The notes beneath the pieces are model-generated. The model was not told the origin of the DNA. It was given only the letters and a program-made list of their open reading frames with translations, and did no database searches. The translations under genes were made by a program, and so were the position numbers. Below are positions 1 to 56,436 of a stretch of DNA of 56,436 nt, piece after piece. How positions within the stretch are numbered: position 1 is the stretch's first letter; every line of letters starts with the position of its first letter. The DNA comes from Cellvibrionales bacterium UBA7375 (GTDB taxonomy: Bacteria; Pseudomonadota; Gammaproteobacteria; Pseudomonadales; Porticoccaceae), in the NCBI GenBank assembly GCA_949487135.1, contig CATAJQ010000038.1:1-56436 (forward strand). The letters are read 5' to 3'.

Positions 1-686
1 AGGGTGACATTATCCATGCCAATCTTTTTTAGTATTCTTTCTCTTAACAATGTATCTGCAGGTACCCCAGTTGCGCGAAAAAGAATATCTGCCAATAACA
101 TCGAATTTACATTGTTATACTCAAACTTCTTACCTGGGGCTTTATCAAGATCAATTTTTTTAGCATAGGCCAAATGGTCTTGAGTAAAGAACATTTTCTC
201 ATGTTCATCGGCGGGCATCTCAAGACCGCTAGCCATATTAAGTAATTGTCGAAGGGTCATATCACGTCGATTATCTTTAAAGTAATCTAGATACTCACTG
301 ACCTTATCATCGAGACTGTTAATTTCGCCGCGCTCAATCGATATCCCAATCAGTGCCGCGTAAAAACTTTTGGCCATTGACCAAGAGGTAGCTAAACTAT
401 CTGGGTTAAATCCATCGGCATAGCGCTCATCAATCAGCATACCCTGTTTGAATAGGGCAACACCCTGGGTTGCAGAGTCCTCAAACGATAATTCAAAAAG
501 TTTATTTACTTCTTCCGAGCTCAAGCCAACACTTTCGGCACTAGCTAGGGCCCATTGACTGTCGGGAAATATAGTCGCAACTGTTTGTAAAGTTTGCTTG
601 TCGCTAGCAAAAGCTTGGCCGGCAAAAGTTACGACAAACCCCAGGACAAGGCAGCTCAATATAATTTTTTGACCCATTGCTAACAT
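1..686 (-). CDS. Serine hydrolase, beta-lactamase class C family (partial, C-terminus outside window)
   Basis: Reading the minus strand gives an exported protein whose first ~25 residues form a signal peptide (ending near GQAFA). It is followed by a beta-lactamase/penicillin-binding-like fold. The S-x-x-K catalytic motif is visible as SMAK within TSWSMAKSF, and the Y-x-N motif as YNN. Family members hydrolyse beta-lactams, esters or peptides; the substrate here cannot be told. Three in-frame ATGs lie at 692, 686 and 677. I chose 686 because a GGGG stretch sits about six bases upstream. The C-terminal third runs off the window. It is transcribed divergently from the proteorhodopsin gene and shows no obvious link to it. 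Confidence 0.8.
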   Translation of the reverse strand, partial: MLAMGQKIILSCLVLGFVVTFAGQAFASDKQTLQTVATIFPDSQWALASAESVGLSSEEVNKLFELSFEDSATQGVALFKQGMLIDERYADGFNPDSLATSWSMAKSFYAALIGISIERGEINSLDDKVSEYLDYFKDNRRDMTLRQLLNMASGLEMPADEHEKMFFTQDHLAYAKKIDLDKAPGKKFEYNNVNSMLLADILFRATGVPADTLLRERILKKIGMDNVT

Positions 687-692
687 TGCCAT

Positions 693-1031
693 CCCCAAGG
701 TTATTTATTTTATTTATTATTAATATACGCTAGTTTAATAGCCTATGGACTCAGATAATCACACAGACTGTATGGCTTAAAAATCTATTAAAAAAATTAA
801 TCCATCTCGTGAGTTGCCGCGAATAACTAACACCTATTGTGTCACATCCAAACAAGGAGTGTTAACAACGGGTTGTCCTTACACACAAAAAAGGATAATG
901 TAGGAGTTCTGGTTGAGTTTAACTAACTAATTCAACAATCAGAACAGCTATACTGGGTGTGTCACTTGACTATCTTCGGATGAGAAGGCTGACACAATAA
1001 TAATAAAGTTTGATTTAAGTAGGGGTTATAC
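693..1031. other. Intergenic region between serine hydrolase and proteorhodopsin
   Basis: No coding sequence is seen here. The stretch must hold divergent promoters. A TATACT hexamer (949-954) resembles a -10 box but has no convincing -35 at 16-18 bp. A TTGACT hexamer (966-971) resembles a -35 box but has no good -10 downstream. The sequence GTGTCAC occurs twice, near 840 and near 958, about 118 bp apart, which could mark a regulator site. A ribosome binding site (AGGGG) precedes the proteorhodopsin ATG by six bases. Confidence 0.4.
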
Positions 1032-1730
1032 ATGACTAATAATCTTACCGTTTCTGATCCTGTAGGGGTCTCTTTCTGGTTAATTTCAATGGCAATGGTA
1101 GCAGCCACCGTTTTCTTCCTTGTTGAACGCGATCGCGTTAGTGCTAAGTGGAAAACATCTCTGACCGTCGTTGGTCTAGTTACATTGATCGCAGCAGTTC
1201 ACTATTTTTATATGCGTGATGTGTGGGTTTCTACTAACGACACTCCAACTGTCTTCCGCTACATCGACTGGCTATTAACAGTGCCACTTCAAATGGTTGA
1301 GTTCTACCTGATCCTCGCAGCTGTAACCGCTGTTTCAGTAGGCGTTTTTTGGAGACTTTTAATCGCTTCGACCATTATGTTGGTTGCAGGGTTTATCGGG
1401 GAACAAAATGTGGCAGGTTCGGCAGCTAACATCGGATGGTGGGTAGTTGGAATGATAGCTTGGCTATATATGTTAAAAGAACTCTTTACGGGTGAAGCAG
1501 CTAGAATGAGTGCGGAAAGCTCAAATGCTAGCTTGCAAACCGCTTTTAACGCCATGCGATTAATTGTAACTGTGGGTTGGGCTATCTATCCACTAGGCTA
1601 TGTATTGGGTTACTTTATGCCTGTAGCCGATCAAGCCTCACTCAACTTGATCTACAATCTTGCTGACTTTGTAAACAAGATTGCATTTGGTCTTGTGATT
1701 TGGGCAGCAGCAGTAGCTGATTCAGAGTAA
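1032..1730 (+). CDS. Proteorhodopsin, light-driven proton pump, predicted blue-absorbing
   Basis: A 232-residue seven-helix retinal protein. The pump signature is complete: D79 (proton acceptor, D97 of the SAR86 reference), T83 and E90 (proton donor, E108 of the reference) lie in RYIDWLLTVPLQMVEF. H57 matches the reference H75 that shares the counterion, and K216 in DFVNKIAFG is the Schiff-base lysine. The spectral tuning position (reference 105) is Gln87, which in this family gives blue absorption; Leu would give green. It sits in the inner membrane and exports protons in light. It is upstream of the retinal operon but separated from it by a hairpin terminator. No clear cleavable signal peptide is visible, so the protein is a little shorter than the SAR86 type. 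Confidence 0.96.
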   Translation: MTNNLTVSDPVGVSFWLISMAMVAATVFFLVERDRVSAKWKTSLTVVGLVTLIAAVHYFYMRDVWVSTNDTPTVFRYIDWLLTVPLQMVEFYLILAAVTAVSVGVFWRLLIASTIMLVAGFIGEQNVAGSAANIGWWVVGMIAWLYMLKELFTGEAARMSAESSNASLQTAFNAMRLIVTVGWAIYPLGYVLGYFMPVADQASLNLIYNLADFVNKIAFGLVIWAAAVADSE

Positions 1731-1750
1731 TTTACTGTCGAGAAGTATGG

Positions 1751-1780
1751 GAGAGCCAGCATACTGGCTCTCTCTTTCTC
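1751..1780 (+). terminator. Hairpin terminator/attenuator after proteorhodopsin
   Basis: A perfect 9-bp stem (GAGAGCCAG at 1751-1759 pairing with CTGGCTCTC at 1764-1772) with a four-base loop is followed by a pyrimidine-rich tail (TCTTTCTC). It lies 20 bp after the proteorhodopsin stop and 59 bp before crtE. It should end many proteorhodopsin transcripts, so the pigment genes are either read through or have a separate promoter. A short inverted repeat GTAAC-N5-GTTAC (1803-1817) follows. Confidence 0.75.
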
Positions 1781-1838
1781 AAAAACAAAAAAACAAAAAC
1801 AAGTAACTTACAGTTACGATCAAAGAGGGTAGTGACCG

Positions 1839-2816
1839 ATGGCCCCGAGAATCTCAGTTCAGAAAGAGTGGATATCTCAATTAGATAGTCTGTACAACGC
1901 AGAGTTACCACAGGACAACAGTAGACTAACTGTTGCCGCCAAATATCATTTTAAGAATCCAGGAAAATCCTTTAGAGCCCAGCTTGCACTTGCAAGTGGT
2001 AGTGCCCTGAATCTTGAACACATAGACAATTTAAACTGGGCGGCAGCCTGTGAGCTGCTGCACAATGCATCACTTATACATGACGATATAAGTGATGCCA
2101 GTACCCATCGCCGTGGCCAGCAAAGTATCAATCACTTTTTTGGCTCTGATATGGCCCTCTGCCTTGGCGACTGGATGGTAGCAAAAGCCTTTGAGCTAGC
2201 TGCGAGAAACCCAACGGTTGGCGGCCAATTAACCGCTCTACTCGCTCAAGCCATGCAGGAAACCTGCAGTGGACAAATTGCTGATATTAGTCAGCGCCAG
2301 TGTGCTGATTTAGAGGAGTGGCAGCGCATTGCCAAGGGTAAAACTGCACCTCTTTTGGTGGCACCGATTAAGGGTGCAGCCATTGCCGCTGGTTTAATTA
2401 ACCAGCATCAAAACAATCACTGGCTGGGAGACCTAGATGATTTAGTAGGTCTCTGTGGTCTAGCCTATCAGGGATATAATGATATAGATGACATTATCCC
2501 ATCGAGCCATAGATCCAGCGATATTGACGGCCGTAAACCGAATTTAGTAGTCAGCTTATTTGCAAAACAAGGGTTAGGACGAGAAGACTTTCAGCGCTGG
2601 TATGGGTCTGATGACAATGATCGTCTATCCAATTGGCAGCAAAGGATTGCCTCAAGCGTGGTTATTTCTCAAGCTAATGAACTCGTCGACCAGTGGTTGA
2701 TTCAAGCAGAAGAACTCGTATTATCTCTACCTCCTGCCTTGCAATCTGTGACTGCAGACTTAGTAAATTCAGTGAAGAAAACCACCTTGATTAAAAGCCA
2801 ATGTCGAATAGCGTAA
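1839..2816 (+). CDS. crtE: Geranylgeranyl diphosphate synthase
   Basis: A 325-residue trans-isoprenyl diphosphate synthase. The first aspartate-rich motif is D82-D-I-S-D86 within HDDISD, followed by the arginine pair of THRRG. The second is N214-D-I-D-D218. These bind Mg2+-diphosphate and let the enzyme extend farnesyl or smaller allylic diphosphates to C20 GGPP. It opens the retinal operon; a GAGGG ribosome binding site lies eight bases before the ATG. The last 16 bases overlap the start of crtI, which suggests coupled translation. Chain length specificity is inferred from the operon, not from motifs. Confidence 0.93.
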   Translation: MAPRISVQKEWISQLDSLYNAELPQDNSRLTVAAKYHFKNPGKSFRAQLALASGSALNLEHIDNLNWAAACELLHNASLIHDDISDASTHRRGQQSINHFFGSDMALCLGDWMVAKAFELAARNPTVGGQLTALLAQAMQETCSGQIADISQRQCADLEEWQRIAKGKTAPLLVAPIKGAAIAAGLINQHQNNHWLGDLDDLVGLCGLAYQGYNDIDDIIPSSHRSSDIDGRKPNLVVSLFAKQGLGREDFQRWYGSDDNDRLSNWQQRIASSVVISQANELVDQWLIQAEELVLSLPPALQSVTADLVNSVKKTTLIKSQCRIA

Positions 2817-4312
2817 ATACAAAGCAAAACAATAGTGATCAGCATGCAGTCGTTATTGGTGCTGGCTTTTCAGGAATAGCCACCGCCTTAAGATTAAGAG
2901 CCCTAGGCTATAAGGTTACCCTAATGGAAAGGTTAGGTAGCCTTGGCGGCAGAGCTCAGGTATTTAAACGCGGGGGCTATAAACATGATGCCGGCCCCAC
3001 AGTTATTACAGCACCTTTTCTATTTGATGAATTATTTGAACTATTTGATGAAAAGCTTGAGGATCACTTGGAGTTTGTGCCACTCGATCCCTTCTACCGC
3101 TTTCATTTTACCGATGGCAGTCAGTTTGATTATCGCGCCTCAGTTGAGGACACCTTAGATGAAATTCGTCGCTTTAGTCCTGCTGACGCAGAGGGCTACT
3201 TAGCTTTATTAGACCAATCTAAAAAAGTTTATGATATCGGGTTTAAGAAATTAGTTCATCGCCCCTTTAATAGCCTATGGCTAATGATTAAACAGATTCC
3301 TGCGCTACTGACACTAAAATGTTACAAAACAGTGTCGCAATTAGTGGGACGCTATTTAAAGCACCCACTAATTCAACAAGCATTTTCTATTCATCCGCTG
3401 CTGGTGGGTGGTAATCCATTCAAAACCACTGCCATTTATACCCTTATTCATTATTTAGAGCGTCGATGGGGCGTATTCTTTTGTATGGGTGGCACTGGAA
3501 AATTAGTTGCCGAATTAGGTGCTTTAATGGAGCGCCAAGGAATTGAGATTGTTCTCAATGCTGATGTCGATGAAATCCTTACGCAAAACAAGCGCGCCAC
3601 TGCTGTTCGCATGGCCGATGGCAAAGCCTTTGACGCCGATATAGTAGTTTTTGGTGGTGATCCCGAAACCTGCTACAAACACCTAATTCCCAGTGTAAAA
3701 AATAGAATGCCGCGCGCCAAAAAACGATACAGCATGGGTCTATATGTACTGTATTTTGGCACCAAAAAACTCTATCCAGAGGTAGCTCACCACAGTATTT
3801 GGATGGGGCCCAGATTCAAGGAACTACTATCTGAAATTTTTGATAGCAAGAAAATGAGTGACGATTTCTCACTGTATTTACACCGACCCACTGCAACCGA
3901 TAAAAGCTTCGCCCCCGAGGGTTGCGAATCCTTTTATGTACTCTGTCCGGTGCCTAACCTTCAAGGTAATGTGGATTGGCAAGAGGAAGGTGAAAAGTTA
4001 CGCGATAGAATTATTAAAGCCCTTGAAGGGTCTATACTTCCGGAATTATCTTCTGTAATTGAGGAAATATTCTGGATGACGCCAAATGACTTTGCCAACG
4101 ATTATCGATCCATGCATGGCGCTGGCTTTTCAATTGAGCCAAGACTGACCCAGTCGGCATGGTTTAGGTTCCATAACCGCCATAGCCGCTTGAAGAACCT
4201 TTATTTTGTCGGTGCAGGCACTCACCCAGGTGCAGGCTTGCCAGGGGTCGTAAGCTCGGCTAAGGTAGTCGAAGAACTTCTTACAGGTGTTGAGGTAGGT
4301 TCAGGCGGTTAA
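2801..4312 (+). CDS. crtI: Phytoene desaturase (lycopene-forming)
   Basis: A 503-residue FAD-dependent carotenoid desaturase. The N-terminal dinucleotide-binding motif is VVIGAGFSGIATALRL, followed by GGRAQVF and DAGPTVIT, both typical of CrtI. The C-terminal family signature is seen in YFVGAGTHPGAGLPGV. It converts phytoene to lycopene in several dehydrogenation steps at the membrane. Translation appears coupled to crtE (16-base overlap), and crtB starts four bases after its stop. Confidence 0.95.
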   Translation: MSNSVNTKQNNSDQHAVVIGAGFSGIATALRLRALGYKVTLMERLGSLGGRAQVFKRGGYKHDAGPTVITAPFLFDELFELFDEKLEDHLEFVPLDPFYRFHFTDGSQFDYRASVEDTLDEIRRFSPADAEGYLALLDQSKKVYDIGFKKLVHRPFNSLWLMIKQIPALLTLKCYKTVSQLVGRYLKHPLIQQAFSIHPLLVGGNPFKTTAIYTLIHYLERRWGVFFCMGGTGKLVAELGALMERQGIEIVLNADVDEILTQNKRATAVRMADGKAFDADIVVFGGDPETCYKHLIPSVKNRMPRAKKRYSMGLYVLYFGTKKLYPEVAHHSIWMGPRFKELLSEIFDSKKMSDDFSLYLHRPTATDKSFAPEGCESFYVLCPVPNLQGNVDWQEEGEKLRDRIIKALEGSILPELSSVIEEIFWMTPNDFANDYRSMHGAGFSIEPRLTQSAWFRFHNRHSRLKNLYFVGAGTHPGAGLPGVVSSAKVVEELLTGVEVGSGG

Positions 4313-4315
4313 ATC

Positions 4316-5221
4316 ATGCAAGCAGCTCCAATAAACCAGTCTTCATCAAAGCAAGTACTTGCTCGGCATGGTAAATCATTTTATTGGGCAAGCCTTTTTC
4401 TCGGTCAAAAACTGGCTCATCGCGCAGCTAGATTATATGAATTTTGCCGCTTTGTTGACGATATCGCCGATGGCGATTTACCTCACAGACACGAAACACT
4501 AGCCGATATAAAACAGAGCTTAAATGGCCATTGCCCGCCTGCTGGGCCTGAGGTGAAGGCATTTCTAGAATTAGCCTCTGAAGTTAATATCCCAATCAAT
4601 GCTGCTATTGAACTATTGGACGGCATGCTGCTTGATCAGCAGCCCACTGCGGTAAAAGATCAAGCTGAACTGCTGAGGTATTGTCACGCTGTAGCTGGAA
4701 CCGTAGGTTTAATGATGTGCAGAATTCTTAACTGTAAGCATGATCGCGCCGACCATTTTGCTATTGATCTGGGTATTGCTATGCAACTAACGAATATTGC
4801 TCGCGATGTATTGGAAGACGCCACAATGGGGCGTCGTTATCTGCCCGCTAGCTGGGTTGATCTCTCGCCGACTGAAATCGCCAGCGCTAAAACAGCGTCT
4901 AGGCAACCGACTTCAAAAGCTATTGAACAGCTCCTCAGCCTTGCGGACAGCTATTATAAAAGTGCGCTACTGGGCATTCAGCTGTTACCTTTTCGGTCGC
5001 GCTTTTCTATTACTGTAGCTCTTAGAGTTTATCGACAAATTGGTGTGCTCTTACGACGAAGGAATTTGGCCTGGTGGAAAGGTCGAGTGGTAGTCCATAA
5101 ACTAGAAAAAATTATCTTAAGTCTTTTGAGTCTTATAGATTTACGCCCCAAGAAAGTACCGCCACATCAATCCAATTTGCACAAATCACTCAAGGGGCTT
5201 GCAGGTGTCGATGCAACCTAA
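4316..5221 (+). CDS. crtB: Phytoene synthase
   Basis: A 301-residue squalene/phytoene synthase. The two metal-binding motifs are D48-D-I-A-D52 (in RFVDDIAD) and N160-I-A-R-D164-V-L-E-D168 (in QLTNIARDVLED), followed by GRRYLP. It condenses two GGPP molecules head-to-head to phytoene. The ribosome binding site AGGCGG is seven bases before the ATG. The C-terminal end overlaps the start of crtY. Confidence 0.95.
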   Translation: MQAAPINQSSSKQVLARHGKSFYWASLFLGQKLAHRAARLYEFCRFVDDIADGDLPHRHETLADIKQSLNGHCPPAGPEVKAFLELASEVNIPINAAIELLDGMLLDQQPTAVKDQAELLRYCHAVAGTVGLMMCRILNCKHDRADHFAIDLGIAMQLTNIARDVLEDATMGRRYLPASWVDLSPTEIASAKTASRQPTSKAIEQLLSLADSYYKSALLGIQLLPFRSRFSITVALRVYRQIGVLLRRRNLAWWKGRVVVHKLEKIILSLLSLIDLRPKKVPPHQSNLHKSLKGLAGVDAT

Positions 5222-6323
5222 CCCTAGCGCTGATATTATTAAAAAAGATATAGCGATTATCGGTGGCGGTAGTGCCGGTATCAGTCTAGCCGTTAAACTT
5301 AAGCATCTGACTACAGTGGTGGTTGAGCCAAAGCAGCCCGATGAGCGCGATGTTAGCTGGGCGCTATGGGCAAAAAGTGCCCAGTTAGAGGAATTAGGTA
5401 GTGCCATTAAGGGCCGGTGGAATCAATGGCGGCTAGTTGATCATCAACGTGAAATATTGCATACCAGTGACCTGTATCAATATATCAGTTTGAGTTCTGC
5501 AGACTATTTACGCAACTGTGAATCGCAGTTGTCACCCAATACGCAGCTAGTGCGTGACTGCGCTGAACATATTCAAAGTGAGGGATGCGGTGGTAATTTT
5601 AGCGTTGCTGGACAACGTTATCATGCACAGCATATTTTTGATTCAAGACCGGCAAAACTAGACAAACAGGGTCTCAAGCAGCACTTTTTAGGGATAGAAA
5701 TTCAAACCAAAAAACCGCTAACAGAAACTAAAATTGCAACCCTTATGGACTTTAGGGTCGATCAATCAAGAGGGTTGCATTTTATTTATGCCCTACCCTT
5801 TTCAGATCGAAGCCTATTGATAGAATCAACTATGATCTCTACTACATTAGAGCCCATGGACTGGTATAGGACGGCAATTTATCAATGGCTAAAGGATCAA
5901 TCGATTGAAATCGAGTCGATTACCCGCGAAGAGCACGGGGTGATTCCAATGCATGAAACCTTAGCAGAAGATAGCACTCTAACTCGAATAGGTGCCGCAA
6001 GCGGAGCCCTTAGGCTATCCTCTGGATATGCTTTTACCCATATACAACAGCAAATCTCTCAGCTGGCCGCGGGGATTGAACAGGGTGAATTCAAAGTGCC
6101 TCAGGTTATTTCTGGCAATATCGGTCGATTGGATAAAATTTTTAATCGCGTGCTAGTGGCCAAGCCAGGCCTTGGGGTAGACCTTATGATGAAAACTGCT
6201 GGCGCGCTTGATTCTGAGGGCTTTTCTCGGTTTATGCTGGGCAGAGCAACCATCAAAGACTGGGTAAAAGTTATTTTAGCGATGCCAAAAATTCCTTTTT
6301 TAACTCAGGTATTTCGATCATGA
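5211..6323 (+). CDS. crtY: Lycopene beta-cyclase
   Basis: A flavoprotein of about 370 residues with an N-terminal Rossmann motif (IAIIGGGSAGISLAVKL), a FDSRP motif near residue 145 and other bacterial CrtY features. It closes both ends of lycopene to give beta-carotene. The start is ambiguous: ATG at 5211 (chosen; AGGTG just upstream), GTG at 5205 (well spaced from AAGGGG at 5192-5197), or TTG at 5199. All keep an overlap with crtB, so coupling is likely. The 3' end overlaps blh by four bases (ATGA). Confidence 0.9.
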   Translation: MQPNPSADIIKKDIAIIGGGSAGISLAVKLKHLTTVVVEPKQPDERDVSWALWAKSAQLEELGSAIKGRWNQWRLVDHQREILHTSDLYQYISLSSADYLRNCESQLSPNTQLVRDCAEHIQSEGCGGNFSVAGQRYHAQHIFDSRPAKLDKQGLKQHFLGIEIQTKKPLTETKIATLMDFRVDQSRGLHFIYALPFSDRSLLIESTMISTTLEPMDWYRTAIYQWLKDQSIEIESITREEHGVIPMHETLAEDSTLTRIGAASGALRLSSGYAFTHIQQQISQLAAGIEQGEFKVPQVISGNIGRLDKIFNRVLVAKPGLGVDLMMKTAGALDSEGFSRFMLGRATIKDWVKVILAMPKIPFLTQVFRS

Positions 6324-7120
6324 CTAGTTGGGACTTTGCCGCATTAGCTGCCATATTTTTATTTGGCGTTCCCCATGGTGGTTTTGATGCAGCTATTGCA
6401 CGACGTAATGGTTGGTCTATGAGCGGCCCGCTGTCATGGGTTACTTTCCACTTAGCCTATATTGCTATCGCAATTATTGTGGCCTTTCTTTGGTGGTGGT
6501 TTCCCCTTGTGAGTTTGGGCTTATTTCTTATTATTTCTGGCTATCATTTTGGCGCCAGTGATATCACCGAGGTTGGCACAGACTGGCTTCCCTGGCTTGC
6601 TCATGGCGGGCTCATTCCTATTGCTATTCCCAGCCTAAACTCAGAGGCAGTCAGGCCGATATTTAGTATTCTTTCGGGTTCTGATGAAGCGGCAGATGTT
6701 TTAGTATCTATTATCCAATTATTATTTATCGGCTGGATTATTTGCTGCGTTGGCTATGGCTTTTTTTGCCTGCATAAAAAGCATTATGGCAAACCACTTA
6801 TTGGACTAGTTATTATGATTGCCATCATTAGTTTATTACCGCCGCTGGTGAGTTTCGCCCTGTATTTTTGTCTATGGCATAGTCGCGGACATATTTTGCG
6901 TTTATGGGATAGCTTGCAACAGGGTAAGCGATTGGCAACAGCGCAGGAGGCTATTACCTATACCCTATTATCTTGGTTGACTGCGGTGGGCGTTTTCTTT
7001 TATCTCAGCGGACCCCTAACCGATATAATGCTGCAACTCACTTTTATTGGATTGGCCGCACTAACATGGCCACATATGATTTTAGTCGATTATATGGATA
7101 AACGGCGTGCAACCCTATGA
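6320..7120 (+). CDS. blh: Beta-carotene 15,15'-dioxygenase, Brp/Blh family (retinal-forming)
   Basis: A 266-residue polytopic membrane protein. Conserved histidines expected to bind iron appear in GVPHGGFDA (H19), in SGYHFGASD and in CLWHSRGHIL. Blh cleaves beta-carotene into two retinal molecules, the chromophore of the rhodopsin at 1032-1730. It overlaps crtY and idi by four bases each (ATGA junctions), the tightest coupling in this operon. Confidence 0.93.
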   Translation: MTSWDFAALAAIFLFGVPHGGFDAAIARRNGWSMSGPLSWVTFHLAYIAIAIIVAFLWWWFPLVSLGLFLIISGYHFGASDITEVGTDWLPWLAHGGLIPIAIPSLNSEAVRPIFSILSGSDEAADVLVSIIQLLFIGWIICCVGYGFFCLHKKHYGKPLIGLVIMIAIISLLPPLVSFALYFCLWHSRGHILRLWDSLQQGKRLATAQEAITYTLLSWLTAVGVFFYLSGPLTDIMLQLTFIGLAALTWPHMILVDYMDKRRATL

Positions 7121-8124
7121 CTGATATTACACATCGAAAGATTGATCATATTGCATTGGCGCTTAAGTCGGAACATCAGACTCAGGCTTTATCGACCTTT
7201 GATGCTGTGCGTTTTGAGCACAATGCCCTGCCCGAATTAGCCCTGTCTGAGATCGATATAAGCACCCATTTTCTCAGTCAAAAAATAACTGCACCCATTA
7301 TGATTGGCGCTATGACTGGTGGTTGCGATAAGGGTGATATTATTAATCGTCACTTAGCCGAAGCGGCAGAAGCCTGCAATATTCCTATGGCCGTTGGCTC
7401 ACAACGTGCGGCGTTAGAAAAAAACCAAAATCAGTCCATTAGGCAGCATGCACCCAATGCGGTAATACTTGGCAATCTTGGTGCCACGCAAATACAGCAA
7501 CAGGGCATTGGCCTTGCTCAACGTGCGGTAGAGGCTATTAATGCCAATGCTTTAGTTATTCATATAAATCCATTACAAGAACTTGTTCAACAGGGCGGCG
7601 ATCGAGACTGGCAGCAAGTACTTGACGCTATTTACCATTGTGCCGATAAGTTGACCGTTCCGGTGATTGTTAAAGAAGTGGGTGCAGGGATTAGCCCCAG
7701 CAATGCACAAAAGCTAGAACAGGCTGGAATCAAATGGATAGAAGTTGCCGGTCGCGGAGGTACTAATTGGGCAAGTATAGAGTTAGCCCGTAATCAACTG
7801 CCCCAAGAAAAATCTATTGCTGCGCCGTTTATTGATTGGGGTATGGATACTGTGGCGCTGATACCTGCAATTAATAAGACTTGTCCAGCGCTAAACCTAA
7901 TTGGCTCTGGCGGCGTAAGACACGGGTTGGATGTGGCTCGCTGTATTCGCTTGGGTGCATCGGTATCTGCCTTAGCTCAGCCATTCTTAGCTCCTGCATT
8001 AGAGTCTAAAGAAGCGGTTATTGAAAAAATCACTGTGCTTCAGGAGCAACTTCGTTGGGCAATGTTTTTAACCGGTAGCGGCAATTTACAAGCTTTACGA
8101 AAAGTACCATTACAAACGCAATAG
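7117..8124 (+). CDS. fni: Isopentenyl-diphosphate delta-isomerase, type 2 (FMN-dependent)
   Basis: A 335-residue TIM-barrel flavoenzyme (often named idi in proteorhodopsin clusters). Recognisable segments are [10 protein letters not shown] at the N-terminus, [11 protein letters not shown], the phosphate-binding [12 protein letters not shown] and [10 protein letters not shown]. It interconverts IPP and DMAPP and so supplies the allylic primer for crtE. It is the last gene of the retinal operon. No strong terminator is visible in the 43 bp before the next gene. Confidence 0.93.
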
Positions 8125-8167
8125 TCACGTTTGCCTATATGAAGAACTAGCACTGGGATCAAAGCCT

Positions 8168-8356
8168 ATGTTTTTACATGAAGAACAGATTACCTGCCCC
8201 TACTGTTGGGAAAGCATCACCCTGTTGGTAGATCCATCAGAATCTCAGACTTATACCGAAGATTGTTTTGTTTGCTGTAGACCCATTCTGGTTAACACCG
8301 ATATTCAAGGTGATAGTATTACTGTCAATGTCGCTCAGGAAGATTTAGGCTTTTAG
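8168..8356 (+). CDS. CPXCG motif-containing cysteine-rich protein
   Basis: A 62-residue protein with two Cys pairs, CPYC near residue 11 and CFVCCRP near residue 37, matching the small gammaproteobacterial family annotated as CPXCG proteins. The pairs probably bind zinc. The function is unknown. The acidic C-terminus (EDLGF) is typical of the family. It lies between the retinal operon and ylqF. Confidence 0.85.
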
Positions 8357-8441
8357 TAAATTCCACCTCTATTTGAGTTAGATTAGCCGACAAGCATGTT
8401 AGAATAAATTCTTTGATTCAAACTACAGAGATTAGCGCCCT

Positions 8442-9380
8442 ATGGCAATTCAATGGTACCCAGGCCATATGCACAAAGCCAGTAAAGAGATGACTGAGGC
8501 ATTACCTCAGGTCAATCTCCTAGTAGAGGTACTCGACGCGCGCATTCCTTACAGCAGCTCTAATCCGTTTATTCAGACCCTGTGCACTGATAAGCCACGC
8601 ATCAAATTATTAACCAAGCTAGATCTTGCTGACCCCGCTATAACCAAACAGTGGCAGCGTTATTTTGAGCAACAAAACAACACTAAATCTATGGCTTTGG
8701 ATTTACTCAATACTGATCCCAGCGGGCAAATTATCGATCTAATTAACAAGCTTTATCCACCACAAACCGAGCGCAATACACTGGCTATGGTTACTGGTAT
8801 TCCCAATGTGGGTAAGTCGACGCTAATTAATTGTTTGGCGGGCAAACATATCGCTAATACCGGTGATGAACCGGCAATCACTAAGGGTCAACAACGCATT
8901 AACCTTCGCAACGGTATTATGTTGTTAGATACCCCGGGTATTTTGTGGCCGAAAATAGATCATCCCAATAGCAGCTATAGATTAGCCACCACTGGGGCAA
9001 TAAAAGACACTGCCATGAGCTATAAAGATGTCGCCTATTTTGCAGCAGAATTCTGCCTAGCTCAGTATCCAAAGCTGTTAAAAAATCGATTTAACCTTAG
9101 TGAACTACCGCAAACAGAAACAGAATTGCTAGAAATAATAGGTAAACAACGTGGCTGTTTACGCGGTGGTAACCGAATTGACTTTGAACGCGCCTCAACT
9201 ATTTTTATCAATGAATTACGCGATGGCAAACTGGGGCAGATGACATTAGAGACGCCCGAGGTTATTGATATAGAAATTCAGCAGGTGGCAGTAATGAAAG
9301 CTGAAAAAGAGGAGCGAGAAAAACATCGCCTTGAAGAAAAAGCCGCGCGTAAAAGAAAAACCAAAGCTAATCGTAGATAG
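8442..9380 (+). CDS. ylqF: Ribosome biogenesis GTPase YlqF/RbgA
   Basis: A 312-residue circularly permuted GTPase. The N-terminus is IQWYPGHMHKA, a family hallmark. Motif order is permuted: TKLD (G4) comes first, then GIPNVGKSTL (G1), the switch region and DTPGIL (G3). In Bacillus, RbgA acts in late assembly of the 50S subunit. The C-terminus is a lysine/arginine-rich tail that could contact rRNA. Confidence 0.92.
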   Translation: MAIQWYPGHMHKASKEMTEALPQVNLLVEVLDARIPYSSSNPFIQTLCTDKPRIKLLTKLDLADPAITKQWQRYFEQQNNTKSMALDLLNTDPSGQIIDLINKLYPPQTERNTLAMVTGIPNVGKSTLINCLAGKHIANTGDEPAITKGQQRINLRNGIMLLDTPGILWPKIDHPNSSYRLATTGAIKDTAMSYKDVAYFAAEFCLAQYPKLLKNRFNLSELPQTETELLEIIGKQRGCLRGGNRIDFERASTIFINELRDGKLGQMTLETPEVIDIEIQQVAVMKAEKEEREKHRLEEKAARKRKTKANRR

Positions 9381-9459
9381 AAGCAATTTTCTATTAAACA
9401 TTGATATTCAAATCTCAGTTACACGTACATAGTAGCTTTTGTCACAATAAAGAAACATT

Positions 9460-10986
9460 ATGCAACTCAATTGGCTCGACCAACCCATTACTGACAACCA
9501 CCCATTATCCGATGGATTTCCGGATAGGATGGTTATTCTTGACTGTGAAACCACTGGCGGGCGGGCCAAATATCATCGAATTATAGAAATCGGTTTGGTA
9601 GTGATTGAAAATGGTCGTTTAATTGAAACTTGGCAATCATTTATTAACCCTGAAACCATGGTTCCTAGCTTTATCCAAAAACTCACAGGCATAAAGCCTA
9701 AAATGCTTGATAATGCACCAATTTTCAGCGAAATTGCCGATATATTGCACGATAAGCTAAAAAATAGAACTCTGGTTGCACACAATGCTAGATTTGATTA
9801 TAGCTTTTTAAAAAGTGAATTTAATCGTATTGGAATCAACTACAGCACCAAACCTCTGTGCTCAGTTAAATTAAGCCGAAACCTATACCCACAATTTAAA
9901 CGCCACGGTCTGTCTGAAATTATTAAGCGCTTTGGACTTAATATAGAGAATCGCCACCGCGCCCTGGATGATGCGCAAATGGTCTACGGCTTCTTTATTA
10001 AAACCTCGGCAATTTATTCCCCTGAAGAAATTGAAGCTTGCTGCAAGCAGCTATTAAAACGCACTACATTGCCACCTCTTTTAGACCCAGAAGATATTAA
10101 TAAAATCCCCAATACGCCTGGGGTGTATTATTTTTACGCACAAAATGGCGAACTATTATATGTGGGCAAAAGTATTAATCTTCGCAATCGAGTTTTGAGT
10201 CATTTTTCAGCAGACTATACTAATTCTAAAGAGTTTCAGATGTGCCAAAAAACAGCGCATGTTAACTATGAAACCACCCCCAGTGATTTTGGCGCACAGA
10301 TTAGAGAAAGCCATCAAATCAAAGTACTTTCACCCCTATATAATCGTCGCCTGCGCAAAACACGAAAACTTTATCAGTATAAAACTACTGTTGATGATAA
10401 TGGCTATATGCGAATGGCAACGGAATCGGTCTCTTCATCAGCGCCATCAGAACAGCAATTCGGATTATTTCGATCACCGAGACAGGCTTCAATTCAACTA
10501 GAAAAACTAGCCGATCAATATTTTCTATGTCATCAATTGATTGGCCTTGAGAGTAGCCAAAAACAGAATAGACCCTGTTTTAGAAGTCAGCTAAAAAAAT
10601 GTTTTGGCGCCTGTCACGGGGCGGAGCCTGCAGAACACTACAATGACCGTTTAACCTCGGCAATTGAGCGCTATCAAATTCAAGCATGGCCCTATCAAAA
10701 TGCCATTATGATCGAAGAGCAAAATCTAGATGGACAGACCGCCTTACATATTATTGACCACTGGCGCTATATCACCAAACTCGAAATCCCTGAGGATATC
10801 TTTGATTTGGGTTATCAAGTATGCAATCAGCACCAACCCAAATCCTCTCAACCGCAAACAAGACTTCAAGCAGATGAGAAGTTTGATTTAGATATTTACT
10901 TTATTCTTGTCAGATTTTTAATGAACGAAGACAATAAAAAACTATCTAATTTGAAAATATGGATGCTTGATCCTGTTCAACAATAA
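9460..10986 (+). CDS. DnaQ-like 3'-5' exonuclease fused to a GIY-YIG nuclease domain
   Basis: A 508-residue two-domain protein. Residues ~20-185 form a DEDDh exonuclease: D28-x-E30 in LDCETTG, AHNARFDYSF, and HRALDDAQ. Residues ~215-300 form a UvrC/Cho-type GIY-YIG domain: GVYYFY, LLYVGKSINLRNRV and the catalytic-region glutamate in IRESHQIK. The rest (to 508) has a Cys-containing segment (CFRSQLKKCFGACHG) like that in UvrC/Cho. Such fusions are known in several bacteria and are often annotated as DNA polymerase III epsilon-like. A role in DNA repair is likely, but the substrate is unknown. Confidence 0.87.
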   Translation: MQLNWLDQPITDNHPLSDGFPDRMVILDCETTGGRAKYHRIIEIGLVVIENGRLIETWQSFINPETMVPSFIQKLTGIKPKMLDNAPIFSEIADILHDKLKNRTLVAHNARFDYSFLKSEFNRIGINYSTKPLCSVKLSRNLYPQFKRHGLSEIIKRFGLNIENRHRALDDAQMVYGFFIKTSAIYSPEEIEACCKQLLKRTTLPPLLDPEDINKIPNTPGVYYFYAQNGELLYVGKSINLRNRVLSHFSADYTNSKEFQMCQKTAHVNYETTPSDFGAQIRESHQIKVLSPLYNRRLRKTRKLYQYKTTVDDNGYMRMATESVSSSAPSEQQFGLFRSPRQASIQLEKLADQYFLCHQLIGLESSQKQNRPCFRSQLKKCFGACHGAEPAEHYNDRLTSAIERYQIQAWPYQNAIMIEEQNLDGQTALHIIDHWRYITKLEIPEDIFDLGYQVCNQHQPKSSQPQTRLQADEKFDLDIYFILVRFLMNEDNKKLSNLKIWMLDPVQQ

Positions 10987-11053
10987 ATAAACATTTTTTA
11001 TGTGTTTTCTGCCATAATTCATAGCCTAATAAATAGTGATATAGAACCTCTGG

Positions 11054-12061
11054 GTGGCAACTTTGAAGGATATTAAAGTTTGGGACAATGTGGATTATGA
11101 TCGCTTTCAAAATGAGATCATTCCTTTAAATCAACCCGCTATTATCAGGTCTTTAGTATCTGAATGGCCAACGGTTAAGGCAGCAAAAAAATCGGATGAA
11201 GCTGTAGTTAACTATTTAAAACCCCTTGATAGCAATACTGTGGTTCCAGCATTAGTCGGTCCTCCTGATATAAAGGGCCGATTTTTTTATTCTAATGATT
11301 TAACTGAGCACAATTTTCAACGTACTGAAGTAACACTCACCATTGGTCTAGAGCGACTGTTAGCAATCAAAAATAGACCTCAGCCTCATGCTATTGCTCT
11401 TCAGGCTATTCAGCTACGTCAAGTGCTACCAGATTATAAAGCTGCGCACCCTCAACCGCTCTTAGATAGCTCGGCTGAGCCAACCATGTGGATCGGAAAT
11501 CAGGGAACTGTAGCGCCACATTATGATATTCATGATAATTTAGCCTGTGTGGTTGCAGGAAAACGACAATTTACTCTGTTTCCCCCTGAGCAAATTAATA
11601 ATCTATACCCAGGGCCTACACTAAGCGCACCAGCCGGGGTGCCGGTTAGTATGGTGGATATAAAAAATCCCGACTATAAGCGCTACCCCAAATATAAAGA
11701 GGCGGTTAAAACTGGTTTTCAAGCCACGTTGGAACCGGGGGATGCAGTATTTATCCCTGCATTATGGTGGCACGGTGTGGAATCTTTGGAACCCTTTAAT
11801 ATCTTGGTCAATTATTGGTGGGGAGGAAGCGATTTAGGAAGCCTGTCACCTAATGACAGTCTTTTACATAGCATGATGAGTATCGCTAATTTGGATCAAC
11901 AAAAGCGCGAGGCATGGCAGCACTTCTTTAACTACTATGTGTTTAAAACTATGGATAGCCCTTCAGAGCACTTACCCGCCAAATTAAAGGATATAGTAAC
12001 TGATCTAAGTCCGACTCAGAGGGTAAAAGTTCGCAATTTCTTGGCTGAAAAACTTAAATAG
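11054..12061 (+). CDS. Cupin-like (JmjC/Cupin_8) protein
   Basis: A 335-residue double-stranded beta-helix protein. The metal triad expected of Fe(II)/2-oxoglutarate JmjC-like hydroxylases is visible: H156-x-D158 in PHYDIHDN and H240 in LWWHGVE. GKRQFTLFPPEQINNLYPGP is typical of the Cupin_8 family. Its start is a GTG with a weak ribosome binding site; TTG at 11063 is an alternative. Proteins of this type recur next to TonB receptors, SapC and tryptophan-halogenase-like genes, as here, where it converges on the halogenase gene with only 11 bp between stops. A paralogue is at 40348-41361. The substrate is unknown; protein or peptide hydroxylation is an inference. Confidence 0.82.
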   Translation: MATLKDIKVWDNVDYDRFQNEIIPLNQPAIIRSLVSEWPTVKAAKKSDEAVVNYLKPLDSNTVVPALVGPPDIKGRFFYSNDLTEHNFQRTEVTLTIGLERLLAIKNRPQPHAIALQAIQLRQVLPDYKAAHPQPLLDSSAEPTMWIGNQGTVAPHYDIHDNLACVVAGKRQFTLFPPEQINNLYPGPTLSAPAGVPVSMVDIKNPDYKRYPKYKEAVKTGFQATLEPGDAVFIPALWWHGVESLEPFNILVNYWWGGSDLGSLSPNDSLLHSMMSIANLDQQKREAWQHFFNYYVFKTMDSPSEHLPAKLKDIVTDLSPTQRVKVRNFLAEKLK

Positions 12062-12072
12062 TTGGCGCTTAA

Positions 12073-13563
12073 TTACATTGATGGTGCTTTACAATATTGA
12101 TCAATAAACTGCTGATGGCTAGGCAGTTGGTCGACCAAGTTATCCACCGCGCCTTTGATACCATTGAGGAAATTTTCTAGCTCTTTATCGCCCATCATAT
12201 TAACAATGGGATGGTATTGTTCTGGCATTAATCCCTGCCCCAACATAACCTGAGACCATGAATTTTCTGCAAAAATATCATTTTCCTTTTGGAAAATGCG
12301 ACCCGATTGTTTAAATAACTCAATTCTATGTTTTAAGGTTTCAGGAATTTTCATTGTCTTACAGTGATGCCAAAATGGCGTATCTTCTCGCTCAGTCACA
12401 TGATAGTGCAATACAATAAAGTCTCTGACATTAAGAAATTCTTCTCTCATCTGAGTGTTAAATTCAGTCACATCAGACTCACTGATACCTTGTGTTGGGA
12501 AAAGCTGCAATAGTCTTATAATCCCGCGCTGAATAAGATGGATACTGGTAGATTCTAAGGGCTCTAGAAATCCTGCGGCGAGACCGAGGGCAATACAATT
12601 TTTATTCCAGTGTTTGTGTCGCTGACCAGTGCGGAATTTTATGACCCGCGGTTTGGTCAGCGGCTCACCTTCAATATTCTTGAGTAGAGTCTCAGTTGCC
12701 TGGTCATCTGTCAGATACTTGCTGCAAAAAACCATGCCATTGCCAACTCGATGCTGAAGGGGAATTCGCCATTGCCAACCGGCATCTCTGGCAATCGACC
12801 TGGTGTAGGGAATGGGCTCAGCGACAGATTTAGTTTGAACTGCCACTGCACTATCGCAGGGCAGATAATGGGACCAATCGTCATAACCCGTCTGTAATGC
12901 TTTATCAATGAGTAACCCCATAAAGCCGCTACAATCAATAAAGAGATCGCCTTCTACTGCTTCACCAGATTCCAGAGTAACATGGCTTATATTGCCAGTT
13001 TGTGGGTCTTTTGCCACCTCAGTAATCATGCCCTCTATGCGTTTACAACCATTGTGCTCTGCAATTTTCCGCAAATAGTTGGCATACAGCCCAGCATCCA
13101 TATGAAAGGCATAGTTAAGGCCATTTTGCGGGATAACTGCGAATTTATTTTGTTTGGCCGCTTGCAACTCATTACAATAATCACCAAACTCCGAACTTAT
13201 ACCCTGCTCTTTTCCTTTCAGCCAAAAATGTTGGAACCCTGCAGCCCAACAGTCTTTCCCGGTAAAACCAAAAGAATGGATATAGTTTTCATTGACGTTT
13301 TTCCAATTTTCAAAGGAGATACCAAGCTTAAAAGTCCCTTGAACAGCCTTCATAAATTTGCGCTCATCAATTTTTAACAACCGATGAAGCGTAATCATTG
13401 TGGGTATTGTTGCTTCACCCACACCAACAGTGCCAATAGCATCTGATTCAATTAGAGTCACATCTAGGTTTTTACCAATTAATTTTGCAATTGAGGCCGC
13501 TGCCATCCAACCGGCAGTTCCGCCACCCACGATTACTACTTTTTTAACTGGTCGATTTGACAC
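12073..13563 (-). CDS. Tryptophan-halogenase-like flavin-dependent protein (full motif set)
   Basis: With a GTG start at 13563 the protein has 496 residues. It carries the FAD motif GGGTAGW (13-19), the catalytic lysine K79 in GTFK79LGISF (same number as in PrnA), and W263-x-W265-x-I-P268, the signature of flavin-dependent tryptophan halogenases. I prefer GTG 13563 because GAGGA lies seven bases upstream and it leaves 19 bp after the SapC stop; the longer ATG start at 13623 would overlap SapC by 41 bases. It may chlorinate or brominate indole-like substrates with FADH2 from a separate reductase. No biosynthetic cluster is nearby; the neighbours are a TonB receptor, SapC and a cupin. Confidence 0.85.
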   Translation of the reverse strand: MSNRPVKKVVIVGGGTAGWMAAASIAKLIGKNLDVTLIESDAIGTVGVGEATIPTMITLHRLLKIDERKFMKAVQGTFKLGISFENWKNVNENYIHSFGFTGKDCWAAGFQHFWLKGKEQGISSEFGDYCNELQAAKQNKFAVIPQNGLNYAFHMDAGLYANYLRKIAEHNGCKRIEGMITEVAKDPQTGNISHVTLESGEAVEGDLFIDCSGFMGLLIDKALQTGYDDWSHYLPCDSAVAVQTKSVAEPIPYTRSIARDAGWQWRIPLQHRVGNGMVFCSKYLTDDQATETLLKNIEGEPLTKPRVIKFRTGQRHKHWNKNCIALGLAAGFLEPLESTSIHLIQRGIIRLLQLFPTQGISESDVTEFNTQMREEFLNVRDFIVLHYHVTEREDTPFWHHCKTMKIPETLKHRIELFKQSGRIFQKENDIFAENSWSQVMLGQGLMPEQYHPIVNMMGDKELENFLNGIKGAVDNLVDQLPSHQQFIDQYCKAPSM

Positions 13564-13582
13564 CCTTAAATCCTCATTTAGT

Positions 13583-14323
13583 TTACAAATAGTCTGCGAC
13601 TTTCTTACTATTTTCAACAGCATTCTTTTTATCGATTAATGCTCTTATTCGTGCATAGGATGCAACCGCCATGTAGATTGGCTGGAGAAAACCCTGTTTA
13701 TTGAGGTCTTCTAACGTTGCACCATCAAGTTCGAGCAATTTTTCTTCATTAATTGTGTAAAAGCCAACAAGTTGATTAGTAGATCCATTATCCAATGTGA
13801 TTTCTAGGGTAAAAGGTTCCAGAAGATCTGCCGCAGTTAATGCCAAAATAAAACCTTTATTATGCTCATGCCCATGATGCAAAGACTCCAGTTTAGTCAT
13901 CATAGTTTTTAGAAAATCTGTTGGCTGTGAGTTATCGTCAAATAGTGCTTGACCCTGATCTTCACTGATCTTTGGACTTTCGATATCAATTGACACTATG
14001 GGCTTTAAATCATTCTCGGAAGCTCCCTGATAACCAATCAAAAAGGGTTCCCGCTCAACCATCATCGGAATATAAGAAGCACTCCAACCTGAATCATCTA
14101 GGAAAAGATTTTCATTTTTCTCAAAACCAAATAAAGCAATTGGAAAAAATTCACCCGTTTCACCGCTTTTTGAAAAAAAGATCGGATAGCACGATTGTAT
14201 ATTTCTAAACTCCAGCGGGTAGGTTAAGGAATACTGAATATTATCTCCGAAAGCTTCTCCTCGCTTTGTCACTATTCGAGTATTTTTATGTGTTGCTGGG
14301 CTTAAAACTTTATAGTTACTCAT
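13583..14323 (-). CDS. SapC family protein
   Basis: A 246-residue protein of the SapC family (PF07277). Characteristic segments are YPLEFRNIQSCYPIFF, ALFGFEKNENLFLDD and PMMVEREPFLIGYQ, with GFYTINEEKLLELD toward the C-terminus. The family was named from a Campylobacter S-layer-related gene, but its biochemical role is unknown. No signal peptide is visible. The ribosome binding site GGAG is six bases before the ATG. It lies between two halogenase-like genes, 36 bp after one and 19 bp before the other, so it is likely co-transcribed with them. A paralogue is at 41358-42071. Confidence 0.85.
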   Translation of the reverse strand: MSNYKVLSPATHKNTRIVTKRGEAFGDNIQYSLTYPLEFRNIQSCYPIFFSKSGETGEFFPIALFGFEKNENLFLDDSGWSASYIPMMVEREPFLIGYQGASENDLKPIVSIDIESPKISEDQGQALFDDNSQPTDFLKTMMTKLESLHHGHEHNKGFILALTAADLLEPFTLEITLDNGSTNQLVGFYTINEEKLLELDGATLEDLNKQGFLQPIYMAVASYARIRALIDKKNAVENSKKVADYL

Positions 14324-14359
14324 TTATTCTCCAAAAGACTTTCAATCTTTGCTTAAAAG

Positions 14360-15937
14360 CTAGATTTTTTGAAATCCATATTTGTAAATTTTATTAATTA
14401 GTTCTCGATTGGTAGGCATTGTGTGCATTAATTGTTGGGTGCGTTTAGCATTTTCCGCAAATAACTCCATAGCTTTACCGCTGGTTTCACGATCGGACCG
14501 CCTGGAGCTTGGATCTATCTGAGTTTTATAGTTCATTCCATAAAGAATGTACTGAAAACTAGCCGCTGGAAACATCTCATCAGCATGCTGTGTATCCCGA
14601 TGCCAAGGTGGTTGGAACTGCCAAATTTCCAGTAAATCTTGAAGACTTTGTGGAATAGATGATGGCTTACAATTATCTATCCAATATTGGCTGTCTGTTC
14701 TTTGAGTCAAAACATAGTGCAATTTTAGAAAATCAACAATGCGGTCCCAACGATACAAGAACTTTTCATTAAACCGTTTTGCCACCAGATCCATTATTTT
14801 TCTGTTAGCGGGTAATTGCTCTGCAATCATTGCAGCGGACAACTCAACCAGTACAAGAGCCGAGGCTTCAAGTGGCTCAATAAAGCCTGATGACATCCCA
14901 ATCCCAACACAATTTTTATGCCAAAATTTTTCTCGGTGTCCAGGGTCAAAGGTTATTTTTCGAATTGTAGCCTCCGCTGCAGCTTGCTTTCCAGCAGTTT
15001 TGGCTATGTAGTCTAACAACTCGGTTCGAGCGCTTTGTTCAGTTGTGTAATCACTCGAATAAATATGCCCGATACCCCTGCGTGTTGGCAACCCTATATC
15101 CCATATCCAACCTGCAGTTTGCGCTGTGGATAGTGTTGCAGATTGTATTGGGTCATCTGGGTTTTCATAGGGAACCTGAGCAGCAAGGGCCGAATTATTG
15201 AATAAATACTGACTCTTACTAACCAATGGTATCCCATAGTGCTCTCCTAATAGCAGCGCTCTTGAACCACTACAGTCAATAAATAGGTCGCCAAATACTT
15301 CACCCTGGGTATCGGTTGATATAGAGGCAATATCACCATTTTCAGCAGAATTTATTGCCGTCAAATTAGCACTAACATGCTCCACACCCAGTTTGTCCAC
15401 ACAATGTTGGCGCAATAGCTCAGCAAATTTACCAGCATCTAGATGATAACCATAATTAACATGGAAGGCATATTCTGGGGTGGCAATATTTTTTGGTGCT
15501 AGTTGACTATCAAATAATGCGCTCTGTGGATTTACGGCATTGGCAAAGTTAACCTTTTCTCTGATTTGCTGCCAATGAGGCGCCAAATTAGATTCATGAA
15601 AATTGTGAGGCATGGTAAAGGGATGTGTATAGGTATCATCTTTACCTTCAGTCCAATTGTGAAATTCTGTTCCCTGTTTAAAGCTAGCACTGCATTGACG
15701 AAAGAAATCTGTCTCTGAAATGCCAATCTTTTTTAAGGTCGAGCGCATTGATGGCCATGTACCCTCACCTACACCAATGGTTGGTATATCTGGAGATTCA
15801 ATCAAAACCAAGTGAAAATTATTTTCACCTGAAGACAAACTGCTAGCAATATAATGTTCTGCAGCAATAATGCCGGCGGTAAGCCAACCAGCAGTACCAC
15901 CACCAACAATTACAATTCGATTAATCGTGTTTTTCAT
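14360..15937 (-). CDS. Tryptophan-halogenase-like flavoprotein with altered WxWxIP motif
   Basis: A 525-residue member of the tryptophan halogenase family. The FAD motif is GGGTAGW (12-18), and the expected catalytic lysine is K87 in SASFK87QGTEF. The usual WxWxIP motif reads W277-I-W-D-I-G282, with Gly for Pro. That motif is thought to keep the enzyme from acting as a monooxygenase, so the change leaves the reaction open. It is the first gene after the TonB receptor and its hairpin, and heads halogenase-SapC-halogenase on the minus strand. It is clearly diverged from the neighbour at 12073-13563. Confidence 0.82.
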   Translation of the reverse strand: MKNTINRIVIVGGGTAGWLTAGIIAAEHYIASSLSSGENNFHLVLIESPDIPTIGVGEGTWPSMRSTLKKIGISETDFFRQCSASFKQGTEFHNWTEGKDDTYTHPFTMPHNFHESNLAPHWQQIREKVNFANAVNPQSALFDSQLAPKNIATPEYAFHVNYGYHLDAGKFAELLRQHCVDKLGVEHVSANLTAINSAENGDIASISTDTQGEVFGDLFIDCSGSRALLLGEHYGIPLVSKSQYLFNNSALAAQVPYENPDDPIQSATLSTAQTAGWIWDIGLPTRRGIGHIYSSDYTTEQSARTELLDYIAKTAGKQAAAEATIRKITFDPGHREKFWHKNCVGIGMSSGFIEPLEASALVLVELSAAMIAEQLPANRKIMDLVAKRFNEKFLYRWDRIVDFLKLHYVLTQRTDSQYWIDNCKPSSIPQSLQDLLEIWQFQPPWHRDTQHADEMFPAASFQYILYGMNYKTQIDPSSRRSDRETSGKAMELFAENAKRTQQLMHTMPTNRELINKIYKYGFQKI

Positions 15938-16019
15938 GCCAAAGATTTAGTGTGTTGTTATCGTTATAGTATACAGGCTTATGCCCTTTCTGTGTTTAGA
16001 CTTGTTATACGCTAGAAAC

Positions 16020-16050
16020 AAAGAAGCCGCTTAAAATAAGCGGCTTCTTT
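16020..16050. terminator. Strong hairpin terminator between TonB receptor and halogenase/SapC genes
   Basis: A perfect 14-bp stem (16020-16033 with 16037-16050) has a three-base AAA loop; its outer arms are A- and T-rich, so it can act in both directions. It lies 37 bp after the receptor stop. It should let the receptor be made in excess over the downstream halogenase and SapC genes. A very similar hairpin occupies the same place after the second receptor (42150-42187). Confidence 0.85.
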
Positions 16051-16086
16051 AGCTATAAAACTACGTTATCACAATACGATCTAAAA

Positions 16087-19000
16087 TTAGAAGGTATAGC
16101 GAACACCTAAATTATAACGTGCACCAGTTTGACCTGATCGAAGTGTTTGACGCTCTGTACGACCGAAGAGCCTATAACCTTCATTAGTCACATTAATACC
16201 ATCCATAAATACTGATAGGTTGTCACTAAATTCATAGCTAGCGCTAATATCTACCTGACCATAGGCTTGAGTTTGAGTTGGGTTGTTACCAATTCTTCTT
16301 TCACCGTCATCATCATAGAACGCACCCTGGCCCTGACCGTCGCCATTGAAGAAATCATCTCTCCAGTTGTAAGCAATTCGGGCATTAAAGCCATCTTTAT
16401 CATAGAAGGCAATTAAGTTAGCCGAGTCACTCAATCCACTTAGGGCAAATTGACTAATCATACATTTAGCCGTAGTTTCGATCAGCTCGTCAGGACATGG
16501 CTCTGTCGTAGGAATAGCAACATAACCAACATCAGACCATGCTCTCGTGTAGTTAGCGATCACACCGTAACCTGTTTCCCCAAAATTATGTTGGATATTA
16601 AATTCCCAACCATAAACATTGGCGTCTTTTTGGTTAACTGGGTAACTAATACTAAACAGCAAAGGATCATTGGTTTCATCAGACATTAACGGATTATCTG
16701 AGGTCGGCACAAATGGCAGATACTCTTTGATTGCTGTCTGTATTGTTGCAGGATCAGTTAAACCACCTAAGATAGCGGCTTCTTCCCATTTTCCACCACT
16801 CGCCACATCAGTTAGTCCTTCCCACTCAGGAATCGCAACATTAAGATCAGTATTACTACCAATAAAGTTTTCTGTGGCTTTTTTGAAGTAACCAACAGAT
16901 AAGTAGCTTACATCGTTGTAGTACCACTCAGTCGACAAGTCAAAGTTAGTCGATTCGATAGGCAACAAGCCCGGCGAACCTCGACTTGCAGATGGCTTAC
17001 CTTTGTATGAAGTACCATTTGCAGTTGTACCACCTTTGATGTCTTCATAGTTTGGTCTGGTAACCGTCTTACTTACCGACATTCTTCCAACTAGCTCATC
17101 GGTAAATTCAACATTGATATCTATATTTGGTAAGACAAAGTCATAGTTACCCGTCATTGGTTCTTCAATAACTTCATCGCCTGGGATAAGGTTAAATTCA
17201 TTACCGCCCGTCCATGAACTATTCACATATTTGGGCACAGAAGCCAGTGAGATTACATCTGTTTCTTCGTATCTGACACCCACTCTAATGTTTGTTGGCA
17301 AATCTGAGATTTCTGTGTCATGAGTTATTTGGAAGTAAGCAGCTTTAGATTCTTCTGTTGTAGTCTTATCAACAGTCCAGTCAGTTGAAGCACAGTAGAA
17401 GTCTCTGAATGGTTCAGGAACACAGGTTCCAGAAGCAATGCTATCAACCTCAGTCACAGGTAGCATACGCGCTACGTCTGTGAGCTCTTTGAAATCAACT
17501 GCAAAAGATTCAATTTGACGCAACTCATTATTGCCACCTGATAGCGCATCAAAATTATCCTCCATGGTTGTGCGTTCAAGTATACCGCTAATATACCCAG
17601 GATCAGAAATACCACCCCAGGTATCACGCTGAACATTAGAGCTAACAGAACGGTTAGTAACCTCTGTTAAAGCGACACCGAAATCAATACTCGTTACATC
17701 ATTCAAATCGTAGGTACCGCTAAATTGTTTTTGGTCGATATCCATTAACGACTCACCATTACCAAATACGCTACCAGTAATAACCATATCGTCTTTGTAC
17801 AATGGGCGAGCTTCGCCGCCTTCCTGAACCGTATTAGCGTCCGCAGGGTTTAGACCAAGCTCAAGGATTGGGAAATCTTCAGTAAAGTAAACTTTAGACA
17901 CAGTTCGGTTAAAGCTTGCCATTGTAACAAGAGCACCTGTACCAAAGGGTGAGTTAGCACCAGAATGTGCATCAGACTTATGCCAATCAAATTCTAACTG
18001 AAGTCTATCACTGGCATACCACTCAAGGTTAAGACCAACAGATTCATTGGTGTTGGTAAAGCCTTCTTGACCAATACCCATAGCAAAGTCATTGTTTGAA
18101 CCAACTTCACGATACATAAGCGGTGTTGAAATAGCTTGATCATCCCAATGTGCTGTTTGAGAGTTTGCACCCTGACCATTAAACCAAGCTGATAAATCAT
18201 TGTATGACTTATCAAGATCCAACTGCGAGTAGGTATAATCAATAGTACCTGTTAATGATTCAATAGGTCTCCACTGCATGGTTAATTGACCATTAACTCG
18301 CTTAGACTCATATTCAGAAAGATTATAGGCAACGCTCTGCGGAATCGAGATTGATTCGAACTGACAATTCTCAACGTCTACATCACAGCTAGCATCAAAG
18401 TGATCGCCAAGCTCAGGGCGGTTAAGCTGGCGATTACCACCTACAACATCGGCAGGAACACCAAGACGAGCATTTTCAGCAGAAGCAAAATGGCTTCTCC
18501 AACCACCAACATTACCAAAACGCTCAGCATTGTTACGTTTTTGACCTGAGAAACTTAGAGAGATACCCACCGTATCATCAGCAAAAGTCTCAGAAAATAG
18601 CCCCGCAATTTCTGGCGTAAAGTCATCACCTAAAATAGTTGAAGTATCTATGGCTGCTTTTGCGCCAACAGACAATACAGAACCTGCTTCAAGCGGCTTA
18701 GTGGTAAGGATATTGATTACAGAGCCAATACCACCTGAGGGAGCAGCAGCATCACCAGTTTTATGAATAACAACTGCAGAGATACCCTCAGAGGCAATAT
18801 CTGCGAAATCAAATGCTCGACTTGTTCCACTGTGAGTCGGCATTTGGCGGCCATTTAACGTTACCATGTTATATTCAGGACCGAAGCCTCGAACGGTTAC
18901 CTTACTTCCCTCGCCTCGAGCTCGGTCAATAGATACACCCGTAATTCTTTGTAGAGCCTCGGCAAGGTTAGTATCTGGGAATTTACCCATATCTTCCGCA

Positions 19001-19188
19001 GAGATAGCATCAGCAACACCTACTGTATCTCGCTTGATGTCCATTGATTTTTTAAGACTGGCGCGAATACCACCCTCTACAATTACTTCTTCGATCTCTA
19101 GTCCTTCATCCTGAGCAAATGCAGGCATCGTTGAGCCTACCAAGGCCAAAGCCACACTGCTAGAAAGAACTTTTTTCTTGAATAACAT
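16087..19188 (-). CDS. TonB-dependent outer-membrane receptor (1)
   Basis: A 1033-residue receptor. It has an N-terminal signal peptide ending MPAFA|Q, a TonB-box-like EEVIVEG, a plug domain (ISAEDMGKFPDTNLAEALQRI, ...VTVRGFGPEYNMVTLNGRQMP) and a long beta-barrel ending in GVRYTF with the terminal Phe needed for outer-membrane insertion. The ribosome binding site AGGGGG is nine bases upstream. It belongs to the long proteobacterial group often clustered with SapC and halogenase-like genes. The substrate is unknown; oligosaccharide or peptide are both plausible. The receptor at 42213-45254 is a paralogue with the same plug motifs. Confidence 0.93.
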   Translation of the reverse strand: MLFKKKVLSSSVALALVGSTMPAFAQDEGLEIEEVIVEGGIRASLKKSMDIKRDTVGVADAISAEDMGKFPDTNLAEALQRITGVSIDRARGEGSKVTVRGFGPEYNMVTLNGRQMPTHSGTSRAFDFADIASEGISAVVIHKTGDAAAPSGGIGSVINILTTKPLEAGSVLSVGAKAAIDTSTILGDDFTPEIAGLFSETFADDTVGISLSFSGQKRNNAERFGNVGGWRSHFASAENARLGVPADVVGGNRQLNRPELGDHFDASCDVDVENCQFESISIPQSVAYNLSEYESKRVNGQLTMQWRPIESLTGTIDYTYSQLDLDKSYNDLSAWFNGQGANSQTAHWDDQAISTPLMYREVGSNNDFAMGIGQEGFTNTNESVGLNLEWYASDRLQLEFDWHKSDAHSGANSPFGTGALVTMASFNRTVSKVYFTEDFPILELGLNPADANTVQEGGEARPLYKDDMVITGSVFGNGESLMDIDQKQFSGTYDLNDVTSIDFGVALTEVTNRSVSSNVQRDTWGGISDPGYISGILERTTMEDNFDALSGGNNELRQIESFAVDFKELTDVARMLPVTEVDSIASGTCVPEPFRDFYCASTDWTVDKTTTEESKAAYFQITHDTEISDLPTNIRVGVRYEETDVISLASVPKYVNSSWTGGNEFNLIPGDEVIEEPMTGNYDFVLPNIDINVEFTDELVGRMSVSKTVTRPNYEDIKGGTTANGTSYKGKPSASRGSPGLLPIESTNFDLSTEWYYNDVSYLSVGYFKKATENFIGSNTDLNVAIPEWEGLTDVASGGKWEEAAILGGLTDPATIQTAIKEYLPFVPTSDNPLMSDETNDPLLFSISYPVNQKDANVYGWEFNIQHNFGETGYGVIANYTRAWSDVGYVAIPTTEPCPDELIETTAKCMISQFALSGLSDSANLIAFYDKDGFNARIAYNWRDDFFNGDGQGQGAFYDDDGERRIGNNPTQTQAYGQVDISASYEFSDNLSVFMDGINVTNEGYRLFGRTERQTLRSGQTGARYNLGVRYTF

Positions 19189-19489
19189 GTTGTTAAACCC
19201 CCTAAATTAAACTTTAAAACGCCAGACTGAAAAGCTTTATATTTCTGACCAGCCTAGATCAAGCTCTTAAAGTACAACGTCCTGCCAGTAAAGACATTGT
19301 TTTTGAGACGAAATAGCCAGATATGCGATAACAGGGACTAACCCACTGAGCGCAAAAATTAGCTGCGACAGAAGGGTTTTTATTTGCGTCAAAATGGACT
19401 TTTATTTAGTAAAAAAATTTGCTTTAGAATTGTGTATTTTGTATAGCATGTTGAATTATTTATCGCTTAAATATTGAGTTAAAGTATTT
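19189..19489. other. Intergenic region upstream of TonB receptor 1
   Basis: No coding sequence is seen. It should hold the receptor promoter on the minus strand. A CGTCC at 19278-19282 followed by AGTAAAG resembles, loosely, the shared element found upstream of the GH16-like and GH5 genes, but it lacks the GAACTC core and has no good -10 box at the matching distance. Confidence 0.35.
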
Positions 19490-20272
19490 TTATTCAAACG
19501 CCTGATTCAAATAGTGCGCCAAACGGACACCAGCTTGGAGTATACGCTGTTGCGCAATTGGCCAATTTTTACTTTGATAGTTAGAGCCCAAATTCAATGA
19601 ATTGTCCTTTTTTTGATCGCCAAATTGATACACAGCAGCATGCAAGGTTAAGGATTCTTTCGCCCAATCTTTGAATGATGAATCTAAGATTAATTGTGTC
19701 TCTTTGATTGAGTCACTTAAAATTTTATCTGCATATTGATGAGAACTTATAGCAGGGCTCGTTAACAATCCATCCCAAACCTTATGTAAATTTACCAGAC
19801 GATTTTGATTTTTCCAGATCAACATTTTTCTATTTCCTCCAGCGTCACCAGAAAAGCCCACATGCAAAGGCTGATGAATATCTGCCACTAAGTGAACAAA
19901 AAACATCAAAGCCTCTCGTCTCTGTTGGACTGGCTTAGCAACTTCACCAATCTGCCAATAAAAATAATCTAAGGCCCATAAAATATCACCTCCAACAGAC
20001 ACTTGATATTCATCTATTGATTCACCCTTATCAATATTTATGTAGTGCCAACGCTTGCTATGAGACCATTTAGATTGAGATTTGATGGAGTCTGCCCAAT
20101 TTGCTATTTCAAATAGACTTTGTCCATCCAATATTATTTCGATTTGTTGCACTGCTTTTGCTGACAAATTTTTCTCAGCAATCAACGCCACTATTTCATG
20201 CTCTTTACTCCACCAAGCGTTTACTGGAAGACAAAACAGATACGTAGCTAAAATAAATAGAGGTCTTAGCAT
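19490..20272 (-). CDS. S1/P1-type nuclease, secreted
   Basis: A 260-residue zinc nuclease. A signal peptide ends at VNA|WW, so the mature protein starts with Trp, as in the S1/P1 family, where the N-terminal amino group binds zinc. Further ligand segments are KEHE near the start, RWHYINID, and FVHLVADIHQPLHVGFSGDAGGN. Family members degrade single-stranded nucleic acids in the periplasm or outside the cell and release 3'-OH nucleotides. It may serve in phosphate or nucleotide scavenging. Confidence 0.9.
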   Translation of the reverse strand: MLRPLFILATYLFCLPVNAWWSKEHEIVALIAEKNLSAKAVQQIEIILDGQSLFEIANWADSIKSQSKWSHSKRWHYINIDKGESIDEYQVSVGGDILWALDYFYWQIGEVAKPVQQRREALMFFVHLVADIHQPLHVGFSGDAGGNRKMLIWKNQNRLVNLHKVWDGLLTSPAISSHQYADKILSDSIKETQLILDSSFKDWAKESLTLHAAVYQFGDQKKDNSLNLGSNYQSKNWPIAQQRILQAGVRLAHYLNQAFE

Positions 20273-20290
20273 ATATATTTTTCACATAAT

Positions 20291-20494
20291 CTAATGTTTT
20301 ATAACCGGAATATGTGTCTTTAAAAATCGTTCAAATGATGACAAGACCTTTAAGCGATTAGCCTCTAAAGACATGAAGTGATTACCATGTTCCAGCTCAA
20401 TATATTCAATATGTTTATTATTCTGCATCGCTTTGTACATTTTTCGACTTTGATCGACATGGACAACTAGATCTTCATCGTCATAAATAAGCAT
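20291..20494 (-). pseudogene. C-terminal remnant of an S9 prolyl oligopeptidase-type hydrolase
   Basis: The 67-residue reading frame matches only the last part of the alpha/beta hydrolase domain of S9 peptidases: DDEDLVVHVDQSRKMYKAMQ followed by YIELEHGNHFMS. The Asp and His of the catalytic triad are where expected, but the serine region and everything upstream are missing. The usual His of the LIHGE-type strand reads Asp here. The sequence before it (20495-20727) is AT-rich and non-coding. It is best read as a decayed gene. Its stop lies 18 bp upstream of the S1/P1 nuclease start. Confidence 0.7.
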
Positions 20495-20727
20495 AAACAG
20501 TATGATAAGGCAAAAAAATTAAACGATTTCATAATTTAAAAAAGTATAAATTACTATTTTATTGAACAATGAGTTTATTTAAATTTAAATAGACTTAAAT
20601 ATCAACCAACCCTCCTTTTATTACAAATATAAACTATCTTATTGACAGACTTATCAAGCATGTTAATTTGAATAAATACTATCAGTATTCTTTACTGACC
20701 TTATCTCATTAAATAGGTAGCCCAATA

Positions 20728-22620
20728 ATGTTACGCAAAAAAATATATGCCATTTTTCTTTTAACTATTCTTTTGACTGCCTGTGCTGGCGCGAGCGAAA
20801 CCATAGAAACAGAAAATAATATTGTTGCGCCTATTGACGATAAATATATATGGGATCTAAGTGACCTTTACCCAGATTTAGCAGCCTGGGAAGCAGCTAG
20901 AATGGCTGCGGCTGAACAAATCACCCAGCTGGCAAAATTACAGGGTACCTTAGGGCAAAGTTCTCAATCCTTATTAAAGGCATCTGACCAAATTTCCGCT
21001 GTCTACAAAGAAGTCGTTAGGGTTTATATTCATGCAAGCCTTAGAGCAGATACTGATACGCGCAACGCAGAAAATGAGGAGCGAAGTCAATTAGCTGCAA
21101 ATTTATTTACCGATTTCAGCGCTGCAATTAGCTGGTACAATCCGGAGTTACTCGCTATTGGTGAAAAGAAAATCGCACTATTTTTGCAGCAGCAACCCAA
21201 ACTTAGCAAACATAATTTCGGTGTAATTGATGCATTGCGCCGCGCCCCTCATACCCGACACCAAGATATTGAAACCCTTCTTGCCAAAACCGGCCAACTG
21301 ACTAGCGCCCCAAATTCGATTTACTCGGTTTTTGCCAATGCCAATATGCCTTGGCCCGAGGTAACCCTATCGAATGGCAAAAAGATAACATTAAGCCAGG
21401 CGGGTTACTCTGCCGGCAGGCAAGCACAATCTAGAGAAGACCGAAAAATGGTATTTGATGAATTTTGGTCGACATGGCAAGACTACGAAGCGACCTTGGG
21501 CGCCATTATGAACGCTCAAATTCAAGGTTTAGCCTTTAAAACTAAGGCTCGTAAATATGAAAGTTCTCTGGGGCGTGCATTGTTTGACGACAATATGCCG
21601 CCAAAGGTTTATGAAACTCTTGTCGAGGAGGTTAATCAATCTTTACCCACCTTGCATCGCTACTTCAAATTGCGCAAAAGAATGCTCGGCATTGAAGACG
21701 AAATGCGTTATTACGATATCTACCCACCACTGGTTAACCTTGATAAACAATTTACTATTGAAGACTCAATTACCGTCACTCGAAAAGCACTTGCGCCTTT
21801 GGGCTCGGAATATATGGCCGCCTATGATCTAGGCGTCAAAAGTCGCTGGATGCATGTTTTTCCCTCAGCCGGAAAGCGCTCAGGTGCCTACATGTCTGGT
21901 GGCGCCTATGATGTTCACCCCTATGTATTACTAAATCACAATAACGATTTTGAGAGTGCGTCCACCTTCGCCCATGAATATGGGCATGCCGTGCACTCAG
22001 TACTTGCTAATAAAACTCAGCCCTGGGAAACCGCTGGTTACTCAACTTTTATTGCCGAAACAGCCTCTATTATGAATGAGATGCTACTTCAAGATATGGT
22101 GATCGCCGAGGCTAAAACCGATAAAGAAAAACTATTTTATTTGGGGATTGGCTTAGAAGCGTTAAGAGGCACTTTCTTTAGGCAAACCATGTTTGCGGAA
22201 TTTGAACTCAAGATCAATCAAGAGGTTGAATCGGGCAATGTGCTGACAGGATCCAAGCTAACCCAAATGTATTTAGAACTTCTCAAGCGCTACCATGGGC
22301 ATGACCAGAACGTTGTCACTATTGATGATTTGTATGGTATTGAGTGGGCCTATATACCGCACTTTTACTATGACTTTTACGTTTTCCAATATGCTACCTC
22401 GATCGCTGCAGCAAGCAACCTAGCTAAGAAAATTCGCAGTGGCAACCAAAAAGCCCAACAGAACTTTATCAATCTGCTGAAAGCGGGCGGTTCTGATTAC
22501 CCCTATAAACTAATGAAAAATGCAGGCATTGATATGGCCACACCAGCACCCTATAGGGCACTGGTGGAGCGTATGAATGCTATTATGGACGAGATGGAAG
22601 TTATTTTAGACAAAGGCTAG
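20728..22620 (+). CDS. pepF: Oligoendopeptidase F-type M3 metallopeptidase, lipoprotein
   Basis: A 630-residue peptidase of family M3. The zinc motif is H416-E417-Y-G-H420 in FAHEYGHAVHS, with the downstream glutamate in IAETASIMNEM as third ligand. A lipoprotein signal precedes C19 (LLTAC), so it is probably anchored in the periplasm, unlike cytoplasmic PepF. It would cleave imported or periplasmic oligopeptides. It converges on the GH17 gene with 46 bp between stops. The gene symbol is by family and is approximate. Confidence 0.9.
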   Translation: MLRKKIYAIFLLTILLTACAGASETIETENNIVAPIDDKYIWDLSDLYPDLAAWEAARMAAAEQITQLAKLQGTLGQSSQSLLKASDQISAVYKEVVRVYIHASLRADTDTRNAENEERSQLAANLFTDFSAAISWYNPELLAIGEKKIALFLQQQPKLSKHNFGVIDALRRAPHTRHQDIETLLAKTGQLTSAPNSIYSVFANANMPWPEVTLSNGKKITLSQAGYSAGRQAQSREDRKMVFDEFWSTWQDYEATLGAIMNAQIQGLAFKTKARKYESSLGRALFDDNMPPKVYETLVEEVNQSLPTLHRYFKLRKRMLGIEDEMRYYDIYPPLVNLDKQFTIEDSITVTRKALAPLGSEYMAAYDLGVKSRWMHVFPSAGKRSGAYMSGGAYDVHPYVLLNHNNDFESASTFAHEYGHAVHSVLANKTQPWETAGYSTFIAETASIMNEMLLQDMVIAEAKTDKEKLFYLGIGLEALRGTFFRQTMFAEFELKINQEVESGNVLTGSKLTQMYLELLKRYHGHDQNVVTIDDLYGIEWAYIPHFYYDFYVFQYATSIAAASNLAKKIRSGNQKAQQNFINLLKAGGSDYPYKLMKNAGIDMATPAPYRALVERMNAIMDEMEVILDKG

Positions 22621-22666
22621 AACGACTGGCTGATGGAGGCTAAAACAGCCCCCAACCAAAGCGATC

Positions 22667-24505
22667 TTATTCTTGAGAATAATATATATTTTTAATCTCT
22701 AAACGCTTATTGTCCGCTGGAACATCACTCCAAAGATAGAGTGCCCCTCTAACATCCGTTAGATCTGCGCCACGATCTAAATCAGCAAGGGGTAGTTTGT
22801 AATTAACCCAGTGAGCTTCAAGTTGTTTTTCTGAATTAGGCTTGAAGGATACAAAGTTATTTACCTGAGTATCCGCCAGAAAACTTCCCGTTTGGAAGCC
22901 AATATTAAATCTGAGAGATGCATCCCCTCTAATATCGAAATTAAGGTAACCCGACTTAAAATTAGATAGGTCTTCACCCAAATCGCCTTGAAGCTCAAGC
23001 GCACCGCCCCACCAATCACCAATTCTTGTCGTTACCTCGATAACACTATTATCGGTCATCTGAATATTCATAGTGCCCTCCCATGGATTTAACTTAATTG
23101 GGTCGCTTGGGTAAGACATATCATTGGTAGCATTTGGAATCATCATTGGATTCACAACCACATAGGTTTTAGCGTTGATCGCTTCTCCAGCAGAAGCCTT
23201 TTCATTAACTGTGGTTAACTTACGAATTCCCATGCGGCTTTTAAAAGGGGGTAATAAAACTTTTTCAAGAAGTGCATCCTGGTCTCCGTTATAACTTTTA
23301 CCTAAGGGTTTTCCTTCGCGATTCAAACCATCAAAAACTTTTTGATCAATCAAATCCCAGAGGGCATATTTAACCCTGTTATCCAAACCAATAAGACCAA
23401 AGTGATTTTCTGATCCATTAGTGTCATAAGGATCTTTCCACTGCTCATCGAAGGCCTCAAAATAAAACACTGACATCCCCGAGTCCTTTTCCCATTTGCG
23501 CATATGCTGATAAAAGAGAGCCTGTTTTAATTCATCCGCAGCTTTTGAACCACTGGCACCATAGGCTGTTGCAGCAACAGAGGACCAACCTGTCTCACCA
23601 ATATGAATGGGTTTTTCTATGCCAAGACTGTCTAGATAGTTAGCTACACCCTGATATTGTGACATTGCATAATACTTAGCTCGCAACATCGCGGCATCAA
23701 TCATCTGAAGCTTGGACAGATTCTCTTCATCATCAAAAACACCCCAATATTCAGGGTTATAATGAGAATCATGAAAGGGGTAAGTGTGCACAGAAAGGAA
23801 ATCCACCGCCTTAATTAATTTGACTAAATCATCCGTGTGATACCCCTTATCACCCCCACCCCAAGATTCATAATTATCAGAACTGGTGACCCAAAGGTCT
23901 TTAGGCAACTCGCCAGCCTGCTTCAAATCCTGCAAATAATTTACCCAACGAAGTATGGTTTTGGGGTAGACAAAATATTTGACCGCCCACTGAACCATAG
24001 CCTCATTACCCACAGCAATTACCTTGACGATATCGGGATACTGATTAGCCAGCTCGGCCGCTTTTGCTATTTCGGCACGATTATTCTCTTCGCTTTCTTC
24101 CTCATGGATTGGTGGAACATCAGTCCAAGCATTTTTACAGTCAATCCAAGCACCCAACATAACATACATCTCAAAACTCGGATCTACTTGTTTCAGCTGT
24201 TTAATTGCCTCAAGAATTCTCTCTGCCTGAGGAAATTGTGATGTATTGTAAGTGCGAAGCACTCTAACTCCCATAGCAAAAAGTATTTGCATATCCTCCT
24301 TCAAATCTTCAACTGTGGGGACGTCCTCACGGGTTTTTTCACGGTACCCACCATAGGAAATTGCTGGATACTTTGGATTTCCTAAAATTTCCTTAGCTGA
24401 TGGACTGGCGCTATTGATGCTAGATTCAATATCAGACGATTTTTCACAGCCTGCGACACCGCAAAACAAAAACACAAGAACAAGATATTTAGAGAATAGT
24501 TTCAC
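22667..24505 (-). CDS. GH17 beta-1,3-glucanase lipoprotein with C-terminal carbohydrate-binding-like domain
   Basis: A 612-residue lipoprotein (lipobox VAGC, C20), starting at GTG with AAAGG eight bases upstream. Residues ~45-400 form a GH17 barrel: proton donor E168 in VGNEAM and nucleophile E304 in GETGW. GH17 enzymes cut or transfer beta-1,3-glucan such as laminarin. Residues ~460-612 look like a beta-sandwich, with GDWWGGALELQGD and GYLNFDIRGD, as in CBM-like tails. It is the likely membrane-anchored laminarinase or transglucosylase of the locus. It is divergent from the GH-A clan hydrolase gene. Confidence 0.87.
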   Translation of the reverse strand: MKLFSKYLVLVFLFCGVAGCEKSSDIESSINSASPSAKEILGNPKYPAISYGGYREKTREDVPTVEDLKEDMQILFAMGVRVLRTYNTSQFPQAERILEAIKQLKQVDPSFEMYVMLGAWIDCKNAWTDVPPIHEEESEENNRAEIAKAAELANQYPDIVKVIAVGNEAMVQWAVKYFVYPKTILRWVNYLQDLKQAGELPKDLWVTSSDNYESWGGGDKGYHTDDLVKLIKAVDFLSVHTYPFHDSHYNPEYWGVFDDEENLSKLQMIDAAMLRAKYYAMSQYQGVANYLDSLGIEKPIHIGETGWSSVAATAYGASGSKAADELKQALFYQHMRKWEKDSGMSVFYFEAFDEQWKDPYDTNGSENHFGLIGLDNRVKYALWDLIDQKVFDGLNREGKPLGKSYNGDQDALLEKVLLPPFKSRMGIRKLTTVNEKASAGEAINAKTYVVVNPMMIPNATNDMSYPSDPIKLNPWEGTMNIQMTDNSVIEVTTRIGDWWGGALELQGDLGEDLSNFKSGYLNFDIRGDASLRFNIGFQTGSFLADTQVNNFVSFKPNSEKQLEAHWVNYKLPLADLDRGADLTDVRGALYLWSDVPADNKRLEIKNIYYSQE

Positions 24506-24647
24506 TTATTTAACCTTTTATTGTTACAACATATTTAGCCGTCAATTATATTACCCATTGATCCATTTTGCATGATGAGAATAGCGCTTGTTTTGCATTC
24601 CCCACATAAATAGAATGATCAACCTAATTTTACCCAAGGCGCCACTC

Positions 24648-25877
24648 ATGAAACCCTCTAAGGTTGAACTTAATTACCGCAACAACAAATTTCAACTTAC
24701 CGTTGATAACCAACCTTTTTATATTAATGGTGCCGGCGTCGACTTTGGCAGCATTAAAAGCCTCGCAAAGTATGGCGGCAATGCCTTTCGCACCTGGCGC
24801 GTCAATAACGGTGAAAAAACTGGACGTGAAATTCTGGATGAAGCCTATCAGAATGGTCTAATGGTCTGTATGGGGCTTGAGGTTGAGCGGGAGCGTCATG
24901 GATTTGATTATGATGACGAGCAGGCAGTGGCGAAACAGATGGCAGCAATTAAACAAGATATTGTGGTGCTAAAAGATCACCCAGCACTGTTAATGTGGGG
25001 TATTGGTAATGAACTCAATCTTCGCCATAAAAACCCCAAGGTGTGGGATGCAGTTAATGATCTTTCAAAAATGATCCACCAAATAGATCCCAATCACCCT
25101 ACCACAACCATGCTGGCCGGCGCTGAGCCTGAGGTTATAGCACTTGTTGCAGAAAGCTGTCCTGATCTAGATCTATTGTCCTTTCAGATCTATGGCGCTA
25201 TCGACAAACTCCCTGGCTTTTTGCAAGAGAGCAACTATAAAGGCGCGTATATGATTACCGAATGGGGCGCCACTGGTCACTGGGAATGTGACAGTACCAG
25301 CTGGGATAGACCTATAGAAGCAAATAGCTCAGTAAAAGCCAATAACTACCACGCTAGGTACGTCGACTATATTGCCGCTGACACAAAACAATGCATTGGT
25401 TCTTTTGTATTTTTATGGGGTCAAAAGCAAGAGCGAACACCAACCTGGTATGGGCTGTTTTTAGACAATAATAACAGCACTGAAGCTGCTCAAGTGATGC
25501 AATACCTATGGACTGGGAAATGGGCGCAACACAGAATCCCAAAAATTGGTCAATTAAGCATTAATGGCATGCTGGCAGAGGAAAGCGTTTGCTTGCAGCA
25601 AGACCAGACCTACAATGCAAAAATAGAGCTTGAAACTAGTCATAAAAACCTCAGTTTTCGCTGGGAACTAATGAAAGAAGTAGACCGAGAATTAGAAAGC
25701 GACGGCGGTGATTTTGAACCAACACCAGATATTGTGTGGCAACAATCTAACTCAAACACTTCGTCGGAGGTAGCATTTTCACCGCCACTGACTGGTGAGT
25801 TTCGGCTATTTGTCTACATTGACGATGGTTATGGTGGTTCTGCTACCGCAAATATGCCTATTTTGATCGAATCTTAG
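24648..25877 (+). CDS. GH-A clan glycoside hydrolase (GH2 catalytic-like, possibly GH158)
   Basis: About 409 residues from ATG 24648 (AAGG nine bases upstream; ATG 24615 and TTG 24588 are less likely). The core is a TIM barrel with the clan GH-A pattern: acid/base E122 in WGIGNEL and nucleophile E205 in MITEWGATG. A C-terminal Ig-like domain (~residues 315-409) follows. No signal peptide, so cytoplasmic. GH2 proper usually has extra N-terminal domains that are absent here. A beta-1,3-glucan-active GH158-like enzyme would fit the size, the Ig-like tail and the neighbours, but I cannot confirm it without a search. Confidence 0.75.
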   Translation: MKPSKVELNYRNNKFQLTVDNQPFYINGAGVDFGSIKSLAKYGGNAFRTWRVNNGEKTGREILDEAYQNGLMVCMGLEVERERHGFDYDDEQAVAKQMAAIKQDIVVLKDHPALLMWGIGNELNLRHKNPKVWDAVNDLSKMIHQIDPNHPTTTMLAGAEPEVIALVAESCPDLDLLSFQIYGAIDKLPGFLQESNYKGAYMITEWGATGHWECDSTSWDRPIEANSSVKANNYHARYVDYIAADTKQCIGSFVFLWGQKQERTPTWYGLFLDNNNSTEAAQVMQYLWTGKWAQHRIPKIGQLSINGMLAEESVCLQQDQTYNAKIELETSHKNLSFRWELMKEVDRELESDGGDFEPTPDIVWQQSNSNTSSEVAFSPPLTGEFRLFVYIDDGYGGSATANMPILIES

Positions 25878-25908
25878 TCATATAGGCTTTACAGCTAACA
25901 TATACTCA

Positions 25909-25922
25909 ATTGATTAATCAAT
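25909..25922. promoter_or_regulatory. Perfect 14-bp palindrome upstream of sugar symporter
   Basis: ATTGATTAATCAAT is a perfect dyad lying 75 bp before the symporter ATG, in a 120-bp gap. A smaller inverted repeat, GGTAA-N6-TTACC, follows at about 25949. Its position suits an operator for a dimeric repressor or activator, but no second copy was found in the window. Confidence 0.4.
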
Positions 25923-25997
25923 AAGGTGTTAAACTCTTTATTTTATGCGGTAACCAAAATTACCTTAAATTAATAATAACATTAGAAGAAATGGATT

Positions 25998-27419
25998 ATG
26001 TCTGAAGATAATAGCTTGCAATCTACACATACTAATATGGTGCCTTTTAGTCAGAAGGTTGCATTTGGCATTGGCATGTTAGCCAACCAAATGTTCCCGG
26101 CCGCCCTGGGTATCTTTATGGTTATTCTGGTTCAGGGGTTAGGTATGAGCCCTGTTCTTTGGGCGCTTATTTTCTTTATCCCTAAACTAATTGATGCCGT
26201 TACTGATCCATTGATGGGCTATATCTCCGATCATACCAATTCAAGATGGGGTAAGCGCAGACCCTATGTATTTGTGGGCGCCATAATTTCAGGCTTATCA
26301 TTTATGATGATGTGGCAGTTGTATGCCACCAACTCTGAGATGTACAACTTTTACTATTTCCTTTTCTGGGCCTGTGTGTTCTGGATTGGCATGACTATTT
26401 TTGGCGTTCCCTATGTCGCAATGGGTTATGAGATGAGTAGTGACTTTCATGAGCGCACCCGCATTATGGCGGTAGCTCAATGGATTGGTCAGTGGGCCTG
26501 GGTGATCGCGCCTTGGTTCTGGATTATTTTGTATGATCCAGACTGGTATGAATCAGCCGCTGAAGGGGCTAGAACCCTTTCGTTATGGGTTGGCGGCGGC
26601 TGTATGGTTATGGCACTAGTGCCCGCAATATTCTGTACTCATACAACTCCTGCCTCAGCCAAACAACATGAAGACGATGGCAAATCACTAAAGGACACTA
26701 TGCTCGACTTTGGTCGCGGCATTTTGGTAACCCTGCGCAATAAGCCTTTCCAGAAAATCTGTATTGCCACCTTCTTTATCTTTAATGCATTCCAAGTGGT
26801 TGCGGCATTTTCTTGGTTTATTGTTGTGTATTATATGAATGAAGGCGATCCAGCAGCAGCTGGCGTTTGGCCCACATTATTTGGCTCTGTAGGTGCTTTA
26901 TTTACCACCTTTATGGTTATACCAATTGTGAATTATATGGCTCAGAAATATGGTAAAAAAACCACTTTCTTATATTCGCAGGCAATTTCGCTGGTAGGTT
27001 ATGTGCTTTTTTGGTGGGGCTTTTCGCCCGAAAATCCGTGGATGATGTTCATCCCATTACCGCTTTTCGCCTTTGGTATTGGCGGTCTGTTTACCATTAT
27101 GATGTCAATGACTGCCGATGTATGTGACTTGGATGAACTGGAAACCAATCAGAGACGCGAAGGGACCTTTGGCGCTATTTACTGGTGGATGGTTAAGTTT
27201 GGTGGCGCCTTTGCCGGAGCAGCAAGCGGTCTAATTTTGAGCGTTATCGGCTTCGATCAATCAGTAGCTTTGCAGAGTGAAGAAACTCTTACAATGCTGA
27301 GACTTAGCTATATTGTTATCCCCTGTGCTGGAACATTAATAGCCATCTTTGCCATGCGTAATTATGATCTTGATGAAGAGAAATCTCAGCAAATTCGTAC
27401 CCAATTAGAAGCGCGATAA
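25998..27419 (+). CDS. GPH-family (MFS) sugar:cation symporter
   Basis: A 473-residue transporter with 12 predicted membrane spans. The GPH motif appears as DPLMGYISDHTNSRWGKRRP. The family (melibiose/glucuronide type) takes up glycosides with H+ or Na+ across the inner membrane. Placed between a beta-glucosidic hydrolase and a predicted beta-1,3-glucan phosphorylase, it probably imports laminari-oligosaccharides. A bidirectional terminator follows at 27446-27471. Confidence 0.9.
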   Translation: MSEDNSLQSTHTNMVPFSQKVAFGIGMLANQMFPAALGIFMVILVQGLGMSPVLWALIFFIPKLIDAVTDPLMGYISDHTNSRWGKRRPYVFVGAIISGLSFMMMWQLYATNSEMYNFYYFLFWACVFWIGMTIFGVPYVAMGYEMSSDFHERTRIMAVAQWIGQWAWVIAPWFWIILYDPDWYESAAEGARTLSLWVGGGCMVMALVPAIFCTHTTPASAKQHEDDGKSLKDTMLDFGRGILVTLRNKPFQKICIATFFIFNAFQVVAAFSWFIVVYYMNEGDPAAAGVWPTLFGSVGALFTTFMVIPIVNYMAQKYGKKTTFLYSQAISLVGYVLFWWGFSPENPWMMFIPLPLFAFGIGGLFTIMMSMTADVCDLDELETNQRREGTFGAIYWWMVKFGGAFAGAASGLILSVIGFDQSVALQSEETLTMLRLSYIVIPCAGTLIAIFAMRNYDLDEEKSQQIRTQLEAR

Positions 27420-27445
27420 TATTAATCAGTTATTTGCAGAAACAA

Positions 27446-27471
27446 AAAAGCCGTATGTTAAGACGGCTTTT
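27446..27471. terminator. Bidirectional terminator between symporter and phosphorylase genes
   Basis: The stem AAAAGCCGT (27446-27454) pairs with ACGGCTTTT (27463-27471) around an 8-base loop, with A and T tracts on both sides. It separates two convergent genes. Confidence 0.85.
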
Positions 27472-27498
27472 ATTTGGCTTAGATTATTAAAACTAAGC

Positions 27499-30400
27499 TT
27501 ATTCAAGACCAGGTTGAAGAGCAACATCAATCTTCACCACCTCACCGGTCTTATCAAAGATTGCCAATGACGTTTGCGCATCAATAGCATCGCCTGCAAT
27601 CGCCTTTTCAGAACCATCGGCAAAGCTAACAACGATCGATGTCTCTTCTGCAAGACTATAAACCACTGGTACCTGACAATAAGTAAAGCCCAATTGTCCA
27701 GTCTCAAGCGCAACCGCTTGCTTATCACCGGCAATATCAAAATAGCTTAGGCTATCAGCCGCAGAAAGGAATTCAGACTTTCTAAGAATAAACGGCTTAA
27801 AGCAAATAGCTCCGCCAGATACGGATACACCCAACTCCATTAAACGAGTAATTACTTCTTCTTTAACTTGGCCGGTCATACCGGGCTGTTTAGCCCCGGC
27901 AAAACCTGGTGTGTGAGAATATGGATCGGTTGGGAAAGCACCGTAGTTATCCGGTGTTTTATTAAAGCCGATACCTGCACGTATATCAAAATAACAATCA
28001 GCTAATTTGCCCACTATGACCGCATCAGAACCCTGCTCTAGTGCTTTGCGGAAGTTTTCAAGTGCCGCCAGCAATAGTTTAGACACCATATGCCAATAGA
28101 TTGAACCCAAGCCTTCATAGGCGTACATACCACCTGAACGACCGGTAAATTGACGATGATTGAATACGCCTTCAAAAATCTCTTCAATCAGTGATTGCTC
28201 TTGCTCAACCAAATCTTGATAGCCACTTTCCTTTAGAGAATCGAGAACCACTTTTGCACTATCCACATTATTGAAAGCGCCATTGAAGTGGTATCCACCC
28301 TGAGAGTCTTTTTCTACCAATGATGTATCACCAGAGGCAACTAGGGTTGTAAGAAGCTTAGAGCTATTTACCCGCTCCCCGGGGATAATGTTTTTATCCA
28401 CAAAACGAGTAAGCTCACGATCTGGGTAGAGTAAATAAGAATGTTGGCGCGCAGTGTATACGGCAGAATCTCTTAATGAGGTTAACACCTCAAGCGCCTG
28501 TTCTGGGCTTAAGTAGCCAGAACTTAATACCGCAACCTGACCCTCCAACATTTCATACAAATAGCTCACTTCAACAGCATCTTCTGTAGCCGTCATTAGA
28601 TTGTAAGCGTGATATAAACCATCTTCACGGCGATTAGCCTCGATCGTGTGGTCTATATATTCAAGTGATAGCTTTAAAAATGCAATAAGATCAGCTGTTT
28701 TAAGCATAACTCGATTGCCGCTAAAGTCATTGCTATAAACACCATTGCGGAAATCACTTCCCGCTTCACCTAGCGCATCAACGACACGCTTTCTGTCAGC
28801 ATCATTAATTTTTCCAGCTAAAAGCTGTTTGTTATCTTCAAATGTACTGTTAATTGATCCTAGAAGCGCTTCAATTTCTTCAGAGATGGCCACTTCTTCA
28901 AGTTCAGTATTAGCGAACAGATCAAGTAAATATTGTTGGTAACGTCGGGTGTAATACAGCGTCACCATGGATACACCATAGCCAACCAATGCGTTATTCG
29001 CATCATTCCACTCTGGACGCTGGGTATTCATCCAAATACCACCCTCGGGAATAAAGTTCGACAGCTTAGACAGCATGGTTGCCAAAAGCTTTTCCGTCAG
29101 ATTGACATAGTAAACTGAACCATTCTTATCCCAGATAAGACGACCATCAGCACCTACCTGAGATACGCGCTGTTCGATAAGCTCGTCAGTGGCCTCATCA
29201 AAATCAATGGTGTTGTGCGGATCTTTTAATAGATCTTGATAGCCTTTAATTTTGTATGGCACATTGGCATAACAAAATAGATCGCGGGTCAAGAAGTCAC
29301 GCAATGTCCCTGGGTGGTGATCGTTAGAGAATTCCAAGAACTTCAAAAGATAAATAATCTGGTGGTCGCCCCAGTAGCCAATATTAGCCCAAGGATCATG
29401 TGGATCTGGTTTTTCCCAATCAATACCACCCTTAGTAATACGGTACGGGTTATAGCCGTCAGCTGTTGAAGCATTTACAAACTTACAGATCATGCTTTCT
29501 ATATAGTTGGGGATTGAGTAACTTAGAGCTTCCCAGTTTTGGAAGATATCACGCCAGTTACCCTCAAAATTTAATAACTGAGACCCATCTTCCTGCTTCA
29601 CTTTAATATTAAATTTATTCCATGGTCGCGATGGATCGCCATGACGACGACTGAACGACAATGGCAAGTACTCAAAGCACAGTCTCTGAACACCAGCATC
29701 ATTAAGCTTGGATGCCGCTTTGATTAGATCGCTGTAATGAAAAGACTCATCTAAACCTTCAAAAAACTCTTTAAACTGATTATAAATTTCACGATTAAAG
29801 CCTTTTACAAAACCAATCAAATCTGCTTTTGGCACTGCATAGTTATCTACAAATAGACCGCCACGCATAACGTTAAATAAAACGTTGGAAAAATGATGAT
29901 TGGCGCTGAGTTTATCTTCCGTTACCTGAAGACCATCTGAAATACCTACAATACGAGCAAGATTTTCACAGCCCAAAGCGATATCAGCTTCAATATCTTC
30001 AGAAATGTTGTTATCCGCTTTTAAGTAGGCAATTAAGTCTTTAACTTTTGAAGGGCCCTGATTGATTTCAGCGACAATACTCCAGCTCTTCTCGGATGCA
30101 GGCGCTAATGATAGGCAATCATTAACAAAATAAGCACCTCGTCGACCGCGAACATCTAGCTCTTGCTCAATAGCAAAGCCATTGCGGAAGCCGTCCAGCT
30201 GTAGAGAGGAAACCAATTTTTTAGCATTAGATAAGCCGACCGACCACACTGTTGTAGTAGATAGCGCCTCACTTGGCTCAGCACGATCTACTAAGATAGA
30301 GCTCATGCTATACAGACCAAGTCCACTGTCAGCATCCAACTCATTCTTCTTGTAAGCATCAACCAAACAGCTCAAACCGCCCTGGACATCAGTTTCAACG

Positions 30401-30963
30401 CCGTAGGGAATTAAGTTTTCAATACCATCGACAATGTCAACGTCTGCCGCAAAATTACCCGTATTAATCAGAGTCGATGTTTTAACAAAACCAAATTTAT
30501 CTGATGTGCGCCAGGCATAGCGGAATGTCAGATTAAGATCATGGTTTATTTCTTCAAAGATTAACTTATCACCAAATACATTCTTATAAAGATTGCGTGT
30601 GGAGTTATAAATACCGTTGTATTGCTCGGAGAACGGCTCCCAAAGCGACGTCTTTTCGTCAATCGTTGCTAGCGCTATGGTTCTGCTACCTGTAAAAGGA
30701 GATCCGTCGCTGACCTTATCATCTGTGTAATAAGGGAAAAGTGCGTTTTCTGAATTAATTCTACCTGCAGAGAGGCCGCCGCGAGTCGAGATAAACATCC
30801 AGTGATCAGAATCACTCACTACGCTGATAAAGAAATCCTTCATCTGGTCGTAGTTTTCAATTTGATAGAAAGTTTCACCTTCTATACTGACGTATTTGCC
30901 GCCAACCTCAACATTGTTAGTTTGACGAAGTTGCTGACCTAGGTGAATTTGCTTATGAGTCAT
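27499..30963 (-). CDS. Predicted beta-1,3-glucan (oligoglucan) phosphorylase, GH149-like
   Basis: A 1154-residue cytoplasmic protein without a signal peptide. Its order is that of the inverting glycoside phosphorylases related to GH94: an N-terminal beta-sandwich region (for example STRGGLSAGRINSENALFPYYTDD, SEQYNGIYNSTRN) and an alpha/alpha-barrel. The likely general acid is D533 in YWGDHQIIYL, with GDPSRPWNKF before it. The length of more than 1100 residues and the context favour GH149, known to phosphorolyse beta-1,3-glucans to glucose-1-phosphate, over the shorter GH94 or GH161. It would save ATP in laminarin breakdown. The family call rests on recollection and context. Confidence 0.75.
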   Translation of the reverse strand: MTHKQIHLGQQLRQTNNVEVGGKYVSIEGETFYQIENYDQMKDFFISVVSDSDHWMFISTRGGLSAGRINSENALFPYYTDDKVSDGSPFTGSRTIALATIDEKTSLWEPFSEQYNGIYNSTRNLYKNVFGDKLIFEEINHDLNLTFRYAWRTSDKFGFVKTSTLINTGNFAADVDIVDGIENLIPYGVETDVQGGLSCLVDAYKKNELDADSGLGLYSMSSILVDRAEPSEALSTTTVWSVGLSNAKKLVSSLQLDGFRNGFAIEQELDVRGRRGAYFVNDCLSLAPASEKSWSIVAEINQGPSKVKDLIAYLKADNNISEDIEADIALGCENLARIVGISDGLQVTEDKLSANHHFSNVLFNVMRGGLFVDNYAVPKADLIGFVKGFNREIYNQFKEFFEGLDESFHYSDLIKAASKLNDAGVQRLCFEYLPLSFSRRHGDPSRPWNKFNIKVKQEDGSQLLNFEGNWRDIFQNWEALSYSIPNYIESMICKFVNASTADGYNPYRITKGGIDWEKPDPHDPWANIGYWGDHQIIYLLKFLEFSNDHHPGTLRDFLTRDLFCYANVPYKIKGYQDLLKDPHNTIDFDEATDELIEQRVSQVGADGRLIWDKNGSVYYVNLTEKLLATMLSKLSNFIPEGGIWMNTQRPEWNDANNALVGYGVSMVTLYYTRRYQQYLLDLFANTELEEVAISEEIEALLGSINSTFEDNKQLLAGKINDADRKRVVDALGEAGSDFRNGVYSNDFSGNRVMLKTADLIAFLKLSLEYIDHTIEANRREDGLYHAYNLMTATEDAVEVSYLYEMLEGQVAVLSSGYLSPEQALEVLTSLRDSAVYTARQHSYLLYPDRELTRFVDKNIIPGERVNSSKLLTTLVASGDTSLVEKDSQGGYHFNGAFNNVDSAKVVLDSLKESGYQDLVEQEQSLIEEIFEGVFNHRQFTGRSGGMYAYEGLGSIYWHMVSKLLLAALENFRKALEQGSDAVIVGKLADCYFDIRAGIGFNKTPDNYGAFPTDPYSHTPGFAGAKQPGMTGQVKEEVITRLMELGVSVSGGAICFKPFILRKSEFLSAADSLSYFDIAGDKQAVALETGQLGFTYCQVPVVYSLAEETSIVVSFADGSEKAIAGDAIDAQTSLAIFDKTGEVVKIDVALQPGLE

Positions 30964-31397
30964 TTGAAACCTAACTAATTATCGTGTTTTAAGTAAGTAC
31001 TGGAATCCTATTAAGTGGACACCCGCTAGCAAATCCTTTTGTATCATTTAGACTTTTAATGCTTTTAACGTTATTTGGTAAAACTCAAAAGGCGGCTATT
31101 CTAAGGGGACTATTTTAATTTCGCTAGCTTATCGGTCGACAAAATAGGTCTTTTTGCCGAAAATTGATAAAAAATCAGTAAATTTATCGAATATTTGCTA
31201 ACAAATTAGTTAAAAAGAAAAATAAAGGCCTACAAATATTAATTTTGCCGATTGTAGCTCTTAATCTTGGCCTGTAGGATTCTGCATCATGGCAATTTAG
31301 GCAAAAAAGCAACTTAATTTCAAAGTTACACTCTAATAATTACGCTAGAATTAATGTAAACTACTCACTTAAAACGAGCCCAGAGGATTACTCATCA
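30964..31397. other. Divergent intergenic region, phosphorylase / GH17 pair
   Basis: A 434-bp AT-rich stretch with no coding sequence. It must carry promoters for the phosphorylase (minus) and the GH17 pair (plus). An AAACTC near 31082 weakly resembles the GAACTC core of the shared element, and CCTACA (31230 region) is mirrored by TGTAGG (31275 region). Neither is strong. A GAGGA ribosome binding site lies ten bases before the GH17 start. Confidence 0.35.
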
Positions 31398-32288
31398 ATG
31401 TCTAAACGAGAAGGAAAAATTCTATCCCTAACTGGTATAGATATTTCTCAGCTTAATCAATCTCAGATGCAGGAATATTTTAAAAGCTGCTTGGATTCTG
31501 GGATACATGGCATTGGTTTTAGCGCATATCGCGAGGGGCAAGAACCTGGCGATAAGTTAGAGCTGGAACAAATCAAAGAACGTATGGCTATCCTGCAGCC
31601 GCATATCGGCTGGGTACGATCTTTCTCCTGCTGTTTAGGCAATGAGCTCGTTCCTGTGGTGGCCAAACAAATGGGACTTAAAACGCTGGTTGGAGCATGG
31701 CTTGGCGACAACCTTGAAAAAAATGAACTCGAAATTGAAGGGCTAATTAAGCTGGCTAAAGAAGGCTATGTTGACGTTTGCGCTGTGGGCAATGAAGTTT
31801 TATATCGCGACGACCTTTCTGAAGAGCAGTTGCTTGAATATATTGCCAGAGTAAAGGCAGCAGTGCCAAATTTACCCGTAGGCTATGTTGATGCCTATTA
31901 TGAATTTGAAGATCGTCCGGCGGTAACTGAAATCTGTGACGTTATTTTGGCTAATTGTTATCCTTTCTGGGAAGGCTGCCCAATTGAATATTCCTTGCTG
32001 TACATGAAAGATATGTACAGAAGAACCGTTAAAGCGGCAGACGGCAAAAAGGTTATAATAACCGAAACCGGCTGGCCGAATCGCGGGCAAAGTTTTCATG
32101 GGGCTCTTCCCTCAGAAACAAATGCGATTCGGTATTTTTTAAACAGTCAGCAGTGGACAGAATCTGAAGATATAGAAATGTTCTATTTCTCATCATTTGA
32201 TGAATCATGGAAAATTGGTGCCGAGGGTGATGTTGGTGCCTACTGGGGTTTGTGGGACAAAAACGAAAACTTAAAATACTCAAAATAA
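31398..32288 (+). CDS. Small cytoplasmic GH17 family enzyme (1)
   Basis: A 296-residue single-domain GH17 barrel without a signal peptide. The proton donor is E133 in VGNEVLYR and the nucleophile E224 in ITETGWP. It may cleave or transglycosylate short beta-1,3-gluco-oligosaccharides in the cytoplasm. It is followed six bases later by a second GH17 gene, so the two are co-expressed. The N-terminal extension before the first strand (about 15 residues) is not typical. Confidence 0.85.
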   Translation: MSKREGKILSLTGIDISQLNQSQMQEYFKSCLDSGIHGIGFSAYREGQEPGDKLELEQIKERMAILQPHIGWVRSFSCCLGNELVPVVAKQMGLKTLVGAWLGDNLEKNELEIEGLIKLAKEGYVDVCAVGNEVLYRDDLSEEQLLEYIARVKAAVPNLPVGYVDAYYEFEDRPAVTEICDVILANCYPFWEGCPIEYSLLYMKDMYRRTVKAADGKKVIITETGWPNRGQSFHGALPSETNAIRYFLNSQQWTESEDIEMFYFSSFDESWKIGAEGDVGAYWGLWDKNENLKYSK

Positions 32289-32293
32289 AAATT

Positions 32294-33205
32294 ATGACTA
32301 ATAATAAATTACCTTTTGCGAAAGCAATTTGCTATTCGGGGTACCGCGATGGACAGAGTCCAGACAACGGTGAATTTCCAACCTATGATCAGGTCAAACA
32401 GGATCTATTGATTCTTAAAGATGACTGGAAATCACTGCGACTCTACGGCAGTGATCAACATTCAAAAACTATTTTGCGTGTTATCGACAATGAGCAGTTA
32501 CCCTTTGATGTAATGCTCGGCGCTTACGTAACCGCTGAGGTATGCAATGAAAATTGTCCCTGGGGAGGACTTTATTCCGAGGAGCAATTGCATAGTAATA
32601 AACGCCACAATGAACAACAAATCGTAGAATTGATCGAGCTTGCCAACCAATACCCAACCGTTATTAGCTCAGTCTCTATCGGCAACGAAGCGGCTGTTGC
32701 TTGGACTGATCACTTAGTACCCACGGAAAGTCTAATTAAATATGCACAACAGACCCGCTCACAGGTTACGCAACCTGTTACATTCTGCGAAAACTACGTG
32801 CCTTGGCTTGAAAATCTAAGACCACTAGCCGATGAGCTTGATGTGATTTCTATACATACTTATCCTGTATGGGAATTCAAAAGTATTGATGAGGGCTTAG
32901 CCTACACTATCGCCAACTATCAAGCGGTTAAGGACGCCTACCCAGATAAACAAATTATCATTACTGAAGCTGGTTGGGCGACCAACTCCAATGGTCGCGG
33001 TATTGAAAGCCATAATGTGAATGAAAATTTTCAGCAGCAGTATTTCCACGAGCTAATGAACTGGGCCCAAGAACAACAGGTTCTGGTTTATTTCTTTGAA
33101 GCCTTTGATGAAAACTGGAAAGGTTCCCCAGATCCGCTAGAGCCTGAAAAGCACTGGGGTATTTATAATGCCGACCGAACACCTAAACTGGTAATGCAGG
33201 GATAA
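32294..33205 (+). CDS. Small cytoplasmic GH17 family enzyme (2)
   Basis: From ATG 32294 the protein has 303 residues. It starts at the typical GH17 first strand (AICYSGYRDGQ) and carries E132 in SIGNEAAV and E225 in ITEAGWA. No signal peptide is seen. I rejected the longer frame from 32252 because it overlaps the preceding GH17 gene and begins with a Lys-rich stretch unlike the family. The segment resembles the barrel of the GH17 lipoprotein at 22667-24505 (YGGYRE / YSGYRD, HTYP), more than its immediate neighbour. It may be the intracellular counterpart. Confidence 0.85.
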   Translation: MTNNKLPFAKAICYSGYRDGQSPDNGEFPTYDQVKQDLLILKDDWKSLRLYGSDQHSKTILRVIDNEQLPFDVMLGAYVTAEVCNENCPWGGLYSEEQLHSNKRHNEQQIVELIELANQYPTVISSVSIGNEAAVAWTDHLVPTESLIKYAQQTRSQVTQPVTFCENYVPWLENLRPLADELDVISIHTYPVWEFKSIDEGLAYTIANYQAVKDAYPDKQIIITEAGWATNSNGRGIESHNVNENFQQQYFHELMNWAQEQQVLVYFFEAFDENWKGSPDPLEPEKHWGIYNADRTPKLVMQG

Positions 33206-33238
33206 TTGTTTCTCTAACTATCCTAATTTGTAAATTGA

Positions 33239-33260
33239 TGGCTACTAAGGACAGTAGCCA
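33239..33260 (+). terminator. Hairpin after the GH17 pair
   Basis: TGGCTACT (33239-33246) pairs with AGTAGCCA (33253-33260), an 8-bp stem with a 6-base loop, 34 bp after the GH17 stop. There is no T tract, so it could be a weak terminator or an mRNA 3'-end structure. Confidence 0.4.
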
Positions 33261-33463
33261 ACGACATCCCCAATCAACTTCTGGCTCAAAAAACTCTCTC
33301 ATATATAGACTAGACTCAAAGTAGAGGCTGTTTTTAATAACGTTTTAATATCCAATTTTAAGCGTTAATCCCCTTTTAATTTATAGGCGTAATAAAAATT
33401 AACAAAACGTGTTTTATTGACTTTGGATAAGATTAATAATTAAAAAGGTTTGAGGGTATTACA

Positions 33464-34021
33464 ATGAAAAGACACTTTTATATTAGCAATAGTTTAGATG
33501 ATCTCGAATCATTAGAAGTAGAGCTTGAAACCGTTGGCATTTCATCTGCACATTCTCACGTACTCAGTTTAGACGATGCCAATGTCGCAGCACATCCAAA
33601 CTTGAATGAAGTCGAAGCAGTACTTCGCACAGATGTTGTTCATAGCACCAAAATTGGCGCGGTTGTTGGTGTTATTGCCGCCACACTTATTTTGTATGTT
33701 GTCGCATTATCAGGTTGGGCTCAACAGGTCACTTGGATTCCTTTTGTTTTCTTAGCAATTGTAATGGTAGGTTTTTTTACATGGGAATTTGGCTTCTTTG
33801 GTATTCAGCGAAAAAATAATAGGTTTGCTCGCTTTGAAAAAGCACTTAAAAACGGCAAGCACATCTTCTTTGTTGATATTGAAGCTGAAAATGAACAACT
33901 GTTAGCTGATATTGTCAAAAAACATCCTAAAATTAAACGCGCGGGTGATGGCCCATCAGTTCCGCAGTGGTTTATTCAAATGCAGGATAGTTTTAAAACA
34001 TTCACTAAAATAATGCCTTAG
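33464..34021 (+). CDS. Hypothetical membrane protein with two transmembrane segments
   Basis: A 185-residue protein with a soluble N-terminal part (residues 1-60), two adjacent hydrophobic helices (~65-85 and ~90-112), and a soluble C-terminal domain. The start MKRHFYISNSLDDLESLEVELE suggests a small alpha/beta domain such as is seen in stress-related membrane proteins. I do not recognise the family with certainty. It has its own GAGGG ribosome binding site and a strong terminator after it, so it is probably a single-gene unit lodged within the glucan locus. Confidence 0.7.
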   Translation: MKRHFYISNSLDDLESLEVELETVGISSAHSHVLSLDDANVAAHPNLNEVEAVLRTDVVHSTKIGAVVGVIAATLILYVVALSGWAQQVTWIPFVFLAIVMVGFFTWEFGFFGIQRKNNRFARFEKALKNGKHIFFVDIEAENEQLLADIVKKHPKIKRAGDGPSVPQWFIQMQDSFKTFTKIMP

Positions 34022-34036
34022 TTTTATATTAGGCGT

Positions 34037-34066
34037 AAAAAAAGGGCCCCTGAAGGCCCTTTTTTT
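34037..34066. terminator. Strong bidirectional terminator
   Basis: A 12-bp stem (34037-34048 with 34055-34066) made of A7-GGGCC and GGCCC-T7 around a 6-base loop. It separates the membrane protein gene from the convergent GH5 gene, whose stop is only a few bases away. Confidence 0.92.
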
Positions 34067-34070
34067 CGTG

Positions 34071-37000
34071 TTACTGATTTTCACTTGATCCAACAACCTC
34101 AAAGGTCAAAGTCACAAGCGCTACCGGTGATTGCCCAGGCCAGTTTCCTGCAAATGATACCCAACCTATATTAATAACCGAGTCAGTTTCACTATTATTA
34201 TCAGCATTTCCGGTATCAGCTTGCTGATTAGGACCAATAATCATTGCTCCATAATCATTTGCCGACTGATCGGTTAGCACCAACTCAGTACCATCAAAAT
34301 GAACAAGTATACCTGCACCTGTCGTAGCTGTGATATCGGCTTCCATCGAAACTGTCACAACCAATTGTCCTTGGTCATTAATTTCTTGACTTGAAACATA
34401 AACAGCTTGTGCAGCTTCAACCGTTGAGGGGAAATTACAAGGTGAACTAGCATCAATTGAGAGAACGCAATCCACTGCAATAAATTCCATTCCAACAGGG
34501 GTACTTGTAGCGCTAAAATTAATGGGTGTAACCGTTGGATCATTGTTGACGACGGGTTCATCTGGCGTATCTCCAGTATCGGTGTCATCTGAACCAGAAT
34601 CATCTGAAACAGCGACGTATTTAAATATCCAATAACCCTGAGGTATATCAATTTTCAAAGTCATGGTAGTCGCTGAACTATCAATAATATCATACACAAT
34701 AGAAGATGGCGCTTCACTCGGATTAGTGATTTCTGCCCCATTAATTACTTTTGGAATCCCTAAATGAGCACCAGTACCATTTAATGTAATAGTCATAGCT
34801 GATTCATCAAAAACATAACCGAAACGACCACCATTATGAGGCGCGACTGGTGAGCCACATTGCTCTGAAGCCACTCCTTGCCATGGTTCTACCCATGTCT
34901 GACCATCCATTTGGTTGCTAAACTCACCGATATCAGAGAATATAAATAGATCATCAAATAAACAGCTCCGATTATTAACATCACCAGCGCTGTTACTCCA
35001 GCCACCGCCACCACTCACCACATCCAAAGCTCGCGCTTCGGGTGCTAACTTCCAAGACCCCACAAGATCGCTGGCTGTTATTGAGGGAACTGCCTCTGGG
35101 AGTGGATCTGCTTGCGCATTGGTCTCTACAAATTCAATCCAATTTAAATTAGCGCCGCCAGAAGCTGCTTCTAGGCGTAATGTGTGTTGTCCTTGATCAA
35201 GATAGATTACTCTGCCAGTAATGGTCTGCCAGCTTTGCCAAGCAGCTGTATTTGGAACTGCAATCTGATCAATCCATACACCATCTAACAGAACTTTAAA
35301 CCCTGGTGAACTTCCACCCTGACTCGCAGCACGTATATCCAATTCATAGTTTCCAGCATTAGCAACATTAAAGTCATATTCCATCCAATCGCCAAGATCA
35401 ATCCAGCCAGCATTTGAGCCGCCGCCTGTATCCTGTGTGCCTTCAGTCCCCACCTCACCATCAGGTAATGTTATTACTCGAGTCCAATTCTCCGCCTCTA
35501 TACGAAGATCACCACTTTGAACAGGATCCTCAGGTTCTGGTGCGACATAGTCTGCAGTCACTAATTTAAAGGTCCAGAACCCTGCTGAATAGTCAACTTC
35601 AACGGTCAGACTATTTTCTGTACTTTCCATTACCTTATAAACAATAGATTGAGGCGCATTACTAGGGCTAGTAAGCTCATCGCCACCACTTATTACTTTA
35701 GCTAAGCCGAGATGAGCACCCACGCCGGTCAATGTAATTGTGCCTGCTTCAGTATCCAACTCATAAGTTGCGCTAGCACTGCCATCATGCGGCGCCACCG
35801 GGGCACCACATGCTTCAGGGTCCATGCCTTGCCATGGCTCAATCCATGTAGATTCACCCATTTGATTTGAGAATGATCCATCTTCTGCGAATACGAAGAG
35901 ATCATCAAATAAGCAGGCTCGGTCACTAATGACAGCAGCATCAACCTTCCACCAGCCCAAATTACCAGACTCCCAACCCACACCCGTAGTGTCGGCTTCT
36001 GGGGCTAATCTCCACTCACCCACTAGCATTTCTTGAGTCAAATCAATGGGGTTAGATGGCGGTTCTTCCACCGGATCTGCGGGCACCGGTGCAACATAGT
36101 CTGCAGTCACTAATTTAAAGGTCCAGAATCCTGCTGAATAGGCAACCTCAACGGTCATACTATTTTCTGTACTTTCCATTACCTTATAAACAATAGATTG
36201 AGGGGCATTATTAGGGCTAGTAAGCTCATCGCCACCACTGATTACCTTAGCTAAGCCGAGATGAGCACCCACGCCGGTCAATGTAATTGTGCCTGCTTCA
36301 GTATCCAACTCATAAGTTGCACTAGCACTGCCATCATGCGGCGCCACCGGGACACCACATGCTTCAGGATCCATGCCTTGCCATGGCTCAATCCATGTTG
36401 ATCCACCCATTTGATTTGAGAATGATCCATCTTCTGCGAACACGAAGAGGTCATCAAATAAACAGGCTCGCTCACTAATGACAGCAGCATCAACCTTCCA
36501 CCAGCCTAAATTACCAGACTCCCAACCCACACCTGTAGTGTCGGCTTCTGGGGCTAATCTCCACTCACCCACTAGCATTTCTTGAGTAAGTGTTATGGGT
36601 GCAACCACCTGACCTAGCATGGTGATATCATCAAAATAATAGGTTTCTCCACTACCACTACTTTGGTAATCGAAGAAAACAGAAACCGTGTCAAAACTAT
36701 AATCCGTGTTTAATGCTGCAGTACCAGCTACAGGGTTGCTAAATTCAAAAACTAGTATTTCCCATTGATTAGCTACGGTAGTGACTGCTTCAGTCTCCAC
36801 AGAATGAGCGCTATTGGAAGAATCTTCTAATTTTAAGCGGACGGACGTACCAATCGATGGGCTATATACCCGCATTGATAGCCGAGTCAGTGTACTGCTA
36901 AGGGGGTAATTAACCTGACCGCTGGCAATTTTAACTCCTGATTGCGCCACTGCGCCTTTGAGGCTGGATACAACGGTATTGGTACTGTCCATTGGATCAG

Positions 37001-40000
37001 TCTCAAGTCTAGATAAACTACCCCCTAGATCTATCAAGCCATAATTAACATATACATCATTAAAGTTAATCACTTCACCAATATTTAAATTATTATCGAC
37101 ACCTGTGCCTATATTTCCTGTCGCCATTTCGTCCGTTGGCATCAACTTTATCCAGTTGAGGTTAAGGCCGCCACCTGGCGCTTCAAAACGAAGTACATAG
37201 TCGCCTGAATCAAGTGAAATAACACCACCAGGCGCGGTTTGCCAAAGCTGCCAACCCCCTGTATTTGGCACTAAAGCCGAATCAACTAAATTACCATCAA
37301 TTAGAAGATTAACCCCTGAATTACTACCTGATTGACTAGCCATACGATAACTCACACTGTAGTTACTGGCTTCAGCAACCTGAATTTCATATTCCATCCA
37401 ATCACCGGCATCAATCCAACCCACATTTAGACCGCCACCCTCATCACTAGTAGGCTGTGTTCCCACTTCACCATCAGGTAGTTCTACAGCGCTAGAAAAA
37501 GTTTCAGCTTCAATCATTATTGCATCACTTTGTTCGCAATCAACGGTATCGGTTGCATTAAAGGTTAGCCAATTAATATTGAAAGAGTCACCCAGCGCTT
37601 CAAGTCTCAGGGTCAGGTTACCTTCCGCAAGTTCATAAAAACGAGTAAAGGTTACCCAACTCGAATAGCCGCCGGTTGGAGGGATTTTGAAACTATCTAC
37701 CGTCTGGCTGTCAAATTTGAGTTTAAAACCCTCACTACCAGGATCGCTGGCGACTCGATATTCAGCTCGATAACAGCTGGTTTCTGATAGTTCTACCGCA
37801 TATTCAATAAAGTCATCGGCATCGAAATTACCCACATGCGGACTCAAATCGCTATCAGAGGCAGTATCAATGCTAACAGTGCCATATGGCGCGGCAATAA
37901 CTTTGGTCCAGTTTTCTGCTTCAACTTTTAGATCATCTGGCTCTGGTGGAACCCACTCACAACCAGCACCATAATTTGAGCCGCCTTCACCGCCAGGTTG
38001 AATATCCAAATTCATCAGATTCATATTACCGCCACTGACAACCCTCAGTTTTTGTACGCCAGCTTTGAGGGTAACGTCGACCGTCATATCCTGCCAAATA
38101 TCCCAACTGGTTGTATCTGGCGTCGATAGAACTGGCGTTAGTTTTTCACAATCAGACTCAAGGCTAATAAAACCACCACCCCAGGATGCTGTGCGCAGTG
38201 TTACGGTATAGTCTCCGGCCTCAGCCACATCTATAGTGTATTCAAGCCACTCATCAGGTTCGAAAAAACCAACCGAGGTATAATCTTCGGAGCTAGACTG
38301 AACATCTACCGCTTCAGAAGCGCGATAGGCCTCACCAAGATTGACAGCGCCGGTATCATGGTACGAGATACCCTCGCCACCAATATCATAATCAGAAGCC
38401 CAAAGGCGACCGTTAGGTGCCAAGCTGTCTAGAGGGTGATCGCCATTACCGCTTGTTGGCACTGGCATTGGACTTCCGAAAAATGGACCGGGTGGCGGGC
38501 CCGGAATTTCTGGTAGTGGATCTACAGAATCTGTATAGACTGTTACCATACGGTAAGAGTTTGCTCCACCGCGCTTTATGCCAGCACCAATCGAGCCTGT
38601 TAAACCATATCCACTTCCATCAGTAGCAGGGATAGTACCTATTAAATGACCGGACCCAGACCACGGACGAAGAGCAATATCACCGGTCGGCAACTCAAGC
38701 CACATGAACTTTTGCTTAACACCAATTTTTCTCGCTGAGGCAACAAGTGGCTGACCAAAGTCGCTAACAGATAAATATCTACCGTTATCAGCCAACAAGG
38801 CAATATGACCATCATCACCGGCATCCACTACAATAAATTCATCTGAACCAACACCGTCGTAGCTTCGATCACTCGCGACAACCCTGTCGCGATCATCCAG
38901 CCCAAGGAATGCTTTATCCGCGCGACTATACAAACCGATTTTTTGATCTATAGGTATGTTCGGAGAGCCACTGGCGGGCCAGAGAGTACTGGAATTATCT
39001 GGACGCCATGCTGTGCCATAGATATCTAAATACCCTTTAAAACGATCTAATTCGAGATCATTGGCGCCTAACCACTCAAACTGAGTCCAGCCAATTTGGT
39101 GACTTTCAAATGCATCGTTAAAGCCATTTTTGGTATCACCAGGCCAAAATTCTGTACATAGCAATGCAGGATAATTATCACTGACTTTAAAGGCTTCTAT
39201 GGTGCTCTCAACCTGCGGCAGGTTCCAATAAGCGTGGAACGCAAATCCAGCGTTATCCCATATTCCCGGGAATTCTTCCGCTAGCCCATCGGCTCCTTTA
39301 ATGGCTTGGGAACCGCCAAAAAAAGACATAAAGGATCCCAGTAAAACCATGGTATCTGGCGCCACTTCACGAATTTTCTGGTACATCTGTGCCTGTTTTT
39401 CCCAGTCTTCATCAGTCCAAGAGGCATTAATACCTGCCACTGGTTCGTTGTGTGCTTCATAGATAACATGCGTCTCATCTTTGTATTTGGCACCATAAAG
39501 GTCCCAAAAAGCCAGCACCTTGTCCATGCTATGAATAGCGCCATTTTCACCGTTATTACCAATGGTAATAATCAAATACATTTTCGCTTCACGGGTAATT
39601 GCGACAAGGTGATCTGCCAAAGCTTCATTGATGCCTACAGGGTCCGGGTTTTGTTCTGCATCACCCTCAAGATAAACATGAAGCGTATTAAAGCCATAAT
39701 TGCTTACCATATTTTGCAATTGCGATAGGCTAATATCTGAAATATCTAATAAATTATTTCTGTCGTAAGGATCACCACCATCGGTAGATAGACTAACGCC
39801 ACGAAGTAAAGTGCCCATATCAGAGCGAATAACGTTGTAACCTAGAGAGTCATCAATATAGGGTCTTCCGCGAACAGTAATATCGTCCAGTGATTTATCA
39901 GGAATTTCACCGAAGGGTATATAGGCATTAGAGTCTTGATCGCTGGTATCTACAATATTCTCTGGAGCATCCAAGAATTCATTGTCAGTTTCAACGCCAC

Positions 40001-40094
40001 AACTGACCGTAAATAATATTAAAAAGCTTAGAGCGAAAGCCTTCAACGGAGCTCTATAATTGATTACAGCAAAATTTAGAACATTGATTCGCAT
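34071..40094 (-). CDS. Giant multimodular GH5-family lipoprotein with several CBM6-like domains
   Basis: A 2007-residue lipoprotein (lipobox TVSC, C32). Residues ~90-370 form a GH5 barrel: acid/base E217 in YEAHNEPV and nucleophile E315 in LLCTEFWPGD. A beta-trefoil-like region (~390-530) follows. Three CBM6-like modules then come (~560-700, ~715-845, ~855-990), marked by EAENW/EAETF starts and NLNWI/NINWL ends. Next are a beta-sandwich (~1010-1150), two near-identical domains of unknown family (~1160-1515), a fourth CBM6 (~1525-1660), a third diverged copy of the unknown domain (~1680-1835), and a C-terminal cohesin-like beta-sandwich. It is surface- or periplasm-anchored and probably acts on beta-glucan. 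The last gene of its run, it has its own upstream element. Confidence 0.87.
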   Translation of the reverse strand: MRINVLNFAVINYRAPLKAFALSFLILFTVSCGVETDNEFLDAPENIVDTSDQDSNAYIPFGEIPDKSLDDITVRGRPYIDDSLGYNVIRSDMGTLLRGVSLSTDGGDPYDRNNLLDISDISLSQLQNMVSNYGFNTLHVYLEGDAEQNPDPVGINEALADHLVAITREAKMYLIITIGNNGENGAIHSMDKVLAFWDLYGAKYKDETHVIYEAHNEPVAGINASWTDEDWEKQAQMYQKIREVAPDTMVLLGSFMSFFGGSQAIKGADGLAEEFPGIWDNAGFAFHAYWNLPQVESTIEAFKVSDNYPALLCTEFWPGDTKNGFNDAFESHQIGWTQFEWLGANDLELDRFKGYLDIYGTAWRPDNSSTLWPASGSPNIPIDQKIGLYSRADKAFLGLDDRDRVVASDRSYDGVGSDEFIVVDAGDDGHIALLADNGRYLSVSDFGQPLVASARKIGVKQKFMWLELPTGDIALRPWSGSGHLIGTIPATDGSGYGLTGSIGAGIKRGGANSYRMVTVYTDSVDPLPEIPGPPPGPFFGSPMPVPTSGNGDHPLDSLAPNGRLWASDYDIGGEGISYHDTGAVNLGEAYRASEAVDVQSSSEDYTSVGFFEPDEWLEYTIDVAEAGDYTVTLRTASWGGGFISLESDCEKLTPVLSTPDTTSWDIWQDMTVDVTLKAGVQKLRVVSGGNMNLMNLDIQPGGEGGSNYGAGCEWVPPEPDDLKVEAENWTKVIAAPYGTVSIDTASDSDLSPHVGNFDADDFIEYAVELSETSCYRAEYRVASDPGSEGFKLKFDSQTVDSFKIPPTGGYSSWVTFTRFYELAEGNLTLRLEALGDSFNINWLTFNATDTVDCEQSDAIMIEAETFSSAVELPDGEVGTQPTSDEGGGLNVGWIDAGDWMEYEIQVAEASNYSVSYRMASQSGSNSGVNLLIDGNLVDSALVPNTGGWQLWQTAPGGVISLDSGDYVLRFEAPGGGLNLNWIKLMPTDEMATGNIGTGVDNNLNIGEVINFNDVYVNYGLIDLGGSLSRLETDPMDSTNTVVSSLKGAVAQSGVKIASGQVNYPLSSTLTRLSMRVYSPSIGTSVRLKLEDSSNSAHSVETEAVTTVANQWEILVFEFSNPVAGTAALNTDYSFDTVSVFFDYQSSGSGETYYFDDITMLGQVVAPITLTQEMLVGEWRLAPEADTTGVGWESGNLGWWKVDAAVISERACLFDDLFVFAEDGSFSNQMGGSTWIEPWQGMDPEACGVPVAPHDGSASATYELDTEAGTITLTGVGAHLGLAKVISGGDELTSPNNAPQSIVYKVMESTENSMTVEVAYSAGFWTFKLVTADYVAPVPADPVEEPPSNPIDLTQEMLVGEWRLAPEADTTGVGWESGNLGWWKVDAAVISDRACLFDDLFVFAEDGSFSNQMGESTWIEPWQGMDPEACGAPVAPHDGSASATYELDTEAGTITLTGVGAHLGLAKVISGGDELTSPSNAPQSIVYKVMESTENSLTVEVDYSAGFWTFKLVTADYVAPEPEDPVQSGDLRIEAENWTRVITLPDGEVGTEGTQDTGGGSNAGWIDLGDWMEYDFNVANAGNYELDIRAASQGGSSPGFKVLLDGVWIDQIAVPNTAAWQSWQTITGRVIYLDQGQHTLRLEAASGGANLNWIEFVETNAQADPLPEAVPSITASDLVGSWKLAPEARALDVVSGGGGWSNSAGDVNNRSCLFDDLFIFSDIGEFSNQMDGQTWVEPWQGVASEQCGSPVAPHNGGRFGYVFDESAMTITLNGTGAHLGIPKVINGAEITNPSEAPSSIVYDIIDSSATTMTLKIDIPQGYWIFKYVAVSDDSGSDDTDTGDTPDEPVVNNDPTVTPINFSATSTPVGMEFIAVDCVLSIDASSPCNFPSTVEAAQAVYVSSQEINDQGQLVVTVSMEADITATTGAGILVHFDGTELVLTDQSANDYGAMIIGPNQQADTGNADNNSETDSVINIGWVSFAGNWPGQSPVALVTLTFEVVGSSENQ
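35542..36587 (-). repeat. Near-identical tandem domain duplication inside the GH5 gene
   Basis: Two copies of ~497 bp, 35542-36038 and 36091-36587, are aligned at a constant offset of 549 bp (183 codons) without indels. The proteins differ at about six or seven positions (for example SERAC/SDRAC, MGGSTW/MGESTW, CGVPV/CGAPV). The short linkers between them are not identical. A third, clearly diverged copy of the same domain is encoded at about 34605-35088. Confidence 0.9.
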
Positions 40095-40222
40095 TGGAAT
40101 ACCTTTAATTTTTTGTCGCGATAGCTTCGCAATCTTTTATCTTTTAATGCGCATCCATGCACAAATTTTTATGAATATCCCTCTTAACATGACACTAATA
40201 TATAAAGTTCAAGTCTAGCAAT

Positions 40223-40253
40223 CGTCCTAATAACGTATTCGAACTCTTTTAAG
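40223..40253 (-). promoter_or_regulatory. Shared upstream element, copy before the GH5 gene
   Basis: On the plus strand it reads CGTCCTAATAACG, then GAACTC at 40241-40246, then TTTTAAG. A TATATA hexamer on the minus strand (40199-40204) lies 36 bp from GAACTC. Its counterpart before the GH16-like gene has the same CGTCC, GAACTC and the same 36-bp spacing. It is about 130-160 bp upstream of the GH5 start. Likely an activator site next to a promoter. Confidence 0.55.
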
Positions 40254-40347
40254 TCGTCAAAAAAACCTTTAGATACGATTAAAGGGCAATTAATATTAAA
40301 GAATATTGAATTAGGGGTTTAAAGCTAAATATGTTTATAAAAAAAAT

Positions 40348-41361
40348 CTATCGATTAATTTTTTTAAGCAACAATGACCTTATTTTTCTACTCAAAGACT
40401 CATTAATTGAACCAAGTGACCCTCTAGCTTGCTCTGGTATATGAGAATGACTATCTTTATCAGCATCAAAAATATAATAATCAAACATTCCTCGCCAAAT
40501 CTTTTTTTGCTCTACAGGCAAGTCACGAATACTCATAAGAGCATAAAGCAATGTATTCGCCGGTGTATCCATATAATTTGGCGACTGACGCCACCAATAG
40601 TTAACCAGAATATTAAGCGCATCAAGCCCCTCAACATGATGCCACCACATACTTGGAATATAGATCCCATCGCCCGGCTCAAGAGTAGTCACTTGGGCAG
40701 ACTCTAGTGCATGCTTGAAATTAGGAAATTGTTTATAGTCTGGGTTTTTAAAGTCAATCAAGCTAATTGGTTGGCCGCCCGGAGCCCAATCAATTGGCCC
40801 TGGGTACAAATTAGCTAACTGGTCTGGCGGGAAAAGGGTAAAACGACGACGGCCCACCGCGCAACAGGCAATATTATCTGGCAAATCATAATGCGCTGCA
40901 ATTCGACTGCGATTACCTAACCATACACTCACCAATGGGTTATCGGCATCCAAATTAAGAGGATTTTCCTCTCGAAAACCAGAAAACCAACGATCAACAA
41001 AGGTTGATGCCATGTAAAAAGTAGGCGGCTTTTCATCTTCTGCACAGTTGTAAATATTATCGAGCAAATCATTTAGATCGGCTTTAACAGATTGATAATT
41101 AAAGCCAGAAAAATCCTTATTATAAAAAATTCTGCCCTCTATATCAGGGTCACCTATGGATGCTGTAACCGGTATATTTTGATAAAAACTTTTCAAATAA
41201 TCGCCAGCATCAGGCGCTGATTTGAGACCCATTTTTACTAAGGGCCAGTCTGTAACTAGACCCCTAATAACCATTGGCTCCAGGGATGTGTATACATCCT
41301 TGGGCACTCGTCCTGGTTCGGTACAACCAATTTCTTTTATCGTTTTATCTATTGAGATCAT
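40348..41361 (-). CDS. Cupin-like (JmjC/Cupin_8) protein, partner of TonB receptor 2
   Basis: A 337-residue paralogue of the protein at 11054-12061. The metal ligands are H157-x-D159 in AHYDLPDN and H241 (or H242) in WWHHVEGLD; GRRRFTLFPPDQLANLYPGP matches the family. It overlaps the upstream SapC gene by four bases (ATGA), so the two are translationally coupled. The same pairing is scattered in the first cassette, where the cupin is on the other strand. Probable Fe(II)/2-oxoglutarate enzyme with unknown substrate. Confidence 0.83.
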   Translation of the reverse strand: MISIDKTIKEIGCTEPGRVPKDVYTSLEPMVIRGLVTDWPLVKMGLKSAPDAGDYLKSFYQNIPVTASIGDPDIEGRIFYNKDFSGFNYQSVKADLNDLLDNIYNCAEDEKPPTFYMASTFVDRWFSGFREENPLNLDADNPLVSVWLGNRSRIAAHYDLPDNIACCAVGRRRFTLFPPDQLANLYPGPIDWAPGGQPISLIDFKNPDYKQFPNFKHALESAQVTTLEPGDGIYIPSMWWHHVEGLDALNILVNYWWRQSPNYMDTPANTLLYALMSIRDLPVEQKKIWRGMFDYYIFDADKDSHSHIPEQARGSLGSINESLSRKIRSLLLKKINR

Positions 41362-42071
41362 AAACGTTTATTTTTCCGCTCTATAAGCGACCTAAAATTA
41401 GACATTGAGGCAATCACCATATACGCCGCCTGCAAATAGCCAGTAGTCATTAACTCTGATATAGCATCATAAGAAAGTCCATTCAGCGTATCTTCATTAA
41501 TAGTATAAAAACCTTGTAACTGATTTTTCGTACCATCATCCAATTCAACTTTTAGCGTAAAACTTTCAATTAGATCGTACTTTAGCATTAATTCGATAAA
41601 TTCTTTGCTTTGTTGCTGCCCTTGATGAATAGCGTCTAGTATTGAACTAATTCTCTGCAAATATTCTGAGTGGCCGCCCTGTTCAAGAAATACTGCCTCA
41701 CCCTCATCAGAGTTAACTCTTGGACTATCTGCATCAATATAAATTAGACGTTGCTTTTCACCACTTTGAGTCCGTTGATTACCAATAAAAAAAGGCTGCC
41801 GCTCAAACATTAAGGGTGTGTAAGCTGCATCCCAACTATCGCCATCTAAAAAGAGGTTTTCATTTTCCTCAAAGCCAAATAACGCGGCCGAATAGAATTT
41901 GCCGGTTTCAGAATCTTTGCAAAAACAGATCGGGAAGTTTGTTTGAATATCCCTATATTCAAAAGGAAATGTCACCAATGATGGGATACTATCTCCAAGA
42001 TCTGCGGATCTTTTGGTAATTATTTTGAGATCTTTATGATTAATATTATCTAAAAGCACATGATTAGCCAT
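41358..42071 (-). CDS. SapC family protein, partner of TonB receptor 2
   Basis: A 237-residue SapC homologue. It shares with the copy at 13583-14323 the segments ITKRSADLGDSI, FPFEYRDIQTNFPICF, ALFGFEENENLFLDG, PLMFERQPFFIGNQ and GFYTINEDTL. AGGAG lies five bases before the ATG. It follows TonB receptor 2 after a hairpin (42150-42187) and is coupled to the cupin gene. Function unknown. Confidence 0.85.
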   Translation of the reverse strand: MANHVLLDNINHKDLKIITKRSADLGDSIPSLVTFPFEYRDIQTNFPICFCKDSETGKFYSAALFGFEENENLFLDGDSWDAAYTPLMFERQPFFIGNQRTQSGEKQRLIYIDADSPRVNSDEGEAVFLEQGGHSEYLQRISSILDAIHQGQQQSKEFIELMLKYDLIESFTLKVELDDGTKNQLQGFYTINEDTLNGLSYDAISELMTTGYLQAAYMVIASMSNFRSLIERKNKRL

Positions 42072-42149
42072 GCCGACTCCTGAATTACTTGGGGGTAATT
42101 ATTTTATCTTTTCAATATACCCTTGGATATTGATAATTGGAATGCCATA

Positions 42150-42187
42150 AAGAAGCCCTTAACTAATTAAAGCTAAGGGCTTCTTTA
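42150..42187. terminator. Hairpin terminator between TonB receptor 2 and SapC
   Basis: AAAGAAGCCCTTA (42150-42162) pairs with TAAGGGCTTCTTT (42175-42187), a 13-bp stem with a 12-base loop and T tail. It lies 25 bp after the receptor stop. Its stem resembles the one at 16020-16050 after receptor 1, in the same position. Confidence 0.82.
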
Positions 42188-42212
42188 CAAAACCATAAAA
42201 ATTAATTAGATA

Positions 42213-45200
42213 CTAAAAACTATATCGAGCACCTAGATTATAACGCGCGTGTCCAACAGAGTACTCTCTGACCTGATACTTCGAACGACCATGAACACGT
42301 TGATGCTCTTCTGTTAAGTTAATTCCCTCAATAAAAAATGAGAAATTATCGTTAAATTCATAGCTCGCATTGAAATCTAATTGAGAATATTCTTCCACAA
42401 AACGCGGATCTCGGCCCGGTGATGCTAGAAATTCGTCACGCCAGTTGAAAGCAAATCGTATTTGGAAGCCACCCTTATCATAAAAGGCAACCAAATTTGC
42501 TGTATCACTCATTCCAGGAACAACCCACTGCTCCTCATTAAGATTAATATCATATTCAAGGTTACCGTTAACCACAGTATAGTTTGCCTGAAAACCAAAG
42601 CCCGACTCACCAAACGTATGCTGAGCCATTAACTCGAGACCTTTAACATTTGTTTCGCGCTGATTAATTGGGATAGTGACATCAAATATCGCCACTGGAT
42701 CACCCTCAAGACCTGTTTGGGTAACCTCAACCTCATCACCTTGACCGGATAATTCTACACCTGGCTGCCCTACATAGTTTTCAGCATAATATTCATTTAA
42801 ATCGCCCGCATCATAGTCAAAACGAGGGTCACCACCGGTTAAATCATCAATCGCTTGATTGTATAAATCACCCTCAATCGGTGTGTATAAATTTTTAAAT
42901 AATGGTTGATCTTCAAAGGTGGCACTTATAATGAAATTGTCTACATCTTTGGACCATAAGCCAGCAGAAACATAGCTTCCCTCGGCGTAATACCACTCTA
43001 GGGAAAGATCTAGGTTAGTTGCTTCCATTGGGAGAAGCTGAGGGTTTCCTCTACGACCGCCACCACCATCGGCACCCAAGTAATCGATAATTAACGCACC
43101 TTTCAGGTCGTTATAAACTGGACGTGTTACCGTCAAGCTATAGGATGCACGCAGGATTACGTCATCCAGCACCTCCATATCGAAATCAAGACTTGGCAAA
43201 AACATACTGTAGGAACCATCAATTTCTGAGAAGCCTCTAATGGTATTACCATCTTCATCTTGCTGCTGATATAGATTAAATCGATTATCTAAAATACTCC
43301 ACTCAACACGATCATACAGTGGCACCAACGCCTCTGAGTGAACCTCGGTTTTTTCATAGCGCATACCATAGAACAGATTAACTGGACGATCGAGAAGATC
43401 TCCAACCCAATGGGTTTGAACAAAAATTGAATCAGAAGTTTCTGTAGTTACTTCGTCCAAATCAAAGTTATAGGATGGGCAGAAGCCGGTCAAACAGGGT
43501 CCGCCATCACCATCAACATCGCCATGAGTACCCGCCTGAAGAAGCTCTTCACTTCTGTCAATCAGCTCTTGAAAATCCCAGGTGAAAAATTCAGTAACCT
43601 GACGAGGATCATCACTTCCTTCAAGGGTGTCGTATACATCTGCAATAGAGTCAACAGTCAGTAAGTCACTGATATCACCGGGATCACCCACGCCACTCCA
43701 TGTATTACGAGAAATACCCTTAGATTGACCTCTGTTAGTTACCTCAATGCGACCAACGCCAAAATCTATGCTGTGTCCTTCATCAAACAGATATTCAGCG
43801 TCAAACTGAAGCTGCTGAACTTCCATAATGTTATTAAAACTGCCAAATGAACTACCAGATACCTGCATATCTTCAGCATTTACCTGATCGATTCTGGAAA
43901 TTTGATTATAAGAATTTCGCTCACCAAGCTGTATCTCTAATACTGGCATACCATCCCTACTAAAGTAGCCAGACGTAGTTATACGATTAAGCGCAGCAAC
44001 TGCCATTGAGCCACCAGAACCGTGCTTACTATTTGGCCTCGCCTCACCCGTTGAATCATGATAGTCCATATTTAAAGTTAGATTATCATTCACTAGCCAT
44101 TCTAAATTAAAGCCAGCAGATTTATTTTCATCAACAGTAGCAAAAAGCCCAACACCCTGAAGATTATCTTGAGCACAACCTACTTGACGATAGACGGTAG
44201 GCGACCAAATATTGCCTTCTTGAATCCACTCGCTTTCCCTTGTACTACAACCAGGATCAAACCATGCTGATAAATCTTGGTGCTGGGTATTCATTTCATT
44301 TTTGGCGTAGGTGTAGTCAATAGTACCAGTAATATTTTCAACTGGCCTCCACTGCAAAGTCAGCTGGCCATTGACACGCTCACGGCGAAAATCATCAAGG
44401 TTATATTGAATATTAGTTGGGATAGCATAAATACCATCTGAAACTTCTTCAGGGAAGTTGATAGCTGTTGGATCGCCAACGGGTATTGAACCCCATTCTG
44501 CATCATCAACGTTGTTATCCATATCGTCCAAGGTAACAAAATTTCGCCCCATAAAATCTTGAGTAGATACTGACTGAGAGCCACCATCACGAACTTGCTT
44601 GCTAGCAGATATAGAAACGCCGATGGTGTCGTCAGCAAAGGTTTGACTAAAAAGTCCCACAATTTCAGGATTCACAGAATTGCCGCGTCTTGTACCTGGA
44701 TCATAGACCCCCTTGGTACTTATAACTGCGCGAAGACCAGGCTTTTCAAGCGGCTTGCTGGTTATTACATTAACTACCGCACCAATACCACCAGAAGCCA
44801 CATTGGCTCGACCTGATTTATACACCTCAACTGCGGAAACACCCTCAGATGCAATATTGCCAAAATCAAAAGATCTCCCGCCATTAGTAGGCATCTGACG
44901 GCCATTAAAGCTGACAATATTAAAGTCTGGACCAAAACCACGAACTGTGATCTTTGAGCCCTCACCGCGGTCACGCTCAATAGCAACCCCTGTAATTCGC
45001 TGCAGAGACTCAGCAAGGTTGGTATCCGGAAATTTTCCTATATCTTCAGCTGATATTCCATCAACAATACCTTTGGCATCTCGCTTAATATCCATAGAGC
45101 GCTGCAAGCTGGCCCGAATACCCGTCACTACAACTTCTTCGATATTATCATCGGGACCCTCTAGCACTTCTTCTTGAGAATTAGCACTGTTAGCAACAAT

Positions 45201-45254
45201 CATGGCAATACTTCCGGCTAATAATTGTCTTTTGAATTTAGTCTCGTACTTCAT
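42213..45254 (-). CDS. TonB-dependent outer-membrane receptor (2), beta-glucan locus
   Basis: A 1013-residue receptor with a signal peptide (ending ANS), a TonB-box-like IEEVVVTG, a plug with ISAEDIGKFPDTNLAESLQRITG and VRGFGPDFNIVSFNGRQMP, and a barrel ending LGARYSF. It follows the GH16-like gene by 49 bp with AGGGA eight bases before its ATG. It is flanked by glucanases, so it probably imports laminari-oligosaccharides. It is a diverged paralogue of the receptor at 16087-19188. Confidence 0.94.
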   Translation of the reverse strand: MKYETKFKRQLLAGSIAMIVANSANSQEEVLEGPDDNIEEVVVTGIRASLQRSMDIKRDAKGIVDGISAEDIGKFPDTNLAESLQRITGVAIERDRGEGSKITVRGFGPDFNIVSFNGRQMPTNGGRSFDFGNIASEGVSAVEVYKSGRANVASGGIGAVVNVITSKPLEKPGLRAVISTKGVYDPGTRRGNSVNPEIVGLFSQTFADDTIGVSISASKQVRDGGSQSVSTQDFMGRNFVTLDDMDNNVDDAEWGSIPVGDPTAINFPEEVSDGIYAIPTNIQYNLDDFRRERVNGQLTLQWRPVENITGTIDYTYAKNEMNTQHQDLSAWFDPGCSTRESEWIQEGNIWSPTVYRQVGCAQDNLQGVGLFATVDENKSAGFNLEWLVNDNLTLNMDYHDSTGEARPNSKHGSGGSMAVAALNRITTSGYFSRDGMPVLEIQLGERNSYNQISRIDQVNAEDMQVSGSSFGSFNNIMEVQQLQFDAEYLFDEGHSIDFGVGRIEVTNRGQSKGISRNTWSGVGDPGDISDLLTVDSIADVYDTLEGSDDPRQVTEFFTWDFQELIDRSEELLQAGTHGDVDGDGGPCLTGFCPSYNFDLDEVTTETSDSIFVQTHWVGDLLDRPVNLFYGMRYEKTEVHSEALVPLYDRVEWSILDNRFNLYQQQDEDGNTIRGFSEIDGSYSMFLPSLDFDMEVLDDVILRASYSLTVTRPVYNDLKGALIIDYLGADGGGGRRGNPQLLPMEATNLDLSLEWYYAEGSYVSAGLWSKDVDNFIISATFEDQPLFKNLYTPIEGDLYNQAIDDLTGGDPRFDYDAGDLNEYYAENYVGQPGVELSGQGDEVEVTQTGLEGDPVAIFDVTIPINQRETNVKGLELMAQHTFGESGFGFQANYTVVNGNLEYDINLNEEQWVVPGMSDTANLVAFYDKGGFQIRFAFNWRDEFLASPGRDPRFVEEYSQLDFNASYEFNDNFSFFIEGINLTEEHQRVHGRSKYQVREYSVGHARYNLGARYSF

Positions 45255-45303
45255 ATATTTATCCCTGCTCGAGCTACTTCTAATTATTTTGTTTTTTCTA
45301 AAT

Positions 45304-47772
45304 CTACTGTCTGGTCAATCTGATCCAGTTAATATTCATAGGTCCACCGATAAAATCAAAGCGCATGATTTGCTCACCCGCGATAAGATCGATTACGGCG
45401 CTTTGAGTTACCCAGTTCTGCCAGTCTCCCGTAGAATCCATGGCTTGTGTATCAACTAGAACATCACCTATCCTATTTTCAAAGCCCTCAGAGTCCCATA
45501 AACCTGCAAGTCGATATTCAATAAGATACTCGCCCGTCGATGGAACATTGACGGTGTACTCAATAAAATCACCTTGATCAATCCAGCCAATATTTTGGCC
45601 ACCGCCTACATCGCCGGTATCCTCTAGATCTATTCCGCTCAAGACGTCATAGTCTTCAGCCTCGATAAAAACTTCGCCAAGTGGCGGCTGAATTTGAAGC
45701 CAATTTAAGTTTTGATCCTCGTCAACAAAGTCAATTTGCATGGTATATACCCCAGCGGCCAACTCGAACTCTGGCGAAGTTATGGTGACCCAATTTTGCC
45801 AATCACCTGTGTCAGGGATTGACTGAGCATGAATAAGCCCTCCATCCAGCGACATTTCAAAACCATTACTTCCACCCTTACTGGCTACACGGTAATCAAC
45901 CGTGTAGGGTCCTATGGCTGGAGCGTTGAAGGTATAGCTTACATAGTCTCTAGCGCTTACGAATCCAACATTTTGACCACCGCCCTCATCCGTTGTTTCT
46001 TCGACCCCGATCCCCTCTTGAGTAATGAAATCTTCTGCCTCAATACGAATTGGGTCTGCTTTTGGTGCCGCAGCAGTTTGCAAGGCCAATGGACCTAAAA
46101 GACAACCCTCAGAGTTAATACAATCGAGGGAAATATTATCTAATTGCAAATGTGCACTGCCGTCGACTCCAATCGTCATTAGTGACGTAAGATTATCGGG
46201 ATCAAGGGATAACTGTGCTGATGGGTTGTTTAGAAAATCTTCTACAGGAATGCTGTATCTCTGCCAATCATCAAGAGTAAGTTCATCTAATGACCATGAG
46301 ACTTGTCCCACCGCGGCATCATTAGTACTTTCAGCACCGGATTTCATTTTTATGGTGATAATTTCAGTATTTGTTGCAGAACTATCGATGAGAAGGTCAA
46401 AATTCAAAGTAATATTGTGGCCATTTAAAACTGCGTTCTCTGCTACAATACTCATCTCCGCAGTTCCAGCGGGATTAGTGAATTCTAGAACTAGATTATG
46501 CTCATCATCAAGGGTAATCCAAGTAATATCAGCGTCATTATCACTTAGTCCTTCTAGTGGAAATTCATCCTCATGATAATGCCAGCTCAAAGGGTGCAAC
46601 TCGCTTATAAGAGTGTCCGTTGAAGGATCTATATATCCGTCAGCAAGGATCGTTGTTTTTTCCAGTCCGACAGATTCTATTCGATCTGAAGCTGAACGAG
46701 AGATCTTTGGCTTTTCTTTGGAGGCACATTCTTCAACACTAGGTTCGATAACGGGGTTACACGTCCATACTTCTATGTAATCTACTAGCATTTGAACAGG
46801 TGAATCATCAGCAGCGGCAGAAACATCAAATACAATCTGCATAGGCTGATTAAAGGGCCCATCTGTATCGGCAACTATATCGTCACCAATCTGGTTATAT
46901 CCCCATAAATTGAGTGTATCTACTGTGTAGACATGAGTGCCATCAATATACCAACGTATTTTTTTCTCACCCCACTCAATGGCATAGGTATGAAACTCAT
47001 CGGAAGCGGTATCAAGAATATCCTGATTCATAATGACTCCACTCAGGCGATCTAACCCATAGTGCGCTCCCGCAGTCATTTTACCCGCTTCTGAATGCAT
47101 TAAACTTAGCGCGTTATCACCATCATAGTTGTCGGATACTGGTATTAATTTAAAGGCAGATATTACATCAACACCCGCAGCCGTTCTTACGCCGGCTTCG
47201 ATACGGCCCTTGTTAATTGGCCGAATGCCTTTAACAGTGGAAGATTGACCATTAATTGCATTAATTTTGAGGCTACCGCCAGCAACGGAAACATCATCAC
47301 CAACCCACTTGCTCGAATCAAATGCATCAGCAGTGTTAAAGTTATCACTCCAAACCAATTCCCAGCCATATTCATCCAAACGTTCAAAATCATTAACAAC
47401 ATTAATAGTAAGCGTCGCAGTAGATGTGGAGCCAGTAACCGTATTAGTTGCTAAATAGTTTACTGAATCAGTGCCAAAGAAATCTAAATTAGGTGTGTAG
47501 GTGAATGTACCATCAGAATTAAATGCAATGGTTCCATTCTGCGTGGATTGCCCCTCTGCCAGAGAAAAACTTAGGTTATCTCCCATATCATTGGTGCTTA
47601 CATCACCAATCACTTCACCACCATCTTCTTTCGTTTCTACAATATCGCCAACGGCAAATATATCGCGCACAACGTTTTGATCTGCATCACCACCGCCGCC
47701 GTCACCACCACAGGCTGTTAGTGAAAATATAAATGGCACAGTTAGCGCGATAAGCACTTTTCTAGCAAACAT
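45304..47772 (-). CDS. GH16-fold lipoprotein, probably non-catalytic, with two CBM6-like domains
   Basis: An 822-residue lipoprotein (lipobox LTAC, C21). Domains: a cadherin-like region (~35-126), a GH16/laminarinase fold (~135-340; WELVWSDNFN, KGRIEAGVR, FHTYAIEWGEKKIRWYIDG, VDYIEVW), a galactose-binding-like beta-sandwich (~395-555) and two CBM6-like domains (~580-695 and ~700-822). The GH16 active-site motif E-x-D-x-x-E is missing. The matching segment is G218-D-N-A-L-S-L224 (counted back from HYG at 237-239), with D219, A221 and L224 at the three positions. It probably binds rather than cuts glucan. It heads the run toward TonB receptor 2. Confidence 0.85.
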   Translation of the reverse strand: MFARKVLIALTVPFIFSLTACGGDGGGGDADQNVVRDIFAVGDIVETKEDGGEVIGDVSTNDMGDNLSFSLAEGQSTQNGTIAFNSDGTFTYTPNLDFFGTDSVNYLATNTVTGSTSTATLTINVVNDFERLDEYGWELVWSDNFNTADAFDSSKWVGDDVSVAGGSLKINAINGQSSTVKGIRPINKGRIEAGVRTAAGVDVISAFKLIPVSDNYDGDNALSLMHSEAGKMTAGAHYGLDRLSGVIMNQDILDTASDEFHTYAIEWGEKKIRWYIDGTHVYTVDTLNLWGYNQIGDDIVADTDGPFNQPMQIVFDVSAAADDSPVQMLVDYIEVWTCNPVIEPSVEECASKEKPKISRSASDRIESVGLEKTTILADGYIDPSTDTLISELHPLSWHYHEDEFPLEGLSDNDADITWITLDDEHNLVLEFTNPAGTAEMSIVAENAVLNGHNITLNFDLLIDSSATNTEIITIKMKSGAESTNDAAVGQVSWSLDELTLDDWQRYSIPVEDFLNNPSAQLSLDPDNLTSLMTIGVDGSAHLQLDNISLDCINSEGCLLGPLALQTAAAPKADPIRIEAEDFITQEGIGVEETTDEGGGQNVGFVSARDYVSYTFNAPAIGPYTVDYRVASKGGSNGFEMSLDGGLIHAQSIPDTGDWQNWVTITSPEFELAAGVYTMQIDFVDEDQNLNWLQIQPPLGEVFIEAEDYDVLSGIDLEDTGDVGGGQNIGWIDQGDFIEYTVNVPSTGEYLIEYRLAGLWDSEGFENRIGDVLVDTQAMDSTGDWQNWVTQSAVIDLIAGEQIMRFDFIGGPMNINWIRLTRQ

Positions 47773-48181
47773 TTAAAACCTCTTTTCTTCTTTATTTTTG
47801 TTTTGCCCTACAAGCGGCATGCTTTTAACATCTATTACTGTAAATTGACCCTAAACAGAAACTTGTTGCGCCTATAAAGCTGATCTGATTCTAAATTACA
47901 GATTGGCCTTATTTATTGCGTCCGACTAAAGCACTCGAACTCAAATTTTACAAAAAAACACTAATATAATTAAATTGTGAAAGCAGTGACCAGTAATAGA
48001 ACATTTTCTAGAGCAAACCTTTTATCTGTTATCTCAGCTTATCGCATATATCAGTCACTTCAAAGAGTCTGATATTTATAGAGTTTTTTTCATGTAAAAT
48101 AAATTAAAGAGATGCTCAATAAGTTTAAAGTCAGTAGTGAATTGTTAATCTTTATAAAACTTTACAACAAGACAAATTTAA
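47773..48181. other. Divergent intergenic region, GH16-like / AraC regulator
   Basis: A 409-bp non-coding stretch. It contains the shared upstream element (47919-47951) and its -10-like hexamer for the GH16-like gene. The rest is AT-rich; no clear promoter for the regulator is recognised. A binding site for the regulator itself is plausible here. Confidence 0.45.
47919..47951 (-). promoter_or_regulatory. Shared upstream element, copy before the GH16-like gene
   Basis: On the plus strand: CGTCCGACTAAAGC, then GAACTC at 47937-47942, then a TTTTAC block. On the minus strand the hexamer TGTAAT (47895-47900) lies 36 bp from GAACTC and 18 bp from CGTCC, exactly as in the GH5 copy. The element is about 150-180 bp before the start codon. 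Confidence 0.6.
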
Positions 48182-49339
48182 ATGAATAACCTTCAATTTG
48201 AATCAGTATTATTTAATTTTCACGACGTCATTCTTATGATGATTTCGTTACAGTGCCTATTTTTTGCTCTGCTACTATGGCTAACAAACAGCAAACAAGT
48301 TAAGAGTACATTTTTTCTCGCTGCTTTTCTATTTAGCCACTCACTGGTTCCAATTAACGAATTAATGATGTGGGGTGCTGAATTTAAAGTACATGCTCGG
48401 CAACAACTTTCTTCCTTGTATTTTGCTCCCGGCATTGCCTACTATATTGACGGACCCTTATTGTTTTTATGTATAAAATCACTGGTTTTTCGTGATTTTA
48501 CTTTAAAGCGAAGTGATCTTTTACACTTGTTGCCACTCACAATTTACTGTTTATTTATAAGCTTTAGCTTCTATAACAATCCCTTTGATGTTCGCCTAGA
48601 AATGCTTAATAGTGAATCATTTGTTTATAGTACCAATTTTGTAACGATTGAGTTTTTAAGTAAATTAACTCGCTTCTCCTACGTTATTGCGTGCTTTATC
48701 CTTATTAGTAGATATGGGTTAAGGCTTCAAGAGAAGCACTCCAATATGGAAAAGGCACACCTATCGTGGCTAAGGGCATTAGTTGCTGGCTTTACCTTAG
48801 TAATGCTATTTGAGCTAATCTTGTCTGCATCAAAAATCTTTACTCATTATCACTATATATATTTTTATATGGGTCTCACTCGATATTACACCACTTTCTT
48901 CTTGATCAATTTGTTGGTATTTACGGCTATTAGATTCTTCGGTATGTTCGAACAGGTTAATGAAGAGGAGTCGCCCAAGAAGCCAGCTGATGAATATATA
49001 ATTAACCCCGAAGAAGCAGAATCTATTGATACTCGTATTAAGAAAGATCAGCTTTATATGGATCCAGATATAACCTTGGATAGCTTGGCAGACACACTTT
49101 TAATTATGCCCAGAGATTTATCAATGATTATCAATAGACATTTTGGGGCTAATTTTTATACTTTTATCAACAGCTACAGGATAGAAGAGGCGAAAAAAAT
49201 GCTGAAGGATTCAGCAAAGAAAGATATTACCATTACGGAAATATATCTTGCAGTAGGCTTTAATAGTAAATCTGTTTTTTATACTTTCTTTAAAAAGCTT
49301 GAAGGCATGACCCCTACAAAATTCCGTCAACTCAATTAG
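48182..49339 (+). CDS. Membrane-anchored AraC-family transcriptional regulator
   Basis: A 385-residue protein. Residues ~1-240 contain about seven hydrophobic helices (for example DVILMMISLQCLFFALLLW, TFFLINLLVFTAIRFFGMF). Residues ~280-385 form the AraC DNA-binding domain with two helix-turn-helix units: ITLDSLADTLLIMPRDLSMI and ITITEIYLAVGFNSKSVFYTFF. Such proteins sense signals at the membrane and bind DNA directly. Placed between the GH16-like and GH30 genes, both with the shared element, it is the best candidate regulator of the locus. No metal or sugar-binding motif is seen. Confidence 0.85.
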   Translation: MNNLQFESVLFNFHDVILMMISLQCLFFALLLWLTNSKQVKSTFFLAAFLFSHSLVPINELMMWGAEFKVHARQQLSSLYFAPGIAYYIDGPLLFLCIKSLVFRDFTLKRSDLLHLLPLTIYCLFISFSFYNNPFDVRLEMLNSESFVYSTNFVTIEFLSKLTRFSYVIACFILISRYGLRLQEKHSNMEKAHLSWLRALVAGFTLVMLFELILSASKIFTHYHYIYFYMGLTRYYTTFFLINLLVFTAIRFFGMFEQVNEEESPKKPADEYIINPEEAESIDTRIKKDQLYMDPDITLDSLADTLLIMPRDLSMIINRHFGANFYTFINSYRIEEAKKMLKDSAKKDITITEIYLAVGFNSKSVFYTFFKKLEGMTPTKFRQLN

Positions 49340-49369
49340 ATCGTATCGGACCTATGGCCCGATACGATC
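49339..49369. terminator. Inverted repeat between AraC regulator and GH30 gene
   Basis: An 11-bp perfect stem (49339-49349 with 49359-49369), loop 9 bases, begins at the last base of the regulator's stop codon and ends 8 bp before the GH30 stop. There is no long T tract, but position between convergent genes suggests a terminator. Confidence 0.6.
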
Positions 49370-49377
49370 ATTAAGTA

Positions 49378-50829
49378 TTAGTAGACTAACGTTTGCATGC
49401 TGCGTGCCGGGATGGTTAAAGTAACCTGCTGCATATCTGCAAGGAAATGGTAGTCGATAGCATTGTCAGTTTCATTCATAACTACTGTAGCAATTTGGTT
49501 ATCTGTATTTATGAACGAGGTCGCTAGCAAAACACTACGGCTACTGCTGGTGCTAATTCTTTTAGCCTCAGGACGAATAAACTTTGAGAAATGCCCTATA
49601 TAGTAATAAGTCGGGGTATAAATTAACTCACCCGTGCGAGTATCCGCATGAATGGGCGCAAAACAAAAGTTACTAACATGGTTAGGTCCGCCAGTGTGAT
49701 CAAGCAGCAAATTCCAATCAGTCCAACCCACAGTGCCAATATTAAAATCCTTAATCATAGAGCGGGCATAACGCTCTGCGTTTGGCCAGTATTGATAGCG
49801 ATCTTCTCTAAAGCCTTCCACTGTGCCCTCAGTAAATAGAAGCTCTATTTCTGGGTATGATTCCTTAACGGCAGCCAGATTGTCATGCATACTGTCACCA
49901 CCCGCCCAAGTTTCATACCAATGGTAGCCAACACCCCATACGTATTTATAGGCTTCTGGGTCATCCAAAATTACATTGGCGCGGTCAGTCAAAAGGTCAC
50001 GGTTGTGGTCCCAAACAACGATATTTTTATCGCCATAACCCGCCTCTTCCATTGCTGGACCAAGATGATTTTTTAAGAAATCTCTCTCTTCCTGAGCGGT
50101 ATAAATCATAGACTCCCAGCGCTGGGTAGCCATTGGCTCATTTTGGATTGAAATCCCCCAAATTGGCATGCCTTCACTTTCGTAGGCTTCAATAAATTTT
50201 GTATAGTATTTAGCCCAAGAGTCATAGTACTCGGGTAAAAGTTTGCCGCCGCGCAACATATTATTGTTGCTCTTCATAAATGCAGGCGCACTCCAAGGGC
50301 TTGCGTAAAGTAATAATTCACCACCCGCTGCTTCAGTGGCCCTTTTGATTAACGGAATACGAAATTGCTTATCTTTTTCAATAGTAAAGGTTTCTAGCGC
50401 CTTATCACCTTCATCGATATAAGTATGGCTGGCACTACCAAAATCAGTGCTATGAATTGTTGTTCGAGCAAGGGAATAACCAATACCCTTTTCGGTGTCA
50501 TAATAAGCCTCGAGGAACTCTTCCTGCTTGGCATTATCTAATTTTGCAAACACCTCAGCACTGGCATCAGTGAAAGAGCCACCAATACCGAGAAATTTTT
50601 GAAATTGCTTACTTGAGTTTACAAAAATTGATATTTCACCCTCTGTCGGCTGAACGCGCTCCCTAAATGGGTAGGTCCCCGTTTTGGTTAAGCGATGATC
50701 TGTATCTTTTGCTGTTGTATAGACAGTTAAGCTATCCCTAACAGAGTTTTTAGCAGTATTTTCTGCAACAGGCTGATCACAGCCAACAACAAAAATTGAG
50801 CATATAAGAATTATTAGATATTTATACAT
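49378..50829 (-). CDS. GH30 beta-glucosidase/beta-1,6-glucanase lipoprotein
   Basis: A 483-residue lipoprotein (lipobox VVGC, C17). The GH30 N-terminal motif FLGIGGSFTDASAEVF is clear; the acid/base is E231 in SIQNEPMA and the nucleophile E334 in LLFTEGTVEG. A C-terminal beta-sandwich follows. GH30 subfamilies 1 and 3 cut beta-1,6-glucosidic links, so it could remove the beta-1,6 branches of laminarin. It ends the glucan locus and carries a probable copy of the shared upstream element. Confidence 0.88.
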   Translation of the reverse strand: MYKYLIILICSIFVVGCDQPVAENTAKNSVRDSLTVYTTAKDTDHRLTKTGTYPFRERVQPTEGEISIFVNSSKQFQKFLGIGGSFTDASAEVFAKLDNAKQEEFLEAYYDTEKGIGYSLARTTIHSTDFGSASHTYIDEGDKALETFTIEKDKQFRIPLIKRATEAAGGELLLYASPWSAPAFMKSNNNMLRGGKLLPEYYDSWAKYYTKFIEAYESEGMPIWGISIQNEPMATQRWESMIYTAQEERDFLKNHLGPAMEEAGYGDKNIVVWDHNRDLLTDRANVILDDPEAYKYVWGVGYHWYETWAGGDSMHDNLAAVKESYPEIELLFTEGTVEGFREDRYQYWPNAERYARSMIKDFNIGTVGWTDWNLLLDHTGGPNHVSNFCFAPIHADTRTGELIYTPTYYYIGHFSKFIRPEAKRISTSSSRSVLLATSFINTDNQIATVVMNETDNAIDYHFLADMQQVTLTIPARSMQTLVY

Positions 50830-50924
50830 TTAGTTAAAATCCCAAATTTTTTAAATTTATATTAAACACAATAAGCGAAGTATGATTAACATTTTGCGAT
50901 TATATTATTATTGAAATTTAGGAT

Positions 50925-50950
50925 TGTTCGACTAAGCGAAACTCTTTTAC
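50925..50950 (-). promoter_or_regulatory. Shared upstream element, variant copy before the GH30 gene
   Basis: On the plus strand it reads TGTTCGACTAAGCG then AAACTC (50939-50944) then TTTTAC. Compared with the GH16-like copy, it keeps CGACTAA, AACTC and TTTTAC. The minus-strand -10-like TATAAT (50899-50904) is 34 bp from AAACTC. It is the shortest and most diverged of the three. Confidence 0.45.
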
Positions 50951-50989
50951 TAGAACTTCACAACCGTTTTTATTAATCCTGCAAGTAAA

Positions 50990-52252
50990 CTAGATCGAGG
51001 CACGCCAATCAATTTTGTTTTGCGGTTTAGTAAATACCATATGTGACGTACCCAGAGTACGCTCAAGAAACCCTCCCTCGCAATAACACAGATAGAATTC
51101 CCACATGGCTATAAATTGATCGGAGTAGCCCAACGCCTTCACTTGATCAATATTGTCAAAGAATTGTTGTCGCCAGTCTCTAAGGGTGGTTGCATAATGG
51201 GGGCCTATATCCTCCATTTGGAAAAGGCGGGTATCAGTGGATTTTTTTACCGCATTGGAAATTGCTGTTACTGAGGGAATAAAGCCACCCGGGAAAATAT
51301 AACGCTGAATAAAATCTACCGATTTAATCGCTTGATCATAGAACTGATCCTGAATAGTAATCGCCTGAATTAACATAATGCCATCTGGCTTTAGCAAAGA
51401 GCTACATTTTGCAAAATAGGTATCCAGATACTGCGGGCCCACTGCTTCAATCATTTCAATAGATACCAACTTATCATAGCTTCCCTGTAGGTCGCGGTAA
51501 TCCTCCATGAGCAGGGTCACCCTGTCTTCTAGACCAGCTGCCTGAACTCGCTGTTGGGCAACATCAAACTGTTGCTTTGAGATAGTGGTGGTAGTTACCT
51601 TACAGCCATAATGGCTGGCGGCATAAATAGCAAAACCACCCCAGCCAGTGCCTATTTCAACTATATGATCAGACTCAGATAACTGTAATTTGTCGCAAAT
51701 ACGCTTTAATTTTGCTGTAGCAGCATCATTTAGGGTGGTTTTATCGTCTGCATAATAGGCACAGGAATACATCATGGTAGGATCGAGAAATAATTTAAAC
51801 ATATCGTTACCCAAATCATAATGAGCTTCAATATTACGCCTACTACCTGCCTGACTATTACGATTCAACCAATGTATCAATCGCAATAACGGTGCTTTAA
51901 GTAATGAAAAACCGCCCTCAACCTGATCCATCACCTGACGATTACGCAGCATAATGCGAACCAAGCCGGTGAGGTTATTGCAAACCCAGTAGCCCTGCAT
52001 ATAGGCTTCACCCGCCGCCACAGTGCCGCCAAAAGCAATATCCGAATAAAAGCGCTGATCGACAACCTGAATCTCGACATTTAACTCAGCACAGGACTCA
52101 GCACTTCCAAATTGTTGCTCGCCGAGACTATCGATAACTTTTACCTGCCCTACTGCAATTTTTGCCAACCGGGAAAACAATAGCGGACGGCAGATCTTAT
52201 CAATCCAGCGCACACTAGCCTCTGATGCCTGTTTGGATAATTTATTACTCAC
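50990..52252 (-). CDS. cfa: Cyclopropane-fatty-acyl-phospholipid synthase
   Basis: A 420-residue SAM-dependent methyltransferase. NIEAHYDLGNDMFKLFLD and MMYSCAYY are typical of Cfa, as is the SAM motif VEIGTGWGGFAIYAA. It adds a methylene bridge to unsaturated membrane lipids. The start is a GTG placed directly after the DUF1365 stop (AAGGA seven bases upstream). It closes a minus-strand operon of lipid-related genes. The variant linked to DUF1365 and an FAD oxidoreductase may have other lipid products. Confidence 0.93.
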   Translation of the reverse strand: MSNKLSKQASEASVRWIDKICRPLLFSRLAKIAVGQVKVIDSLGEQQFGSAESCAELNVEIQVVDQRFYSDIAFGGTVAAGEAYMQGYWVCNNLTGLVRIMLRNRQVMDQVEGGFSLLKAPLLRLIHWLNRNSQAGSRRNIEAHYDLGNDMFKLFLDPTMMYSCAYYADDKTTLNDAATAKLKRICDKLQLSESDHIVEIGTGWGGFAIYAASHYGCKVTTTTISKQQFDVAQQRVQAAGLEDRVTLLMEDYRDLQGSYDKLVSIEMIEAVGPQYLDTYFAKCSSLLKPDGIMLIQAITIQDQFYDQAIKSVDFIQRYIFPGGFIPSVTAISNAVKKSTDTRLFQMEDIGPHYATTLRDWRQQFFDNIDQVKALGYSDQFIAMWEFYLCYCEGGFLERTLGTSHMVFTKPQNKIDWRASI

Positions 52253-53035
52253 TTAGGTTTCCTTATTATTAGTTTTTTCATGGGCATGTCCTAAAAAAGG
52301 CACACCTTTCAACCCTATTTTTAGCGCCTGCCAATAGATCCCCGCAGTGACCTTAAACGACATCAAAGGTATAGCTAATAATTGCTTAGCCATTGATGCT
52401 CGAGTGATGGGCTGCGCCTCTAAACTGAGATTCACGTCGAACACTTTTTTGCCCTGACGAAAATTTTGCATTTTGACCAATAGGTTCTTTGAAGGCACTG
52501 TAAACTCAAAACCGTACTGCATATCCAAAGGCATAAATGGAGATACAGTAAACACCTTATCGGTACGATAAAATAAGCGATCCGCTCTACCCTGTTTTGG
52601 ATCTGTCAGCTGATCTTGCCCTAGCACATAGCAGTACATCTCACCCCAGGGCGTATTGGTAACCTCTGCGACTATACTATGAATAGTAATACCATCGGCT
52701 TCAAAGCAATAGTAAAAACTAACCGGATTAGATTTATACAACAAATAACGAAGATTGGTTAATAATCGAATCGGGCCCGGTGGTCTGCTACCGGTCTGTT
52801 CACTGACTAAATCTCTTACGGATTCAATCAGTGGTTGTGATGGATCACCCAGATGATCAGAGCGCTTAAACCATGCAAAATTGATACGTTTTGATGACCA
52901 TAATAAAAATTTATCAAATAAATTATCGAGCTCGTCAAGGTCCAAATAGAGCATAAATACTGTGTAACGGAATTGATTGATAGCCGGCATATGCCTACAG
53001 TGCGCTAGGGAGCCACTGTAAATGCGACTATTCAC
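52253..53035 (-). CDS. DUF1365 family protein
   Basis: A 260-residue protein of the DUF1365 family. Signature segments are SGSLAHCRHMP at the start, LLTNLRYLLYKSNPVSFYYCF, and VTNTPWGEMYCYVL, with FTVSPFMPLDMQYGFEF. The family is nearly always next to cfa and a flavin amine-oxidase-like gene, as here. Function unproven; a role in modification of fatty acids is inferred. It overlaps the upstream gene by eight bases. Confidence 0.9.
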   Translation of the reverse strand: MNSRIYSGSLAHCRHMPAINQFRYTVFMLYLDLDELDNLFDKFLLWSSKRINFAWFKRSDHLGDPSQPLIESVRDLVSEQTGSRPPGPIRLLTNLRYLLYKSNPVSFYYCFEADGITIHSIVAEVTNTPWGEMYCYVLGQDQLTDPKQGRADRLFYRTDKVFTVSPFMPLDMQYGFEFTVPSKNLLVKMQNFRQGKKVFDVNLSLEAQPITRASMAKQLLAIPLMSFKVTAGIYWQALKIGLKGVPFLGHAHEKTNNKET

Positions 53036-54272
53036 TTATATCACCCTCAAACTGCTTAACAGCGTTTAAGGCACTGACGACGCCATCTTCGTGAAAGCCA
53101 TAACGCCAATAAGCGCCGCAGAAATAGAATCCATTTCCATTTATCTCAGCGTGCCGAGCCTGAGCTGAAACTGATTCTTTGGTATAAATTGGGTGGTGGT
53201 AATTCAAGCGCTTTAGAACCATAGACTGATCAACTGCATCGCTATTATTTAAGGTCACACAAAATTGATCTTCACAATCCAGACTCTGCAATATATTCAT
53301 ATTGTAAGTAACCGCCACTCGACTTTGATCGCCATCTAATAGATGGTAATTCCAAGCGGCCCACGCACTTTTACGCGTTGGCATTACCGAGGCATCGGTA
53401 TGCAGTAAAACTTCATTGTCTTGATATTTTATTGCACCCAACACCTGTTTTTCACTGTCGGAGGGCTTATGTATCATACGCAGCGCCTGATCACTATGAC
53501 AGGCAAAAAATACTGCATCATAGATCACCTCTCCATCGGAGCTTGTCACTGCAACGCCCTTATCTGTGCGCTCAACCTGAGTCACTGGGGTAGATAGTTT
53601 GATTTTATCTCTAAAAGGTCTCGTCAGTGCCTGAGCATAGGTTTTTGAGCCGCCTTTGATAACATACCAATTCGGTCGATCATTGACACTTAATAAACCA
53701 TGATTGTGGAAAAACCGCACTAAATAACGGGCGGGAAATTCAAACATTAACTTTAGATCAGCGGACCACACCGCCGCCGCCATAGGCACCAAGTAATAGT
53801 TAATAAATACCTGGCTGTATTTATGCTGTTCAAGATAGTCTCCCAGAGAAATATCGCCTGATGAGTCTTGAAGAAGATCGGTCGCTTCACGATTAAAACG
53901 CAGAATATCTAAAATCATACGCCAAAAAGAGGGTCGGAAAATATTCCGCCGCTGGGCAAATAGGCTATTAATGGTAGAGCCCATATATTCCAGCCCGGTT
54001 TTATCGCACTTGACACCAAAGCTCATCGTTGAAAGCTGCTCTTGTACCCCTAGCTCTTTTAACAGGGCAATAAAGTTCGGATAGGTCTTGTGATTGAACA
54101 CAATAAAACCGGTATCGACACTAAATTGTTTACCTTGGTGGCTGATCTCATGAGTATGGGTATGACCACCAATATAATCATTGGCCTCATAAAGTGTAAT
54201 ATCGTGCTTTTTATTAAGCTGATAAGCCGCTACATTACCTGATATACCACTGCCAATAACCGCTATTTTCAT
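53028..54272 (-). CDS. FAD-dependent NAD(P)-binding oxidoreductase (amine oxidase-like)
   Basis: A 414-residue flavoprotein with the Rossmann motif IAVIGSGISGNVAAYQL, followed by GGHTHTHEI, which is a hallmark of this desaturase-like group linked to cfa. C-terminal FCGAYWRYGFHEDGV is also typical. It may introduce or alter double bonds in lipids, but the reaction is not established. It is coupled to the DUF1365 gene by an 8-base overlap. Confidence 0.88.
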   Translation of the reverse strand: MKIAVIGSGISGNVAAYQLNKKHDITLYEANDYIGGHTHTHEISHQGKQFSVDTGFIVFNHKTYPNFIALLKELGVQEQLSTMSFGVKCDKTGLEYMGSTINSLFAQRRNIFRPSFWRMILDILRFNREATDLLQDSSGDISLGDYLEQHKYSQVFINYYLVPMAAAVWSADLKLMFEFPARYLVRFFHNHGLLSVNDRPNWYVIKGGSKTYAQALTRPFRDKIKLSTPVTQVERTDKGVAVTSSDGEVIYDAVFFACHSDQALRMIHKPSDSEKQVLGAIKYQDNEVLLHTDASVMPTRKSAWAAWNYHLLDGDQSRVAVTYNMNILQSLDCEDQFCVTLNNSDAVDQSMVLKRLNYHHPIYTKESVSAQARHAEINGNGFYFCGAYWRYGFHEDGVVSALNAVKQFEGDISE

Positions 54273-54286
54273 AGATATTCTTATTA

Positions 54287-54820
54287 TTAATTACCAAGGG
54301 GCATCTGTTGGGGAGCAAGCTCCAGCAAGCTGGAATCATAACCTAAAGATGACACAAATTGGGTTAACTCATCCATCATTTTTGCAGAAATTTTCGGCTG
54401 ACGCGCCATTATCCAAACGTAATCTAAATTATTTCTGCCTATCACGGTGTGTTGGTAATTTTCGTCCAAATAGACAATGCGGTAATCGGCTTTAATGGGC
54501 CATATAAATTGCATACCCCATTCGGCATTTGTCGCAGTATTGGCAATAAAACCTCTGGGGTTATAAACCTTTTTTTCACCCTCAAATGACCCTGCATTAA
54601 AGGTAAATGTAGTCGCTATAGAGCCATCATCATCCAAACGATAAGATTCTATGGGGTTATAGGCATTTTTCTCTAAAAAGGTGGGAATATTGGCAATTAC
54701 ATACCAGTCGCCCATAAAACGCTCAATATCAACGTAATCGACGGTTTTAAGTGGCTTGTTACTTTGACAGGCAAGTGTAAAAGCAAGCATCACAAACAAA
54801 GTTATTTTTTTATACCACAC
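54287..54820 (-). CDS. blc: Bacterial lipocalin, lipoprotein
   Basis: A 177-residue lipoprotein (lipobox TLAC, C18). The lipocalin signature appears as FMGDWYVIANIPTFLEK, and YVWIMARQPKIS is the third structurally conserved region. Outer-membrane Blc binds lysophospholipids and fatty acids. It fits an operon for membrane lipid repair. Confidence 0.9.
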   Translation of the reverse strand: MWYKKITLFVMLAFTLACQSNKPLKTVDYVDIERFMGDWYVIANIPTFLEKNAYNPIESYRLDDDGSIATTFTFNAGSFEGEKKVYNPRGFIANTATNAEWGMQFIWPIKADYRIVYLDENYQHTVIGRNNLDYVWIMARQPKISAKMMDELTQFVSSLGYDSSLLELAPQQMPLGN

Positions 54821-54840
54821 AGGCTAACTCCCAATTGGTC

Positions 54841-55476
54841 TTATTTTTGCTGTCTAATGTAATGCAACAGACCGCCAACTTCCAATTTAGATTTTAAAGA
54901 CAACCACTCACCATTGGCGGTATATTCAAGGGTTATATCTGCTTCAGAACTGTGGATCAATAGGGACTTATGTTCATCGCTTTGGTTATTGGTCTGTTTT
55001 ATCTCTACGGTAACTAGCTCACCATTTTCGGTATTCAATAATTGATTACCCACAAGTTTTGAATAATCCCAGTAGGCAAAGCTTTTAACACAACCCTTAA
55101 CAATCTGAGTTTGATCATCGCTGACAATAAATAGTCCAGACTTGTCTGAACTGGCTATGATTTTAATGGTTTTACCACGCTTTAGGGTCTGTGACTGCAA
55201 ACCTACTAAACAGCCATCTTGCCAGGTTTCTTTTGATTGATGAGTGTATTTAAACGGTAATAAACCCCAAAACTTCCCTTCTAACTGCATATCGGAGTCA
55301 ACTGTGATATTTTCAGCATGGCGTTTAACGAAAAAACTATGGGTTCCCACCGGGTTTTTATCCAAAAAAACGTTAAACGATATTTCCTTAAATCCTGCCT
55401 CAACCTGTGGTTGTGCAAAAGCGGTCGATTTGAGACCAACAAGCAATAATAACGCTATCAGAAATAACCTTATCAT
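54841..55476 (-). CDS. Exported DUF6134-like protein
   Basis: A 211-residue protein with a signal peptide ending AFA|Q. The fold looks beta-rich (ISFNVFLDKNPVGTHSFFV, FAYWDYSKLVGNQLLN). The pattern, in particular the FxYWD segment, matches periplasmic proteins of the DUF6134 group. Function unknown. Its start overlaps the stop of the preceding DUF1295 gene by one base. Confidence 0.75.
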   Translation of the reverse strand: MIRLFLIALLLLVGLKSTAFAQPQVEAGFKEISFNVFLDKNPVGTHSFFVKRHAENITVDSDMQLEGKFWGLLPFKYTHQSKETWQDGCLVGLQSQTLKRGKTIKIIASSDKSGLFIVSDDQTQIVKGCVKSFAYWDYSKLVGNQLLNTENGELVTVEIKQTNNQSDEHKSLLIHSSEADITLEYTANGEWLSLKSKLEVGGLLHYIRQQK

Positions 55477-56297
55477 TAGCTATCTATAACTTTTCTACGC
55501 GGCTTCCAGGGGAAAAAGGTATTAGTAGAGTCAATATAGGCTTGATAATCTGGCCTGCGGTCGGTTATTCCCTGCTCCATATTACCCACCCCCGAGAACT
55601 TAAGCAGGAGATATGTCATTACCAATGGCGCTAACAGTATCCACGCAGATCCGGTAGGGATAGCGTATATAAACCAAGCCCACCAGATACAAAACTCGCC
55701 AAAATAATTGGGGTGACGACTATAACGCCACAGCCCCGAAGATAGCGTGGAGCTTTCCTTGACCACTCGGGAATTAAAATAGTGGAGCTGGTGATCGGCA
55801 ACAGATTCATAGATAAAGCCAAATAACCACATTGCCACACCAATAGAGTGCCAAACTGACCAGACTGTTGATGAAGCTTGATCAGCACCGGCTGTAAAAA
55901 CTGGAACAAATATTGTGCTTAACACCCAAGCCACAAGCGCCTGAAATACAAAAATTAAATACAGGCTTTTATAACCAAAATTAGGCGAGTTGCGCTTACG
56001 AATAACCTGATAGCGCCTATCTTCTGGCTTGTTTCTACCGCGTTTAACTAAAAACCAGGTAAGGCGCACAGCCCAAATGGAGACCATCAATAACATAACT
56101 AGGCTAACGGGATTATTAATGCCCGACAAAAAAGCGTAGGTGCTAACGGCAAGCAGGGTTAACAGCGACCAAATATAGTCGACAATACTGACATCTTCGA
56201 TAATTAAGCTTACAAACCAAGTAATACCTGCCAACAGCAACAGCATTTTTAGGCTTGCCAGCATAAAACTGGTATCCAGGGTGAAAAGAATGTCCAT
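55476..56297 (-). CDS. DUF1295 family membrane protein (steroid 5-alpha-reductase-like)
   Basis: A 273-residue polytopic protein with about six spans. The C-terminal signature LWRYSRHPNYFGEFCIWW matches the DUF1295/isoprenylcysteine methyltransferase/steroid reductase group, and LVKRGRNKPEDRRYQ is typical. It may reduce or methylate a lipid; the substrate is unknown. It starts one base after the upstream gene's stop. Confidence 0.9.
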   Translation of the reverse strand: MDILFTLDTSFMLASLKMLLLLAGITWFVSLIIEDVSIVDYIWSLLTLLAVSTYAFLSGINNPVSLVMLLMVSIWAVRLTWFLVKRGRNKPEDRRYQVIRKRNSPNFGYKSLYLIFVFQALVAWVLSTIFVPVFTAGADQASSTVWSVWHSIGVAMWLFGFIYESVADHQLHYFNSRVVKESSTLSSGLWRYSRHPNYFGEFCIWWAWFIYAIPTGSAWILLAPLVMTYLLLKFSGVGNMEQGITDRRPDYQAYIDSTNTFFPWKPRRKVIDS

Positions 56298-56298
56298 T

Positions 56299-56436
56299 TT
56301 ACAGTTCCATAATATTAATACGATGTTTAAATTGTTCTGCTAGCCATAGCAACAGCGGCATAAGGACAGCCCAGCCCACAGCGAGTAAAGTTAATGCCAT
56401 GGTGCGATCTAAAAACACCACCGCTCCAAGGTTTTC
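56299..56436 (-). CDS. C-terminal end of a membrane protein, possibly DUF2878 (partial)
   Basis: The minus strand encodes the last 45 residues of a protein ending KHRINIMEL, with a hydrophobic helix before it (MALTLLAVGWAVLMPLLLWLA). It is in the same operon, one base from the next start. Operons of this layout often have a DUF2878 membrane protein here, so that is a guess from context. Its start is outside the window. Confidence 0.6.
   Translation of the reverse strand, partial: ENLGAVVFLDRTMALTLLAVGWAVLMPLLLWLAEQFKHRINIMEL

Follow-up and report, generated by a model that had tools for sequence, protein, structure and literature searches.

A conserved inverted repeat at the promoters of a laminarin-type locus as the candidate operator of a membrane AraC-type regulator in a SAR92-type bacterium

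Results

Gene content of the locus and the regulator

The window (the whole stretch of DNA analyzed, 56,436 nucleotides) carries a minus-strand gene run opened by a GH16 enzyme with CBM6 modules (45304-47772) and continued by a TonB-dependent receptor (TBDR2; 42213-45254), a SapC-family protein (41358-42071) and a cupin_8 protein (40348-41361), the latter two probably co-transcribed with it. The same strand encodes a GH5 enzyme with CBM6/CBM35 modules (34071-40094) and an endo-1,6-beta-glucanase-like GH30 (49378-50829; NCBIfam match of 243.3 bits, below the cut-off of 700), both proposed here as further targets of the same control. The enzyme set accompanying the TonB receptor (GH16, GH30, three GH17 and a GH149 beta-1,3-glucan phosphorylase, the last at 1739.8 bits against a cut-off of 1150) is of the laminarin type, and by predicted gene content, beta-1,3/1,6-glucan enzymes together with a TonB receptor, this is a putative laminarin utilization locus. 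Laminarin ranks among the major storage sugars of algae, and SAR92 bacteria occur abundantly in coastal seawater (PMC11345257, PMC10746254).

Between GH16 and GH30, on the plus strand, lies the gene of an AraC-type regulator (48182-49339) with seven predicted transmembrane helices within residues 13-255, a linker (256-275) and an AraC-type DNA-binding domain (276-385). The C-terminal domain matched Pfam HTH_18 (5.7e-19) and HTH_AraC (7.6e-07), both above the gathering score, as well as PDB profiles of AraC-type domains and, by Foldseek, 3lsg_A (E 8e-4, TM 0.80 by target); it is the double helix-turn-helix of about 100 amino acids that defines the AraC/XylS family. The structure model (mean pLDDT 83.9) comprised seven long hydrophobic helices, a low-confidence linker and the AraC-type domain, and from their length and hydrophobic sequence the helices between residues 13 and 255 probably cross the membrane. 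Foldseek also paired the membrane domain with GPCRs (E about 0.05-0.2, rmsd 6-15), matches that were not accepted as homology. GH16 and/or GH30 matches were found at many, not all, of the loci encoding related regulators.

An inverted repeat at a fixed distance from the -10 hexamer

A half-site, GTYCGAnTAA, facing its own reverse complement forms an inverted repeat (hereafter dyad) upstream of GH16, GH5 and GH30, in each case for minus-strand transcription. It spans 21 bp at the GH16-TBDR run (47920-47940; GTCCGACTAAAGCACTCGAAC, read on the minus strand as GTTCGAGTGCTTTAGTCGGAC) and at GH5 (40224-40244; GTCCTAATAACGTATTCGAAC, minus-strand reading GTTCGAATACGTTATTAGGAC); the GH30 form, of 31 bp, is longer by roughly one turn of the helix (50926-50956; GTTCGACTAAGCGAAACTCTTTTACTAGAAC, minus-strand reading GTTCTAGTAAAAGAGTTTCGCTTAGTCGAAC). 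A candidate -10 hexamer lies 21 nt from the dyad edge at the GH16 (TAATTT, 47893-47898), GH5 (TATATT, 40197-40202) and GH30 (TATAAT, 50899-50904) promoters, so that the GH30 distance equals the other two in spite of the longer dyad.

An earlier note on this DNA had described the element as an asymmetric CGTCC...TAA...GAACTC...TTTTA. Its letters and coordinates for GH16 and GH5 were accurate (CGTCC at 47919 and 40223; GAACTC at 47937-47942 and 40241-40246), and a shared, conserved element does exist; its form, however, is the inverted repeat. The asymmetric version was discarded, as the arms are symmetrical and, judged by eye, neither the outer TC nor TTTTA is kept in more distant relatives. 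The -10 hexamers named there for GH16 and GH5 do lie at equal distances in both promoters, but because of its conservation a register two bases further downstream (47898-47893 and 40202-40197) is preferred. At GH30 the reported letters are present in the wrong register: AACTC (50940-50944) falls in the spacer of the 31-bp dyad, and TTTTAC (50945-50950) merely enters the right arm, which ends at 50956, beyond the coordinates of the earlier note.

A consensus scan found no sigma-70 promoter at the three sites, and the dyad reaches the edge of the would-be -35 region, with a conserved TAnnnT 21 nt beyond its end. The sites of the SAR92 clade thus display by sequence the features of class II-type activator sites, namely a poor -35 region that is abutted or overlapped and a fixed distance to the -10 hexamer, and the activator-type position that had been suggested earlier gains comparative support.

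Conservation in SAR92-clade relatives

Of 25 flanks in the SAR92 clade, 24 had TAnnnT 20-21 nt downstream of the dyad, against a mean of 1.9 and a maximum of 7 in shuffles. All 12 genomes with the regulator carried the GH30 dyad, in its 31-32 bp form, and none of the six without the regulator did, counts that refer to relatives and not to independent events; G134, which has no dyad, was excluded from this comparison since its GH30 (only 42% identity) is too distant. When GH30 promoters were scored with a matrix made from GH16 and GH5 sites only, the separation was weaker (Mann-Whitney p=0.008), and two of the six regulator-less promoters scored 12.6 and 16.0, within the range of the 12 with regulator (10.8-24.4). 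Several of the regulator-less genomes are incomplete drafts (G078 64%, G071 78%), in which a regulator gene may have been left unassembled. In G032 and G042, AraC proteins matched the regulator in the DNA-binding domain only. Three of the six genomes (G071, G075 and G078) keep the GH30-GH16-TBDR2-GH5 cluster without the dyad, a state compatible with activation and repression alike, and one genus holds both G075 and a genome with the regulator (G058).

The GH16 dyad occurred in 10 of the 12 regulator genomes (22 bp long in G024); in the remaining two, G039 and G040, no GH16 or TBDR2 lay within the fetched stretches, and the regulator there has another receptor run beside it that lacks the dyad. 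A GH5 dyad was also present in G043, G035, G013, G024 and G019; none was seen in G016, G017, G033 and G058, where TBDR2 is followed directly by GH5. The GH16 dyads of the four closest genomes are identical, upstream regions elsewhere diverge while the dyad and the -10 hexamer remain in register (by eye), and in G033 the two arms are altered symmetrically (GTTCGTCTC...GAGACGGAC). The check that the earlier note had named as refuting, absence of the element upstream of orthologues, did not go against its interpretation.

Specificity in the window, the genome and 143 genomes

With a half-site matrix trained on the 21-bp GH16 and GH5 sites of the clade, the three sites ranked top in the 56-kb window (27.6, 27.1 and 26.8 bits; next 14.6), the GH16 and GH5 sites belonging to the training set and the GH30 site lying outside it. 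In the 1.44-Mb genome the IUPAC dyad pattern matched three places exactly, none at one mismatch, two at two and 27 at three. Up to three mismatches it gave 32 places in the genome (68 for the reversed control), and the three matches in the window were reached by 14 of 100 shuffles, neither being an excess; exact matches alone stand out, and the looser mismatch classes do not. A further exact site of the genome lies on another contig, before an unlinked MFS-GH3 operon.

This operon is preceded by the dyad in four of four genomes with the regulator (the present one and three relatives), and in G005 it occurs with neither the dyad nor a match to a regulator orthologue. All four MFS promoters, which were found without using TAnnnT, carry this motif at offset 21. 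Across 143 genomes, the IUPAC dyad was found in 8 of 12 with the regulator and 0 of 131 without (16 places, 3 for the reversed control), three of the 16 places being new MFS-GH3 sites. The strict 21-bp pattern matched 10 of 12 and 1 of 131 (G126, inside an ORF), the former figure largely by construction, as the pattern was drawn from sites of those genomes. A GH30-type pattern, GTTCKNNTN{13,14}TNANNCGRACA, was not specific enough to predict sites on its own and was rejected. Eleven of the 12 GH30 sites had gone into its making, leaving that of G040 as the one new site, and its matches in 23 of 143 genomes included 11 genomes lacking the regulator; the reversed control matched about equally. 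The off-target matches looked at (G003, G023 and G027) fall inside ORFs.

Paralogues and other genera

Three genomes encode paralogous regulators (34-35% identity) adjoined by a 22-bp palindrome that is built from this half-site and precedes a GH81-type gene; a fourth paralogue (G033 C50:1060-2214) had no clear dyad before the adjoining receptor gene. In 34 loci of other genera, GTYCGA was enriched 5.4-fold in the 500 bp before relatives of the regulator (p=1.5e-20), and six letter-permuted controls on these loci gave 0.1-1.2-fold. For the tests outside the training clade, 13 of 78 related loci belonging to that clade were removed and 65 kept, including three same-clade paralogue loci (L163, L165 and L168) that are absent from the 34. 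A total of 30 of the 65 loci scored at least 18 bits (permuted-column mean 9.2, maximum 27), 14 reached 22 bits (mean 1.0, maximum 7) and 10 reached 24 bits (mean 0.1, maximum 1), so that permuted-column matrices were separated only at thresholds above 18 bits. In 40 of the 65 loci (counted from the table) no dyad exceeded the best of the locus's own 20 shuffles. The -10 offset is less consistent in other genera, where TAnnnT at 21 nt, in either direction, accompanied 11 of 29 dyads, mostly not in Microbulbifer.

Discussion

We consider it highly probable that the dyads are operators of the membrane AraC-type regulator (48182-49339), which would form a dimer on the dyad and activate the GH16 run, GH5, GH30 and the MFS-GH3 operon from the edge of the -35 region. 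The dyad, its -10 spacing, its conservation, its co-occurrence with the regulator and the exact sites were computed; binding by this protein, activation as the sign of control, and the ligand are inferred. In this model each half-site of the facing pair would be held, directly upstream of the promoter, by one of two cytoplasmic DNA-binding domains that flexible linkers join to their seven-helix membrane domains. RNA polymerase would be brought in this way to promoters in which a -10 hexamer is not matched by a good -35 (class II-like activation). Owing to its flexibility, the linker would allow one protein to serve dyads of 21 bp as well as those longer by a helical turn. The membrane domain probably senses a laminari-oligosaccharide in the periplasm. 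The regulon would comprise the GH16-TBDR-SapC-cupin run, GH5, GH30 and the unlinked MFS transporter/GH3 operon, and its products would capture, cleave and import a beta-1,3/1,6-glucan (laminarin) and complete its hydrolysis. The AraC-type protein had already been suggested as the binder, and this agrees with the dyad tracking the presence of the regulator and not that of the target genes, with the correction that the protein is a predicted seven-helix membrane protein. The comparative data also favor the earlier note's proposal that the receptor run, GH5 and GH30 form one regulon, with the MFS-GH3 operon added.

The position of the dyad, touching the -35 edge, would by itself also suit a repressor occluding the -35 region until the sugar releases it. 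We regard repression by the AraC protein as improbable, since the consensus scan gave no sigma-70 promoter able to work unaided at the three places, and activators of the AraC family usually bind next to a weak -35. Slightly less probable still is that the dyad serves as operator for a dimeric regulator of another kind (LacI, TetR or similar), whose gene lies elsewhere, with the AraC protein a mere neighbor. Two AraC-type domains, each classically covering about 17 bp, would have little room on a 21-bp repeat; a repeat of this length is more typical of LacI/TetR-like dimers. Against such a dimer, the dyad was absent in all six GH30 cases and the one MFS-GH3 case in which targets occurred and no regulator orthologue was found, the same half-site adjoins three of four paralogues as well as regulator relatives in other genera, and a spacing change of one turn fits flexibly linked domains. 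The identity of the GH16 dyads in the four closest genomes could be taken for residual similarity of related upstream regions with no function; given the divergence around a constant dyad/-10 register, the symmetrical change in G033, and the recurrence of the dyad ahead of unrelated genes, also on another contig, this is very improbable.

The proposed activation by the membrane AraC-type regulator has partial parallels in known systems. In E. coli, RhaS/RhaR and AraC activate from sites overlapping the -35 edge, those of RhaS/RhaR being inverted half-sites, and AraC tolerates spacing changes of whole turns. These soluble proteins bind sugar through an N-terminal domain and use half-sites of about 17 bp, whereas the regulator described here has a predicted membrane domain and half-sites of about 10 bp that can fit within 21 bp. 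ToxR/CadC-type one-component regulators are likewise membrane-tethered and sense outside the cytoplasm, but have a single transmembrane helix and an N-terminal winged-helix domain, in contrast to the seven predicted helices and C-terminal AraC-type domain found here. Operators of CytR, a LacI-family anti-activator working with CRP, likewise pair inverted half-sites whose spacers differ in length by roughly whole turns of the helix (PMC3454398); the likeness concerns the variable spacer, the present case involving another protein family and a fixed -10 distance. A further parallel comes from Saccharophagus degradans 2-40, for which membrane AraC-type one-component regulators with 6-7 transmembrane helices and an HTH_AraC domain, encoded beside polysaccharide-degrading genes, were noted in 2008 and proposed as sensors of extracellular polysaccharides (PMC2386152); an example is locus 2928, listed adjacent to 2929, Lam16B being locus 2927. 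Helices N-terminal to the AraC domain (here predicted) and polysaccharide-gene neighbors are common to both. The passages of that paper describing these regulators give no site, regulon or promoter geometry, features that are proposed here for SAR92-type laminarin genes. Literature searches found the regulators themselves but no published site for them, and no operator or regulon for the laminarin pathway in SAR92 bacteria.

Tentatively, and at somewhat less than an even chance, the seven-helix membrane AraC proteins of SAR92, Microbulbifer, Cellvibrio, Colwellia and relatives may share a family-wide code, sensing beta-glucan fragments outside the cytoplasm and, anchored in the membrane, clamping palindromic GTYCGA half-sites spaced in helical turns (21/22, 31/32 and 41/42 bp); some genera would have dyads in tandem, and one local sensor would also control the unlinked transporter and GH3 operon. 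For the SAR92-type bacterium itself, one local sensor probably turns on laminarin use. An operator at a fixed promoter distance makes the regulon directly testable and would allow laminarin responses to be predicted from sequence in uncultivated genomes, and in the dyad the membrane-bound AraC regulators found beside polysaccharide genes (PMC2386152) gain a candidate site on DNA.

Predicted operators in the window

A common half-site, GTYCGAnTAA facing its reverse complement, was found in three minus-strand inverted repeats (dyads) upstream of the GH16, GH5 and GH30 genes. The GH16 dyad (GTTCGAGTGCTTTAGTCGGAC, 47940-47920; gene start at 47772) and the GH5 dyad (GTTCGAATACGTTATTAGGAC, 40244-40224; gene start at 40094) span 21 bp, and the GH30 dyad (GTTCTAGTAAAAGAGTTTCGCTTAGTCGAAC, 50956-50926; gene start at 50829) spans 31 bp, all on the minus strand. 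The letter strings that the earlier note had given as a shared element were correct at GH16 and GH5; at GH30 one string is a true arm, while the second is spacer and the third merely enters the right arm, so that the match there beyond one true arm is coincidence. In a matrix scan, the GH149, GH17 and MFS_2 genes at 22.7-33.2 kb had no dyad scoring near these three and fall outside the predicted regulon; lacking a comparable dyad, the genes at 22667-33205 are probably under other control. This stretch encodes three GH17 proteins, a GH2-C-like protein, an MFS_2 transporter and a GH149 beta-1,3-glucan phosphorylase, for which annotation indicates laminarin use. A cassette at 12073-19188 combines a pair of tryptophan-halogenase-family genes with a SapC gene and a second TonB receptor.

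Conservation among SAR92 relatives

The proposed dyad binder is the AraC-type regulator encoded at 48182-49339 (plus strand), which carries HTH_18 and HTH_AraC domains. In its structural model (mean pLDDT 83.9, built on a 37-sequence alignment), seven long helices occupy the stretch from residue 13 to 255, followed by a linker (256-275, confidence lowest at 265-271) and a DNA-binding domain (276-385). Weak Foldseek matches of the seven-helix domain (model m53ce94b68367) to GPCRs (E about 0.05-0.2) probably reflect shared topology only. A protein search returned full-length orthologues (about 60% identity or more) in 12 of 143 genomes, including that of the window (assembly of 1.44 Mb, rated 92% complete); the named relatives with close regulators were SAR92/Porticoccaceae genomes, HTCC2207 among them. 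Four of the 12 also possess a paralogue at 35-37% identity.

The 11 other orthologue loci were fetched, and gene content and upstream regions were compared. GH30 was preceded by a dyad in all 12 regulator genomes, invariably of the 31-32 bp form, and GH16 in 10; in the fetched stretches of the remaining two (G039 and G040), another receptor run, without a dyad, replaces GH16 and the adjoining TonB-dependent receptor gene (TBDR2), and GH5 genes, if any, were not located. Distant versions of the 12073-19188 cassette, plus a cupin gene, adjoin the regulator in these two genomes. A dyad preceded GH5 in six genomes (G000, the window's own, and G043, G035, G013, G024 and G019); none was seen in G016, G017, G033 and G058, in which a receptor gene leads directly into GH5. 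Among the 54 arms of 27 in-clade sites (distinct within each gene), G1, T2 and C4 were invariant and T8 was present in 53; position 3 was T (35) or C (19), position 5 was G (46) or T (8), and position 6 was mainly A (38). Both arms were changed symmetrically in G033 (GTTCGTCTC...GAGACGGAC).

Association of the dyad with the regulator

Three tests, on targets in regulator-less genomes, paralogues and other genera, tie the regulator to the dyad at the level of sequence. Counting the window's own, 18 clade genomes carried GH30 orthologues (67-93% identity to that of the window); G134, with a GH30 at 42% identity, would have been the 19th but was set aside. A matrix built on all SAR92 sites scored GH30 upstream regions at 16.4-25.4 bits in the 12 regulator genomes and at most 14.0 bits in the six regulator-less ones (G032, G042, G061, G071, G075 and G078), 11 of the 12 GH30 sites having been used to build that matrix; the one absent from training (G040) scored 23.5 bits. 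No dyad above 14.0 bits was present in 15-20 kb stretches around GH30 of these six. With a stricter matrix (GH16 and GH5 sites only) the separation was blurred, two of the six regulator-less genomes reaching 12.6 and 16.0 bits (p=0.008). The regulator search (E 0.001) gave no match in G061, G071, G075 and G078 (the last as one of the genomes not named individually in its results), of which G071 (78%) and G078 (64%) are incomplete drafts, and matched G032 and G042 in the DNA-binding domain only.

In G035, G013 and G043 the gene after the paralogue (34-35% identical to the regulator) encodes a large secreted protein, in G043 of GH81 type according to Pfam. Its upstream region holds a palindrome of 22 bp built from the same half-site (GTTCGAGTTGAKCTACTCGAAC; in G013 one arm is altered). 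For the fourth paralogue, in G033, no clear dyad was seen before the adjoining receptor gene.

In 34 loci from other genera (Colwellia, Pseudoalteromonas, Thalassotalea, Gilvimarinus, Microbulbifer, Cellvibrio, Teredinibacter and other Gammaproteobacteria; regulators at 44-61% identity), GTYCGA was enriched 5.4-fold upstream of the regulator (53 in 17,000 bp versus 276 in the remaining 477,735 bp) and found there in 25 loci, compared with 0.1-1.2-fold for six letter-permuted motifs; in 31 loci with regulators below 44% identity, enrichment was 2.7-fold. Across all 65 loci, 55 dyads scored at least 18 bits: 19 in the 57 kb just upstream of the regulator versus 31 in 793 kb elsewhere; the 32 kb directly following the regulator held 5, and the regulator gene itself none. 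By count from the table, 40 of the 65 loci had no dyad beating the best of their own shuffles. Cellvibrio-type relatives (L122, L126 and L138) carry GTTCGAGA-type half-sites upstream of the regulator (a 27-bp example in L122 being GTTCGAGAGCCGGAAAAATGCTCGAAC), and L124, L127 and L128 carry this half-site with further changes; the matrix misses the variant because position 8 is A.

Regulon beyond the main locus

In the window's genome the IUPAC dyad GTYCKANTRMNKYANTMGRAC is matched exactly three times, twice in the window and once (GTTCGAGTACTTCACTCGAAC, contig C13:22368-22388) between a 444-aa ORF and the gene for a 411-aa MFS transporter, which is followed by a 787-aa GH3 enzyme. The pattern matched 8 of 143 genomes, every one of them among the 12 regulator genomes. 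Of its 16 places, 13 belong to the main locus and the remaining 3 precede MFS-GH3 in G000, G013 and G035; a reversed control pattern had 3 places in the same search. The MFS site of G043 is slightly changed (19.4 bits). In G005 the same operon (MFS 88%, GH3 84%) has no dyad; the regulator search gave no orthologue there, its hits being one confined to the DNA-binding domain and a fragment of 32% identity at the end of a contig. G033 has a further 32-bp dyad before another GH3 gene adjoining the locus.

Promoter geometry and proposed mechanism

Of 25 distinct downstream flanks in the SAR92 clade (non-independent, as they come from related genomes), 24 had a -10-like hexamer, TAnnnT, 20 or 21 nt from the dyad edge, the exception being GH16 of G058; composition shuffles averaged 1.9 and reached 7 at most. 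The hexamer also lay at offset 21 in all four MFS sites, in whose search it was not used, and in two of the three paralogue-associated palindromes. In other genera it did so for 11 of 29 dyads, counted in both directions irrespective of gene direction, and was absent at this offset from most Microbulbifer dyads. A consensus scan at the dyad promoters found no sigma-70 promoter. Such placement at the -35 edge is the geometry of an activator, although judged by position alone repression would fit too. The offset being about equal for 21-bp and 31-32-bp dyads, the promoter-proximal half-site is fixed relative to the promoter and the distal one moves.

Activation is the best reading: a membrane-anchored regulator dimer would grip both dyad arms and activate from the -35 edge, and its linker would account for a span shifted by about one helical turn. 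CytR is documented to tolerate spacer changes of whole helical turns (PMC3454398). Weaker 41-42 bp candidates, lying roughly 105-150 bp ahead of the regulator start in G016 and G017 (loci L102 and L106, 7856-7896) and G033 (C50:14849-14890), would possibly mean two extra helical turns and autoregulation. The simple dimer model does not account for a second dyad of 26-27 bp, a half-turn span, often about 22 bp upstream of a 21-22 bp dyad in Colwellia, Gilvimarinus, Thalassotalea (by eye) and Microbulbifer; these tandem dyads lie upstream of the regulator or a GH16-type gene (L100, L111, L113, L114, L115, L116, L119 and L153; L112 by eye).

The protein class is already known: in 2008, AraC-type membrane proteins of S. 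degradans having 6-7 TM regions, likewise encoded next to polysaccharide genes, were described (PMC2386152). Searches of the open-licence PubMed Central literature yielded neither a binding site nor a regulon for such regulators, and the operator, promoter geometry and regulon predicted here would be new. GH30-GH16-TBDR2-GH5 is kept as one same-strand cluster in G071, G078 and G075 (L194, L196 and L197, respectively), with SapC and cupin genes also in the first two; regulator gene and dyads are absent from these clusters, which constitute a useful natural control.
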